In this document: positions 1 through 50,893 of the stretch, one piece after another
Layout: each line of letters starts with the position of its first letter
Position numbering within the stretch: the first letter of the stretch is position 1
Source: an uncultured Ruminococcus sp.
GTDB taxonomy: Bacteria > Bacillota > Clostridia > Oscillospirales > Acutalibacteraceae
Length of the DNA stretch: 50,893 nucleotides
Direction: 5' to 3'
Assembly: GCA_902785555.1 (NCBI GenBank)
Contig: CACZZB010000013.1
Span: 1 to 50,893, forward strand
Notes under the pieces: generated by a model
Databases searched by the model: none
Told to the model about the DNA's origin: nothing
The model's input: the letters and a program-made list of their open reading frames with translations, nothing else
Made by a program: the position numbers and the translations under genes

Positions 1-1014
1 ATACTCAGTTGATACAGGATTTACCTGTGCATGGTCTGGAGTCGCTGCCGCTCTGTTGGTTCTCGTTGCAGTTCTCGGCTGTGCAGGCTGTCTTGCAGGT
101 GCTGTCGGCTGTGATACAGGTGTTGAAACAGGTGTATCATTCAATTTTACATTTTTAGGCTTGCTTTGTTGAGAAGAATATCCGAAATTATATGACGGTG
201 AATCCGGTCCGAATCTCATAGGCTCCGGCGGAGGAACATTGCTGAAATCAAGAGGCTCAAGAGGTTCGGCATAATTCTTGTCAGTCTGGTCATTAAGATT
301 ATTTTCAAATTTCTTCTGTTTAGCTGTTTCAGTGCCCTGTGCTTTTATGTATGAAAGGTCGGGAGACTGATAATCAGGCTGAGCATTTGGAGTTGCAAAT
401 TTATCCTCTGTTTTTATCTGAGGATTATAGCCCTGAACTGACGGCTGTACATCTTCAAACTGCTGTACAAAGTCATTCTGAACAGGCATTTTTTCTTCAA
501 CAGTCTGAATTTTCGGCAGGTCTGTTTTCAAAGTATCGCCTGTATTTATTTCCACACCAAAAGAATTATCTGTTGTCGGCTGTGGAGTTTCAACCGATAT
601 TTCGGGAACATTTGCTTTCGGTGCTTCAACAGTTATTTCCGGAACACTTGCTTTCGGTGTTTCAACAGCTATTTCGGGAACATCCGCTACTTCACTCAGC
701 GGCTTTGAATTTGCCGTTTCGCTTTCAAAGAAATAATCCGCTGCTACACGAGATGTAGTCACCTGAGAGATAAATTCCTTACATTTAACGTGTTCGGGAT
801 GTGTCTGATAATATTTCAATGCTACGGGATTCTTGAATACAGCGTAAAGAACTACGTCATAATCTGATGTTTCATTGAAATTATACCCTGCTTCAATACT
901 GACCAGACCTTCAATTTTACCGACAAGTGCTTTGAGCATTTCGATCATCGTGTCAATATTTTTCTGTTTTTCATCATTGTCCCTGACTTTCCAAAAGACT
1001 ATGTGTTTGATCAT
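1..1014 (-). CDS. Dabb-domain protein with long Pro/Gln-rich tail (3' end cut by window edge)
   Basis: The frame is open from an ATG at 1014 to the left edge, 338 codons with no stop, so the C-terminus is missing. Residues 1-97 match the Dabb (stress-responsive alpha/beta barrel) fold: it opens MIKHIVFWKV, has EGLVSIEAGYNF in the middle, and YYQTHPEHVKCKEF near the end. Dabb proteins are small dimeric barrels, usually about 100 residues long. Here the domain is followed by at least 240 residues of low-complexity sequence rich in P, Q, T and E, beginning with three tandem VPEI-VE-P-KA repeats (residues 112-150). AGGAGG at 1026-1031 lies 11 nt upstream of the ATG. No signal peptide is seen. Family assignment is from motif recognition; the role of the tail is unknown. 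Confidence 0.8.
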   Translation of the reverse strand, partial: MIKHIVFWKVRDNDEKQKNIDTMIEMLKALVGKIEGLVSIEAGYNFNETSDYDVVLYAVFKNPVALKYYQTHPEHVKCKEFISQVTTSRVAADYFFESETANSKPLSEVADVPEIAVETPKASVPEITVEAPKANVPEISVETPQPTTDNSFGVEINTGDTLKTDLPKIQTVEEKMPVQNDFVQQFEDVQPSVQGYNPQIKTEDKFATPNAQPDYQSPDLSYIKAQGTETAKQKKFENNLNDQTDKNYAEPLEPLDFSNVPPPEPMRFGPDSPSYNFGYSSQQSKPKNVKLNDTPVSTPVSQPTAPARQPAQPRTATRTNRAAATPDHAQVNPVSTEY

Positions 1015-1186
1015 GTGATATAAAACCTCCTGTTTTTTTATATAAATTTTTCATAGTAAAAAATATACAATATTGCACACCTTTACTTTTTATTTATATT
1101 GATTTTATCACATTTCACACTTATAATCAATAAAAAACTCCAAAAAAATTAAATAAAATTAGCACATATCTATTATCAATTCAACG

Positions 1187-1224
1187 CACAAAAAAAGAGT
1201 ACCTGTCATCAAAAACAGGTACTC
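1187..1224 (-). terminator. Intrinsic terminator after the DUF6465-like gene
   Basis: A perfect 10-bp stem (GAGTACCTGT with ACAGGTACTC, 8-nt loop) is followed on the minus strand by a run of T. It lies just after the stop of the gene at 1244-1564 and separates it from the Dabb gene. Confidence 0.85.
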
Positions 1225-1243
1225 TGAATTTTTTAAGTAAAAA

Positions 1244-1564
1244 TCAAACTTCAACAGGATTTTCCTGAGCCTTGCCGTTTATTACATAGTATGCAACGTT
1301 CTTTTCAGGCTGGAAATATACATCTATTGTTTCGATGGCATCTGTATTTCCGTTAGCCTTATAAGCTTCTTTTGCTGCCTCAACAAGGTCATTCACAGCA
1401 GTATTTTTGTCAAGATATTCTACAATTACATTGATTTTCGGTTCTTTTGCCTTTGCAGGTTTCTTTGCAGCCGGTTTCTTTGCAGCGGCTTTTACTTCCT
1501 CTTTTACTTCTGTTGCTTCAGCAACAACTTCTTCTGTTACAGCAGCCTTTTTCTTTGCAGCCAT
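1244..1564 (-). CDS. Small Lys/Ala-rich protein, DUF6465-like
   Basis: 106 residues. The start is the ATG at 1564 (MAAKKKAAV) preceded by AGAGGG; an upstream in-frame extension has no ribosome site. Residues 1-44 are a low-complexity basic segment (AAAKKPAAKKPAKAKEPK) resembling histone H1-like or nucleoid-protein tails. Residues 45-106 form a compact domain (INVIVEYLDKN, DAIETIDVYFQPEKN, AYYVINGK) that I recognise as the DUF6465 type found in gut Clostridia. No biochemical function is known to me. The basic tail would allow nucleic-acid binding, but that is inference. It is a single-gene unit with its own strong promoter (1648-1676) and terminator, which suggests high expression. Confidence 0.75.
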   Translation of the reverse strand: MAAKKKAAVTEEVVAEATEVKEEVKAAAKKPAAKKPAKAKEPKINVIVEYLDKNTAVNDLVEAAKEAYKANGNTDAIETIDVYFQPEKNVAYYVINGKAQENPVEV

Positions 1565-1647
1565 GATAAAATCCCTCTTTCTGATAAAATTAAGTAATTC
1601 TTGTAAAAACATTCGGCTCACAAGCTCTTCACTTGCACCGTGATTAA

Positions 1648-1676
1648 ATTATAAACCCTTTTATGCAGTTTGTCAA
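1648..1676 (-). promoter_or_regulatory. Sigma-A promoter for the DUF6465-like gene
   Basis: On the minus strand TTGACA (1671-1676) and TATAAT (1648-1653), both perfect consensus, are separated by exactly 17 nt. The start codon is about 85 nt downstream. Confidence 0.85.
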
Positions 1677-1861
1677 ATAAAATATTAACTTTTATATGGC
1701 TTATACACAAAAAACGGTTGTTTATCCAAATCAGCGGATTTTTTGTTTAAATTATTGTTAATTCTAACCATAGTAATGTCAAAAATTTTTCCTTTCAGTA
1801 TTACTCCGATAATTTGACCGACCAATGCAAATAATATTTTTCAGAAAGGAAGTGATTTTTT

Positions 1862-2041
1862 ATGGGTAAGAATACCATGAATACTGTAAAAGGTGTCGGA
1901 GCAGGTCTTGTTGCAGGCATGATGTTTGGTTTTGTAAGCTCGGTGATGATGAACGACAGCCGCAAAAACAAACGTAAAGCAAACAAAGCCATCAATACAG
2001 TTGAAAATATCCTTGAAGGTATGCAGCAGATTTTTGCATAA
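1862..2041 (+). CDS. Small glycine-rich membrane-type protein, 59 aa
   Basis: ATG at 1862 is preceded by AAGGAAGTG 6-7 nt upstream and the frame ends with TAA at 2039-2041. Residues 10-31 (VKGVGAGLVAGMMFGFVSSV) form one hydrophobic segment with G-x-x-x-G spacing like a glycine zipper. A basic tail rich in K, R and N follows, then an amphipathic end (IENILEGMQQIF-like). It resembles the short YtxH-type or hypothetical single-pass proteins common in Firmicutes, but I cannot name a family. It lies convergent to ackA and shares the terminator at 2050-2082. The good ribosome site and codon use like its neighbours support a real gene. Confidence 0.65.
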   Translation: MGKNTMNTVKGVGAGLVAGMMFGFVSSVMMNDSRKNKRKANKAINTVENILEGMQQIFA

Positions 2042-2049
2042 AATAAAAA

Positions 2050-2082
2050 AATCAGGGGTGAAAAATTATTTTCCACTCCTGA
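2050..2082. terminator. Bidirectional terminator between the small plus-strand gene and ackA
   Basis: ATCAGGGGTG pairs with CACTCCTGAT (one mismatch). An A run precedes it and TTAATTTTT follows, so it can stop transcription from both sides. The genes on either side converge on it. Confidence 0.7.
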
Positions 2083-2100
2083 TTAATTTTTATCAAGATA

Positions 2101-3303
2101 TTATTTCTGTACCAATGCCATTGTATCTCTTGCAATTACAAGTTCTTCGTTTGTGGGGATAACGAATACATCAACTGTTGAATCGGGTGTTGAAATCTTG
2201 CCTTCAACTCCACGGGTTGCTTTTGCATTAAGTTCAGCGTCCACTTTTACACCCATATATGCAAGCTGGTCACATACATTTATACGGTGTGAGCACTGAT
2301 TTTCACCGATACCTGCAGTAAATACTATCGCATCTACTCCGCCAAGTGCTGCGGTATAGCTTCCGATATATTTAAGTATCTGATATTCCAGTATATCAAT
2401 AGCAAGCTTTGCTCTTTCGTTTCCGCTCTCGGCAGCCGCTGTTACATCACGGTCATCTGATGATACTCCTGATATTCCGAGGAAACCTGATTTCTTATTG
2501 AGAAGTGTATCCATCTCAGACGGTGTAAAGCCTTCTTTTTCAGCTATGAAAGTTACGACTGACGGGTCGAGCGAACCTGTTCTTGTACCCATCATTATAC
2601 CGTCAAGGGGTGTAAGTCCCATACTTGTATCTATAACTTTACCGCCTTTTATGGCTGTAATAGATGAACCGTTACCCAAGTGACAGGTTATCATCTTTAC
2701 ATCTTTGATATCTTTTCCCATGAGTTCTGCACAACGCTGTGAAACATATCTGTGTGATGTTCCGTGGAAGCCGTATCTTCTTACTGCGTATTTCTCGTAA
2801 TACTCATACGGTACGGGATATGTAAATGCTTTCGGAGGCATTGTTGAATGGAAAGCTGTATCAAATACAACAACCTCGGGAACTTCCGTGCCGAATACAT
2901 CCAAGCAAGCCCTGATACCCTGAACATGAGCGGCATTATGGAGAGGTGCAAGAGGAATAAGGCTCTCAATACCTTTTATAACATCCTCATTTACAATTAC
3001 CGATTCACTGAACAAAGCACCGCCCTGCACTATTCTGTGACCGATAGCCGATACTTCGTCAAGATTCTTGATAACACCGTATTCATCACTCAAAAGAGCA
3101 TTTTTTATCTGCACGAATGCTTCTGTGTGATTGTTCATTACAACGTCTGTTTCATAAACTCTGCCGTCACCTGTCGTATGCTTGAAATGACCGCCTGCAC
3201 CGATTCTTTCACAGTTGCCCTTTGCGATTACGCTTTCATCTTCCATATCAATAAGCTGATACTTCATTGATGAACTGCCTGCATTGATTACAAGTATTTT
3301 CAT
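2101..3303 (-). CDS. ackA: Acetate kinase
   Basis: 400 residues, normal length for AckA. The enzyme interconverts acetyl phosphate plus ADP with acetate plus ATP, the ATP-yielding last step of acetate fermentation in the cytoplasm. Diagnostic ASKHA-family motifs are visible: VINAGSSSMKYQL at the N-terminus (phosphate-1 loop), YGFHGTSHRYV near residue 180, TCHLGNGSS near 208, and TAGIGEN near 330. GGAGG lies 9 nt upstream of the ATG. No pta gene is adjacent. The gene is divergent from tmcAL, whose product consumes acetate; the pairing is suggestive but not proof of a shared role. Confidence 0.97.
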   Translation of the reverse strand: MKILVINAGSSSMKYQLIDMEDESVIAKGNCERIGAGGHFKHTTGDGRVYETDVVMNNHTEAFVQIKNALLSDEYGVIKNLDEVSAIGHRIVQGGALFSESVIVNEDVIKGIESLIPLAPLHNAAHVQGIRACLDVFGTEVPEVVVFDTAFHSTMPPKAFTYPVPYEYYEKYAVRRYGFHGTSHRYVSQRCAELMGKDIKDVKMITCHLGNGSSITAIKGGKVIDTSMGLTPLDGIMMGTRTGSLDPSVVTFIAEKEGFTPSEMDTLLNKKSGFLGISGVSSDDRDVTAAAESGNERAKLAIDILEYQILKYIGSYTAALGGVDAIVFTAGIGENQCSHRINVCDQLAYMGVKVDAELNAKATRGVEGKISTPDSTVDVFVIPTNEELVIARDTMALVQK

Positions 3304-3349
3304 TTTTTAAATCCTCCCGATTATTGCAAAAATTTATTTCAATGATATA

Positions 3350-3378
3350 ATGATACTACAAATATAAAATAAATTCAA
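3350..3378 (-). promoter_or_regulatory. Candidate ackA promoter
   Basis: Minus strand TTGAAT (3373-3378), 17-nt spacer, TATCAT (3350-3355). The ackA start is about 47 nt downstream. No equally good match is seen for tmcAL in the same gap. Confidence 0.5.
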
Positions 3379-3416
3379 CATTTTTTTGGTAATTTTAATA
3401 GGGAGTTTTGGAAATT

Positions 3417-4577
3417 ATGAAAATTTCTTCATTGATATGTGAATACAATCCTTTTCACAACGGACACAAATATATGATTGAAAAGATGCGTGAAAACGGC
3501 TCTGATATTATTATAGCCTGCATGAGCGGAAATTTCACTCAGCGAGGAGATTTCGCTGTATTCGACAAATATTCCCGTACAAGAACAGCACTCGAAAACG
3601 GCATTGACTTAGTTATTGAATTACCCGTGACTTATGCGTGTGCTACTGCCGAAAAATTCGCTTTCGGAGGAGTATATACTTTAAATTCAGTCGGCTGTAC
3701 TGACGATATTTATTTCGGGAGTGAATGTGGTGATATTGATTCCCTCAAAGAAACTGCCGATATTCTCCAATCTCCCGAACTCTCCGACAAAATAAAATAT
3801 CATCTCTCACTCGGTCAGACCTTCGCAAAAGCCCGTGAAAATGCCGTTGCCGAAATTTCCGAAATTTCCGCTGATATCCTCAAATCTCCCAACAACATTC
3901 TTGGAATAGAATACATAAAGGCTCTCAATAAACTAAACTCTCCAATCTCTCCGAAAACCATTCAGCGTATCGGCTCGGAACATGACAGCACTATTACAAC
4001 TCAAAATTTTGCTTCCGCTTCGCTTATCCGTCAGATGATATATGAAAATAACACAGATTATTTCAATTATATCCCTCAGAAAAATATCCCCGAAATACAT
4101 CAGCTTTCCAAACTTGAAACAGCTTTCCTTTATAAACTCCGCACAATGTCTATTGAAGATTTCGCAAATCTCCCCGACATCAGCGAGGGGCTTGAAAACC
4201 GTCTATATTCCGCTGTCAAAAATGCCTGTTCCATTGAAGAAATATTACAAACAGTCAAAACAAAACGCTATACGCTTGCAAGATTAAGACGGATTTTGCT
4301 TCACGCTTTTCTGAATATCTCCCGAAAAGACTGTGATATTCTTCCTCAGTATATAAAGATTCTCGGATTCAGCAAAAACGGGAAAAAAATTCTCCGCATA
4401 ATGCGTGACACCGCAACTATCCCTGTAATAATGCGTTACTCTGATGTCAAAAAACTTTCACCGACTGCACAATATCTTTATGAAATCGAGAACCGCTGTG
4501 ATGATATATATGCCCTTTCTTCCGAAACTCCATCAAAATGTGGTAATAATATGACAAGCAATATAATTATTTTATGA
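3417..4577 (+). CDS. tmcAL: tRNA(Met) cytidine acetate ligase (TmcAL, YlbM/DUF795 family)
   Basis: 386 residues. The N-terminal nucleotidyltransferase motif ICEYNPFHNGHKYMIE carries the HxGH signature. Further family motifs are MSGNFTQRGDFAVFDKYSR and the SPNNILGIEYIKAL stretch near residue 160. In Bacillus subtilis TmcAL adenylates acetate with ATP and transfers the acetyl group to C34 of elongator tRNA-Met. The ATG at 3417 is chosen because GGGAG (3401-3405) is 11 nt upstream; the alternative TTG at 3408 would sit only 2 nt from it. The gene is divergent from ackA. Confidence 0.93.
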   Translation: MKISSLICEYNPFHNGHKYMIEKMRENGSDIIIACMSGNFTQRGDFAVFDKYSRTRTALENGIDLVIELPVTYACATAEKFAFGGVYTLNSVGCTDDIYFGSECGDIDSLKETADILQSPELSDKIKYHLSLGQTFAKARENAVAEISEISADILKSPNNILGIEYIKALNKLNSPISPKTIQRIGSEHDSTITTQNFASASLIRQMIYENNTDYFNYIPQKNIPEIHQLSKLETAFLYKLRTMSIEDFANLPDISEGLENRLYSAVKNACSIEEILQTVKTKRYTLARLRRILLHAFLNISRKDCDILPQYIKILGFSKNGKKILRIMRDTATIPVIMRYSDVKKLSPTAQYLYEIENRCDDIYALSSETPSKCGNNMTSNIIIL

Positions 4578-4582
4578 AAAAA

Positions 4583-4608
4583 CGGTCATACTCTCAAATG
4601 TATGACCG
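4583..4608. terminator. Bidirectional terminator between tmcAL and sodC
   Basis: CGGTCATAC and GTATGACCG form a perfect 9-bp stem with an 8-nt loop. Six A on its left give a T tract on the minus strand. It serves the convergent tmcAL and SOD genes. Confidence 0.85.
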
Positions 4609-4616
4609 CTTTATGA

Positions 4617-5069
4617 TTATCTTCTTGAGGGTCTGATTTCTCCGCAGCCGATTTTTTCACCTGCATCTCCGCCCGGCTGTGACTCAAAATCATCACTTTC
4701 TGCATGAATAACTATCGTTCTGCCGATAATTTCACCGATGTTAAACCTGTCTGTCAATACCTGCATATATGCAAAGCCATTATTTGACAGCAATGGCGGT
4801 AAATCTCCGTCATGCATCGGGTGCGGTTTCTTATCGGGATTCAAATGTCCCTTCGTTTCGGGAAAATCTTCTCCCTTACAGCTTCCGCCGCTGTGAATGT
4901 GAAATCCGAAAAATCCCGATTTATTATACTTTGGCAATCCATGTATATTTGCCGTCACCAATACTCCGTTTGTTTTTTGCTGAAAACTTACCCTGCCCCT
5001 TAATTTCGGTGCATCACTGTCGCCTTTTATCTCTGCAAATGCACTTCTCGGCATGAAATTATTGTTCAT
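4617..5069 (-). CDS. sodC: Cu/Zn superoxide dismutase family protein
   Basis: 150 residues with the SodC beta-barrel signature. Metal-ligand positions are all present: FHIH (two Cu ligands), the bridging His in KGHLNP, the Zn site PHPMHDGD, and VIHAESDDF (last Cu ligand). The conserved disulphide Cys pair is seen as GGSC and IGCGEI. SodC dismutates superoxide and is usually exported. Here there is no signal peptide: the protein starts MNNNFMPRSAFAEI and the ATG has GGAGATGATAAA directly upstream, so a missed N-terminal extension is unlikely. Some Firmicutes homologues have lost Cu ligands; this one has not. Cytoplasmic activity in an anaerobe is unusual and untested. Confidence 0.88.
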   Translation of the reverse strand: MNNNFMPRSAFAEIKGDSDAPKLRGRVSFQQKTNGVLVTANIHGLPKYNKSGFFGFHIHSGGSCKGEDFPETKGHLNPDKKPHPMHDGDLPPLLSNNGFAYMQVLTDRFNIGEIIGRTIVIHAESDDFESQPGGDAGEKIGCGEIRPSRR

Positions 5070-5114
5070 TTTATCATCTCCACTGTATTATATTATGCAG
5101 TCGGAGATATTATG

Positions 5115-5813
5115 TTAATCCACGCTGAATTTCTCTATCTCCTCAAACATCATCTGCACATTGTACAGCCTTTTTGAAGTATGATAATGTCCGCAGTACC
5201 ATTTCTTATAGTCAAGTTTATACTCTATTTCATTCAGCCATTCTTCCGTTGAACTGTCAACTTTACTCTGGTCTATGCCCGACAAAAATACCTCTATCGG
5301 CTGATAGTCCAGCGGACAGGTATGCGACAATACCACGTCTATTTTATAATCCCTTTTTGTAAGCTGAGTTTCAACATACTCTTTGATTTCCTTTGAGGGC
5401 TGTTCATTTGCAAACCAAGGATAGCCATACAACAATCTCATGTTTTTATCAACGCTGTATGCACCGCCTATCACGATACATTCATAGCCGTCAAAGTCAT
5501 ATATTTCACCGTCTTTTGCAAAGAGAATATCGGGATATTCTTCCTCATACCATACCATTCCGCCATGAAACTCTTTCATTTTATAGCTTGGTATATCAAA
5601 TGGTCTTTGCTCATGGTTTCCGTGTATGCAGAAAAATGTAATCTCAAATCTCTCTGCATACTGCTTTTTTCTGTCATCACGCAAATCTTCCCAAAAATTC
5701 AGTCCGACATCTCCCAATATTATCATTATATCATCTTTTGAAGTATTATTTTCACGGCAAAAATCTTCAAATCTCGTGAAATCCCCGTGAGTATCGCCTG
5801 TTATATATATCAT
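5115..5813 (-). CDS. Calcineurin-like metallophosphoesterase
   Basis: 232 residues with the five-block metallophosphoesterase pattern: GDTHGD at residues 6-11, GDVGLNFW near 34, GNHEQRPFD near 66, SHTCPL near 164 and GHYHTS near 208. These place two divalent metals for phosphoester hydrolysis. The class is broad (protein phosphatases, Ap4A hydrolases, phosphodiesterases) and the substrate cannot be read from the sequence. No membrane segment is seen, so it is probably cytoplasmic. The gene lies upstream of sodC on the same strand, 45 nt away, and may be cotranscribed with it. Confidence 0.85.
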   Translation of the reverse strand: MIYITGDTHGDFTRFEDFCRENNTSKDDIMIILGDVGLNFWEDLRDDRKKQYAERFEITFFCIHGNHEQRPFDIPSYKMKEFHGGMVWYEEEYPDILFAKDGEIYDFDGYECIVIGGAYSVDKNMRLLYGYPWFANEQPSKEIKEYVETQLTKRDYKIDVVLSHTCPLDYQPIEVFLSGIDQSKVDSSTEEWLNEIEYKLDYKKWYCGHYHTSKRLYNVQMMFEEIEKFSVD

Positions 5814-5847
5814 AAAAAAATCTCCTTTCCATTAAAAAATATAAAAA

Positions 5848-5880
5848 GGACAGCCTGTATTCTTAAAAAACAGACTGCCC
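5848..5880 (-). terminator. Intrinsic terminator of serA
   Basis: On the minus strand GGGCAGTCTGT pairs along its whole length with ACAGGCTGTCC (two G-U pairs) and is followed by TTTTTATATTTTTT. Confidence 0.85.
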
Positions 5881-5906
5881 TGAAAATTACAATTAATAAT
5901 CGTTAA

Positions 5907-7049
5907 TTATTTGATGACTCTTACACGGATAACTCCATCAACTGCTTTTACAGCTTCGGCATCGGTATCTTCTGCTACGTCAAAGATTGAATAGAAATAA
6001 TCTTTCTTGGAACCGCTTGCCATAGCTACTACTTTAGCTGTTTCGGAGAGTTTTGCACAAACAGCATCAACTGCACACTTGTGAATGACACAAACTCTTG
6101 CTGCACCTGATTTTGCCATTGATACAGCCGGCATTGTAACGGAATTTTTGATATTACCGTTCTCAAGGAAATCCTTTATTTCATCTGCTGCCATTCTTGC
6201 ACAGTTGTCCTCTGATTCGGGAGTTGATGCACCGAGATGAGGAATTGCTATAACGCCGTCTGCACCGAGTATATCATCTGTTGCAAAGTCTGTTACATAA
6301 GCTGATACTTTCTTGTCTGCAAGAGCTGCAAGAACATCTGCCGATACAGCGAGGTCTGCTCTTGAGAAGTTGAGTATACGTACACCGTCTTTCATCTTTG
6401 CGATATTAGCTGCATTGATGACACCCTTTGTATCAGGTGTGAGCGGTACATGAACTGTTATATAATCACTTGCTGCAAAAACTTCATCAAGTGTATTTAC
6501 ATACTTAACGCAAGGCGATATCTTCAAAGCATTGCCAACTGAAAGGAACGGGTCATAACCGATAACATCCATTCCGAGAGCTGCTGCTGCATTTGCAACG
6601 AGTATGCCTATTGCACCAAGACCTACTACACCGAGAGTTTTGCCCATTATTTCGGGACCTACAAACTGGCTCTTGCCTTTTTCTACCATCTTGCCGACAG
6701 CATCACCGTTGCCCTTGAGAGTCTTTGCCCATGCGATACCGTCAACTACTTTTCTTGAACTGAGGAGAAGTCCTGTAAGAACAAGCTCTTTAACAGCGTT
6801 AGCATTTGCACCGGGAGTGTTGAATACAACTATACCCTTTTCGCTGCACTTGTCAAGCGGAATGTTATTGACACCTGCACCTGCTCTTGCAATTGCAAGA
6901 AGGCTCTCAGGCAATTCCATATCGTGCATAGCTGCCGAACGAACCAATACTGCATCAGGATTCTGCACGTCATCTGCTATATTGTAATTGTCACCCAATC
7001 TTGAAAGACCGATTTTAGAAATCTTATTGAGTGTCTGAACATTAAACAT
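5907..7049 (-). CDS. serA: D-3-phosphoglycerate dehydrogenase
   Basis: 380 residues. It oxidises 3-phosphoglycerate to 3-phosphohydroxypyruvate with NAD, the first step of serine synthesis. Visible are the Rossmann motif GVVGLGAIGILVA, the substrate segment AGAGVNNIPL, the catalytic region LNFSRADL and a closing AIPHLGASTPESEDN with the catalytic His. The last 65 residues look like a short ACT-type regulatory domain. ATG at 7049 is preferred over upstream in-frame codons because GGGTGG is just upstream and the extra residues come from repeat sequence. serC lies upstream on the same strand, separated by the repeat at 7066-7222. Confidence 0.95.
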   Translation of the reverse strand: MFNVQTLNKISKIGLSRLGDNYNIADDVQNPDAVLVRSAAMHDMELPESLLAIARAGAGVNNIPLDKCSEKGIVVFNTPGANANAVKELVLTGLLLSSRKVVDGIAWAKTLKGNGDAVGKMVEKGKSQFVGPEIMGKTLGVVGLGAIGILVANAAAALGMDVIGYDPFLSVGNALKISPCVKYVNTLDEVFAASDYITVHVPLTPDTKGVINAANIAKMKDGVRILNFSRADLAVSADVLAALADKKVSAYVTDFATDDILGADGVIAIPHLGASTPESEDNCARMAADEIKDFLENGNIKNSVTMPAVSMAKSGAARVCVIHKCAVDAVCAKLSETAKVVAMASGSKKDYFYSIFDVAEDTDAEAVKAVDGVIRVRVIK

Positions 7050-7065
7050 TGTAACCACCCTTTTA

Positions 7066-7222
7066 TTCAATGTGCAATTAGCAATTTGCAATGTGCAATG
7101 AATGTTAAAAACAATTCATTGCCATTTGCATTATAATCACTAACTGCTTTAATTAATAGATTTTTATCAATAAACCAATGGTAATAAAAAATTGCAAATT
7201 GCTAACTGCTAATTGCTAATTG
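7066..7222. repeat. Inverted-repeat element between serC and serA
   Basis: The left arm (7075-7092, CAATTAGCAATTTGCAAT) recurs in inverted form at 7191-7208 with 17 of 18 matches. The arms are flanked by further short CAAT/TGCAAT iterations, and about 100 nt of AT-rich DNA lies between them. The size and form fit a small non-coding dispersed repeat or MITE-like element. No open frame lies inside it. Confidence 0.55.
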
Positions 7223-7223
7223 A

Positions 7224-8309
7224 TTATGAATTAGCTTTCTCGAATTCGCCCATGAATGCAACGAGCTTTTCAACGCCCTCAACAGGCATTGCATTGTATA
7301 TAGAAGCTCTCATGCCGCCAACTGTACGGTGTCCCTTGAGGTTAACGAAACCGTTTGCAGTTGCCTCTTTAACGAATTTAGCATCAAGTTCATCATTGCC
7401 TGTAATGAACGGTACGTTCATCAGTGAACGGTCTTCGGGAACTACTGTACCTTTGAACATATTTGAGTTGTCAAGGAAGTTGTAGAGAATAGCTGCTTTT
7501 TTCTCGTTTATCTTCTTCATGTTTTCAAGACCGCCGATATCATTCTTGAGCCACTCAAGAACGAGTTTTGCTATATAGATAGTCCAGCACGGAGGTGTAT
7601 TGAACATAGAACCGTTGTCAGCGTGTGTTTTGAAGTTGAGCATTGTCGGGCATATATCCATAGCATGACCGATAAGGTCTTCACGGATGATAGCTATTAC
7701 AAGACCTGCGGGAGCCATGTTCTTCTGTGCACCTGCATAGATAACACCGAACTTTGATACATCAAGGGGTGTTGAAAGGAAGCATGATGAAACATCGGCT
7801 ACGAGCGGAACATCACCTGTCTGAGGAAGCTCATGATAAACTGTTCCGTAGATTGTATTGTTCATGCAGATATAGAAATAGTCTGCATCTTTTGTAAATG
7901 TATCGGGGTCGAGTTTCGGAATATATGAGAATGTCTTATCTTTTGATGAAGCTACTACATTAGCCTGAATATATCTTGCAGCCTCTTTCTGAGCTTTTGT
8001 AGCCCACTGACCTGTGAGAACATAGTCAGCCTTGCCGCTCTTTGTACCGAGGTTCATCGGGATAGCTGTAAACTGTGTTGAAGCACCACCCTGAAGGAAA
8101 AGAACTTTATAGTTATCGGGAATATTCATAACTTCACGGAGAAGACTCTCTGCACCTGTGATGATACCCTCAAATACTTTTGAACGGTGTGACATTTCCA
8201 TTACGGACTGACCGCTGCCCTGATAATCCATCATTTCTGCTGCTGCCTGCTTGAGAACTTTCTCAGGCATCATAGAAGGACCTGCTGAAAAGTTGTAAAC
8301 TCTGCTCAT
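7224..8309 (-). CDS. serC: Phosphoserine aminotransferase
   Basis: 361 residues, standard length. It is a PLP enzyme that converts 3-phosphohydroxypyruvate plus glutamate to phosphoserine. It opens with the family signature VYNFSAGPSMMP, has FLQGGASTQF near residue 75 (phosphate and PLP binding), VADVSSCFLS near 175 and the PLP-lysine site YAGAQKNMAPAGL near 195. It ends with the HRTVGGMRASIYNAMP active-site segment. GGAGG is 8 nt upstream of the ATG at 8309. Its partner serA is downstream and a phosphoserine phosphatase-type gene (thrH) lies at 14294. Confidence 0.97.
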   Translation of the reverse strand: MSRVYNFSAGPSMMPEKVLKQAAAEMMDYQGSGQSVMEMSHRSKVFEGIITGAESLLREVMNIPDNYKVLFLQGGASTQFTAIPMNLGTKSGKADYVLTGQWATKAQKEAARYIQANVVASSKDKTFSYIPKLDPDTFTKDADYFYICMNNTIYGTVYHELPQTGDVPLVADVSSCFLSTPLDVSKFGVIYAGAQKNMAPAGLVIAIIREDLIGHAMDICPTMLNFKTHADNGSMFNTPPCWTIYIAKLVLEWLKNDIGGLENMKKINEKKAAILYNFLDNSNMFKGTVVPEDRSLMNVPFITGNDELDAKFVKEATANGFVNLKGHRTVGGMRASIYNAMPVEGVEKLVAFMGEFEKANS

Positions 8310-8353
8310 TTTTGTTACCTCCAAAAAAGTTTATAGAATTTTTATACTCTATA

Positions 8354-8382
8354 ATTATATTGCAAAAATTCCGATAAGTCAA
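8354..8382 (-). promoter_or_regulatory. serC promoter
   Basis: Minus strand TTGACT (8377-8382), 17-nt spacer, TATAAT (8354-8359), about 45 nt upstream of the serC start. Confidence 0.75.
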
Positions 8383-8441
8383 TTAATAATTTCTAAAATA
8401 AGACACATTTATCCAAAATTTTTTTAATTTATCACACAAAA

Positions 8442-8491
8442 GCCCCCTGCGATATTTTTTTCACGACAGTGCCATGATACCTCAGGGGGGC
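8442..8491 (-). terminator. Terminator after the LytTR-linked membrane gene
   Basis: GCCCCCTG (8442-8449) pairs with CAGGGGGGC (8483-8491). The loop is large and the minus-strand side ends in TTTTG. Confidence 0.7.
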
Positions 8492-8500
8492 ATTTTTATA

Positions 8501-9637
8501 TTATTCTTCTTTCTCTGAATATATTACTTTTCCGCTTTTGTCTTGAACAACAAATTTATTTGTTACAAATCCCTGATGTTCGTCAATAGTATCTACAGAC
8601 TGCTTGTACACATATCCGTAATTGTCCGTTGCCTCAATATAAAAATCTATTTTGCTGTTTTCTTTTACATTATTTGCTGTCATACTTATAATGGTTTCTA
8701 TACTTGATGAATTGCCGTTGTCTTTTGTCATATCTATTTTCTGTTCTGATATTTTCTTTCCGTCTATTTCGAGTACGATTTTAGCCGAAACTGCTTTGCG
8801 GTCTTTTACCTCCAATGCTTCTTCAAAACCACATTCTGCTGTTCCTTCTATTGACAGCTTGCCGTCATTTAACTGTATGGAATAAGTTTTTTCTTTATTT
8901 CCGTCAGCTTCTTTATACATCATATTATATTCGCTTGGTACATTGTTTGAATCATCTATGCCGAAATATTCATCTGTATAATAACTATTGTACTTGAATA
9001 TTCTGTCTATCATCTTTATACCGTCAACTTCACTGATAAACATACTGTCAAGTGTGCAGTTAACGTCAAAATATATTATATCTATCTTTACACTGCCCTC
9101 GAATGTCTTTTTCTCCAAATTCCGCTTCATATCTACCGTCTGACCGTTCATTCTCCATTTGAGAGCATCTCCCTCAGCCATGTTTATATTTGTTACGGTA
9201 GCTTTCAACTCTATTGTATTTGTTTCGGGGTCGAAATTGCCAAGTGCAAATTCAGTATTGTTTTCGCTGACATATCTTCCGTTGAGCATTTCATTATGGA
9301 TATTATTTATATTTTCTTTGTTTTCGGAAAGCTGTTCCTCGATATTGTTAAGCATCTGTGCATTGCTCTCCGCATAAATAGATGTCATTCTTGTGACCGA
9401 AAGAACGTCCATTATCATCATAAGTGTTATTACCACCGACACTATCCAGACTACAAACCACATTCCTGTATATGAGATTCCCAAAGACGGGAGTTTTATT
9501 CTGCTGTTTTTTGCACGCTCAGGGTCTTTGAGTGCCTTGTTTATGTGTCTTTGATATATCAGAAAATATATCCCTGCTATTGCCAAAAGAACTGCCAAAA
9601 TTATTGTCACCGTATATACTATTATTCCGTACTCCAT
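8501..9637 (-). CDS. Two-TM membrane protein with large extracellular region, partner of LytTR regulator
   Basis: 378 residues. Two hydrophobic helices are near residues 5-27 and 58-80, then a likely short coiled segment (residues 88-115, MLNNIEEQLSENKENINNIH) and a 260-residue beta-rich domain with no recognisable family. The topology suggests the C-terminal part is outside the cell. It is encoded 14 nt downstream of the LytTR gene with its own AAGGAGG site, so the two are translated from one transcript. Known LytTR regulatory systems pair a LytTR transcription factor with a small membrane inhibitor; a sensor or antagonist role is inferred from that arrangement only. Confidence 0.65.
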   Translation of the reverse strand: MEYGIIVYTVTIILAVLLAIAGIYFLIYQRHINKALKDPERAKNSRIKLPSLGISYTGMWFVVWIVSVVITLMMIMDVLSVTRMTSIYAESNAQMLNNIEEQLSENKENINNIHNEMLNGRYVSENNTEFALGNFDPETNTIELKATVTNINMAEGDALKWRMNGQTVDMKRNLEKKTFEGSVKIDIIYFDVNCTLDSMFISEVDGIKMIDRIFKYNSYYTDEYFGIDDSNNVPSEYNMMYKEADGNKEKTYSIQLNDGKLSIEGTAECGFEEALEVKDRKAVSAKIVLEIDGKKISEQKIDMTKDNGNSSSIETIISMTANNVKENSKIDFYIEATDNYGYVYKQSVDTIDEHQGFVTNKFVVQDKSGKVIYSEKEE

Positions 9638-9651
9638 GATAAAATCCTCCT

Positions 9652-10104
9652 TTAAATATTGAAAGCCTCTTTAAAATTATTGTAATAACTTCTTGTAACA
9701 TCAATTTTCCTGCCGTTGCTCATCGTCAGCACAAACTTCATTGATACCGACGGTCGTATCTGCTTCACCATTTTCTTTGAAATTATCACCGAATTGCTCA
9801 CACGAAGAAATTTCTGCGTGTCAAGCATATTTATCAGCTGATAGAGCCTGTCACCCGTTGTATAAGTATCCTCCGCTGTCACAACTTCCACTGTATGTCC
9901 GTAACTCTCTATCAGAACAATATCGCTTACGGATATGTGCATTTTTTCACCCGTCTTTACAGTCCTGACCGTTATATGTCCCACATACTTATCTCTCTGC
10001 GTCAGAACAAATTCCGATTCATCATCAATTTCAATTCCCTTTGATATCAGAAAATTTTTTACTTCTTCATAGTTTTCATCACTTACCGCAAGCTGTATTT
10101 TCAC
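9652..10104 (-). CDS. LytTR-domain DNA-binding transcriptional regulator
   Basis: 150 residues. Residues 50-150 form a LytTR domain: the metal-free beta fold motif DIVLIESYGHTVEV, then FLRVSNSVIISKKMVKQIRPS and the C-terminal NGRKIDVTRSYYNNFKEAF, which match the usual DNA-contacting segments. Residues 1-48 are a small N-terminal segment and not a REC receiver, so this is a stand-alone regulator rather than an AgrA/LytR response regulator. The start is the GTG at 10104, which has GGGGGAGGTG 5 nt upstream. Its own promoter carries paired repeats at 10172-10205 that are candidate autoregulatory sites. Confidence 0.88.
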   Translation of the reverse strand: MKIQLAVSDENYEEVKNFLISKGIEIDDESEFVLTQRDKYVGHITVRTVKTGEKMHISVSDIVLIESYGHTVEVVTAEDTYTTGDRLYQLINMLDTQKFLRVSNSVIISKKMVKQIRPSVSMKFVLTMSNGRKIDVTRSYYNNFKEAFNI

Positions 10105-10133
10105 GTTTTCACCTCCCCCGTAACTGTGATTTC

Positions 10134-10162
10134 ATTATAAAATAATCACAAAAACATTGCAA
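10134..10162 (-). promoter_or_regulatory. Promoter of the LytTR operon
   Basis: Minus strand TTGCAA (10157-10162), 17-nt spacer, TATAAT (10134-10139), 30 nt from the GTG start. Confidence 0.7.
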
Positions 10163-10171
10163 TACGTTATG

Positions 10172-10205
10172 CATACTCTGCACTTTATCCGTACATAGGT
10201 TGCAC
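10172..10205 (-). promoter_or_regulatory. Candidate LytTR operator: direct repeats 22 nt apart
   Basis: On the minus strand GTGCAACCTATG (10194-10205) and GTGCAGAGTATG (10172-10183) are direct repeats with 9 of 12 matches and a 22-nt period, two helical turns. They end 9 nt upstream of the -35 box. LytTR proteins typically bind pairs of roughly 9-bp direct repeats about 21-22 bp apart. Assignment as an operator is inference. Confidence 0.45.
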
Positions 10206-10306
10206 TGCAATATATAAAAATTCCTCTTTTGCATATTGAAATAATTTTTTCTTTATTATAAAATGAATTATATAAAAAACTATTTGCAAAAAGGAGAATA
10301 TCTATA

Positions 10307-10993
10307 ATGCTGTTTTCAACTTTATTAATGGATGCCGATGATACTATTTTTGACTTTCCGAAATGCGAATACAATGCACTTAAAGAAACCGTCACAAAAA
10401 ACGGACTTATATTCACAGACGAAACTCATACTGTTTTCAGTCAGATAAATAATTCCCTCTGGAAAAAATTTGAAGTCAATCAGATAACCCGTTCCGAACT
10501 CAAAATACAGCGTTTCAGACAGCTTGTTGAACTCTGTTTCAAGGATTTCCGTAATCCCGAGATTTTAGCCGATACATACATAAATGAACTTTCAAAACAA
10601 CCTGTATTGATAGACGGTGCTTTTGAAGCTCTCCAAAAAATCACACAGAAATTTGATGTTTATATCATCACAAACGGTCTTTCAAGGGTTCAGCGTGGAC
10701 GATTCTCAGAATCTCCCGTCACTCCGCTTGTAAAAGATATTTTCATATCAGATGAAATGGGTGTAAACAAACCTCACAAAGAATACTTTGACAAGGTGCT
10801 TTCGGTCATTCCCGAAAAGGACACTTCAAAAATACTCGTTGTAGGCGACAGCCTTACTTCCGATATGCAGGGCGGTAAAAATGCAGGTCTTATGACTTGC
10901 ATATATGACCCTAAAAATAAAATTACCCTCCCACACCCTCTTTGCGATTTTAAAATCACGGACTTGAATGATATTCTTGTATTTTCGGAGTAA
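10307..10993 (+). CDS. HAD-superfamily hydrolase, YjjG/YfnB-like
   Basis: 228 residues. HAD motif I is LLMDADDTIFDF (residues 6-17), motif II is YIITNGL near 124, motif III is the Lys of NKPHKEYF near 152, and motif IV is VVGDSLTSDMQGG near 177. Length and layout with an alpha-helical cap after motif I fit the YjjG/YfnB type, which dephosphorylates nucleoside monophosphates including damaged pyrimidines in Escherichia coli. Substrate here is not determined. AAGGAG lies 9 nt upstream of the ATG. The stop is 6 nt before the next gene, so the two are coexpressed. Confidence 0.88.
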   Translation: MLFSTLLMDADDTIFDFPKCEYNALKETVTKNGLIFTDETHTVFSQINNSLWKKFEVNQITRSELKIQRFRQLVELCFKDFRNPEILADTYINELSKQPVLIDGAFEALQKITQKFDVYIITNGLSRVQRGRFSESPVTPLVKDIFISDEMGVNKPHKEYFDKVLSVIPEKDTSKILVVGDSLTSDMQGGKNAGLMTCIYDPKNKITLPHPLCDFKITDLNDILVFSE

Positions 10994-10999
10994 ATCACC

Positions 11000-11869
11000 A
11001 TGAAATTCACTGTCGAAAAAAGCCTTGACGGAATCACCGTACAGAATTTTCTGAAAAGACACTGCAATATTTCCGCAAGACTTCTCACAAAACTCAAAAG
11101 GACTCCAAACGGAATCACCTCAAACGGTCAGCATATCCGAAGCATAGATATCCTTCACAGTGGTGATATTGTTGAACTGACTTTACCTCGGGATAACAAT
11201 GAAATAGTCCCCGTCAATAATCCTGTTGAAATAGTCTATGAAGACGACCAGACAGTTGTTTTCAATAAACCTCCTTTTATGCCCGTACACCCCGTCAGAG
11301 AACATCAGCTTGATACCCTTGCAAATTTTGCCATTTACTATGCCAATTCAAAGAATGAAAACTATTCTTTCCGTGCAGTAAACAGGATAGACAGAGATAC
11401 TTCGGGTCTTGTTCTGACTGCCAAAAACAGCTTTGCTATGACATTTTTAACCAAGCATATTCAAAAAACGTATACGGCTCTTTGCGAGGGTGAAATTTCA
11501 GGCAACGGCACTATTGATTCTCCGATAAGACTCAAAGAAGGTCATACTATCCAGAGAGAAACGGGCACAGGCGGTATCACGGCAATTACACATTATAAGG
11601 CTATCAAAACACTTTATAATCATACTTATCTTGAATTTTCGCTTGAAACGGGGCGTACACATCAGATAAGAGTACACATGGCAAGCATAGGACACCCCCT
11701 GGCAGGTGACGATATGTACGGGGGAAGTCTGAAATATTTCAACAGACAATGTCTGCACTGTTCGGAGATACGATTCACTCACCCTATCTCACATCAGCTT
11801 ATCACCGTTCATAAAGACCCCGAAAATTGGTTTGAAGTTCTTGAAAAAAATTTTAAAAATCACGCATGA
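11000..11869 (+). CDS. RluA-family RNA pseudouridine synthase
   Basis: 289 residues. The catalytic block NRIDRDTSGLVLTAKN with the nucleophilic Asp is near residue 118, and the family motif FSLETGRTHQIRVHMASIGH is near 213, followed by HPLAGDDMYG. Residues 1-60 look like an S4-type RNA-binding domain (VQNFLKRHCNISARLLTKLK). Enzymes of this clade modify 23S rRNA or tRNA uridines; the site modified cannot be told from the sequence. It follows the HAD gene by 6 nt and is probably the second gene of a two-gene operon. Confidence 0.93.
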   Translation: MKFTVEKSLDGITVQNFLKRHCNISARLLTKLKRTPNGITSNGQHIRSIDILHSGDIVELTLPRDNNEIVPVNNPVEIVYEDDQTVVFNKPPFMPVHPVREHQLDTLANFAIYYANSKNENYSFRAVNRIDRDTSGLVLTAKNSFAMTFLTKHIQKTYTALCEGEISGNGTIDSPIRLKEGHTIQRETGTGGITAITHYKAIKTLYNHTYLEFSLETGRTHQIRVHMASIGHPLAGDDMYGGSLKYFNRQCLHCSEIRFTHPISHQLITVHKDPENWFEVLEKNFKNHA

Positions 11870-12050
11870 ATTTAATTCTCCGCTCATATATTTTTAATAT
11901 CATTGTTTATAAAATGATTACATAAACAAATTCGTTCTTTCCGGAATATAATATTACTGTGTTGATTTTTTATAAGCAATGATTATATCCTTTATCTTTT
12001 GGATAAAATATTATCAGCACATCAAATCAAAAATTCGGAGCGTGAAAACT

Positions 12051-12422
12051 ATGAATATCAGACGAGGAGATATTTATTATGCTGATTTGAGTCCCGTTGT
12101 AGGCTCTGAACAGGGCGGTGTAAGACCCGTTCTCATTATCCAGAACAATGTAGGAAACCGTTTCAGTCCGACTGTTATCGCTGCGGCTATCACGAGTCAG
12201 AACTCAAAAGCCAAGCTCCCCACCCATATCAGATTATATGCCGATAACAGCGGTCTTTCAAAGGATTCCGTCGTTTTGCTCGAACAGATAAGGACTCTTG
12301 ATAAAAAAAGACTCAAGGAAAAAATGGGTACTCTCAACAGTAATGATATGTATAAAATTGACGAAGCTCTTTCGATAAGTTTCGGTCTTGACCGTGAAAA
12401 TTCCGCAAGACACGCTACATAA
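12051..12422 (+). CDS. mazF: MazF/PemK-type mRNA interferase
   Basis: 123 residues, typical of NdoA/MazF. Signature motifs are [20 protein letters not shown] at the N-terminus (catalytic Arg and the loop), [15 protein letters not shown] and the LEQIRTLDK segment with the conserved Arg. MazF toxins cut mRNA at short sequences. The ATG at 12051 has CGGAG 8 nt upstream. No MazE-like antitoxin gene is found in the 181 nt upstream or downstream, whereas Bacillus has NdoAI directly before NdoA. The downstream neighbours are sporulation genes. Confidence 0.92.
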
Positions 12423-12450
12423 CAATATTTTTTTGTTATGTTCCGAAAAA

Positions 12451-12485
12451 GACGGCAGATTCTTTGATTCTGCCGTCTTTTTTTC
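12451..12485 (+). terminator. Terminator of mazF
   Basis: GACGGCAGA and TCTGCCGTC form a perfect stem followed by eight T. It isolates mazF from spoIIGA. Confidence 0.92.
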
Positions 12486-12567
12486 AAAAAAATATTTTTA
12501 TTTATGCTTTTATAAAAAGACAATTTTCTTTTTATATCTATGGGATAATATATTCGGAGATGATACA

Positions 12568-13413
12568 TTGAAACAAACGATATATATTGATGTCCTTTTC
12601 TGTGTTAATTTCATAATAGATTATATTATACTTCTTTCCGTCAAAAAATTCAGAAATCTCCGTACAAAAAATTCAAGGCTTCTTTCAGCCGCTTTTATAG
12701 GAGGTATCGGTTCTTTTACCATACTCCTTCCGCCCATGCCCGTTTTATTATCATGGACAGTCAGTATAATTGAAGCCGTTATCATTACTGCAACAGCTTT
12801 TCTTCCAATGAGATTCAAAGAATATCTGAAAACTTTCTCCGCACTTTTTCTGATAAGCTTTTCATACTGCGGTGTAATGACTGCTGTATTATCTCTGTTT
12901 TCTCCAAAGAATCTCATTATACGAAACAGTATCGTATATATCAATATATCTCCCGTACTGCTAATATTCCTTACACTTTTATGCTACATCTTAATGAGGA
13001 TAATTCTAAAATTATCCTGCAAAAAATTTTCCCATAATCTGAACTGTGATATAGAAATATCACATAACGGAAAGATACTTTTCCTCAACGGCTCTGTCGA
13101 TACGGGAAATACACTTCACGAACCCTTTTCGGGAGAATGTGTCATCGTTGCAAATGCCGATTTGTTCAAAGATTTTTTTGATGCTCAAAAATACACATAT
13201 TCCAATAACACAGATATAATAAAAGACGGTTTCAGACTTGTTCCGTTCAAGTCCGTTGGCGGAAACGGTCTTATCCCTGCTTTCAGACCGTCACGGTTAT
13301 ATCTTATAGAAAATAACAAAAAAACGGAAATCCATGCTTATATAGGTCTTTGCGAGAATAAATATCTCTCTGACAACAGTGATGTATTAGTACCTTTGGA
13401 ATTAGTTTTATGA
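12568..13413 (+). CDS. spoIIGA: Sporulation sigma-E factor-processing peptidase SpoIIGA
   Basis: 281 residues from a TTG start at 12568, which has GGAGA 7 nt upstream; in-frame codons further upstream run through the mazF terminator and are rejected. The N-terminal half has five hydrophobic helices beginning IYIDVLFCVNFIIDYIIL, the hallmark start of SpoIIGA. The C-terminal half is an aspartic-protease domain with GSVDTGNTLHEPF carrying the catalytic DTG. In the Bacillus model SpoIIGA sits in the forespore septum and removes the pro-sequence of sigma-E in the mother cell after the SpoIIR signal. sigE starts 18 nt after its stop. Confidence 0.93.
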   Translation: MKQTIYIDVLFCVNFIIDYIILLSVKKFRNLRTKNSRLLSAAFIGGIGSFTILLPPMPVLLSWTVSIIEAVIITATAFLPMRFKEYLKTFSALFLISFSYCGVMTAVLSLFSPKNLIIRNSIVYINISPVLLIFLTLLCYILMRIILKLSCKKFSHNLNCDIEISHNGKILFLNGSVDTGNTLHEPFSGECVIVANADLFKDFFDAQKYTYSNNTDIIKDGFRLVPFKSVGGNGLIPAFRPSRLYLIENNKKTEIHAYIGLCENKYLSDNSDVLVPLELVL

Positions 13414-13430
13414 AACGGAGCTGAATTTTT

Positions 13431-14141
13431 TTGAGTAATCTTTTTATAACAGGCTGGCTGAAATTAAAACAAGCCCTCACGGATGACAATAACGGCATAT
13501 ACTACATAAACGGTCCCGAAACACTTCCTCCTCCGCTGAAATCCGCTGAGGAAAGCAAGATAATGCAGAGAATTGAAAGCGGTGATGAATCCGCAAGAGA
13601 ACCCCTTATAACCCATAATCTCCGTTTGGTCGTATATATCGCCAAAAAATTTGAATCTCCCTCTGTCAATGTAGAAGACCTGATTTCAATAGGCACTATC
13701 GGACTTATCAAAGCCGTCAATACTTTTTGTCCGTCAAGGAATATAAAACTTGCCACTTATGCTTCACGCTGTATAGAAAATGAAATTCTCATGTATCTCA
13801 GAAAAACCGCCCAGCAAAAAAATGAAATTTCCATAGACGAACCCCTCAATGTTGACTATGACGGAAACGAACTTTTAATTTCCGACATTCTCGGCAGTGA
13901 TGAAAATTTAGTCAATGCCCGTATCGAACAGGAATCCGAACAAAATCAACTAATGCGTGCAGTCAACAGACTCAATAAAAGAGAACTGTCTATCATGGAA
14001 CTGCGTTTCGGTCTGAACGGCAATCAGCCACACACCCAAAAACAGGTCGCTGATATCCTCGGCATATCCCAGTCATATATTTCCCGCCTTGAAAAAAAAA
14101 TCATTAAACATCTCAAAAATGAAATCCAGACCAAATACTGA
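13431..14141 (+). CDS. sigE: RNA polymerase sporulation sigma factor E
   Basis: 236 residues from a TTG start at 13431. Region 2 reads NLRLVVYIAKKFESPSVNVE followed by DLISIGTIGLIKAVNTF and YASRCIENEILMYLR, nearly identical to sigma-E of spore formers. Region 4 has MELRFGLNG, TQKQVADILGISQSYISRLE. The first 30 or so residues are the expected hydrophobic/amphipathic pro-sequence ahead of YYINGPETLPPPL, where SpoIIGA would cut. It directs early mother-cell gene expression. In Bacillus sigG follows sigE; here it does not. Confidence 0.97.
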   Translation: MSNLFITGWLKLKQALTDDNNGIYYINGPETLPPPLKSAEESKIMQRIESGDESAREPLITHNLRLVVYIAKKFESPSVNVEDLISIGTIGLIKAVNTFCPSRNIKLATYASRCIENEILMYLRKTAQQKNEISIDEPLNVDYDGNELLISDILGSDENLVNARIEQESEQNQLMRAVNRLNKRELSIMELRFGLNGNQPHTQKQVADILGISQSYISRLEKKIIKHLKNEIQTKY

Positions 14142-14241
14142 CACTCTTAACTTATTTTTGCATAATTGATTATAAAAAATTGCAAATTTTCCCCAAATTT
14201 TATATTTTTTCTTAAAATATCTATCAAATTTAAAATTTCTG

Positions 14242-14250
14242 TGTTATAAT
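14242..14250 (+). promoter_or_regulatory. Extended -10 promoter of thrH
   Basis: TGTTATAAT is an extended -10 element (TG-n-TATAAT) 44 nt upstream of the thrH start. No clear -35 box is seen, which is common with extended -10 promoters. Confidence 0.55.
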
Positions 14251-14293
14251 AATTCTTGTAATTTATCTTTAAAGAAAAAGGAGATTTTTTGAC

Positions 14294-14893
14294 ATGGAAA
14301 TAGTTTGTTTAGACCTTGAAGGCGTACTTGTTCCCGAAATATGGATAGCATTTGCAGAAGCAAGCGGTATTCCCGAACTTAAAAAAACTACCCGTGATGA
14401 ACCCGATTATGCAAAACTCATGAAATTCCGTCTTGATATCCTCAAAGAACACGGTCTTGGACTGAAAGAAATTCAGGATACTATCGCTAAGATAGACCCC
14501 ATGCCCGGTGCAAAGGAATTCCTTGACGAGCTTCGCTCACTCACTCAGGTAATCATCATCAGCGATACTTTCACACAGTTTGCAAAGCCTCTTATGAAAA
14601 AACTCGGCTATCCGACTATCTTCTGCAATACCCTTGAAGTTGCCGACAACGGTGAGATAACAGGCTTCAGAATGCGTATCGAAAATTCAAAGTACACCAC
14701 CGTAAAGGCTCTCCAATCAATCGGATATGACACTATCGCAAGCGGTGACAGCTACAATGACCTCGGAATGATAAAAGCAAGCAAGGCAGGCTTCCTCTTT
14801 AAGAGTACAGACAAGATAAAAGCCGACAATCCCGAACTCCCCGCTTTTGAAACCTATGACGAACTTCTCAACGCTATAAAAGCTCAGCTTTAA
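14294..14893 (+). CDS. thrH: ThrH-type phosphoserine phosphatase / phosphoserine:homoserine phosphotransferase
   Basis: 199 residues of the HAD superfamily. Motif I is VCLDLEGVLVPE (DLEG in place of the SerB DxDST pattern, typical of ThrH), motif II is VIIISDTFTQF, and motif IV is ASGDSYNDLGM. ThrH from Pseudomonas hydrolyses phosphoserine and can move its phosphate to homoserine. With serA and serC in the same window and no SerB, it is the probable last step of serine synthesis; this is inference from family and context. AAGGAG is 7 nt upstream of the ATG. It is monocistronic, with a terminator directly after it. Confidence 0.92.
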   Translation: MEIVCLDLEGVLVPEIWIAFAEASGIPELKKTTRDEPDYAKLMKFRLDILKEHGLGLKEIQDTIAKIDPMPGAKEFLDELRSLTQVIIISDTFTQFAKPLMKKLGYPTIFCNTLEVADNGEITGFRMRIENSKYTTVKALQSIGYDTIASGDSYNDLGMIKASKAGFLFKSTDKIKADNPELPAFETYDELLNAIKAQL

Positions 14894-14900
14894 TTTATAA

Positions 14901-14942
14901 AATCACTGTTGTGTTATAAAAAATCACAACAGTGATTTTTTT
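14901..14942 (+). terminator. Terminator of thrH
   Basis: AATCACTGTTGTG pairs perfectly with CACAACAGTGATT, followed by seven T. Confidence 0.92.
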
Positions 14943-14988
14943 AATACTATTGACTTTTTTCAAAAATAAATTTAGAATTAAACAAAAA

Positions 14989-15017
14989 ACGGTACACAAA
15001 AATTCTTTGTGTACCGT
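14989..15017 (-). terminator. Terminator of the lrp-aminotransferase-ispE operon
   Basis: ACGGTACACAAA and TTTGTGTACCGT form a 12-bp stem with a 5-nt loop, followed on the minus strand by TTTTTTG. Confidence 0.9.
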
Positions 15018-15024
15018 CTGTTTT

Positions 15025-15897
15025 TTATTTTATTGCTTGCCCTTCGGAAATCGGCTCCAAAAGCCATACATTTGAAAAATGTCTTTCAAGCTCATCAACA
15101 CAGTCATTTGCATCTGACCTATCCTCGAAAATACCGAATACAACAGAACCGCTTCCCGTCATCAATGCACCATCCGCACCAAATTCTTTCATACGGCTTT
15201 TTATTTGTTCCGCTTGGGGAACTTCGACTACTTCTTCAAATTTATTATACAGTGCTTTTCCTATGGCTTTTATACTGCCGCTGCATATTGCATTTATCAT
15301 CGGCTCAATACTTCTGCACTGTTCATAGCCTGTTTCATCGGATTTTTTATAAGCCTCTTTTGTAGATATCTGTATATCGGGCTTGACAGCGACTATATAA
15401 CATTCAGGCATTGCCGGCAGCGGAGTCAGTATAGTACCTATACCATTAGCCGTCATTGTACCTCCGTAAATACAGAAAGGCACATCTGCACCGATTTTTT
15501 CGGCTGTTTCGGCAAGCTCGTCATTTGAAAATCCTGTTCCGAGCATATCATTCAGACCGAAAAGTACAGCAGCCGCATCAGTGCTTCCGCCGGCCATTCC
15601 CGCCTGTGAAGGTATTTTCTTTTTTATCTTCACGGAAACGTCCTTCAAAGGCATCTGTGCATATTCAAAGAAATATTTAACTGCTTTATATGCTGTATTC
15701 GTTTCATCACAAGGGATATTTTCATCCGTACAGGAAATACGGATATTCCCGTCACCGTCATGCACTGTCAGTGTAATTTCATCAAAAAGCGATACAGACT
15801 GCATGACCATATTTACAAGATGATAGCCGTCGCTTCTTTTGCCGACTATATCAAGAAAAAGATTTATCTTTGCCGGAGCCTGTACTGTTATTCGCAT
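15025..15897 (-). CDS. ispE: 4-diphosphocytidyl-2-C-methyl-D-erythritol kinase
   Basis: 290 residues, a GHMP kinase of the non-mevalonate isoprenoid pathway; it phosphorylates CDP-methylerythritol with ATP. The N-terminus APAKINLFLDIVGKRSDGYH is diagnostic, the ATP loop is PSQAGMAGGSTDAAAVL near residue 92, and GALMTGSGSVVFGIF near 252 is the third GHMP motif. It starts 5 nt after the aminotransferase stop, so it is probably translated as the last gene of the lrp-aminotransferase operon. In other Clostridia ispE is often near purR or regulators; the present pairing has no obvious metabolic logic. Confidence 0.96.
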   Translation of the reverse strand: MRITVQAPAKINLFLDIVGKRSDGYHLVNMVMQSVSLFDEITLTVHDGDGNIRISCTDENIPCDETNTAYKAVKYFFEYAQMPLKDVSVKIKKKIPSQAGMAGGSTDAAAVLFGLNDMLGTGFSNDELAETAEKIGADVPFCIYGGTMTANGIGTILTPLPAMPECYIVAVKPDIQISTKEAYKKSDETGYEQCRSIEPMINAICSGSIKAIGKALYNKFEEVVEVPQAEQIKSRMKEFGADGALMTGSGSVVFGIFEDRSDANDCVDELERHFSNVWLLEPISEGQAIK

Positions 15898-15902
15898 AGC
15901 AA

Positions 15903-17072
15903 TTACCTTTCGTTGAGGAATCTCTCTATTCTTTCGAGAGCCTCTTTGATATGTTTAAGTGAATATGAATATGAAACCCTTGCAAAGCCCTCACCGCATT
16001 CACCGAATGCCGGACCGGGTACTATTGCAACTCGCTGGAAATAGATGAGCTTTTCACAGAATTCTTCCGAACTCATGCCCGATACCTGTATGCTCGGGAA
16101 TACATAGAATGCTCCCTCGGGTTCAAAGCAGGTAAGTCCCATTCTGCAAAACTCATCAACGATAAGTCTTCTTCTCATATCATATTCTTCTCTCATTCTC
16201 TCTATGTCACTGTCACCGTGTTTGAGAGCCTCTATTGCCGCATTCTGTGCAGTTGTCGGAGCTGACATGATAGCATACTGATGGAGTTTGAGCATTTGTG
16301 AAATTATAGGCTCGGGACCGAGTGCATATCCGAGTCTCCAGCCCGTCATCGCATACGCTTTTGAAAATCCGCTTACGACAACAGTTCTTTCTTTCATGCC
16401 CTTTATATCCGCAAATGAAACGTGTCTTTCCTTGCCGTATGTAAGTTCACCGTATATCTCATCCGACATAACTATAAGGTCATGCTTTTCAACGACTTTG
16501 GCGATTTCTTCAAGGTGTTCCCTACGCATTACAGCACCTGTCGGATTATTCGGGAAAGGCAGTATCAAAAGCTTTGACTTCGGAGTTATCTTTTCTTCCA
16601 ACTCCTGTGCGGTCAGTCTGAAACCGTTCTCAGCCTTTGTATTTATAACAACGGGCGTACCGTCTGCCATTTTTGTCATAGGCTCATAACAGACAAATGA
16701 CGGCTGAGGTATAAGAACTTCGTCACCTTCCTGTATCAACGCTCTTATACAAAGGTCAATGGCTTCCGAACCGCCTACTGTTACAACGATTTCTTCTTCG
16801 GGGTCATACTCGACATTGAAACGTCTTGCATAATAATTTGAAATCTGCTTTCTGAGTTCAAGAAATCCTCTGTTCGGTGAATACCATGTATGACCTTTCC
16901 TCAGGGATTCGATACCTTCCTGTCTTACGTGCCATGGAGTTGTAAAGTCAGGCTCGCCTATACTCAGAGATATCACATTGTCCATCTCATTGGCAATATC
17001 AAAAAATTTTCTTATCCCCGAAGGCTTGAGCTGAAGGACTTTATTATTAAGCATTTTTGAATAATCTATCAC
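15903..17072 (-). CDS. PLP-dependent class I/II aminotransferase
   Basis: 389 residues. Fold-type I motifs are SLSIGEPDFTTP at the N-terminus, FPNNPTGAVM near residue 175, SDEIYGELTYG near 205 and the PLP-lysine site SGFSKAYAMTGWRLGY near 235. The C-terminus has ARVSYSYS with the substrate carboxylate-binding Arg. It resembles the PatA/aspartate-aromatic aminotransferase group; exact amino-acid specificity cannot be read. The start is a GTG at 17072 whose GTGA overlaps the stop of the Lrp gene, and AAAGGAG is 9 nt upstream. Lrp-aminotransferase pairs are common in Clostridia, where Lrp is expected to control the enzyme. Confidence 0.93.
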   Translation of the reverse strand: MIDYSKMLNNKVLQLKPSGIRKFFDIANEMDNVISLSIGEPDFTTPWHVRQEGIESLRKGHTWYSPNRGFLELRKQISNYYARRFNVEYDPEEEIVVTVGGSEAIDLCIRALIQEGDEVLIPQPSFVCYEPMTKMADGTPVVINTKAENGFRLTAQELEEKITPKSKLLILPFPNNPTGAVMRREHLEEIAKVVEKHDLIVMSDEIYGELTYGKERHVSFADIKGMKERTVVVSGFSKAYAMTGWRLGYALGPEPIISQMLKLHQYAIMSAPTTAQNAAIEALKHGDSDIERMREEYDMRRRLIVDEFCRMGLTCFEPEGAFYVFPSIQVSGMSSEEFCEKLIYFQRVAIVPGPAFGECGEGFARVSYSYSLKHIKEALERIERFLNER

Positions 17073-17551
17073 AATACCATACTCCTTTGTTCTTCCTCAT
17101 CAGTTCCGTAAAAAACGATACCGTCACCCTTATACTGTGTCAATACAAAGCTTGTTGCCGTACCGATAACATTTTCAAGAGTTGAAAGACGTTTTGAAAC
17201 AAATTCCGCAATTTCCTGAATAGTCTTTCCTTTAACTGTCGCAATAAGGTCATAGCGTGATGATGCTGCAAGATATACGCTTTCAACATTTTCATAGGAC
17301 ATCACTATTTTTGCGGTATCATCAAAGCCCGTTTCGGGTCTCGGAGTCACTTTAAGCTCGATTATAGCCGTAACATCCGCATCTTCAACTTTATTCCAGT
17401 CGATAACAGCCTTATAGCCCTTGATTATTCCCTTGTCCTCAAGCTCTTTGATTTCCGTTTTTATTTCATCTTCGGACTTATTGAGCATTGCCGCCAACTG
17501 TGCGGTAGTAAAGTCATTGTTTTTGCTTATGAGTTCCAAAAGTTTGTTCAT
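17069..17551 (-). CDS. Lrp/AsnC-family transcriptional regulator
   Basis: 160 residues. The N-terminal winged helix-turn-helix is at residues 15-60 (FTTAQLAAMLNKSEDEIKTE), linked to a C-terminal RAM/AsnC ligand domain (ESVYLAASSRYDLIATVKG). Such proteins form octamers that respond to amino acids. It overlaps the start of the aminotransferase gene by 4 nt, and translational coupling is likely. No DNA site could be assigned in the 60 nt upstream. Confidence 0.93.
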   Translation of the reverse strand: MNKLLELISKNNDFTTAQLAAMLNKSEDEIKTEIKELEDKGIIKGYKAVIDWNKVEDADVTAIIELKVTPRPETGFDDTAKIVMSYENVESVYLAASSRYDLIATVKGKTIQEIAEFVSKRLSTLENVIGTATSFVLTQYKGDGIVFYGTDEEEQRSMVL

Positions 17552-17611
17552 AAAAGTTCCTCTTTTCTTTACTAAAAATCAAGTATATTATACAATATTA
17601 CTTTATATTTG

Positions 17612-18469
17612 TCAAAAACTATTTAGTGCCATAAACCTTCTCAAATCGGACAGTTTACTTTTAGTATCCTCTACACCGAGATCATAAAGTTCTTCCAATT
17701 TATCGGACTTTGTACAGTATCTGCCGATAGTAACAGGCTTTGACGGCTCTATCACAAAAGCATGACCGTTTTCCTGTTCGGAATAGCACAGCTTTTTTTC
17801 ATTATTATATACCTCGGGTCTTTCGAGCATTGCTCTTACCAATTCGGGATAATGCCTGTATTTTCTTTCAAGGACAAATTTCGGCATATCTCTCTTTGTC
17901 TTATAAAACTCTTTTTCCCTTGTAAGAACTACTATATTTTTATGAGAGCCGTCTTCTATTGCACGTTCTATCGGGATAGGAGCTGAAACTCCGCCGTCAA
18001 GAAGATACATTCCTTTGAATTTCACAGGCTTTGATACCAAAGGAAGTGATGATGAGGCTTTCACGGCTGTAAAATCGTCCTGCATATCATTTTTATCAAA
18101 AAAGACAGATTTGCCGGTCATACAGTCGGTAGTTCCTGCAATTATATTCATACTGCTCCTGAAAAACTCCTCATAATCAAACGGGAGCAATTCATTTGAA
18201 AGTTCCCCGAAAATAAAGTCAAAATCAAATACATTCCCCTTTTTCACAAGTGATGAAAAGCTCATATAACGCTTGTCGGAAGCGTATTTTGTGTATATCT
18301 CGTAATTTCTTTTATTCTGCTTTGATATGTACGAAAGGGCATTGCACGCACCTGCTGACACTGCATATATATTCGGCAGAAATATATTATTTTCAGCCAA
18401 AACATCAAGTACTCCGGCAGTATACGCCCCTCTCATACCTCCGCCTTCAAGTATAAGACCTATTGACAT
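17612..18469 (-). CDS. Patatin-like phospholipase
   Basis: 285 residues. The oxyanion loop is EGGGMRGAY (residues 8-16), the nucleophile Ser38 sits in the GxSxG-type AVSAGA, and the dyad Asp in LLDGGVSAPIPI near residue 160. These are the complete Ser-Asp catalytic elements of the family. Bacterial homologues (YjjU/RssA type) hydrolyse acyl esters and act in the cytoplasm; substrate is unknown. No signal peptide is seen. It forms its own unit, with 61 nt separating it from the lrp gene downstream. Confidence 0.9.
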   Translation of the reverse strand: MSIGLILEGGGMRGAYTAGVLDVLAENNIFLPNIYAVSAGACNALSYISKQNKRNYEIYTKYASDKRYMSFSSLVKKGNVFDFDFIFGELSNELLPFDYEEFFRSSMNIIAGTTDCMTGKSVFFDKNDMQDDFTAVKASSSLPLVSKPVKFKGMYLLDGGVSAPIPIERAIEDGSHKNIVVLTREKEFYKTKRDMPKFVLERKYRHYPELVRAMLERPEVYNNEKKLCYSEQENGHAFVIEPSKPVTIGRYCTKSDKLEELYDLGVEDTKSKLSDLRRFMALNSF

Positions 18470-18558
18470 AAAAATTTCAGCTCCGATAAATTTTTTCTAT
18501 ACCACAATATAATACACTATTTTTTTCTAAAAATCATTAACAAATTTTTAAAAAAAAT

Positions 18559-18930
18559 TCATTTATAAATTAATTCTATTATTCTGTCGGTTTTATCACA
18601 AAGATATAAATATCCTAAAAGTGCCTCAAAGCCTGTTGCATAGTGATATTCCTGTGTACGCTTGTGGGCATGGGCGGTGTGGGCATTACGTCCACGCCTG
18701 AATATATCCGCTTCCTCCTCTGTCAGAAAAGGCTCTATTTTCTTAAACAATTCCGCCTGTGCCTCACATCTCACACGCTCAACTTTCAGTTTATTCAGTT
18801 CTTTGACAGGTCTGTTTGCCTGACAGACAATTTCCTCCCTTACAAACAGGTCGTAAACACAGTCACCTATAAAAGCAAGTGTCAGCGGACTGAGCTGTTT
18901 GGGGTCACAGTCATAATTCGTCAAACGCAT
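18559..18930 (-). CDS. mrnC: Mini-ribonuclease III
   Basis: 123 residues. The RNase III catalytic domain is seen without a dsRNA-binding domain: LAFIGDCVYDLFVREEIV carries the acidic signature, and RGRNAHTAHAHKRTQEYHYATGFEALLGYLYL the second. Mini-III matures 23S rRNA ends in Bacillus. The ATG at 18930 is chosen because GGAG precedes it by 7 nt; it begins 5 nt after the obgE stop, so the two are likely coupled. Confidence 0.93.
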   Translation of the reverse strand: MRLTNYDCDPKQLSPLTLAFIGDCVYDLFVREEIVCQANRPVKELNKLKVERVRCEAQAELFKKIEPFLTEEEADIFRRGRNAHTAHAHKRTQEYHYATGFEALLGYLYLCDKTDRIIELIYK

Positions 18931-18934
18931 AGCA

Positions 18935-20206
18935 TTACTCCACAAATTCAAATTCTACATCATACATACTTACCGTATCGCCTTCATTTATTCCTGCTTC
19001 TCTGAGTGCATCAATGACCCCCGAGCTTATAAGAACTCTCTGAAAATACTGCAATGATTCCGAATCATCAAAATTCACACCACGGAGTATCCTTAAAAGC
19101 CATTCTCCCTCGACAAAGTAAACATCATCATTTTTAGTTATCTTAACAGCCTGTTTTTCGATTTCCTCCTCGGGTATAACGGGGGCTGTTTCGGGTTCAT
19201 ATCTGACAACAGGCGGTAATTTTGAGAGCTGTTCCTGAATTTCTTTCAGCAATGGTTCAACGTCATACGCAATAGCCGCCATTATCGGGAAGAATTTATA
19301 TCCCTTTGCCTCAATATATTTTCTGAAATCCTCAACTGCTTCGTCATCTGTAAGGTCACATTTATTTCCTGCAACTATCATAGGTCTTTGTGCAAGTTCG
19401 GGATTGAATTTTTCAAGTTCGCTGTTGATGGTTTCAAAGTCCTGTTTGGGGTCACGTCCCTCACTGCCCGATACATCGACTATATGAACCAAAAGCCTGC
19501 ACCTTTCGACATGACGCAGAAATTGATGTCCGAGTCCGAGTCCTTCATTTGCACCCTCGATAAGTCCGGGGATATCAGCCATTACAAAGGAGCTTTCGGG
19601 ACCCATCCTCACCACTCCCAATACAGGAGTTATAGTTGTAAAGTGATAGTTTCCGATAACAGGCTTTGCTTCGCTCACGACTGATATAAAAGTCGATTTT
19701 CCGACATTCGGGAATCCTACTATACCTACATCCGCAAGCAGTTTCAATTCAAGCTGTACTTCAAAGCTTTCACCGGGCATTCCGGGTTTTGCAAAACGTG
19801 GAGTCTGTCGTGTAGGCGTTGCAAAATGGGTATTTCCCCAGCCGCCTTTGCCGCCTTTTGCGACAATTACAGGCTCACTGTCGGATATATCTGCCAATAT
19901 CCTTCCCGTATCCGCTTCTTTTACGACAGTTCCCAGCGGTACTTTTATGATAAGGTCAGGAGCTTTTTTACCGTTGCACCTGCCTCCTCTGCCGTTTTCG
20001 CCTTTCTGAGCCGTGTATTTTCTCTTATAACGGAAATCCGCCAAAGTCGATAAATTCGTATCAGCCAAAAATACTATATTTCCTCCACGACCTCCGTCAC
20101 CTCCGTCAGGACCGCCCGAGGCAACATATTTTTCTCTGTGAAAGGCTACTGCACCGTCACCGCCATCACCTGCCTTTATAAATATCTTCGCTATATCAAC
20201 AAACAT
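18935..20206 (-). CDS. obgE: GTPase Obg
   Basis: 423 residues from the ATG at 20206 (MFVDIAKIFIKAGDGGDG) with AAGGAGATG upstream; the longer frame overlaps the preceding gene and is rejected. Domains: glycine-rich Obg fold at residues 1-158, G domain with GFPNVGKSTF (P-loop), DIPGLIEGA (G3) and GNKCDL (G4), and a C-terminal OCT domain (NFDDSESLQYFQRVLISSG). Obg binds the 50S subunit and links ribosome assembly with growth and stringent response. The gene usually follows rpmA; here a membrane gene lies between. Confidence 0.97.
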   Translation of the reverse strand: MFVDIAKIFIKAGDGGDGAVAFHREKYVASGGPDGGDGGRGGNIVFLADTNLSTLADFRYKRKYTAQKGENGRGGRCNGKKAPDLIIKVPLGTVVKEADTGRILADISDSEPVIVAKGGKGGWGNTHFATPTRQTPRFAKPGMPGESFEVQLELKLLADVGIVGFPNVGKSTFISVVSEAKPVIGNYHFTTITPVLGVVRMGPESSFVMADIPGLIEGANEGLGLGHQFLRHVERCRLLVHIVDVSGSEGRDPKQDFETINSELEKFNPELAQRPMIVAGNKCDLTDDEAVEDFRKYIEAKGYKFFPIMAAIAYDVEPLLKEIQEQLSKLPPVVRYEPETAPVIPEEEIEKQAVKITKNDDVYFVEGEWLLRILRGVNFDDSESLQYFQRVLISSGVIDALREAGINEGDTVSMYDVEFEFVE

Positions 20207-20225
20207 TATAAAAACATCTCCTTTT

Positions 20226-22052
20226 CTATGCCAATTTATAAACTTTATATTCACGGGTGAATATAAAATATTTTCCGATATATTCAAAATCTCTTGTTAT
20301 TGAAAGTTCCTTATAAAAATCCACATACTTCGTTTTATATTCATTCTCCGAAACAGTATACGTTTCCAGAATATCCTTTTCTTTGTCATACCTGTCAACC
20401 GCATATAATTTATTCCCGTCAATCTCAATAATATCGGGTATCTCAATAAACAAATATATCGGATTATCTGTATCCATGCTTTCAAGCTGCTCTTTACATT
20501 CATGCTGACCGCCGATATATGTGACAAAAATATTATCCGAATCATACATCACTGCCGGAAGATAATTTATCATCCACATCTCGGTATACTCGGCAGAAGT
20601 AAAAATGCACTCTGCATCATTTGTCAAGGCTATTATATCGTTCACATTTGTATCATCCGAAAAAGTATACTGCAAGCCCCATGAATTGAATCTTGCTATC
20701 ACTGCAAGCATGAGTATAAATGAGGCTATATGGTTTTTATATCTGCTCCATGAAAATAAAAAATATATCAGACAGGATATGAACAATGCCGTTACAGGAT
20801 AAATTATAAATAAATATCTGTTTATATATAACATTGACGAAAATTTTATGCTGTACGATGTCACCGCAATTATCACCGAGATAATTGCAAGCATGACCCA
20901 TGACATGAAATTTATATTTTTTACTCTCCCGACTATATTTATCAGGGCATCTTTAGCTTTAAAAGTTTTCAGTCCTGAAGGGATATTTTTCAGCTCTGCC
21001 AAGAGCTTTATGACAAATTTTCTATCCCTAAAAAGATACAATACAGGTATTGAAAATAATATCAAAGCTATTATTATCGAACTGAATGTAGGTATCCAGA
21101 ATATCAAATCCGACTTTGAGATTGGCAATAAAGGGTCTGTAAGATATCTCAGACACAGATTCATCTGTTCCCAAAATTTAGTTTTGTCATGGTGAGTTTC
21201 CGACAGCATATTCGGCAGATATGACGGATATATAAGCATAGCCGATATAACACCGCCCGAAACCGAAAAACCGTATGCAAAAAAACTTTTCAAGTCCTTT
21301 TTGAATATATATCTTGTGCAAAAACATACAGCAGTTACAAACGCCATAAACAAAAACAGATACTGAGTCAGTGCCCCGCAAACGGTCACAATAAATATCA
21401 CGACAAGCTGTCTGAAAAACGGATTGTCACTTACGAGCAGTTTTGAATGAAGATATAAAAATATCACCGTCCACATTGCAAGCATACAGTACATTCTTAT
21501 AAATATAGTCAGGTCTATTGCGGCTGTCGAAAATCCCCAGAAAATACACACTGTCATTGCAAGATACTTTGATTTGAGTATATTTCGTGACAGCTTGTAT
21601 AAAAATATCTGAGTGACGGCAAAGCACACAAAGTTAACCGCAAAGCCGAATATATAAGAAAACGTATCGGGGAAGAATGATGATATCGTATGTATGACCG
21701 AATAATACAAAGGCGGATGTCTGTCCTTTGACTGATTGTACCAGACGGAATCATATCTGAACTGCTCACCTTTCTGAACCGTGACATATTTTCTTATGAC
21801 ATCACCTGATATCCAATGACCGATATTTTCCTGATGACCGTCACCGATTCTGTCCCTTATGCTGTCGGTATCAAGATACGGTTCATAAAAGCTGTTTGCA
21901 AGACCGTAACTGAAAATTTCATCGGAATGAAAAGCATTTTTTTTGTTGACTATTATATTTGTAATATTTGCAAGCTGTAAAAAAATTATTACAGAAAGAG
22001 AAATATAAATAAAATATTTTGTCTTTGTAATCTTCAAAATTTTTTCTTTCAT
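20226..22052 (-). CDS. GT-C-type membrane glycosyltransferase (PMT/ArnT-like)
   Basis: 608 residues. A first transmembrane helix (residues 13-35) is followed by an extracellular loop with HSDEIFSYG, where the Asp-Glu pair is the typical GT-C catalytic motif, and by RHPPLYYSVIH, the second hallmark seen in PMT/ArnT-like enzymes. About eleven further hydrophobic segments follow, then a C-terminal soluble region of about 110 residues. Such enzymes use lipid-linked sugars outside the membrane; acceptor and sugar are unknown. GGAG is 8 nt upstream of the ATG. It sits between rpmA (after its terminator) and obgE. Confidence 0.75.
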   Translation of the reverse strand: MKEKILKITKTKYFIYISLSVIIFLQLANITNIIVNKKNAFHSDEIFSYGLANSFYEPYLDTDSIRDRIGDGHQENIGHWISGDVIRKYVTVQKGEQFRYDSVWYNQSKDRHPPLYYSVIHTISSFFPDTFSYIFGFAVNFVCFAVTQIFLYKLSRNILKSKYLAMTVCIFWGFSTAAIDLTIFIRMYCMLAMWTVIFLYLHSKLLVSDNPFFRQLVVIFIVTVCGALTQYLFLFMAFVTAVCFCTRYIFKKDLKSFFAYGFSVSGGVISAMLIYPSYLPNMLSETHHDKTKFWEQMNLCLRYLTDPLLPISKSDLIFWIPTFSSIIIALILFSIPVLYLFRDRKFVIKLLAELKNIPSGLKTFKAKDALINIVGRVKNINFMSWVMLAIISVIIAVTSYSIKFSSMLYINRYLFIIYPVTALFISCLIYFLFSWSRYKNHIASFILMLAVIARFNSWGLQYTFSDDTNVNDIIALTNDAECIFTSAEYTEMWMINYLPAVMYDSDNIFVTYIGGQHECKEQLESMDTDNPIYLFIEIPDIIEIDGNKLYAVDRYDKEKDILETYTVSENEYKTKYVDFYKELSITRDFEYIGKYFIFTREYKVYKLA

Positions 22053-22078
22053 GCCGTAAACTCCATATTAACAAAAAA

Positions 22079-22103
22079 GGGCTCCGACTTTACGCCGAAG
22101 CCC
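22079..22103 (-). terminator. Terminator after rpmA
   Basis: GGGCTTCGGC and GTCGGAGCCC pair with a 5-nt loop and one G-U, then TTTTTT on the minus strand. It would uncouple the glycosyltransferase-obgE-mrnC genes from the L21-L27 genes, or allow partial readthrough. Confidence 0.88.
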
Positions 22104-22115
22104 TCAAAATCAAAA

Positions 22116-22397
22116 TTACTCAGCAGCATATACAGAAACCTGCTTGCGGTCACGACCAACTCTTTCAAACTTAACTTTGCCGTCAATGAGAGCGAAAAGT
22201 GAATCGTCAGAGCCACGACCTACATTATTGCCTGCATGGATATGAGTACCACGCTGTTTTACAAGAATGTTTCCTGCAAGTACAAACTGACCGTCAGCAC
22301 GCTTTGTACCAAGACGTTTGGACTCGGAATCACGACCGTTCTTTGTAGAACCGCCGCCCTTTTTATGAGCGAACAACTGAACATTTATTCTCAACAT
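22116..22397 (-). CDS. rpmA: 50S ribosomal protein L27 with cleavable N-terminal leader
   Basis: 93 residues. The N-terminus [18 protein letters not shown] contains the Firmicutes leader cut after LF so that AHKKGGGS becomes the mature end, which reaches the peptidyl-transferase centre. The body ([36 protein letters not shown]) is standard L27. The leader is removed by Prp, encoded just upstream. Confidence 0.98.
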
Positions 22398-22403
22398 TGT
22401 ATA

Positions 22404-22721
22404 TTACACCTCCGTATAAATAACTTGAAGATATTTCGGATACTGTTCCTTCGTATTCAGAAGATGAAGTTCAAATCCGTAAAGAATATCCCTGCATCTG
22501 TCTGCATATCCGTCGGAAACACGGACATACATATCACCGTCGGCGGCACTTGCCTGAGCCTGTGCACATATAACATCCGTTATCGTATTGGCTGTCATAT
22601 AGGCTGCCGAGGAAACGAATGCACAAAGTACATCTTTTCCGTACTCGTCCATACCCGAATGGCCTGTCAGATGAAATCCGACAATTTTTTTCTGTTTAAC
22701 AAACAATTCTGCCTTTATCAT
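22404..22721 (-). CDS. prp: Ribosomal-processing cysteine protease Prp
   Basis: 105 residues. Catalytic His is in [15 protein letters not shown] and catalytic Cys in [12 protein letters not shown], the expected spacing for Prp (YsxB). It cleaves the nine-residue leader of L27, which is essential in Staphylococcus. It overlaps the rplU stop by 4 nt and is followed 6 nt later by rpmA, the conserved order rplU-prp-rpmA. Confidence 0.96.
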
Positions 22722-23023
22722 GCCTCGATAGACTGTATCTCTACCTTTGTATAGAACTGTCTGTGACCCATTTTTCTTTTCTCACTCTTTTTGGGCTTGT
22801 AAGTAAATACAGTGATTTTCTTGCCCTTTGCAGTTTTGATGACCTTGCCTGTTACTTTTGCATTTTCGGCATCAGCACCTACTTTGATACCGTCATCGGT
22901 ACCTACTGCAAGAACTTTGAACTCAACTACTGCATCATTTTCAGCCTCAAGCTTTTCAACATATACAACATCACCGTTGGCAACCTTGTACTGTTTACCG
23001 CCTGTTTCGATAATTGCGTACAT
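22718..23023 (-). CDS. rplU: 50S ribosomal protein L21
   Basis: 101 residues starting [18 protein letters not shown], a diagnostic L21 N-terminus, and ending in the [18 protein letters not shown]-binding tail. The ATG at 23023 is used because the upstream in-frame residues belong to the leader RNA. It heads the rplU-prp-rpmA operon. Confidence 0.97.
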
Positions 23024-23108
23024 TTTTTTGCACCTACCTGTCAATTCAAGCTCGCTGCCGTAGGCGTGACCTTTCAGTCATCTTCAATAAAAGCCCACAG
23101 TATGCGGC
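23024..23108 (-). ncRNA. Probable L21 leader RNA (autoregulatory)
   Basis: Between the rplU promoter and its ATG lie about 85 nt containing GGTCACGCCTACGGCAGCGA, then AGGTAGGTGC before the start. GCCTAC (23060-23065) can pair with GTAGGT of the ribosome site (23032-23037), hiding it. Firmicutes rplU genes are known to carry a structured leader of this kind (Rfam L21 leader). I recognise position and sequence style but could not run a covariance model. Confidence 0.6.
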
Positions 23109-23114
23109 TCTCTT

Positions 23115-23144
23115 ATCATACCACATCAAAACCCGACTTGTCAA
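23115..23144 (-). promoter_or_regulatory. rplU operon promoter
   Basis: Minus strand TTGACA (23139-23144), 18-nt spacer, TATGAT (23115-23120). Confidence 0.8.
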
Positions 23145-23162
23145 GCGATTTTTCGGCAAAAA

Positions 23163-23195
23163 ATCAGGGCAAAAAATATTTTTTTCTGCCCTGAT
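23163..23195 (-). terminator. Terminator after the small membrane-protein gene
   Basis: ATCAGGGCA and TGCCCTGAT pair perfectly, followed by TTTTTT on the minus strand. Confidence 0.9.
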
Positions 23196-23200
23196 GAAAG

Positions 23201-23395
23201 TCATTTCCATTTTCCGTCTTTGTTGTAATAGTTATAGTCCGATACATCAAGATGTTTGTTTTTTTCAAGATTATCGTCACTTCTTTTGAACATTCCGCTT
23301 CCGGAGGTATAGTCATGATTTGCAGTTCTGACTCTTGCTATACCCGTTCCGACAAAAACTACTATCATTGCCAGCCAGCCCCACCAGGGTATCAT
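23201..23395 (-). CDS. Small single-pass membrane protein, 64 aa
   Basis: Start ATG at 23395 (MIPWWGWLAMIVVF) with AGGAGGGG 5 nt upstream; the longer frame lacks such a site. Residues 2-20 form one aromatic-rich transmembrane helix (WWGWLAMIVVFVGTGIARV), followed by a soluble hydrophilic tail with DYN and KDGK motifs. No family recognised. It begins 19 nt after the P-loop gene and shares its strand, so it may be the second gene of that unit. Confidence 0.6.
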   Translation of the reverse strand: MIPWWGWLAMIVVFVGTGIARVRTANHDYTSGSGMFKRSDDNLEKNKHLDVSDYNYYNKDGKWK

Positions 23396-23414
23396 AAAAT
23401 CCCCTCCTGCCGAA

Positions 23415-24008
23415 TCAGTCATATTTCTCGAAGAATTCCATTATTTCTTTAAAAGAACTTTCTGTAAGTTCGTCAGTTGAATTGTAGTGAAGCAAAAGGC
23501 TTCCCTCGTCATCGGGGTCACGGAGATTTTCGGGTACCTTGAAATTAACTTTTGAGATATATTCATCCCAATTTTCGAGCTTCCATACATCTCGGTCGGA
23601 ATTTCTCTTTATCATACGCTGATGACAAACTTCAGGGTCTGTAACTATCCATATAACTGTAAGTTTTGCATCGTAATCCTTTAATTTTTCACGAAGTTTT
23701 GCTATGTATTCATTGTCCCTTATTTCCTGAGTAAAAGGAGCATTTACCATGACAAGGTTTTCATATTTCAAAGCCTCGAATGCAAGATCCATTATTACAT
23801 CATATTCGTAGTCACGGACCTGTTTCTGGAAAAATTCCGAACTTCTGTTATAAGGCTCATTGGCAACTGCAAATATCTGTTTTGAAAGCGGTATGAGGGT
23901 ATCCTTGTCGAGATACACTATATGTTTTATCTCTGTTGCAAGCCTTTTTGAAAGTTTGGTTTTTCCGCAGGCGGGCGGTGATGTTACGAATATCATTCTC
24001 TTTTCCAT
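23415..24008 (-). CDS. P-loop NTPase, kinase-like (AAA_33/zeta-like fold)
   Basis: 197 residues. Walker A is TSPPACGKTKLSKRLA (residues 9-24), followed by the substrate segment VYLDKDTLIPLSKQ with the catalytic-type Asp. The LID-like region HQRMIKRNSDRDVWKLENWDE is near residue 137. The layout matches the small-molecule kinase group of P-loop proteins, whose members phosphorylate nucleosides, sugars or antibiotics. The substrate cannot be assigned. The 133 nt upstream show AT-rich DNA and no clear promoter. Confidence 0.75.
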   Translation of the reverse strand: MEKRMIFVTSPPACGKTKLSKRLATEIKHIVYLDKDTLIPLSKQIFAVANEPYNRSSEFFQKQVRDYEYDVIMDLAFEALKYENLVMVNAPFTQEIRDNEYIAKLREKLKDYDAKLTVIWIVTDPEVCHQRMIKRNSDRDVWKLENWDEYISKVNFKVPENLRDPDDEGSLLLHYNSTDELTESSFKEIMEFFEKYD

Positions 24009-24141
24009 TAGTTAAAAACTCCCTTAACATAAAATCAATATAATATCCGAATCGAACGGACTTAAAAATAATTTACTTTACTTGCAATTATCATAACATA
24101 TTTATGCAAAAAAATCCATATATTTTTATAAAAAATTTTCT

Positions 24142-25419
24142 TTAATCTGCATTTGCTTTTGCAATTTCATCTATCTGGTCTCTTATACGCAGAAAAGCAT
24201 CCGTTACTATCGGGTCAAACTTTTTGCCACGCTGTTCTTTTATATTTTCAAAAACCTCCGAGGTAGGCATTGATGCCTTATAGACTCTCTTGGCAGAAAG
24301 TGCGTCAAAATAGTCGGCTATCGTCATTATTCTTGCACACAGCGGTATTGCATCTCCCTCAATTCCATAGGGATATCCCGAACCGTCCCAACATTCATGA
24401 TGATACAGTGCGACTGATTTTGCCACCTTGAGAAATTCCTCATCCTCAATATCCGCCATAGATTTCTCTATTATCAGCTTACCGTTTATTGTATGATTCT
24501 TTATCGTTTCAAATTCTTCTTTTGTAAGCCTGCCGGGTTTTTGAAGAATTGCATCGGGTACTTTTATTTTTCCTATGTCATGCAAAGGTGCGGATATCAT
24601 TGTATCGTGCATATATCTTTCGGTCAGTATATCATCATAGTCACCGTTCCTTTTCAGTTCATTGACAAGTGCTTCAACATAATCCGTAGTTCTTTTGACG
24701 TGCTTGCCCGTACTGCCGTCACGGGCTTCTATTATATTCGCAAAGCTTATTATTATCTGATTCTGCATTCTTTCAATGGCAGCTATTTTTTCATCAACGC
24801 TTATGTCAAGCTCGCTTCTTTTATTATCCACCGAAGAAAATATCCTTGCCGTATAAATAGCCGTCACTATAAAGCTTATCGTTACATTGATTATGAGCAG
24901 ACCGACATTGACCGCATACGGCAGACTGTACAAAGGACTTTTGTTATTAAAATATACGACAAGCCATATAAACGTGACAGATGCCACGAATATTATCACG
25001 TTACGGACATATTTCATTAATTTTCCTTTATTTCCTATAAGTGCCGTCATAAATATAAGCGGTATCATAAGATACTGAAATCCCGATTGCAGTCCGAAAA
25101 GATTGACACTGCATATCTGATGAAGAAAAAGCTCAAACACCATAAACAATATACACGAAAGCCAGGAGCCTTTGAAATATTTCAGCATGATGACAAAAAC
25201 GGCATATAATACAACGCTTATTATCTCAAACGCCTGCATTGTCGTTATCCTGAAATACGAGAATACAAGCAGATATATTGCATGGAGTACAAGACATATC
25301 AGAAAAAACATATTCAACGGAGCAGTAAATGATGCAAATGCCGCATAATCCTTATCATTATTATAAGCAGGCGTTCCTACAAAAAAATCAACGACTTTAT
25401 TTTTTTTACTCATATTCAT
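24142..25419 (-). CDS. Membrane protein with HD-GYP domain (probable c-di-GMP phosphodiesterase)
   Basis: About 425 residues. Residues 30-210 hold six hydrophobic helices; residues 215-425 form an HD-GYP domain with HVKRTTDYVEAL, APLHDIGKIKVPDAILQKPG (the HD pair), NHTINGK, YHHECWDGSGYPYG (the GYP motif, here SGYP) and ADYFDALSAKRVYK. Such domains hydrolyse cyclic di-GMP; a membrane-bound sensor role is inferred. The start is uncertain: ATG at 25419, ATG at 25413 and GTG at 25431 all lack an ideal ribosome site. No GGDEF gene is in the window. Confidence 0.85.
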   Translation of the reverse strand: MNMSKKNKVVDFFVGTPAYNNDKDYAAFASFTAPLNMFFLICLVLHAIYLLVFSYFRITTMQAFEIISVVLYAVFVIMLKYFKGSWLSCILFMVFELFLHQICSVNLFGLQSGFQYLMIPLIFMTALIGNKGKLMKYVRNVIIFVASVTFIWLVVYFNNKSPLYSLPYAVNVGLLIINVTISFIVTAIYTARIFSSVDNKRSELDISVDEKIAAIERMQNQIIISFANIIEARDGSTGKHVKRTTDYVEALVNELKRNGDYDDILTERYMHDTMISAPLHDIGKIKVPDAILQKPGRLTKEEFETIKNHTINGKLIIEKSMADIEDEEFLKVAKSVALYHHECWDGSGYPYGIEGDAIPLCARIMTIADYFDALSAKRVYKASMPTSEVFENIKEQRGKKFDPIVTDAFLRIRDQIDEIAKANAD

Positions 25420-25541
25420 ATATAAGAACACATCTTTCTAATTTCAAATTTATGGTAATATTATAATATATTTTTTCGGATTTAGCAATATAATTTTGTA
25501 TCATATCAATAGATTTTTTTATATTTTAAGGTGATATCAAT

Positions 25542-26417
25542 ATGTATACTTCTTTCAGACTCAGTAAAATAATCACGCTTTTAACTGTTATAACAATTAT
25601 TTCCGCTGTCTGTTTCACATCTGTTTTAAGGCAATACTCACCCGCTGCATTTAATATACAGCCTGTCAAAATTGCAGTCATAATGTATCATGGTCTTATC
25701 GACGACACTTCAAAGCAAAACAAGTATTTCATTGACCCGAAGTATTTTGAAGAAGACCTGAAATATCTGAATGAAAACGGCTTTCAGACGATTTTTGCAA
25801 GTGACCTTATAAGCCACTTTGAAAAAAATACTCCACTGCCCGAAAAGCCTGTTTTACTGACATTTGATGACGGATATTACAATAATTATACATTTGCCTA
25901 TCCATTATTGAAAAAATACAACTGCAAGGCTGTTATATCTCCAATAGGATATCCTGCCGATGAAGCCGTCAAAGAAAATAAGCAAAATCCCGTATATTCA
26001 CAATGCACATGGAAACAGCTCAAAGAAATGGCGGATTCGGGTTTTGTCGAAATACAGAATCATACTTATAATTTACATCATATTGACAGCGGACGAAACG
26101 GAGCTAAAAATAATACAAATGAAAATCCTGACGAATACAGGAAACTCCTTTCGGATGACCTGCTGAAATTCAATAAAAGGATGTTCGAGGAAACAGGCAA
26201 ATATCCCGAAAGCGTTGTATTTCCATTCGGTGCGAGAAGCAAACAGACCGTTGAAACAGTAAAGTCACTCGGATTCAAAGCCGCCTTTGACTGTGAGGAA
26301 AAAGTAAATCTTCTTTCATCTCAGCAAGACCTGTTTTATATACACAGATTTTTACGCCCAAATAATATGTCATCAAAAGACTTTTTCGGGAATATTTATA
26401 AACAGAGCGGAGAGTGA
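25542..26417 (+). CDS. Polysaccharide deacetylase (NodB homology, CE4)
   Basis: 291 residues. A membrane anchor or signal helix occupies residues 10-28. The NodB domain shows VIMYHGLIDD, the catalytic TFDDGYYNNY, metal-site EIQNHTYNLHH and VFPFGARSKQTV. The closest family types are PgdA-like peptidoglycan GlcNAc deacetylases and PdaB/PdaA sporulation enzymes; which one cannot be decided. It would act outside the membrane on peptidoglycan or another glycan. A hairpin (26409-26443) without a T run lies between it and the amidase gene, so the two are probably cotranscribed. Confidence 0.88.
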   Translation: MYTSFRLSKIITLLTVITIISAVCFTSVLRQYSPAAFNIQPVKIAVIMYHGLIDDTSKQNKYFIDPKYFEEDLKYLNENGFQTIFASDLISHFEKNTPLPEKPVLLTFDDGYYNNYTFAYPLLKKYNCKAVISPIGYPADEAVKENKQNPVYSQCTWKQLKEMADSGFVEIQNHTYNLHHIDSGRNGAKNNTNENPDEYRKLLSDDLLKFNKRMFEETGKYPESVVFPFGARSKQTVETVKSLGFKAAFDCEEKVNLLSSQQDLFYIHRFLRPNNMSSKDFFGNIYKQSGE

Positions 26418-26468
26418 ACTCAAAATTCACAGCTTCACTCTCCACACTTTATCAAGGAGGAATTTTTC

Positions 26469-27206
26469 TTGCCAAGCGTATTTTTAAGCCCGTCTACTCA
26501 GGAATACAATCCTTATATCGACGGCGGAAACGAAGAATATTATATGAATATCATAACGGATGCCCTTATCCCCTATCTTGAAGCATCCGGCATAGAGTAT
26601 GAAAGAAATGACCCTTCAAAAACATTCGCAAACTCCGTGAGGCTCTCAAACAGCGGAAATTTTGATTTGCACCTTGCACTCCATTCAAATGCCGCTCCTC
26701 CCCAAAATTCGGGAAAATTCACGGGCAGTCAGGTATATTATTATACCGACAGTGTTCAGGGAAAAAAAGCCGCTGATATTTTCGCCAATAACCTTAAAGA
26801 AATATATTACAATCCCGAAAACGTAAAAACCGTTCCAACAAAAACTCTGGGTGAACTCAACCGTACAAAAGCACCTGCAATTCTTATCGAACTTGCATAT
26901 CACGATAATCCCGATGACGCTGAATGGATTCGTGACAATATCGGCACTATCGCTCAGAATTTAGCCATATCAATAAGCGATTTTCTCGGCATTGCCGAAC
27001 AATCCCCCACTCCCATGCAGACAGCTACTGTAAGTACACAAAATTCAAATCTTAATCTTCGTGCCGAACCTTCGCAAAATTCCCGTATCATCGCCCGTAT
27101 ACCCAACGGCTCAAAAATACAGATTCTCGGCAATGACGGAAACTGGTATCTCACTTTATGGAACGGCTCAAAGGGATATGTTTCGGGTGACTATCTTCAA
27201 TTTTAA
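26469..27206 (+). CDS. N-acetylmuramoyl-L-alanine amidase-like protein (Amidase_3) with SH3b domain
   Basis: 245 residues from a TTG at 26469, with AAGGAGG 8 nt upstream. Residues 1-165 are an Amidase_3 fold with LHLALHSNAAP (Zn His) and ILIELAYHDNPDDA (catalytic Glu). The usual first Zn block GHGG is replaced by SPSTQEYNPY, a variant known in Clostridia. Residues 178-245 are an SH3b cell-wall-binding domain (LNLRAEPSQNSRIIARIPNG, WNGSKGYVSGDYLQF). There is no signal peptide, so export is unexplained. It follows the deacetylase by 51 nt; both act on the cell wall, perhaps during sporulation. Confidence 0.85.
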   Translation: MPSVFLSPSTQEYNPYIDGGNEEYYMNIITDALIPYLEASGIEYERNDPSKTFANSVRLSNSGNFDLHLALHSNAAPPQNSGKFTGSQVYYYTDSVQGKKAADIFANNLKEIYYNPENVKTVPTKTLGELNRTKAPAILIELAYHDNPDDAEWIRDNIGTIAQNLAISISDFLGIAEQSPTPMQTATVSTQNSNLNLRAEPSQNSRIIARIPNGSKIQILGNDGNWYLTLWNGSKGYVSGDYLQF

Positions 27207-27229
27207 CTGAACGAAATTTAAAAAATCTA

Positions 27230-27258
27230 TTTACAAAAATAAAAATTTATGATATATT
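27230..27258 (+). promoter_or_regulatory. perR promoter
   Basis: TTTACA (27230-27235), 17-nt spacer, TATATT (27253-27258). A degenerate palindromic TTAACAATTAA follows at the start site; it is too weak to be called a Per box. Confidence 0.5.
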
Positions 27259-27301
27259 ATATTAACAATTAAGAACAGTTATCGTTTTGGAGGTGAACAT
27301 C

Positions 27302-27721
27302 ATGCAGTTCAAACGAAATTTCAGTGCAAAAAGAGAGGCTATTTACAGAACACTTTCATCTACCGACTCTCATCCGACAGCCGAATGGATATACGAAAAG
27401 CTCAAAACTGAGATTCCCGACCTCAGCCTCGGCACAGTTTACAGAAACTTATCTGTGTTTAAGGAATCAGGTCTTGTAAAATCTGTCGGTGTTGTCAACG
27501 GACATGAGCGTTTCGACTGGGATACTTCGCAGCATTCCCATTTCGTCTGTAACTGCTGTTTCAAGATAATCGACATCCCAAAGTCAAGGATGTTCATTGA
27601 CCAGAACACTGTCAGTCATCTTGAAAATGAATGTGATGTGCATATCCAAAACCATAGCATTACTTTTTATGGCTTGTGCGGTGACTGTTCCAAAAAAATT
27701 TCTGAATCGGAGGATAAATAA
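27302..27721 (+). CDS. perR: Fur-family peroxide-type regulator PerR
   Basis: 139 residues. The winged helix has [12 protein letters not shown] and [19 protein letters not shown]. The regulatory part shows [15 protein letters not shown] (Fe/Mn site and Zn Cys pair) and a second pair in YGLCGDCSK. PerR senses peroxide by iron-catalysed oxidation of His. Start ATG at 27302 with GGAGG 8 nt upstream. rbr begins 2 nt after its stop, a common PerR-rubrerythrin operon that supports PerR over Fur or Zur. Confidence 0.93.
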
Positions 27722-27722
27722 A

Positions 27723-28268
27723 ATGAAAAAATTTGTATGTTCAGTATGCGGCTATGTTTATGAAGGCACTGAGGCTCCCGAAGTCTGTCCTATCTGTAAA
27801 GCCCCCAAAGAAAAATTCAACGAGATAAAGGCTGAAACAGCTTATGCTACCATGCACGAGGTAGGCGTTGCAAAGGGCGTTGACCCCGAGATATATAAAG
27901 AACTCGTTTCAAACTTCAACGGTGAATGTGCAGAAGTAGGTATGTACCTTGCCATGGCAAGACAGGCTGACCGTGAAGGCTATCCCGAAATCTCAGCTGC
28001 TTTCACAAAATACGCTTTTGAAGAAGCTGAACACGCTGCCAAATTTGCGGAACTTCTCGGTGAAGTCCTCACAGACAGCACCAAGAAAAATCTTGAAATG
28101 CGTGCCGATGCCGAAGCAGGTGCCTGTGCAGGCAAATTTGAACTCGCTAAACTTGCAAAGGCTCAGAATCTTGATGCAATCCATGACACCGTTCACGAAA
28201 TGGCAAAAGATGAAGCTCGTCACGGTGCAGGCTTCAAGGGTCTTTTAAAGAGATATTTCGGTGAATAA
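27723..28268 (+). CDS. rbr: Rubrerythrin (reversed domain order)
   Basis: 181 residues. The rubredoxin-like CXXC pair ([10 protein letters not shown] and CPICKAP) is at the N-terminus and the ferritin-like di-iron domain follows ([34 protein letters not shown], [11 protein letters not shown]). In classical rubrerythrin the rubredoxin domain is C-terminal; this reversed order is that of the highly peroxide-inducible Clostridium enzymes. It reduces hydrogen peroxide with NADH through rubredoxin partners. Confidence 0.95.
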
Positions 28269-28297
28269 TCTGTTATAATCAAACAATTTTTTAACAA

Positions 28298-28335
28298 AGT
28301 CCTCTGATTTTTTCTTTATATCAGGGGGCTTTTTT
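28298..28335 (+). terminator. Terminator of the perR-rbr operon
   Basis: AGTCCTCTGAT pairs with ATCAGGGGGCT (two G-U), then TTTTT. Confidence 0.85.
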
Positions 28336-28402
28336 CCTTGATTTATTATAAAAGTTATGATATATTTATTTAAAATAAATCTTTTTGGAAAGGTGTAATC
28401 TT

Positions 28403-28897
28403 ATGCAGTGTAAAAATTGTGGTGCGGAAGTCGGCATTGAATACCGTTTGTGCCCCTATTGCAAGAGTGAAGTGCAGTACCCTCAGCCAAACGGTCAGCA
28501 GAATCAGCCTATCATTATACAGAATATTATCCAAAATCCTGCCGATAATTCGGGTTATAACCCAAACTACAATAATCCGAATTACAATAATCAAGGATAT
28601 AATCAGAATTATAATCAGGGATACAATAATAATCCCGTAGGCGATTTTATCAACCAATTTGCCGGAAATAATTATCCCATGGACGGCAATGTAAGCTATA
28701 AAAACAAAACCATAACCCTTTTGCTTGCCATTTTTTTAGGCTTTTTCGGAATACACAGACTTTATGCAGGAAGATATATCACAGGTCTTATTTATATGTT
28801 TACATACGGATTGGGTTTCCTCGGCTGGATAGTAGATATTATTCTGATAGTCACGGGCAGATTCAAAGATGGTCGTGGCTTGTATATCGTAAATTAG
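28403..28897 (+). CDS. TM2-domain protein with zinc ribbon and Asn/Tyr/Gln-rich linker
   Basis: 164 residues. The ATG at 28403 has GGAAAGGTG 7 nt upstream. Residues 1-26 are a zinc ribbon (CKNC, CPYC). Residues 30-95 are a low-complexity N/Q/Y/P linker with repeated YNNPNYNN-like units. Residues 100-164 form a TM2 domain: two helices around GFFGIHRLYAGRYITGLIYM and a closing GLGFLGWIVDIILI. TM2 proteins are membrane proteins of unknown function. The zinc ribbon is expected to face the cytoplasm. Confidence 0.85.
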   Translation: MQCKNCGAEVGIEYRLCPYCKSEVQYPQPNGQQNQPIIIQNIIQNPADNSGYNPNYNNPNYNNQGYNQNYNQGYNNNPVGDFINQFAGNNYPMDGNVSYKNKTITLLLAIFLGFFGIHRLYAGRYITGLIYMFTYGLGFLGWIVDIILIVTGRFKDGRGLYIVN

Positions 28898-28907
28898 ACA
28901 GAAAATT

Positions 28908-28934
28908 ACCGAACTGCTCTTTGAACAGTTCGGT
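28908..28934. terminator. Terminator between TM2 and gatB genes
   Basis: ACCGAACTG and CAGTTCGGT form a 9-bp stem, followed by TTTTTG on the plus strand. The two genes converge here. Confidence 0.85.
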
Positions 28935-28946
28935 TTTTGTTATATA

Positions 28947-30386
28947 TCAGAGTTTTGCTATTTCAGCCATCACAAGTTTATTTACTTCCGCAGGGTCGCA
29001 TTTGCCTTTCATCTCTTTCATGACAAAGCCTACTATTGCTCCCATAGCCTTTTTCTTGCCGGCTTTCATATCCGCAACAGCTTTCGGATTTGCTTCAATG
29101 GCTTTCTTTACGGTTTCAGCCAGTGCACCGCTATCCGTTTTGATGATAAGATTATTCTTCTCGGCATATTCAACAGGGTCAACATCTTCATTGAATATAT
29201 GTTCAAATACCTGTTTTGCGATAGTATTGTTTATCTTCTTTTCATCAAGGAGTTTTATAAGTGAAGCAAGATGTTTTCCGCTGAACGATATCTCCGTTAT
29301 ATCCTTGTCGGTATCCTTCGACAATCTCAGGGTCTCGCCTATTATCCAGTTTGAAACCTTCTTGGGGTCTGCTCCCTCGTTAACTCCGTCCTCGAATATA
29401 TCAGCCAGTTCCTTATATTCTGTGATAAGTCCTATATCATATTCGGGTATGCCGTATTCACGGGCATATCTTTCTTTTTTCTCGTCACGAAGTTCGGGCT
29501 GATTTGATTTTATTCTCTCAAGCCATTCATCATCTATTATCAACGGAACCAAATCGGGGTCGGGGAAATATCTGTAATCCTGTGCATCTTCCTTTGAACG
29601 CATGGTATATGAATATCCCTTGTCATCGTCCCATCTTCTCGTTTCCTGCACGACTTTATCCCCTGCATCAAGTATATCCGCCTGTCTTTCAAACTCGTTC
29701 TCGATACATCTCTTTATAGCCTTGAATGAATTAAGATTCTTTGTTTCGGTTCTTGTACCGAATTTTTCCGTGCCTTTCTCTCTGAGCGACATATTCACGT
29801 CTACACGCATTGAACCCTCGTTCAGCTTGCAGTCGGATGCTCCGAGATACTGTATCGTCAGACGAAGTTTGTCAAGATATGCCAGAACTTCATCCGCTGA
29901 ACGCATATCGGGTTCGGAAACTATCTCAACAAGCGGTACACCCGAGCGGTTGAAATCGACATAGGTTTCACCCGTGAAAGCATTGTGAATGAGTTTTCCT
30001 GCATCTTCTTCCATGTGCATTTCATGTATGCGGACAAATTTCTTTCCGTTTTCAGTTTCGATTTCAATTTTACCGTCACGGCATATCGGATAATAAAGCT
30101 GTGATATCTGATAATTCTGAGGGTTATCGGGATAAAAATAATTCTTTCTGTCGAATTTGCTGTTTCTTGTTATATTGCAGTTGGTCGCAAGACCTATTGA
30201 TATAGCCTTGTCAACGACTGCCCTGTTCAGTACAGGCAATGAACCGGGCATTCCCGAACATACGGGACACACATTTATATTCGGACTTCCGCCGAATGCC
30301 GTTGAACATCCGCAGAATATTTTTGTTTTGGTGTTAAGCTCAACATGGACTTCAAGTCCTATTACTGCCTCATATTCTTTACTCAT
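28947..30386 (-). CDS. gatB: Aspartyl/glutamyl-tRNA amidotransferase subunit B
   Basis: 479 residues. The start is MSKEYEAVIGLEVHVELNTK at 30386 with GAGGTGA upstream; an in-frame extension lies over gatA's end. Motifs: CPVCSGMPGSLPVLN, RKNYFYPDNPQNYQIS, the Mg/ATP site region IEIVSEPDMRS, and a C-terminal tail domain (IVGFVMKEMKGKCDP) that binds tRNA. GatB phosphorylates Glu on misacylated tRNA-Gln and the Asp form for tRNA-Asn. It is the last gene of gatCAB. Confidence 0.98.
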   Translation of the reverse strand: MSKEYEAVIGLEVHVELNTKTKIFCGCSTAFGGSPNINVCPVCSGMPGSLPVLNRAVVDKAISIGLATNCNITRNSKFDRKNYFYPDNPQNYQISQLYYPICRDGKIEIETENGKKFVRIHEMHMEEDAGKLIHNAFTGETYVDFNRSGVPLVEIVSEPDMRSADEVLAYLDKLRLTIQYLGASDCKLNEGSMRVDVNMSLREKGTEKFGTRTETKNLNSFKAIKRCIENEFERQADILDAGDKVVQETRRWDDDKGYSYTMRSKEDAQDYRYFPDPDLVPLIIDDEWLERIKSNQPELRDEKKERYAREYGIPEYDIGLITEYKELADIFEDGVNEGADPKKVSNWIIGETLRLSKDTDKDITEISFSGKHLASLIKLLDEKKINNTIAKQVFEHIFNEDVDPVEYAEKNNLIIKTDSGALAETVKKAIEANPKAVADMKAGKKKAMGAIVGFVMKEMKGKCDPAEVNKLVMAEIAKL

Positions 30387-30396
30387 GTTTATCACC

Positions 30397-31875
30397 TCAT
30401 TCATACAATGGAGAATGTCTTGAATTGTCTTTGAAATTCTGTTCAAAACTGTATGCAGCTTTTATAACAGCCTTTTCGTTGAAGGTCTGTCCCATTAACT
30501 GCAAGCCTATCGGCAAACCGTCTTTGTCATATCCGCATGGCAACGATACAGCAGGTATTCCCGTAAGATTTATCGAAACCGTGTATACATCTCCGAGATA
30601 CATCTTTATCGGGTCACTCAGGGATTCACCTATTTTAAGAGCCGTTGTCGGTGCAACAGGTCCGAGGACTACATCATATTTTTCAAAGGCCTTGTCAAAA
30701 GCCTGTTTTATAAGAGCCTTTACCCTCAGTGCCTTTACATAATAAGCATCAAAATATCCCGATGACAAAACGAATGAACCGAGCATTATTCTTCTCTTGA
30801 CTTCATCTCCGAAACCCTCGGAACGGGTCTTTTTATACATATTATTCAGGTCGGTATATTTTTCAGTCCTGTAACCGTATTTTACACCGTCAAATCTTTC
30901 AAGATTTGATGAAGCCTCCGCACAGGCGATTATATAATAAGCCGGTATCGCATATTTCACCATGCCTAAGTCAAAATATTCTACTTCCGCTCCCATTTCA
31001 CGGAATTTTTCTGCCGCTGCAAGAACTTTTTCCTTTACTTCTTCATCTATGCCGTCAAGGAAATAATCCTTTGGAACACCTATTTTCATTCCACTGACAT
31101 CATTCTGCAAAGCTGTTGTGAAATCAGTATCATTCCTGTTTGCGGAAGTGGAATCCTTCGGGTCATGTCCCGAGATTATTTCAAGGACAGCCGCACAGTC
31201 CGTTACATCTTTTGCCATAGGTCCTATCTGGTCGAGTGATGAACCGTATGCAATTTGTCCGTAACGTGATACTCTGCCATAAGTAGGTTTTATTCCTGTA
31301 ATGCCACAGAATGAAGCAGGCTGTCTTATAGAGCCGCCTGTATCTGTGCCGAGTGCCGCTGCACAGGAATTTGCCGCAACAGCCGCCGCCGAACCGCCCG
31401 AAGAACCTCCGGGAACTCTGTTCAAATCCCATGGATTTTTCGTTGCACCGAAATATGACGATTCCGTTGTACTGCCCATAGCAAATTCATCCATGTTAGT
31501 CTTTCCGAGCACGACTACACCCGCATCCAATAAATTCTGTACTGCCGTACTCGTATAAGTCGGATAAAAATTTCCGAGTATCTTTGAACCGCATGAAGTG
31601 AGCGTTTCTTTCATACATAATACATCTTTTATCGCCATCGGGACACCCATAAGTTTTGACCATACTTCCCCGTCAGCGATTTTTCTATCTATAAACTCAG
31701 CTCTTTCAAGAGCTTTTTCTTCCATTACCGTTATATAGGCATTTACATCTTTTTCAGTATTTTTTATCTGTTCGAGATAAGCCTTTGTTGCTTCAACAGA
31801 TGTAATTTCTTTATCTGCAATTTTTCTGCCGAGTTCAACCGCTGTAAAGCTCCTTATTTCCTTTGACGAATACAC
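30397..31875 (-). CDS. gatA: Aspartyl/glutamyl-tRNA amidotransferase subunit A
   Basis: 492 residues from a GTG at 31875 with GGGGGA 8 nt upstream. It is an amidase-signature enzyme that frees ammonia from glutamine. The catalytic Lys lies in MAIKDVL, the cis-Ser and nucleophile Ser in PGGSSGGSAAAVAAN and GTDTGGSIRQPASFC. Ammonia is channelled to GatB. gatB follows by 10 nt. Confidence 0.98.
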   Translation of the reverse strand: MYSSKEIRSFTAVELGRKIADKEITSVEATKAYLEQIKNTEKDVNAYITVMEEKALERAEFIDRKIADGEVWSKLMGVPMAIKDVLCMKETLTSCGSKILGNFYPTYTSTAVQNLLDAGVVVLGKTNMDEFAMGSTTESSYFGATKNPWDLNRVPGGSSGGSAAAVAANSCAAALGTDTGGSIRQPASFCGITGIKPTYGRVSRYGQIAYGSSLDQIGPMAKDVTDCAAVLEIISGHDPKDSTSANRNDTDFTTALQNDVSGMKIGVPKDYFLDGIDEEVKEKVLAAAEKFREMGAEVEYFDLGMVKYAIPAYYIIACAEASSNLERFDGVKYGYRTEKYTDLNNMYKKTRSEGFGDEVKRRIMLGSFVLSSGYFDAYYVKALRVKALIKQAFDKAFEKYDVVLGPVAPTTALKIGESLSDPIKMYLGDVYTVSINLTGIPAVSLPCGYDKDGLPIGLQLMGQTFNEKAVIKAAYSFEQNFKDNSRHSPLYE

Positions 31876-31897
31876 GAAAAAAATCCCCCTTTTTTAA

Positions 31898-32182
31898 TCA
31901 AAATGTTTTCGGTACGATATAGCTGTCCTCCGATTTTTCGGGGGCATTCAACAGCATATTTTCACGGTCATTGACGTTTGTAACCACATCTTCCCTGAGT
32001 ACATTCGATACAGGGAAACAATGGCTCATAGGCTCGACCTGTGCAGTATCAAGTTCATTGAGCATATTCACATAATCAAGCATATCGGACATATCTTTTT
32101 TAGCCTGTTCCTTGCTGTCATCTGACAGTTCAAGCTTTGCAAGCTCTGCAACATATTTTATCATATCATCTGTTATCTGCAT
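31898..32182 (-). CDS. gatC: Aspartyl/glutamyl-tRNA amidotransferase subunit C
   Basis: 94 residues of normal GatC length. It starts MQITDDMIKYVAELAKLELS and ends NAPEKSEDSYIVPKTF, both characteristic. GatC wraps around the GatA-GatB interface. It heads the operon, with GGAGG 7-8 nt upstream of the ATG, and is followed 22 nt later by gatA. Confidence 0.97.
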   Translation of the reverse strand: MQITDDMIKYVAELAKLELSDDSKEQAKKDMSDMLDYVNMLNELDTAQVEPMSHCFPVSNVLREDVVTNVNDRENMLLNAPEKSEDSYIVPKTF

Positions 32183-32213
32183 ATATCTTCCTCCAATTTA
32201 TTTTACTAAAAAA

Positions 32214-32251
32214 GCCGCATCAAAACTGCCTGTTCGCAGAATCAATGCGGT
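32214..32251 (-). terminator. Hairpin with T run between the MORN gene and gatC (terminator or attenuator)
   Basis: CCGCAT and ATGCGG form the outer stem, with an inner CTGC/GCAG hairpin, followed by TTTTTT on the minus strand. It lies downstream of the gatCAB promoter (32277-32305), so gat transcripts must pass through it. CAAAAC at its 5' side can instead pair with GTTTTG inside the stem, giving a competing structure. Confidence 0.6.
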
Positions 32252-32276
32252 TTTGTCAACAGCTATGTATAATAAT

Positions 32277-32305
32277 ATCATATCTGCCGAAAAATTACAA
32301 GTCAA
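32277..32305 (-). promoter_or_regulatory. Candidate gatCAB promoter
   Basis: Minus strand TTGACT (32300-32305), 17-nt spacer, TATGAT (32277-32282), just after the MORN gene stop. Confidence 0.65.
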
Positions 32306-32307
32306 AT

Positions 32308-33492
32308 TTAATCATTTTTCGCTCGTCTTTTTCTTTTCTTCCTGCCGTTTTCCCATTCACCGTCATACAATACCTTTCCTTTGGCATTTATAAGCTTTCC
32401 ATAGCCGTTTTGAATATCATTTTTCCATTCACCCTCGTATACATTTCCGTTGCGGTACGTCTGCTTTCCCCAACCTTCCGAAAGGTCATCAACAAATTCT
32501 CCTTCATAAATTCTGCCGTCAGACCATGTATACACTCCGTGTCCGTTGAACATTTCGTTTCCGAACTCACCGCAGTAAACATCACCATTGGGAAACTGCA
32601 CTTTTCCGAAGCCGTTCCTCAAATCGTCTTTATATTCTCCTTCATATATTTCACCGTTTGAAGAAATGTATTTTCCGAAGCCGTTTCTTAAATCATCACG
32701 AAATTCACCCTCATATACATCTCCGTCTGTATAAGTGTATTTTCCGTGACCGTTTTTATTATCATCTTTCCATTCACCCTCATAAAAATCCCCATTGGCA
32801 TAAGTATATTTCCCGAAACCGTCTTTCAGACCGTCCTTGAAATCGCCCTCGTAAGAATCACCGCCTGCATGTATCCATTTTCCTTTGCCGTTGGGGAAAT
32901 CGTCTTTAAACTCACACTCGCAAAAAGTACCTTTATCCCAGACATATTTTCCGTGACCGTTTTTCATGTCGTTTTTCCATTCACCCTCATAGTATGAGTT
33001 GTCAGGATAAGTTTCCCTGCCGAAACCCGACCTTTCATCTTCTTTGAAATATCCCTCATAGACAGTACCGTCACCACAGTCGAATTTTCCCTTGCCATGT
33101 TTAAGATAGTTCTTCCAGCTTCCTTCATACACTCCGCCGTCAGCCCATTTATATCTGCCTTCACCGTTAATGGCATCCTCTTTCCATTCACCGATATATT
33201 CATCTCCGGTTTCATATATATATTTTCCGATACCGTCACGCATCCCGTCTTTCCATTCGCCCTCATATACTGCACCGTCAACATATTCTACACGGTGATA
33301 ACCGTTGCGTTTTTCGTCTTCTTCATAGTCTTCGTCCTCAATCTCACGGCACTTTTGCAATATCCATTCATCAGGCAATTCTTTTTCGCATATTTCCTCT
33401 TTATCTTCTTCAAAAAGATTTTTATTCAATAATTTTGACACTTTGTCTATACAATCATCTATCGCCTTGTCTATAAAATCATCTGTCATCAA
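32308..33492 (-). CDS. MORN-repeat protein, 14 repeats
   Basis: 394 residues. An acidic N-terminal region of about 70 residues (DDFIDKAIDDCIDKVSKLL, EEDKEEICEKE) precedes about 14 MORN repeats of 22-24 residues, consensus YEGEWKDD-NG-GKY. The tail is very basic (GRKKRKRRAKND). MORN repeats form an extended beta sheet that binds lipids or proteins. There is no signal or membrane segment. The start lies 12 nt downstream of the Rsr stop on the same strand, and GGAGG precedes it, so the gene is almost certainly cotranslated with Rsr from the Y-RNA-like operon. A role as a Ro partner or effector is inference. The basic tail could bind RNA. Confidence 0.85.
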   Translation of the reverse strand: MMTDDFIDKAIDDCIDKVSKLLNKNLFEEDKEEICEKELPDEWILQKCREIEDEDYEEDEKRNGYHRVEYVDGAVYEGEWKDGMRDGIGKYIYETGDEYIGEWKEDAINGEGRYKWADGGVYEGSWKNYLKHGKGKFDCGDGTVYEGYFKEDERSGFGRETYPDNSYYEGEWKNDMKNGHGKYVWDKGTFCECEFKDDFPNGKGKWIHAGGDSYEGDFKDGLKDGFGKYTYANGDFYEGEWKDDNKNGHGKYTYTDGDVYEGEFRDDLRNGFGKYISSNGEIYEGEYKDDLRNGFGKVQFPNGDVYCGEFGNEMFNGHGVYTWSDGRIYEGEFVDDLSEGWGKQTYRNGNVYEGEWKNDIQNGYGKLINAKGKVLYDGEWENGRKKRKRRAKND

Positions 33493-33504
33493 ATATCCTC
33501 CATA

Positions 33505-34947
33505 TCATTCGATATAGTCACAATCCTCGATAGTCTTTATCAAACTGCTTGTACCCTGTTCGGAAAGCTGTATGAAATCAAGAACCTTTTCAGACCAACC
33601 TGCTATAATATTAGTCCTGTTCCCGTGAAACTGCTGTGTACCGTATCCAACTAAATCTATTGCGTGTACCCACAAATTTTGATTTGTCTGTTTTCTGTAT
33701 TCATAAGCCATCTGCTGAACGGTCTTTTTTGAGTACCAATTTATACGGTTACATTCATTATCGGACAAAATTATTATCCTGTCGGCTTTTATTTTTTTAT
33801 CCATCATTTCTTTGAACGGCAGATACATATTTGTACCGCCTCCGTAAGGAATATTACGTATTGTTTCAAGTATGGGTGTTTTGCTTGAAAAATCAAATTT
33901 TCTTATTTCCGTATCAAATGTATAAAAAATGCTGTTATCACAGATTTTATTTGCGACAAGTCCGAGCAAGACAGCTATTTCATAATACATGATATCCGAT
34001 TGCCTGCTGATACGTCCGCTCATTGAACCCGATACATCAACAGCTATAACAGTTGTACCCGATAATTTCGGCATATTTTCAACAGACACTTCAAGAGCGT
34101 TTTCAAGCACATCAAAGACTTTTGAGCCTGCAATATCGCTGACAGCCTTATATGCCGACAGATATCTGAAAGGAAGCTGTTTTGATTTTTTCACTCTCAC
34201 GGGGTCTTGTATGACATCAAGAACCGTCTGCAAATTTGACGGTTCAGCCTGCAATATATTCCTTAAATTCCTCAGATATGCCATGTAGCCGACTTTTCCG
34301 CTGTCAATGAGCTTTTCCCAAGTTTCTTTATTATTTCCGTTTTTTGATAATTCCGTTTCCCAAGTGACAGGTGTTTTCAAATTGCCCTCAATGCACCTTT
34401 TCCACATATCGGACTGTTCAGGTGTTTTGGGTGACGGTCTGCACATACATATCAGGTCACGCATTTTCACCGACTTATTATCACCTTTATATTTTGCAAG
34501 CGTATATTCGTCAAAATTTACAAGAACATCATTTATGCCTTTTTTAAGACTGTTCGGAACAGGTCTTTTTCCGAATGTATCTATGTAAAATGCCATTATC
34601 TCCGTGACATCATCTCCACGAACCGTCACACCTCTGACAGTTTTCCTTACAAAAGGCTTGCCCTCATTTTCATGTGCAAGGTATGCCGTCAAGACGTGTG
34701 CCACTGAACGCATATTGAATACACGCCTTGCAAAAATTGCAAGTTTAGACACAAGCTCAGGGTCACTTTTAATGACACTTACAATTGTTTTCTGCATATC
34801 TTCCGAGTTATCGCCGTAGAATTTGCTCTCATTGAAAAAAGATGTAAGCACTTGTGAAACGAGTTTTTCCTTGTCAGCCATTTTATAAGCAGGCTGACCA
34901 CAATTATTTACTGTTTTGATAGATTGTTTTAAATTGAATTTTGACAT
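33505..34947 (-). CDS. rsr: Ro60/Rsr-family TROVE-domain RNA-binding protein
   Basis: 480 residues. Residues 1-300 form the TROVE (HEAT-like ring) domain: an N-terminal glycine/Asn lead-in, KLAIFARRVFNMRSVAHVLT, and KMRDLICMCRPSPKTPEQS, a typical Ro motif. Residues 305-480 are a von Willebrand A domain with MIDAS site DVSGSMSG, a Thr in YGGGTNMYLPF and ILSDNECNR. Ro proteins bind misfolded RNAs in the ring cavity and Y RNAs on the outside; in Deinococcus Rsr works with PNPase and in Salmonella with YrlA and the RtcB repair genes. AGGGAGG is 7-8 nt upstream of the ATG. Five tRNA-like RNA units lie directly upstream in the same direction. Confidence 0.95.
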   Translation of the reverse strand: MSKFNLKQSIKTVNNCGQPAYKMADKEKLVSQVLTSFFNESKFYGDNSEDMQKTIVSVIKSDPELVSKLAIFARRVFNMRSVAHVLTAYLAHENEGKPFVRKTVRGVTVRGDDVTEIMAFYIDTFGKRPVPNSLKKGINDVLVNFDEYTLAKYKGDNKSVKMRDLICMCRPSPKTPEQSDMWKRCIEGNLKTPVTWETELSKNGNNKETWEKLIDSGKVGYMAYLRNLRNILQAEPSNLQTVLDVIQDPVRVKKSKQLPFRYLSAYKAVSDIAGSKVFDVLENALEVSVENMPKLSGTTVIAVDVSGSMSGRISRQSDIMYYEIAVLLGLVANKICDNSIFYTFDTEIRKFDFSSKTPILETIRNIPYGGGTNMYLPFKEMMDKKIKADRIIILSDNECNRINWYSKKTVQQMAYEYRKQTNQNLWVHAIDLVGYGTQQFHGNRTNIIAGWSEKVLDFIQLSEQGTSSLIKTIEDCDYIE

Positions 34948-34975
34948 TAAAATTACCTCCCTGATAAAAATAAAA

Positions 34976-35101
34976 GGCAGAGAAATCCAAAAACGGTAAG
35001 CATAAATTATGCTTGCTCTGCTCTGCCTGTTGAGCTATTCCCGAAAAGAGAAGCCGGACTCGAACCGGCAACACGAAGAACCCGTTTTTTGCACTGCTGC
35101 C
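34976..35101 (-). ncRNA. Y-RNA-like/tRNA-like unit E (nearest to rsr)
   Basis: 126 nt. Closing stem GGCAG/CTGCC, then the internal motif CAGTGCA (5') opposite GGATTTCT (3'), then inner stem AAAAACGG/CCGTTTTT. Inside, in order: conserved CTTCG, T-arm GCCGGTTCGAGTCCGGC (35053-35069), an acceptor-like hairpin TTCTC/GGGAA (35038-35052), a perfect D-arm TAGCTCAACAGGCAGAGC (35020-35037) and a hairpin AAGCATAATTTATGCTT at the place of an anticodon arm. The tRNA order is thus permuted: 3' half before 5' half, joined through a closed acceptor stem, as in YrlA RNAs. The break is in the variable region. No CCA end or free acceptor exists, so it cannot be aminoacylated. Confidence 0.82.
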
Positions 35102-35121
35102 ATAAAAATATATAAAATAAA

Positions 35122-35227
35122 GCGTGATGAAATCGAACACAGTCCCGCAGGACTCGAACCTGCACTCCCTTCGCCATAACAGCAAAGTTCAGACCAATCG
35201 AAGTAACTGTGATTCTGCAATACACGC
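35122..35227 (-). ncRNA. Y-RNA-like/tRNA-like unit D (apparently non-permuted)
   Basis: 106 nt, the shortest unit. Closing stem GCGTG/CACGC; motif TATTGCA opposite GATTTCAT; inner stem GAA(T)CACAGT/ACTGTGTTC. Inside: CTTCGATTGGTCTGAA can fold as a short D-arm, TTTGC-TGTTATG-GCGAA as an anticodon arm with 7-nt loop, then T-arm GCAGGTTCGAGTCCTGC (35147-35163). This is natural tRNA order with the Y-type stem in place of the acceptor stem; no separate acceptor hairpin is present. Alternative pairing of CTTCG with CGAAG is possible. Fold assignment is by eye. Confidence 0.75.
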
Positions 35228-35244
35228 ATTATTTTTTGAAAAAT

Positions 35245-35370
35245 GGGCGGAGAAATCCAAAAACAGACATAACGGCGTTCTGACAACTGAACTATCCCCG
35301 AAGGGAGTTGGACTCGAACCAACGACATCCGGCGTGACAGGCGAAGTAACTGTTTCCTGCACTGCCGCCC
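35245..35370 (-). ncRNA. Y-RNA-like/tRNA-like unit C (Asp-like, permuted)
   Basis: 126 nt. Closing stem GGGCGG/CCGCCC; motif CAGTGCA opposite GGATTTCT; inner stem GGAAACAG/CTGTTTTT. Order inside: TTACTTCGC, loop CTGTCAC (35334-35340, GTC anticodon position, tRNA-Asp-like), GCCGG, variable ATGTC, T-arm GTTGGTTCGAGTCCAAC (35307-35323), acceptor-like TCCC-TTCG-GGGA (35295-35306, a UUCG tetraloop), D-arm TAGTTCAGTTGTCAGAACG (35276-35294). The tRNA is permuted, with the Y stem inserted between D-arm and anticodon arm. The D-arm and anticodon loop closely match bacterial tRNA-Asp. Confidence 0.85.
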
Positions 35371-35386
35371 TTTGATTTGTATAACA

Positions 35387-35508
35387 AACAGAGAAATCCG
35401 AAAACAGCACATTAGGCACTTTACTTTTAAGTTATCCCCGAAGGGAGTCGGACTTGCACCGACATTTCCCGCTTATCAGGCGAAGTATCTGTTTTCTGCA
35501 CTGCTGTT
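35387..35508 (-). ncRNA. Y-RNA-like/tRNA-like unit B (Ile-like, permuted)
   Basis: 122 nt. Closing stem AACAG/CTGTT; motif CAGTGCA opposite GGATTTCT; perfect 8-bp inner stem GAAAACAG/CTGTTTTC. Inside: ATACTTCGC, loop CTGATAA (35473-35479, GAT anticodon position as in tRNA-Ile), GCGGG, T-arm GTCGG-TGCAAGT-CCGAC (35447-35463, with G for U at position 55), acceptor-like TCCC-TTCG-GGGA (35435-35446), and a diverged D-arm (35417-35434). Same topology as unit C, but the D- and T-loops are less conserved. Confidence 0.82.
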
Positions 35509-35525
35509 CATTATCTTGATAAAAA

Positions 35526-35671
35526 ACGGATAAAATCGAATACACTCCAAATAATCAGCGTGTCTGCCAATTCCACCATACCGCAAACTTAATTGCGGAA
35601 GCAGGATTTGAACCTGCACGGATATTATCCACTGACCCCCATAACGAAGTAATTGTATTCTGCAATGCCGT
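35526..35671 (-). ncRNA. Y-RNA-like/tRNA-like unit A (Leu-like, permuted, promoter-proximal)
   Basis: 146 nt. Closing stem ACGG/CCGT; motif CATTGCA opposite GATTTTAT; inner stem GAATACA/TGTATTC. Inside: TTACTTCG, then GTCAG, a class II-type variable hairpin GGATAATATCC, T-arm GCAGGTTCAAATCCTGC (35601-35617), acceptor-like stem CCGCAA-TTAAGT-TTGCGG (35581-35598), D-arm TATGGTGGAATTGGCAGACACGC (35558-35580), and CTGAT, which pairs with GTCAG as an anticodon stem. This is a circularly permuted tRNA-Leu whose anticodon loop is replaced by the Y-type stem. The transcript likely starts a few bases before it. Confidence 0.85.
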
Positions 35672-35681
35672 TTATACATTG

Positions 35682-35709
35682 ATTATATCATATTTTCCGA
35701 AAAATTCAA
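35682..35709 (-). promoter_or_regulatory. Promoter of the Y-RNA-like array-rsr-MORN operon
   Basis: Minus strand TTGAAT (35704-35709), 16-nt spacer, TATAAT (35682-35687). The predicted start falls near 35675, at the 5' edge of unit A. The -35 box abuts the stop of the queT-like gene. No terminator is seen from here to rsr. Confidence 0.75.
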
Positions 35710-35713
35710 CCTA

Positions 35714-36250
35714 TCAGGAAAATTTCTTTGACAGATTTCTTTTTTCTATTGCCGCAAAAAGCGGAAGTCCCAATACAAACAGTACGGCAATTTCACCGAC
35801 TGCAACAAGTCCGCCTTGTATCAGAAAATCAATAATATCAAAGCTGTATGTATTTACAAAGAAAAAGTCTATCTCAAAGCCTACTATTATACCATTCATC
35901 AAAGCAGGCATAAGCAATGCCGCAAACGGTATTTTGAAAAGCCTTACATTTCTGAGTTTATACATTGAAAATGCCGCAAGAAAGCTTGCTATACTTCCGA
36001 ATATCATATCAAATGCACCTATCGAAGCCAATGAACTTATATTTGCGATTATACAGCCGACTGTCAGTCCCGGTATAGCTGACGGAGTAAACAGTGCAAG
36101 TATCGTAAGTACCTCCGACACCCTGAACTGTACCGCCATTGATGCCGAACCCGGTACAAGTATATTCTGCATGATAGTCAGTGCCGCATACAATGCCGCA
36201 ATTATTGCCGCCTGTGTCAGCCTCTGCACCGATTTATTTTTCATTTTCAA
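35714..36250 (-). CDS. queT: QueT-like queuosine-precursor transporter (ECF S component type)
   Basis: 178 residues with five or six hydrophobic helices. The N-terminal VQRLTQAAIIAALYAALTIM and the FRVSEVLTILALFTPSAIPG motif are characteristic of QueT membrane proteins, which are proposed to import preQ0/preQ1. Start is TTG at 36250 or ATG at 36244; AGGGG lies 5 or 11 nt upstream. No preQ1 riboswitch pattern was found in the leader. It is just upstream of, and separate from, the tRNA-like array. Confidence 0.82.
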   Translation of the reverse strand: MKMKNKSVQRLTQAAIIAALYAALTIMQNILVPGSASMAVQFRVSEVLTILALFTPSAIPGLTVGCIIANISSLASIGAFDMIFGSIASFLAAFSMYKLRNVRLFKIPFAALLMPALMNGIIVGFEIDFFFVNTYSFDIIDFLIQGGLVAVGEIAVLFVLGLPLFAAIEKRNLSKKFS

Positions 36251-36290
36251 AAAATCCCCTTTCCAATTTATCTGTCTTTTTTCAAAAACA

Positions 36291-36331
36291 GACCGGATAT
36301 TTCCCCATCTTCAATGAAGGAATATCCGGTC
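36291..36331 (-). terminator. Terminator of the giant surface-protein gene
   Basis: GACCGGATATT and AATATCCGGTC form an 11-bp perfect stem; a TTTTTG run follows on the minus strand and a T run also on the plus strand. Confidence 0.88.
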
Positions 36332-36365
36332 TATTTGTTTTTTTACCGAAATTTAATTACGAATG

Positions 36366-39300
36366 TTAACTAAGCTGTGCCGTAAATACTATCGGTGAAG
36401 TATCGTTCAAATCACTCATAATATTTTCTTTGATATCATCATAGCTTGCTGTTAAGTTTTCACCTGATGTATTCAGCCATGAAGCAAACGAATATGTTAT
36501 ACTCAAACCTGAACCTTGTCTGAATGATTCGTTTATCTCAAATGCAGAGTTACCGTCACTGACATTTATCAGTTTATTGACAATGGTTTCCCATTCATTA
36601 CTCTTTCCGATACTTCTGCCGTTGTGACGAACATCATAGACTGTTATCTTATCAGTATCTCCCGTTTCTTTCGTTTCATCATCAAGTATTATGAATGTAA
36701 ATTCATATTCACCTGTGTGAATTTCCTCGGGATTTTCTTCGACACTGTCATGTATGATACTGTCAACGAAGTATGAAACATTCGGGGTATCTACTCCGTT
36801 TACGATATCTGACTTGAATACAACCTGTCTTGTATAGAGTGTTTTCGGTTTATCACTTTCTGCCATGATAAGTTCAAAGTCCGTTTCATAGCTGTTATAC
36901 TTTGCTGTCAGCGTGTATATCTCGTCATTGTAACGTGAAGAATTATTGACTTTGATTTTATCGTTAGCGTTATCATAAGAGAAATCATTTTTTGTCTTGT
37001 CTGTATAACTGCCGAAATTCTTGTCATCATGTGTTTTATAAGTATAACTGATGCCAAGTTTCTTTATTTCATCATCAGTCATAGCTCTTTCAGAACCGTC
37101 TGCAAGTACCATATATGCCTTGAATCTTGTATTATCTGTCAGTGATACAGTCAATGTATCATCACCCGATATATCATCTTTTGTTTTATCAACATGATAC
37201 TCGGCTATTCTGATACCTTTTATGGTTTCGTGCTTATTATCATTATCAAGTGAGTAGAATGTATTGATATTCTCCTGTACCTCACTGAACTTGTCATAGT
37301 AAGCTACCTTATCATAGTAATGTACCATTGCTGTTTTGCTTGCAGGAATTGTTACCTCAACTTTCGGCTCTTTGCCCGTCATGGTCGGATTCTGCTCTGT
37401 ATGCTTGTGAGTTTCATAGATATTACTTGTATTGTCATCTTCAAGTTTCCATGTGTCCGCTACAAATTCATATCTCGAAACAGGCATACGGGTTATCTCA
37501 TATTTGCCCGGCTCTACTCTGATACGTCCCTCGTCGTCAATATGATACATTCCCTTATACTCTGATTCAGTTGTACCTTCAACAAGCCAGTTTGCATAAT
37601 CAATTCCAAGCGGGTCGGCTGTGAACTTGATTTCACCATTACTGTCATACTTTTCGACAATCTGTGTAATTACTTCATTATCTTCATTAACAGTAAGAGC
37701 CACAAGCATTTCTTTGCCGTCAGTATCCGTCAAAGCACCGTTAATATAATTAGCCGTCTGCTTTATCTTGAAGATGAATGTCGGGTCACCCCATGCTTCT
37801 TTCTTCATGTTGATATGCTCAAACAGTCTTATATATGCAGGTTGCATTTCGTCAGTGCAGGAAAGTTCCTGAACATCAAGACAATTATTGCGTCCTACTG
37901 TAAAGTATACTTTATTTCGGTTATCAGACTTATCGGCATTTGAATTTGTATAAACATAACCCGAATTTTCCTTTACAGCGACTTCTTCAAGATAATATGT
38001 ACCCCACGGGATATTCTCTATCTTGATTTGTCCGTGTTCATCCGTTTCGGGAGAATTGGAATCATCGCCTGTATTGTAATACTCAAAGTCTGTACCATCG
38101 GAATTATGTTCCCATACATAGTCGGAAGTATCATTTTCGGAGTCAACTCTTTCAGAAAGCATTTTGCTAAGAATTTCCTGTTGTTTTTGTGTCGGATTGT
38201 CGGGATATACATAATACTCTTGTAAGCCTGCTTTTCTGACAAGCTTTATTTCTTTTCTTATATCAGAATTGTCATAAAGCCTGAACTTGAAGCCGTCAAG
38301 TGCATTTCCGATATCGGTATTGCCGACTTTTTCCTTGGCAGTCTTTGTAAGCTGAACTGCTCCTGTTTTTGGTGAATCTGTCGCACTCTGCACATACGCC
38401 GCCAATTCTGATTCCTCTGCACCGACCTTGAATGTTGGCAGTGTTTCAACATCAATTTCATAGCCGTATGGTGCTTCTATTTCTTTCCAGAAATACTTGC
38501 CCCATTTCTTGACTTTGACCTCGGTTACACTTGTATTTTTGATGTCGTCAAGAGTATTTTTGAGGTATTCGTCATCTACAACTTCTTTACCATTAACTGT
38601 CTTTGTTCTGAGAGCTGTTATCCACTTAGTCAGACCGTCATAGCCTGTTTCGACTGTCGCAAGATAAACAGGTTCATCCGAACCGCCTATTACGATAAGC
38701 CCATCATCAGATTCTTTTTCCTCGTTTAGAAGTTCGAGATAATACAACGGTGTACCGATATTTTGAATAGTAACTGTGCCGTTCAATCCGTTAGCATTGG
38801 CATAAGCTGATGTACTGTTTTCTCCGAAATTATTAACCGCACTTCTTACAAATCTGTACAAACCGTTTTCCTTGATGTCTTTTACCTCGGAATAACGGTA
38901 GTTGTTGTATGTACTGTTTGCAGCATTTTTGCCTATGCCGTTGGTTATCTGGAATTTCTTTGCACTGTCAGGAATCCTTACACGATAAACTTCATCACCC
39001 TCATATTCAGCCATAAGCTCATACATCTTATAGCCTGCGGTATTGCCAATCGGATTATTATTCTCGTCAAAGAACCTGATATGCACATCATCAAGCTTAT
39101 AACGACCCGTCGCACCCGCTCTCAAATCCTTTGTACCGTTGTTGACAAAGAAAATATATTTGTCACTCAATGTTATAGTATTGGTTTGATTTTCGCTGTT
39201 GGTGTCATTATCATCAGGTCTACCCTGTGCCTTGTAAACATCATCTGTTGCATAAGCCGATTTTGTACCATAGTTTGCCGTTGTATCGTTTGGAGTATAG

Positions 39301-42300
39301 TTATAGCCCATTTGATATTCTATCTTTTGTGTAATCTTCCTGTCACTTGCAGAACCGTTATTGAAGATAACATACGGATAAACTTTACTGTCACTGCCCT
39401 GTTTGGGAGGCTGGAATACATATACAGATTTACCGCTGTTGTCTGTGTAAACCTTCTGTGCAGGAACACCCGGCCATGTATTGTATTCACCGTCTATGCC
39501 ACCGTAGTAGTAAGCATAAATTGTCTTACTGCCGTTGGAATTCCAACTATCCTTATCAGTGAAGTAGATGTAATCAAAGTCCGTAGTCGGTTCAAGTATC
39601 GAAATATCAGCACCATTGTGAAGTCCTATACGGTCTGTCGTATCAGAAATCGTCACTGCAGAACCATCTTTCGTTACAGTATAGGTATATTCTTTACTGT
39701 CATCAAGCACTGTGGCATTGCTGTAATTAGTGCCGTCACCCACTGCAAAGGACTTGGCATTTTTCGGCAATCTGATACGGTATTTATTGTCACCTATCTT
39801 CGTACCGACAGTAGAAGAACCGTTCAGTTTGGCATCTTCAAGATTGATACCACTTTCCACACCGCCAATAACATTACCAGTGCCGTCCGTTGTAGCATAG
39901 AACTTGATATAAGGCTTTTCAATGCCGGTATTGATAGTAATAAAGTTGTAGTCATTTCCATTACCAGTCGTATTTGTCAAATTGCTGATATAGCTGTATC
40001 TGTCCTCGGGCTGGTAAGTGGCTGATTTTGTGTTGCCATCATTAGAAACGACAGGATAAGTAATATCTTGTTCAGACCAATCACCACCGAAGTTTCCCCC
40101 CAATGTTTTTATTTTTTCCCAGTCAAGATTGCTTTTTATTTTCCAAACTTCTCCGGCTACAGGTGTCACACCAATGGTATGAGTATTAGAAAATCCATCA
40201 CAAGTGAGATAAATATCATTATATAAGTAATCAGATGAAATTTTGCGATTATATCCGTCATAACCTGAATCATCCCAATTTATTGCACTTGTCAAATAAT
40301 TGTTATCATTACTGTTACCATGACTACTACTTCTAACGATAACATCAACATTTGTATTTCTCCACTCATCTAATACAACATACAGATAACCCGTATTTTT
40401 AGCTGTGAAAGTATAACCCCAACCCTTTTTAGGAGCTATGCCCTGTAAATCTGTTTCTACCTTTTGGCTGTCACTTCCGTTATTACTGAAAACAACCTTT
40501 GTAGCACTTCCATAAGGATTTTCATTTGCAGACATATCAAACTGCCATGTATTAACGCTTATGTTAGTCATATTTACAGTGGTTCCTATTTGATGATTTT
40601 CATCATCTAAGAACTTTGCTTGTATATACTCACCAGAGTTAATCGTCCAACCTGCATTATTAATAAATTTCAAGTATTTGGTTGGTTCACCTGCAGGTTC
40701 TGAAACACTAACTTTTCTTTTTTGTCCGTCTTGAGCTGTTAAACCTAAGAATTTGTATCCAAAACCACCCGAACCATATCTACTCAAATCAATATCCACA
40801 GTTTGGTTAGCATCTCCATCATACAAACTGCGATGAAAAATAACATATTGATATTTTGCTGTTATATTGTCATCTTTTTTTGGAATTGCAATTTTCCAGA
40901 TGCCGTTGCCTTCTGATGTCATTTTACTTACTTCATTGCCCCAATCACAGTTTTTATCACTATCGTTATTGAAGAAATGTGCCTCTATTACATCTTCTAC
41001 CAATCCCCAACTATAATCTGAAGAACCAAGCTCTCCAGTATCAAATCTTATATAGTCATAGTTCGGATTGCCGTCACTCCATGAATATGTAACAGTTTCA
41101 TTACTTGTAGCTGTTCCTGTGTCGTACAATACAGGCATATCATCAGGCTCTGAGGCTGTGGACTGCGGTATCGGTACAACTGATGCTGACTTGTATTCTC
41201 CTACAACAGTCGGGTCTATGGTAGTAGTCTCCGAACTTGTCGGCACACTGTCACCCTCCGGCCACTCTATGACCTCATTTTCTGTGAAATTCGGATAGAA
41301 CGGCTTTCCGTCATTATATGCACTCGCCAACCCAAGTGTATATACACCGGCTGATTCACTGTCCGAAATACGGTACTGCATTCCGCCTAATGTATAGTCA
41401 TCTTTATACGGTGATATCTTTGTACGCTTGGTGTATATCGGATAGGCTTTATCCAACTGCTTTGTCGGGCTTGATGTTGCATCATACACCTTAAACGACT
41501 TCGCACTGTACGGGATAGCCGCTTTATACCAATGTCCGACTGCTTCGGGGATAACAGTTGTTTTACCGTCTTCGGGTATAGTACCATCTGTGGCTTTTGA
41601 AAGACTGCCTGTATACTTCATTTGGATATTATCTGCATTGCTGATGACGTTTTCACCTTTCTCATCAGAGTAGAATGTGACATACATATTATTCCAATTA
41701 TTACTTTGACCGCATACAAGATACAGATAATCTCCACGCTCGTCATAGTTACCTGTACCGCTTCCGGACGAAACTCCGTTTGTGAATGTCGGCCAAATAA
41801 TTTCGGCTGTATTTGCACCCGTAGTCTTATAGTACATACCGCCTGTTGTAAATGTAGTATCCTCTGCACCACTATTTGAGATAGTCTTTGGATAAATTTG
41901 ATAATGACCATCGCCGTTAATAGTAAATGACGTTGCCGCTGACGGAATATCCAGACTCCACCAATGCTTACCATTATAAGTTCCGCTGTTTTCAGCCTTG
42001 CTCATGATACCACTGTAGAAATCTTTCTCGCCTATCTTTATATTATTTTCATCATAGAATCTTATTTGAGGCTTGTTTGAAAGACTCCAGCCATTATTCA
42101 TATCAACGATATTCAGCTTATCGCCACGGGATATATAATCCGCATCATTGACCTGTTCATTAGATTCGGTGCTTTCAGTTTCTGTCCTTGTCATTGTAGG
42201 ACTGCACAGTGTAAGAGCATACGTTGTATCTGAAGTTGGAGTGTCGGCTATCTGATAGACCATACTTCCTGTTTTCGTATAGCCTGATGTCGTGGGATTT

Positions 42301-45300
42301 GCAGAATACTCCAGTATCGGATACTTGGCAGTAGACTTTGAATTATTCACCGTACTGCTTGACTTATCATTACCGTTATTCAAAGAGAATGTCGTCGCAT
42401 TTTGCGGAACAGGTACTTTATACCACTCGGTATCTTCACCATTCAGTTTTCCGGTATACTTCATTACATAGCCTGTATTTTGCTGTAATATCTGTGTACT
42501 GCCGTTATAGAACTTGATGTGTATATCGTCCCATGAATTAGTAGCGTTATTTTTGATATAGATATAATCAACCGTACCGCCACTCGTGCGGAATGTGTAA
42601 GGAATAGTGGAATTTGACTGTTCCTGAGTCCATTCTCCGACACCTGTCTTGGATGCGTTTTCATTATAGGCATAATAGCCCTTACCAAGAGTATATGTGA
42701 TAACATTTGTTTCCTTGCCGTTAAGATTGCCGATTGCTGTACCTGCTCCGACAAGACCATTACTGAATATCACCTTCGTATAGTTCCTGTTGTCACCCAA
42801 CGGACGCTTGAATCTATATACAGTTTCATTGTACTTGTTTTTGAATTTTGCTCCCGGCAAAAGCTGTACAGTATTGATATTATCATTGAAAACATTGCTT
42901 CCGTTTATATTCGTCGGGTCATACTGCAATTCGGAGTTGAACGGCAGAACACCCGGCCATATTGACCATATAGCTCTCTGCCAGTTGTCCTGACGAAGAT
43001 CTCCGCCGCCATAGAAATAAGCATAAACATTATCCCAACTGCTCGGCTTTGTGAAGTAGATGAAATCATGATCTGATTCCACTTCAAATGCTGTTGCATT
43101 GTTATCATAGACAGTATCGTGAATTGTACCGTTTCCTTTGGTTATTTCATTTTCTGTCCATCTTGTAAGCGTGCCGCCCTTCTTGATTGACTGTGAATCA
43201 CTGTCAAACTTCCAATAGTTATTGTAGTTTTTCTTGTTTGCAGATTCTGCTGAAAAGTCAATTTCGGTGATTGCTGTATAGTAATAGCCATACCCCTTAT
43301 AATAGTCGGAACTTGTATTACTGCTGTGAGTAGATGTCGTACCGTTATTGATTCTGAAATGCGTTGCACCTTTTGGGATAGCTATCTCATAGCACAAATC
43401 ACCGGCATTTTCAGTTCTGTCATCAAATTCAATACGATAATCTGCTTTTGCGTAAGCATAAGGCTCCATCATGTAGCCGGGGAATCGTTCACCAACAGGC
43501 TCATAAGTATCAGTTCCTGTTTGCTTAAAGAATTCGATATGAATATTATCCCAGCAGTAATAGTGATTACGTCTGAAAATAATCTTTTGCGGCAGTGCCT
43601 TATAAGCTACACCGCTGTTTCCGGCTGTTCTGTCATCATTATTACCCACTTCACTACTCTTTGCCCCGAGATTATCCCAGACACCAGCATTTGTTACACT
43701 TTGTTGTGAGCCATTATTGTTTCTTCTGTACAGATTTCCCTTTGTAAATTCAAAGACTTTCGTGCTGTTGGACAATCCATTCCACCCAAGAATGAATCTG
43801 ACAGATTTTGCACCGTCAGGCGGCTGAATCTTCCAGATAATATTCTGTGTTCTTCCTGTGCTTGGTGACTGAGAATTGGATGCGTTGTATGTTACACCAC
43901 TGTCGGTATAGTAAACAAAACGCTCCCAAACTTTATATTTTCCAATGGAGTTAGTGCCGTTGGAGTCACTGAAAAATTCCGCAACAATATCTGTATTTGA
44001 TTCATTATTCAGTTCGCCCATTGTCAGCCCTCTGCTGTCTTTATGATAAGTGGTAACAATATTTGTATTGTTCTTCCAAAACCAATGGTCTGCACTGTAA
44101 CAATCCACATCCTCAAAGAAGATATAATCATTGTCTGTTCTCGGCAGTACCCAGTTTGAAGATTCGGCAGTCGGAACAGTTCCCATTTCGGAATAGCTGT
44201 ATGTAACAGTATGATGTTGTACGGTATCTTGTGCGGCATTTGGAATTGCCGGTTTAGTGTTAGTGCTGTCAATAGTTTGACTTGGTATCGGAGATGTTAC
44301 AGGACTGTTGATACTGTATGTAGGCGGTGTGACCACATCAGGCTTGTACCACAGTTCAAATATACCGCCCTCAAGACCGTTATGATATTTGTCCTCTTTG
44401 AGTATCTTGAGACTGACTGCTTTGCGGGGGTCTTTATGTTCAACAGGAACAACCTTGTTATCAGATGTTATTTCAAAAGGCTCACAATAACTCCATTCAT
44501 ATCCTTCAGGAGCCTGCACTTCAACAAAAGCATAACGTCCTTCCATGATACCTGTAATAGGTCCTATCATACCGTTGCTGTCGGTCGTATAAATATAAGA
44601 TATAAGCTCACCGTTTACTTCATCTGATGTCTGCCAATATTCCTTAACAGCATCCGTCAGCACACCCTTACATTCTTTCAACGCATTATCAGCAGCTTCT
44701 ATATACTGCTCTTTGTTTACTCCTTCTTCATGATAATACTCATAAACTTTCATTTGAAGGAAATAATAAGTCGCATTAGGAAGCTGTATTTTTGTGTCTG
44801 TTGCATCCTCTTTGACAAGAGTTATCTTGGTTTCTTCAACATGCTGAAGATTGCCTATACGGTTTTTAACGTTAGAATTGCCCTGAATAAATCCGCTGTC
44901 ATAAGTTACTTTATCCGCAGTTGTTGAAGTTCCGCTATTGACATCAATTGTAAATACAGCAGGAGTACCGCTTGGCAGGAATCCTTGTGGTGCCTCGGTT
45001 TCGGTAAGAGTATAGGTATTGAGAGGAAAATTCTTGAATATTATCTTACCGTCATCACCGGATTCAACGATATTATTTCCGTTTACATCAGGAATATAAC
45101 TTTTGTCTGTGTCTTGTTTAACTTTTACGGGAGTTCCGTTGTTATAAGTCAGTGCAAACTTTGCACCCGGTATTACAATATCACTGTAAAGACCGCTTGT
45201 ATGGTTGCTGTACGCATCATAATGAGTTTTATCGACCTTGATAACCGTTGCACCGCCTGTAATCTGGGTATTCGTAACTGTCACTGACGGAGTAGCGGTT

Positions 45301-48300
45301 TCAGCTGCGGTAATTATTCCGTCATCAGGAGAATATGTCGCATTGTAGCCCTCAAGAGGATTTTCCACTACTTTATAAACATACTTATTATTTGCCGAAT
45401 CGTAAACGGGAAGTTTGTCAAACTCTGCTGACATGGAATTGCTGTATGCTACATCTTTTGTTCTGAAATTAATGTATGTGCCACTCTCATTCTTTTGCTG
45501 CAAAGTCAAGGAAACAGGAGAATTACGATACTTATTCAAGCTGTCATCATACATCAAAGCATTATATGTCCATTGTTTTGTTACTCCAATCTTTGTCACC
45601 GGCAAAGTATTTAGAATATTGAACTGCATATTGCCTGTTACAGAATCAGTTTCAAGTGTACAGCTTCCAAAGTAGCCATAACGCTTACTGCCGCAAGTAA
45701 ATTTGTTTCCGGCATCTTCACCGCTTGTATGATAGGCTTCTGCAATCTGTTCTAAAGAAGCTGTATCATCTGTTGCATCCTCCTGCACCTTGTAAGAAAC
45801 GACTGTTGTACCGTCTTTTTTATATCTCGGCAGATTTTCAAATTTCACACCGTTTTTATCCGTATTCTCAATGACCTTTACATTATTATAAGTACTTGGT
45901 ACGTTTATATTGTCACTGCTCAAAGTTACTTTTACATTGTAGTGCAAATCGTTTCCATTTTCACAGTCGTTATCCTGCCAGCTTTTTGCAACAATAACCT
46001 CTATTGTATCGAGTTTATTGGTTATATCAAAGGTCTGTTTAAGAATAGTGTTGCCGTCCCATGTTGAGCCTGATGAAAGCTCATCAACAGATGTGACTTT
46101 CTGCTTATCTGTATAGCCTGATGTTTTGTCATAATCATCCGCAATGCGATACTGACAAGCTTCATAAGCCTTTACAGATGCTTCGGTTATCTTGAAATTA
46201 TAAGAGGTGTTATTCGCATCATACTTCACTGTCGTTGTAGTATCTTTTGTGCCGGATTTATACCAGTCCTCTTTATATGTATCAGTATTTGTCGGATGTA
46301 TGTCCGTATAAGTATTATCGTCTGCCGTACTTAACTTTCTTGAAATCGTCAGGTCTATGCTGTCGGTAACAGTTTCACCCTTGTTCTTATCATTGATATT
46401 GCTCGGTCTTAAATTGAATTCATTATTCTGGTCAAGCCAATGTTTCTTGACCTGAACAGCCGTCAGAGGAAGTACATCTGTGATATGATAACGGCTGGTA
46501 TATGTTCTGCCCGAATCATTTTTTGTATACTTGACTGCACTGCCTTCATAACCGTAATCACGCTGACTTGTATCTGCTTTAAGCTGTTCAAATTCTGTTT
46601 CTCCTGCGTTGGATGTTGCATAATCATTCCATGAACCTACATCGGCAATATTATCTGTACCTGTTGAAGGTGATTGATTGGTCTTTGATTCCGTCACCTT
46701 GTAGACAATGACATTACCGTTTTTGTCGTATATCGGAACATTTTTGAACACAACGCCCTGTGGAGTATTAGCTGCAAATGCCTCTGCCGCAATATACTTC
46801 GTGTTATCATTATAAACAGTTGTTTGTGTTGTACCGTTATCAAAAGTTGTTGTACCTTTCAATGTAACAGCTGTTGTATAATGGAGTTTTTTACTCAGGT
46901 CGGAAACTTTGTCATTACCCTCAGTAACGCCATAACCGTTGTCGTCCCACTCCTTTGTAACAAGAAAATCTCTTGTTACAGGTGTGTTCTTGACGTATAT
47001 CGTCTTATCGGCAGGATTAGAGTTAATATTGCTTGGGGTAGTCAACAAATTTGTGCCTGTAATGGTTTTGCCGTCACCTGTATATCCCGAAGCTGTTCCG
47101 TAATAATTAGTATTGTCTGCAGAATACTCACTCTTATATACATGACCGTTTACTTCAAATGTTTCCTTGACATAATACGTAACAGCCTGCCATTTTTCGG
47201 GAGTCCCCGGTTTCGTTGCCGTACCGTCTACATTGATATATACCGGCAAGTGTGTAAATACATGGGTACTTTCATACTGACTTTCATCATAACCGTTAGT
47301 GGAAGCATTATCCGAAACAGCTTGGAAATTGTTGGTATCTAATTCCAAAGTCGGTTCATACAGGTATGTTTCACCCTGTGCAATTTTTGTATCAATATGT
47401 GTTTTTATACCGATAATCGCTGTCGTATCTTCCGACACTTTATGGTCTGTAAAGGTAGTTCCGTCACTGTTCATGTATCTGCACCAGAGTTCAACCTTTA
47501 TCTTCGACAGGTCAGTTGGGCGGATAGTATCCTTGTAGCCGACATCATTCCATATCTTCTTGACAGTAAGCTGTTTTTCCGTGATATCATACTTGTTGGT
47601 AAACGTGTAGTCGGTATTCATGATAGAACTGTCATCAGTTCTTGCAGTCGGATTACCTTTAACATAAGAACTGCTGTACTGAGCAGGTGTGACTTCGACT
47701 ATCTGATATGAATATTCATTATTTTGAGCATCATATTTACGCTGTTTGCCGAAATCAACTTTCCAGTTGTTGTCTTGTGTTGCATTCAGACTTGCTACAT
47801 CAGTCCATGACGTTTCCGTGCTGATTTTTCTTTGCAGCTTGAACGTAACACTCGTTGGACGGACTTTATCACGGTTGTATTCATCGTCCCATTCTTTCTG
47901 AGCCGTAAAGCTGACAAGCGGAAGTGTATTTGTGATAGTGATAGAACCGTCACCGCCTGTAAGTGTAACACCACCGGAAATACTGCTTTCATAACCGTAT
48001 TGCTGTCCTGTTTCAGTTGCCGAATATGATATAGCTGTACCATTGGCATCATATACCGGTAAATTGACAAACTCACAAGACTCTGCACCTGCTGTTATAG
48101 TGTCGCTGTTGCTGTAATTGCTTGACTGAATAACAAGTTCATGCTGGGCATTTTCTACATACTTGCCATAACTTGCCGCTAAACCAACCGTAATATCATA
48201 GTGAAGTGTATTTGTATCGGTATAATTTTTATCTACCCAGTTTTTGTACACTGTCACTTTTTTGGTATCGAGGGTATTTTTAACTTCAAGCGGTTTGGTA

Positions 48301-50893
48301 AGTGCTGTTGCACCGTTTGTTGACGTATCAGCCGGGGCAATGTCGATATAATTTAGATACTGTGTCGGATATACGGGGTCTTTATAGGCATTGACCTTTG
48401 TTTCTGTCACCTTAAAGAGATAAGGATGATTATTTATGTCATATTTCAGCAGTTTTGTATAGGTGTATGTCCATTTATTGCTGTTTTTTGACGGGAATGT
48501 AGCTGCTGTGACATAATCTTTATTTGTCGCTGATAATGCTGCTCCCCATATCTGTGAACCAAGAGCACTACTATCCAAATCACTTGTTGAGCTTGTAGCT
48601 GAATGGTAAATACTCAATTTATCCGCAATATCTTCCGGTCGGAGATTGAATTTATTGCTTTGGTCATCCCATTCCTTTTCAACTTTAACAGCGGTCAAAG
48701 GAAGTGTATTGAGGATATTGAACTGCATATTGCCGTTAGTGTCGGTTTCCAGCTTACAGCTTCCGACATAACCATAACGCTTACTGCCGACAGTAAATTT
48801 ATCTGTCGTTGCCGTACCCGCATCGTTATAAGCGTTGGAAATCTGTCCTCTTTCGCCTATTGGCTGATTTTCAACAGTAGCCGTATCATTTGTAGCGTAC
48901 TCTGTCACTTTGTATACAACAGATGTAGTACCATCTTTCTTGTATCTCGGCACATTCGCAAACTCAACACCGTTTTTGTCTGTATTTGCAATGACTTTAT
49001 TCTCGCTGTAATTACCTCCTGCAAGCATTGTAATATCTGTACTCGAAAGTGTAATTTTGACATTGTAGTGCAAATTATTTCCATTTTCATAACCGTTGTC
49101 TTCCCACTTTTTAGCCACTCTGACATTGATAGTGTCAAGTTTATTGGTTATCTCGAAAGCTTCAACCAATGGATTAGTACCATCCCATGCAAGTTGTTTT
49201 GCAACAACACTACTTTCTGAATTATTGATTTCCACACTTGTAACTTTTTGCTTTTCGGTCTTTTTACTGTCATCATTATAGTCACTTACTGCACAGTAAT
49301 GAGGTTCTTTGTAAGCAGGAACTTGGTCTTCTGTAATTTGGAAAGTATAAGCATTATTATTGATGTCATACTTCAACAGTTTTTTGTAGGTGTAAGTCCA
49401 CTCATTTCCACTTGACGGAATATTACTTTCAGACTTATACCAATCTTTAAACTCCGCTTCATGTGCGTTTGTACCCACAATTTCAGTTGGTTTGAGGTCT
49501 GCATAATTGCTTTCAGAATTTATCTTTTTTGATAGAGTCAAATAAATACTGTCAGCAGTATTTTCACCCTTGTTCTTATCATTGATATTGCTCGGTCTTA
49601 ATTTAAACTGATTGTTTTGGTCGTCCCAGTGCTTTTGAACCTTAACGGCAGTCAATGGAAGTGTATTGAGGATATTGAACTGCATATTGCCGTTAGTTTC
49701 GGTTTTCAGCTTACAGCTTCCCTCATAGCCGTAACGATAACTTGAACGTGTAAAGAGGGTTGTCGTTTCACCTTCGTTTTTATAAGCGTTGCTTATCTGT
49801 CCATAGGAGGCATTATCATTCGTTGCATCCTCTTTTACTTTGTACACAGCAAGAGTATTTTCATCAACATATTTCGGCAGACTTTCAAATCTTAAATTAC
49901 TGTCTTTGTCTTTTATACCAATGATTTTTTCATTGGTATAGGTATTTGGTATGGTTATATTGTCACCGCTCAGAGTTACCTTTACATTGTAGTGGAGCTT
50001 TTCACTTGTTTCGGAAACTTTGGCAGTATCCGACTCAACACCATAACCGTTATCGTCCCAGCTTTTTGCGACAACAACATCTATCGTTTCAAGTGTATTT
50101 GTGACAGATACATCATTATCGCCGGTTGCTTTAAGAAAATCACCTTCCAATTCCGTCTTGCTGATAGTGAACTTTGAAGCTGTAAGTTCTTTCGTTCCCG
50201 TCACGATTTTTTTCACAGCATTGTTGTCACGCATTACCTTGAAATACATATCTTTACATTCGGGAATATTGTTTTTTTTCACCGTAAGATAGACTTTACC
50301 ATTGTCAATGTATGTTTCTTGGATAATCAAATCATTGCCGTTGGTCTGATTGGTTGGATTCCATTCCTTTATTACATAAGTATACTCATGTTCATCATCG
50401 TACTTTTGGGGGAGATTGGAAATATTTATCGTCAAAGCCTGTTCATTAGCCAACAAATGTGAAAATGACATCACACCGTTTTCATCAGCTTCGGACTTCT
50501 CTCCTCTGCAAAATGCCTTTACATGATCTTCGCCAATAGTTTTTACAAGCTCTTCATCGCCACCATCAATATGACGGAAAATCCGGAAATACAATTTCGG
50601 GTATGTTTTTGTTACTGTCAAAACGCCATCTGGATAACTTGCTTCAATCTGTTGATGTATAGCAGCGCCGTGTTCATCATATTCCTTGATAGTATACTCA
50701 CTGATTTCATGATTTTCTTCCGGCAAATCATTAACTGTCGCTTTCAAAACACTATCATTCGCATATGATTTTGAAACCTCAATCATACCTGTTTTGTCAG
50801 CTTCAATGGAATGGATACCAACTTCTGCCGACAAAACTTTTTCATATGTGATATTTTTCAAAAGTTCAGCCGAACCACCTGTGGGAGTTCTGT
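36366..50893 (-). CDS. Giant Cna-B/SpaA isopeptide-domain surface protein with inserted CBM-like modules (N-terminus beyond window)
   Basis: The frame is open from the right edge to a stop at 36366, over 4,840 codons, so the true start is outside; an internal TTG at 50861 is not a good start. Residues are numbered from that TTG. Residues 1-2150 are tandem Cna-B-type beta domains with V-AK-W-D, LHYNVKVTL, YKV-E and ITNTLP motifs, the Lys and Glu positions of intramolecular isopeptide bonds. Residues 1900-2180 are SpaA-like (GAKFALTY, LTETEAPQGFLP, FVEVQAPEGYEW). Residues 2178-4035 are an insert of about a dozen beta modules (DYIYF, SWDN, YAYFYGG, WPG). Then more SpaA domains (GKYFWKEIEAPYGYEI, GTYYLEEV) and a C-terminus with no LPxTG motif or membrane helix. 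It is probably an adhesin or fibre protein that binds glycans; function is inferred. Confidence 0.9.
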   Translation of the reverse strand, partial: RTPTGGSAELLKNITYEKVLSAEVGIHSIEADKTGMIEVSKSYANDSVLKATVNDLPEENHEISEYTIKEYDEHGAAIHQQIEASYPDGVLTVTKTYPKLYFRIFRHIDGGDEELVKTIGEDHVKAFCRGEKSEADENGVMSFSHLLANEQALTINISNLPQKYDDEHEYTYVIKEWNPTNQTNGNDLIIQETYIDNGKVYLTVKKNNIPECKDMYFKVMRDNNAVKKIVTGTKELTASKFTISKTELEGDFLKATGDNDVSVTNTLETIDVVVAKSWDDNGYGVESDTAKVSETSEKLHYNVKVTLSGDNITIPNTYTNEKIIGIKDKDSNLRFESLPKYVDENTLAVYKVKEDATNDNASYGQISNAYKNEGETTTLFTRSSYRYGYEGSCKLKTETNGNMQFNILNTLPLTAVKVQKHWDDQNNQFKLRPSNINDKNKGENTADSIYLTLSKKINSESNYADLKPTEIVGTNAHEAEFKDWYKSESNIPSSGNEWTYTYKKLLKYDINNNAYTFQITEDQVPAYKEPHYCAVSDYNDDSKKTEKQKVTSVEINNSESSVVAKQLAWDGTNPLVEAFEITNKLDTINVRVAKKWEDNGYENGNNLHYNVKITLSSTDITMLAGGNYSENKVIANTDKNGVEFANVPRYKKDGTTSVVYKVTEYATNDTATVENQPIGERGQISNAYNDAGTATTDKFTVGSKRYGYVGSCKLETDTNGNMQFNILNTLPLTAVKVEKEWDDQSNKFNLRPEDIADKLSIYHSATSSTSDLDSSALGSQIWGAALSATNKDYVTAATFPSKNSNKWTYTYTKLLKYDINNHPYLFKVTETKVNAYKDPVYPTQYLNYIDIAPADTSTNGATALTKPLEVKNTLDTKKVTVYKNWVDKNYTDTNTLHYDITVGLAASYGKYVENAQHELVIQSSNYSNSDTITAGAESCEFVNLPVYDANGTAISYSATETGQQYGYESSISGGVTLTGGDGSITITNTLPLVSFTAQKEWDDEYNRDKVRPTSVTFKLQRKISTETSWTDVASLNATQDNNWKVDFGKQRKYDAQNNEYSYQIVEVTPAQYSSSYVKGNPTARTDDSSIMNTDYTFTNKYDITEKQLTVKKIWNDVGYKDTIRPTDLSKIKVELWCRYMNSDGTTFTDHKVSEDTTAIIGIKTHIDTKIAQGETYLYEPTLELDTNNFQAVSDNASTNGYDESQYESTHVFTHLPVYINVDGTATKPGTPEKWQAVTYYVKETFEVNGHVYKSEYSADNTNYYGTASGYTGDGKTITGTNLLTTPSNINSNPADKTIYVKNTPVTRDFLVTKEWDDNGYGVTEGNDKVSDLSKKLHYTTAVTLKGTTTFDNGTTQTTVYNDNTKYIAAEAFAANTPQGVVFKNVPIYDKNGNVIVYKVTESKTNQSPSTGTDNIADVGSWNDYATSNAGETEFEQLKADTSQRDYGYEGSAVKYTKNDSGRTYTSRYHITDVLPLTAVQVKKHWLDQNNEFNLRPSNINDKNKGETVTDSIDLTISRKLSTADDNTYTDIHPTNTDTYKEDWYKSGTKDTTTTVKYDANNTSYNFKITEASVKAYEACQYRIADDYDKTSGYTDKQKVTSVDELSSGSTWDGNTILKQTFDITNKLDTIEVIVAKSWQDNDCENGNDLHYNVKVTLSSDNINVPSTYNNVKVIENTDKNGVKFENLPRYKKDGTTVVSYKVQEDATDDTASLEQIAEAYHTSGEDAGNKFTCGSKRYGYFGSCTLETDSVTGNMQFNILNTLPVTKIGVTKQWTYNALMYDDSLNKYRNSPVSLTLQQKNESGTYINFRTKDVAYSNSMSAEFDKLPVYDSANNKYVYKVVENPLEGYNATYSPDDGIITAAETATPSVTVTNTQITGGATVIKVDKTHYDAYSNHTSGLYSDIVIPGAKFALTYNNGTPVKVKQDTDKSYIPDVNGNNIVESGDDGKIIFKNFPLNTYTLTETEAPQGFLPSGTPAVFTIDVNSGTSTTADKVTYDSGFIQGNSNVKNRIGNLQHVEETKITLVKEDATDTKIQLPNATYYFLQMKVYEYYHEEGVNKEQYIEAADNALKECKGVLTDAVKEYWQTSDEVNGELISYIYTTDSNGMIGPITGIMEGRYAFVEVQAPEGYEWSYCEPFEITSDNKVVPVEHKDPRKAVSLKILKEDKYHNGLEGGIFELWYKPDVVTPPTYSINSPVTSPIPSQTIDSTNTKPAIPNAAQDTVQHHTVTYSYSEMGTVPTAESSNWVLPRTDNDYIFFEDVDCYSADHWFWKNNTNIVTTYHKDSRGLTMGELNNESNTDIVAEFFSDSNGTNSIGKYKVWERFVYYTDSGVTYNASNSQSPSTGRTQNIIWKIQPPDGAKSVRFILGWNGLSNSTKVFEFTKGNLYRRNNNGSQQSVTNAGVWDNLGAKSSEVGNNDDRTAGNSGVAYKALPQKIIFRRNHYYCWDNIHIEFFKQTGTDTYEPVGERFPGYMMEPYAYAKADYRIEFDDRTENAGDLCYEIAIPKGATHFRINNGTTSTHSSNTSSDYYKGYGYYYTAITEIDFSAESANKKNYNNYWKFDSDSQSIKKGGTLTRWTENEITKGNGTIHDTVYDNNATAFEVESDHDFIYFTKPSSWDNVYAYFYGGGDLRQDNWQRAIWSIWPGVLPFNSELQYDPTNINGSNVFNDNINTVQLLPGAKFKNKYNETVYRFKRPLGDNRNYTKVIFSNGLVGAGTAIGNLNGKETNVITYTLGKGYYAYNENASKTGVGEWTQEQSNSTIPYTFRTSGGTVDYIYIKNNATNSWDDIHIKFYNGSTQILQQNTGYVMKYTGKLNGEDTEWYKVPVPQNATTFSLNNGNDKSSSTVNNSKSTAKYPILEYSANPTTSGYTKTGSMVYQIADTPTSDTTYALTLCSPTMTRTETESTESNEQVNDADYISRGDKLNIVDMNNGWSLSNKPQIRFYDENNIKIGEKDFYSGIMSKAENSGTYNGKHWWSLDIPSAATSFTINGDGHYQIYPKTISNSGAEDTTFTTGGMYYKTTGANTAEIIWPTFTNGVSSGSGTGNYDERGDYLYLVCGQSNNWNNMYVTFYSDEKGENVISNADNIQMKYTGSLSKATDGTIPEDGKTTVIPEAVGHWYKAAIPYSAKSFKVYDATSSPTKQLDKAYPIYTKRTKISPYKDDYTLGGMQYRISDSESAGVYTLGLASAYNDGKPFYPNFTENEVIEWPEGDSVPTSSETTTIDPTVVGEYKSASVVPIPQSTASEPDDMPVLYDTGTATSNETVTYSWSDGNPNYDYIRFDTGELGSSDYSWGLVEDVIEAHFFNNDSDKNCDWGNEVSKMTSEGNGIWKIAIPKKDDNITAKYQYVIFHRSLYDGDANQTVDIDLSRYGSGGFGYKFLGLTAQDGQKRKVSVSEPAGEPTKYLKFINNAGWTINSGEYIQAKFLDDENHQIGTTVNMTNISVNTWQFDMSANENPYGSATKVVFSNNGSDSQKVETDLQGIAPKKGWGYTFTAKNTGYLYVVLDEWRNTNVDVIVRSSSHGNSNDNNYLTSAINWDDSGYDGYNRKISSDYLYNDIYLTCDGFSNTHTIGVTPVAGEVWKIKSNLDWEKIKTLGGNFGGDWSEQDITYPVVSNDGNTKSATYQPEDRYSYISNLTNTTGNGNDYNFITINTGIEKPYIKFYATTDGTGNVIGGVESGINLEDAKLNGSSTVGTKIGDNKYRIRLPKNAKSFAVGDGTNYSNATVLDDSKEYTYTVTKDGSAVTISDTTDRIGLHNGADISILEPTTDFDYIYFTDKDSWNSNGSKTIYAYYYGGIDGEYNTWPGVPAQKVYTDNSGKSVYVFQPPKQGSDSKVYPYVIFNNGSASDRKITQKIEYQMGYNYTPNDTTANYGTKSAYATDDVYKAQGRPDDNDTNSENQTNTITLSDKYIFFVNNGTKDLRAGATGRYKLDDVHIRFFDENNNPIGNTAGYKMYELMAEYEGDEVYRVRIPDSAKKFQITNGIGKNAANSTYNNYRYSEVKDIKENGLYRFVRSAVNNFGENSTSAYANANGLNGTVTIQNIGTPLYYLELLNEEKESDDGLIVIGGSDEPVYLATVETGYDGLTKWITALRTKTVNGKEVVDDEYLKNTLDDIKNTSVTEVKVKKWGKYFWKEIEAPYGYEIDVETLPTFKVGAEESELAAYVQSATDSPKTGAVQLTKTAKEKVGNTDIGNALDGFKFRLYDNSDIRKEIKLVRKAGLQEYYVYPDNPTQKQQEILSKMLSERVDSENDTSDYVWEHNSDGTDFEYYNTGDDSNSPETDEHGQIKIENIPWGTYYLEEVAVKENSGYVYTNSNADKSDNRNKVYFTVGRNNCLDVQELSCTDEMQPAYIRLFEHINMKKEAWGDPTFIFKIKQTANYINGALTDTDGKEMLVALTVNEDNEVITQIVEKYDSNGEIKFTADPLGIDYANWLVEGTTESEYKGMYHIDDEGRIRVEPGKYEITRMPVSRYEFVADTWKLEDDNTSNIYETHKHTEQNPTMTGKEPKVEVTIPASKTAMVHYYDKVAYYDKFSEVQENINTFYSLDNDNKHETIKGIRIAEYHVDKTKDDISGDDTLTVSLTDNTRFKAYMVLADGSERAMTDDEIKKLGISYTYKTHDDKNFGSYTDKTKNDFSYDNANDKIKVNNSSRYNDEIYTLTAKYNSYETDFELIMAESDKPKTLYTRQVVFKSDIVNGVDTPNVSYFVDSIIHDSVEENPEEIHTGEYEFTFIILDDETKETGDTDKITVYDVRHNGRSIGKSNEWETIVNKLINVSDGNSAFEINESFRQGSGLSITYSFASWLNTSGENLTASYDDIKENIMSDLNDTSPIVFTAQLS
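38760..44330 (-). other. Insert of repeated carbohydrate-binding-like modules inside a SpaA domain
   Basis: The segment encodes about 1,857 residues between the two halves of one SpaA domain. The first half is KILKEDKYHNGLEGGIFELW and the second YLATVETGYDGLTKW then GKYFWKEIEAPYGYEI. About twelve modules share a pattern: D-YIYF or YLYL, SW-N, a Y/F-rich strand, IP-A-F-ING, and YY-T. Two carry AYYYGGIDGEYNTWPG-type sequence (WPG near 42955 and 39475), reminiscent of CBM26-type starch-binding domains. Family assignment needs profile search; the domain split is seen from motif order. Confidence 0.65.
48701..49740 (-). repeat. Long internal DNA repeats encoding Cna-B units
   Basis: The strings GTATTGAGGATATTGAACTG and TGCATATTGCCGTTAG recur at 48701-48740 and 49658-49695, a period near 957 nt, and in diverged form near 45609. 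A second string, CTTATCATTGATATTGCTCG, occurs near 46386 and 49574. These mark duplication of blocks of two to three domains. Confidence 0.8.

What the first reader, a model, noticed from the sequence alone, without database searches (positions are those of the whole stretch)
34976..35671. Array of five tandem Y-RNA-like/tRNA-like RNAs upstream of a Ro60 gene
Five units of 106-146 nt stand head to tail with spacers of 16-20 nt on the same strand as rsr. Each has an outer stem, a conserved internal motif, an inner stem and a tRNA-like core with T-loop TTCRANT (four of five). YrlA-type bacterial Y RNAs with tRNA mimicry and Rsr proteins are known, but usually as one or two RNA genes per locus. 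A diversified five-member array transcribed into the Ro gene is not something I know to be described. It suggests Rsr is loaded with a set of different adaptors or decoys.
Basis: partly seen in the sequence, partly recalled or inferred. Interest (0 to 1): 0.95.

Follow-up and report, generated by a model that had tools for sequence, protein, structure and literature searches.

The report
Y RNA array displaying tRNA anticodons
Five small-RNA-like units stand head to tail in front of a bacterial Ro60 gene; four of them hold tRNA parts in permuted order, two of these also hold the anticodon loop letters of two different real tRNAs, and the set likely serves as baits for enzymes that cut or read tRNA anticodons.

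Summary
The array is real: five units (106-150 nt, minus strand, 34976-35673) lie just downstream of a promoter-like site and upstream of rsr (TROVE/Ro60). Over 59 related units 97.0% of base-pair cells pair and 19 of 23 pairs change on both sides. The array is not unique: the seven closest genomes (own included) hold 4-6 units, another congener 7, an IMG/VR viral contig 10.

New to me: many units are whole tRNAs permuted between D arm and anticodon arm. The Y motif UACUUCGN supplies the 5' strand of an anticodon stem; the next seven letters equal a natural tRNA anticodon loop in 11 of 34 units (shuffled mean 0.13), 5 of 8 further Bacillota hits (0.03) and 13 of 53 viral units (0.2). Window unit B reads Ile(GAU), unit C Asp(GUC); unit A is a class-II, Leu-like body. 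Loops diverge faster than bodies, and bodies do not follow the anticodon. Outside Ruminococcaceae, 8 of 9 loci with scanned neighbours have a tRNA-repair gene nearby. Proposed function: decoys for anticodon nucleases (inferred, untested). Against: unconstrained folding gives the stem-loop little weight in units B and C.

The parts
35524..35673 (-). Unit A, 150 nt: Y-RNA-like stem plus permuted class-II, Leu-like tRNA body
   Evidence: R1 108.5 bits; 7 orthologues, 98.8% of cells paired
35620..35630 (-). Unit A: variable-arm-like hairpin GGATAATATCC
   Evidence: sequence; pairs conserved in 7 of 7 but invariant, so uninformative as covariation
35601..35617 (-). Unit A: T arm GCAGG-TTCAAAT-CCTGC
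35560..35577 (-). Unit A: D arm, Leu-like (score 41 against 24 for the next isotype)
   Evidence: place
35632..35636 (-). Unit A: anticodon-stem 3' strand GTCAG, paired with 35558-35554 (CTGAT)
   Evidence: 5 of 5 pairs change on both sides, all cells paired in 7 genomes
35554..35558 (-). Unit A: partner strand CTGAT after the D arm
   Evidence: place
35386..35509 (-). Unit B, 124 nt: Y-RNA-like stem, anticodon stem-loop, T arm (TGCAAGT), acceptor-like hairpin, D arm
   Evidence: R1 109.7 bits
35468..35484 (-). Unit B: possible anticodon stem-loop TTCGC-CTGATAA-GCGGG, loop letters of tRNA-Ile(GAU)
   Evidence: BLAST top rows tRNA-Ile at weak E-values 0.8-10; unconstrained stem probability only 0.26
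35245..35370 (-). Unit C, 126 nt: as unit B, T arm GTTGG-TTCGAGT-CCAAC
   Evidence: R1 112.8 bits; YrlA 29.6 bits below cut-off
35329..35345 (-). Unit C: possible anticodon stem-loop TTCGC-CTGTCAC-GCCGG, loop letters of tRNA-Asp(GUC), 4 of 5 stem pairs
   Evidence: unconstrained stem probability 0.0
35122..35227 (-). Unit D, 106 nt: Y-RNA-like stem, variable-arm-like hairpin and T arm only
   Evidence: R1 60.1 bits; 7 orthologues
34976..35101 (-). Unit E, 126 nt: T arm, acceptor-like hairpin, D arm and an extra hairpin AAGCATAATTTATGCTT; no anticodon loop seen
   Evidence: R1 96.5 bits; YrlA 44.2 bits, cut-off 69
35682..35709 (-). Promoter-like site TTGAAT-16-TATAAT just before unit A
   Evidence: 10 of 12 positions; 6 sites found in the region against 4.1 in shuffles, so weak
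34956..34961 (-). Ribosome-binding-site-like GGGAGG before rsr
   Evidence: sequence
33505..34947 (-). rsr, Ro60/TROVE protein, 480 aa
   Evidence: PF05731 E 3e-33, PF25045 vWA_Ro60 E 9.7e-11

Best explanation
The 700-bp leader of rsr encodes five predicted Y RNAs, four with tRNA parts in permuted order and two with the anticodon loop letters of Ile and Asp tRNAs, which likely bind Rsr by their paired ends and likely act together as a panel of decoys that would draw anticodon-cutting nucleases away from real tRNAs. Shown by sequence and comparison: the repeated stems, the permuted order T arm - closed acceptor - D arm, covariation, anticodon loops that equal natural tRNA loops far more often than shuffled letters, loops that change faster than the bodies, and tRNA-repair genes near rsr in several other Bacillota. 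Inferred: that one transcript starts before unit A and is cut in the A+T-rich spacers, that the ends bind Rsr, that the anticodon stem-loop forms in the cell, and that nucleases are the target. Because the acceptor is closed by a loop and bears no CCA end, the units could not be charged; they would be sacrificial or blocking substrates. Rsr could hold and protect the bait, or pass cut baits to decay or repair enzymes.
For: Structure: 59 units, 97.0% of cells paired, 340 two-sided changes against 93 in shuffles; unit A anticodon stem 5 of 5 pairs change on both sides. Anticodon loops at a fixed offset: 11 of 34 exact and 21 of 34 within one mismatch (shuffled means 0.13 and 1.9); further sets 5 of 8 and 13 of 53. 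Stem: pair 31-39 is Watson-Crick in 65 of 95 units, shuffled mean 31.1, maximum 47 of 5000. Generic body: anticodon identity does not predict the nearest isotype of the D side (mean rank 9.95 of 20, shuffled 10.04) or, clearly, of the T side (9.61 against 11.22, 135 of 2000), so what is tRNA-specific is the loop. Loops 19 of 63 mismatches against 76 of 1111 in the bodies over nine (not independent) pairs with bodies at least 90% identical; two units of one array have near-identical bodies (3 of 123) and loops of Cys(GCA)-like and Asp(GUC) type (4 of 7). Repair genes near rsr: Hen1_L, Pnkp-like, RNA_lig_T4_1, RtcB, RlaP, Tpt1/KptA. Viral contigs hold such arrays, some beside integrase, RtcB, RlaP or RNA ligase genes. 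A decoy role for YrlA was suggested in PMC7790460 (passage).
Against: No expression, Rsr-binding or nuclease data. Unconstrained folding gives the anticodon stem a mean probability of 0.34 in 22 units, 0.26 in window B and 0.0 in window C. Units A, D and E have no recognisable anticodon loop, so only two of five window units show one. No repair gene was seen among the window neighbours scanned nor among the few neighbour proteins scanned in four other Ruminococcaceae loci. In Salmonella YrlA was not cut by the nuclease at work there (passage of PMC7790460). No nuclease was looked for in these genomes.
Confidence: 0.42

Rival explanations
1. Adaptors, as in the RYPER model: the tRNA-like parts tether Rsr to PNPase or to tRNA-modifying enzymes, and the anticodon loops are docking sites for anticodon-loop modifying enzymes (for example TGT for loops with UGU at 33-35).
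For: RYPER and modification of YrlA by DusA and TruB are described in PMC8394870 (passages). queT, a queuosine-precursor transporter family gene, lies just upstream of the array (PF06177 E 2.9e-38). Loops with GUU and GUC are the commonest anticodons (7 and 5 of 43 unique stem-loop units).
Against: 24 different anticodons occur in those 43 units, many not queuosine tRNAs (Ile GAU, Lys UUU, Pro UGG, Ser GCU); queT-like sequence was not seen upstream in L028, L030 or L032 (by eye).
Confidence: 0.25
2. Cut-sensors: cleavage of the displayed anticodon loop alters the Rsr-Y RNA particle or frees fragments that switch on the RNA-repair response.
For: WYL/WCX regulator genes stand near several loci; in Salmonella tRNA fragments activate the operon through RtcR (passages).
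Against: No such regulator was seen beside the window array among the proteins scanned; no data on cleavage.
Confidence: 0.15
3. Relics: the units descend from permuted tRNAs or from junctions of tandem tRNA genes, and the anticodon loops have no role.
For: The order T arm - acceptor - spacer - acceptor - D arm equals the junction of two tandem tRNA genes, and unit A matches such junctions in phages.
Against: Relic loops should decay; instead they stay natural while changing faster than the bodies, with a covarying closing pair.
Confidence: 0.1
4. A cis-acting leader: the array regulates rsr expression by its folding or processing, and the separate RNAs have no function of their own.
For: The units lie in the 5' leader of rsr without a clear terminator between them and the gene.
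Against: Unit number varies from 1 to 10 and each unit has its own closed stem with the conserved motif; in L301 14 tRNA genes lie between array and rsr.
Confidence: 0.08

Closest known systems
YrlA (Y RNA-like A; Rfam RF02553)
   Same: Encoded beside a Ro60 gene; paired ends; order T arm - acceptor-like hairpin - D arm in units A, B, C, E; the Rfam consensus shown has the same order and a similar 5' motif (AAUGC ... ACUACG against AUUGC/AGUGC ... UACUUCG).
   Different: Below the Rfam cut-off (44.2 and 29.6 bits, cut-off 69); the consensus shown has no anticodon stem-loop and no variable arm; arrays of up to 5 here.
Bacterial Y RNAs in general (Deinococcus Yrn, Salmonella YrlA/YrlB)
   Same: Ro60-linked RNAs; two per locus known in Salmonella (PMC7790460, passages); Deinococcus work is mentioned there, details recalled.
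   Different: Diversified sets with different anticodon loops; I found no description of this in the searches named in Tried and rejected.
Transfer RNA
   Same: T arm, D arm, acceptor-like stem, and in some units an anticodon stem-loop with U33 and a purine at 37.
   Different: Permuted; acceptor ends joined by a loop, no CCA; ARAGORN finds none in the window. Two related units (L165, L119) just pass the Rfam tRNA cut-off of 29 (30.1 and 29.6 bits).
Pnkp-Rnl-Hen1 and RtcB RNA-repair systems
   Same: Their genes lie near rsr and Y units in several Bacillota.
   Different: Enzymes, not RNAs; none seen beside the window array.

Membership tests
YrlA (Rfam RF02553) | Score at or above Rfam gathering (69 bits) | tested here: not met
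   44.2 and 29.6 bits in units E and C; no YrlA hit at gathering in the window or in 18 unit-bearing loci
YrlA (Rfam RF02553) | tRNA-like domain in the order T arm, acceptor-like hairpin, D arm | tested here: met
   Four of five units (A, B, C, E); unit D has the T arm only
Bacterial Y RNA (broad sense) | Encoded next to a Ro60/Rsr gene | tested here: met
   rsr 28 nt downstream, TROVE PF05731 E 3e-33; conserved in the close genomes
Bacterial Y RNA (broad sense) | Paired 5' and 3' ends with a conserved internal motif | tested here: met
   Outer helix 98.9% paired in 31 units, 5 of 6 pairs with two-sided change; 95.5% in 59 units
Bacterial Y RNA (broad sense) | Stable RNA bound by Rsr | not testable with these tools
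   No expression or binding data
RYPER adaptor | tRNA-like part binds PNPase | not testable with these tools
   -
Transfer RNA | Cloverleaf in normal order with a 3' CCA-bearing acceptor | tested here: not met
   ARAGORN 0 genes in the window; acceptor strands joined by a loop
Anticodon stem-loop mimic | 7-nt loop equal to a natural tRNA anticodon loop, closed by a stem | tested here: met
   Units B and C exact, with 5 of 5 and 4 of 5 possible stem pairs; family-wide excess over controls
Anticodon stem-loop mimic | The stem-loop is the favoured fold | tested here: inconclusive
   Unconstrained probability 0.26 for B and 0.0 for C, up to 0.89 in relatives; closing pair covaries
Decoy for anticodon nucleases | Lowers cleavage of real tRNA | not tested
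   Experiment needed

The most novel reading that the evidence does not exclude
Ro60 in bacteria and phages is the holder of a fast-changing library of anticodon displays: permuted tRNA bodies with interchangeable anticodon loops, renewed by an arms race with anticodon nucleases, so that each array is a record of which tRNAs were under attack. This would explain why Ro60 RNAs mimic tRNA at all, why they come in sets, and why they sit with RNA-repair genes.
Probability: 0.3. Interest if true: 0.93.

Novelty: new variant of a known kind. Interest (0 to 1): 0.8.

Why it matters
Why bacterial Y RNAs imitate tRNA, and why Ro60 lies in RNA-repair operons, is open. If Y RNAs display real anticodons on a generic tRNA body, the question becomes testable: each loop names the tRNA, and so the kind of nuclease or modifying enzyme, to try. 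It would also give Ro60, a human autoantigen with relatives in gut bacteria, a concrete role in conflicts over tRNA.

Tried and rejected
Isotype mimicry of whole tRNAs: my first idea, that each unit copies one whole tRNA, failed. In 22 units labelled by their loop the D side and T side do not follow the anticodon isotype. Those labels include three units of L028, L029 and L030 whose loop (within one mismatch of His) has only 2 of 5 stem pairs and is probably no anticodon loop, and L027 unit B, labelled Asp by nearest loop although its triplet GUU would read Asn. Unit A is the exception on its D side (Leu 41, next 24); its T side is not specific (Leu 41, Met 40; in L028 Asn 42, Leu 37).

Reading frame: shifted by one base upstream the exact count is 1 of 34 in the first set and 4 of 53 in the viral set (10 of 53 within one mismatch), shifted by +2 there are 6 of 34 within one mismatch; other shifts give 0 or 1 exact. 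Some units thus have the loop one base earlier. Relatedness: 26 distinct loops lie in the 34 units, 5 exact and 13 within one.

Circularity: the reference tRNA-Ile(GAU) came from a phage found by BLAST with unit B itself; without it 9 of 34 would be exact. The further Bacillota and viral sets were found with model R2, which was built on units that already held such loops, so they are not blind to the region, though no pair of that model lies in the anticodon stem.

Rows dropped: of 85 units 63 have a T arm by my rule and 34 the class-I length. Of 136 unique viral units 10 lack ACTTC, 50 lack a T arm by my rule, 23 have another length, 53 were read. Weak model hits were mostly not examined: two of three weak ones are ordinary tRNAs, the third was not looked at; the 22 genomes with 33.5 bits or less, and those with 38.4 bits or less, were not looked at. 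In one search, 248 of 398 genomes have a sub-threshold YrlA hit, none over the cut-off; the listed ones were not examined.

Phage origin of the window locus: not supported by neighbours (gatCAB-like genes, Fur, MORN protein) but not tested further. LexA box, promoter strength and terminators: nothing convincing.

Literature (searches, all in the held open library): no paper listed there describes anticodon loops in Y RNAs; I saw listings and abstract starts, and passages of PMC8394870, PMC7790460 and PMC7824862. PMC4411300 was seen only as listing and start of abstract. Chen 2014, Sim and Wolin 2018, Wang 2018 and Burroughs and Aravind 2016 are not held; what I say of them is recalled or taken from the passages named. 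PDB entries 9l5y and 9kop (TROVE domain-containing protein) may belong to recent work that I could not see.

Full report
Observation. On the minus strand, between a promoter-like site (35709-35682) and rsr (34947-33505, TROVE PF05731 E 3e-33), stand five units: A 35673-35524, B 35509-35386, C 35370-35245, D 35227-35122, E 35101-34976. Each begins and ends with a paired outer stem whose letters differ between units (GAACAG/CTGTTT, GGGCGG/CCGCCC, GCGTG/CACGC and so on), followed by the motif (C)AGTGCAG or (C)ATTGCAG, an inner stem and TTACTTCG-like letters (unit E: GTTCTTCG), and on the 3' side an ATTT(C/T)(T/A)T motif. Rfam does not name them at gathering score; YrlA comes nearest.

Relatives. 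Rsr of at least 45% identity occurs in 13 of 64 congeneric genomes, and the same 13 have unit matches with model R2 above 50 bits (one more genome, G043, has a single 32.6-bit match): 5 in the window's genome, 4 to 6 in the six other genomes with Rsr 87-91% identical, and 3, 1, 7, 6, 1 and 1 in G037, G053, G051, G042 (on two contigs), G030 and G044. Ten further genomes have only a distant Rsr (about 30%) and none of them matches; single weak matches (25-29 bits) lie near rsr in four of those ten loci (L016, L017, L018, L020). Of 300 family genomes 8 match R1 at E 0.001, two of three weak ones being ordinary tRNAs on inspection. Of 391 class genomes 30 match, 8 of them (own included) above 40 bits; of 398 phylum genomes 120 match, 9 (own included) above 50 bits. 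Named relatives are rumen Ruminococcus MAGs and Acetivibrio alkalicellulosi.

Structure. In 31 units of the seven close genomes 97.7% of 656 cells pair, with 143 two-sided changes against 46 in shuffles; in 59 units 97.0% of 1242 cells, 340 against 93. That second alignment was fitted to the model, which leans towards the structure; the first was made by sequence alone, the structure being taken from unit C. Unit A over seven genomes: all five pairs of its anticodon stem change on both sides and all cells pair; the acceptor has seven possible pairs (93.9% paired); T, D and variable-arm pairs are nearly invariant and so say little. Its D arm is Leu-like, and BLAST finds for it an unannotated gut-phage record that reads by eye as a tRNA-Leu (H16) and junctions of tandem tRNA genes (Asn-Leu in L214, Pro-Leu in L213).

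Anticodon loops. In units of class-I length the letters UUCGN of the conserved motif can pair with the five letters that follow a 7-nt loop, and then come 4-5 letters (often AGGUC, as in tRNA) and the T arm. So the tRNA is cut open between nucleotides 26 and 27 and its acceptor ends are joined. I collected 59 distinct natural loops from 113 tRNAs (own genome, G046, Acetivibrio, three phage loci). At the fixed offset 11 of 34 units equal one of them and 21 of 34 lie within one mismatch; letters shuffled within the same stretch give 0.13 and 1.9 on average, at most 2 and 9 in 2000 rounds. U33 is present in 27, a purine at 37 in 25 of 34. Exact loops: Ile(GAU) in window B and L031; Asp(GUC) in window C and L193; Lys(UUU) in five; Arg(UCU) in L011; Pro(UGG) in L012. 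Two further sets gave 5 of 8 and 13 of 53 (30 within one), shuffled means 0.03 and 0.2. The closing pair 31-39 is Watson-Crick in 65 of 95 units (C-G 35, A-U 18, U-A 10 and others), shuffled mean 31 and maximum 47 in 5000. Among 43 unique stem-loop units with at least 4 stem pairs, U33 and a purine at 37 there are 24 anticodons, GUU (7) and GUC (5) commonest. In the seven arrays with two such units no anticodon is repeated.

What varies. Nine pairs of units with bodies at least 90% identical have 19 of 63 loop and 76 of 1111 body mismatches (pairs not independent, two of them with identical loops). The clearest, two units of one array in G051, differ at 3 of 123 body positions and 4 of 7 loop positions (Fisher p 1e-4): one reads AUGCAAA, one mismatch from the Cys(GCA) loop, the other CUGUCAC, the Asp(GUC) loop. 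Slots B and C of the close genomes read Ile, Asp, GUU, Thr-like GGU, while slots A, D and E stay alike. The bodies do not follow the loop's isotype. The part that is specific is therefore the loop.

Against. Unconstrained folding favours the stem-loop in some relatives (0.89 in L164 and L193:173) but on average only 0.34 in 22 units, 0.26 in window B and 0.0 in window C. Window B has another small hairpin over the same letters. Covariation argues for the stem; a bound protein or tertiary contacts may be needed, or the loop may be read unfolded.

Neighbours. I scanned chosen reading frames with Pfam, not all of them, and chose some because they looked like repair enzymes. Outside Ruminococcaceae nine loci were scanned. 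Eight have a repair gene near rsr: L217 (RNA_lig_T4_1, Hen1_L, kinase-phosphatase), L218 and L219 (Hen1_L, Pnkp-like), L222 (RtcB, RlaP), L232 (Tpt1/KptA-like frame), L292 (RtcB), L294 (RlaP), L299 (RlaP, Hen1_L); L293 gave WYL/WCX regulators only. L220 was not scanned, of L221 only rsr was, and L295-L298 were not. WCX/WYL regulators stand near L217, L218, L222, L292, L293 and L294. In the window the five proteins scanned are rsr, QueT, MORN, Fur and TM2; one or two proteins in each of L223, L226, L227 and L228 gave no repair family. In viral contigs 194 relatives of Rsr were confirmed and the best 80 kept; 56 of these 80 have units at E 1e-4, L316 ten, L307 seven, L310 six, and L301 has 14 tRNA genes between its units and rsr. 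Of 116 reading frames listed there I scanned 66: integrase 4, RtcB 1, RlaP 1, RNA ligase 1, poly(A)/CCA polymerase head 1. IMG/VR contigs are predicted to be viral; some may be cellular.

Mechanism. Shown: sequence, covariation, loop identity, neighbours. Inferred: transcription from the site before unit A, cutting in the spacers, Rsr binding to the conserved end region, and function. I commit to decoys for anticodon nucleases, because the loop is the specific, fast-changing part, because tRNA-repair enzymes are neighbours, and because phages, which face such nucleases (PMC7824862, passages), hold the same arrays. A decoy or competitor role for YrlA was raised in PMC7790460, for an RNA that in the Rfam consensus has no anticodon loop. 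Adaptor and sensor roles remain open.

Novelty. Bacterial Y RNAs, their tRNA-like part, two per locus and their link with RNA repair are known. Complete anticodon stem-loops with interchangeable natural loops, in sets, I did not find described in the searches named. I rate this a new variant of a known kind.

Noticed in passing
35714-36250 (-): queT-like gene (PF06177, E 2.9e-38) directly upstream of the array on the same strand; Asp and Asn loops are those of queuosine tRNAs. Not seen upstream in L028, L030 and L032 (by eye).
   Followed up: partly
36366-50861 (-): An open frame of 4831 aa with repeated similar segments; looks like a large surface protein (by eye).
   Followed up: no
32308-33492 (-): MORN-repeat protein directly downstream of rsr (PF02493, E 3.3e-79).
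   Followed up: no
L028:1031-1212: Unit E of this relative holds a direct repeat of its 3' half, either a real duplication or an assembly fault.
   Followed up: no
L301, L312, L307: Ordinary tRNA genes stand beside or inside the viral Y RNA arrays (14 in L301, one tRNA-Leu each in L312 and L307).
   Followed up: partly
L232:9139-9510: Tpt1/KptA-like frame before the Acetivibrio units (PF01885); by eye the upstream reading frame is interrupted by a stop. Not mended.
   Followed up: partly
L213, L214: The order of parts in unit A equals the junction of two tandem tRNA genes, a possible origin of permuted units.
   Followed up: partly
rsr, window 33505-34947: The nearest solved structures by sequence are 9l5y and 9kop, TROVE domain-containing protein (E 1.6e-35).
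   Followed up: no
L016, L017, L018, L020, L024: Weak single matches (25-31 bits) near distant rsr genes, possibly Y RNAs without tRNA-like part.
   Followed up: no
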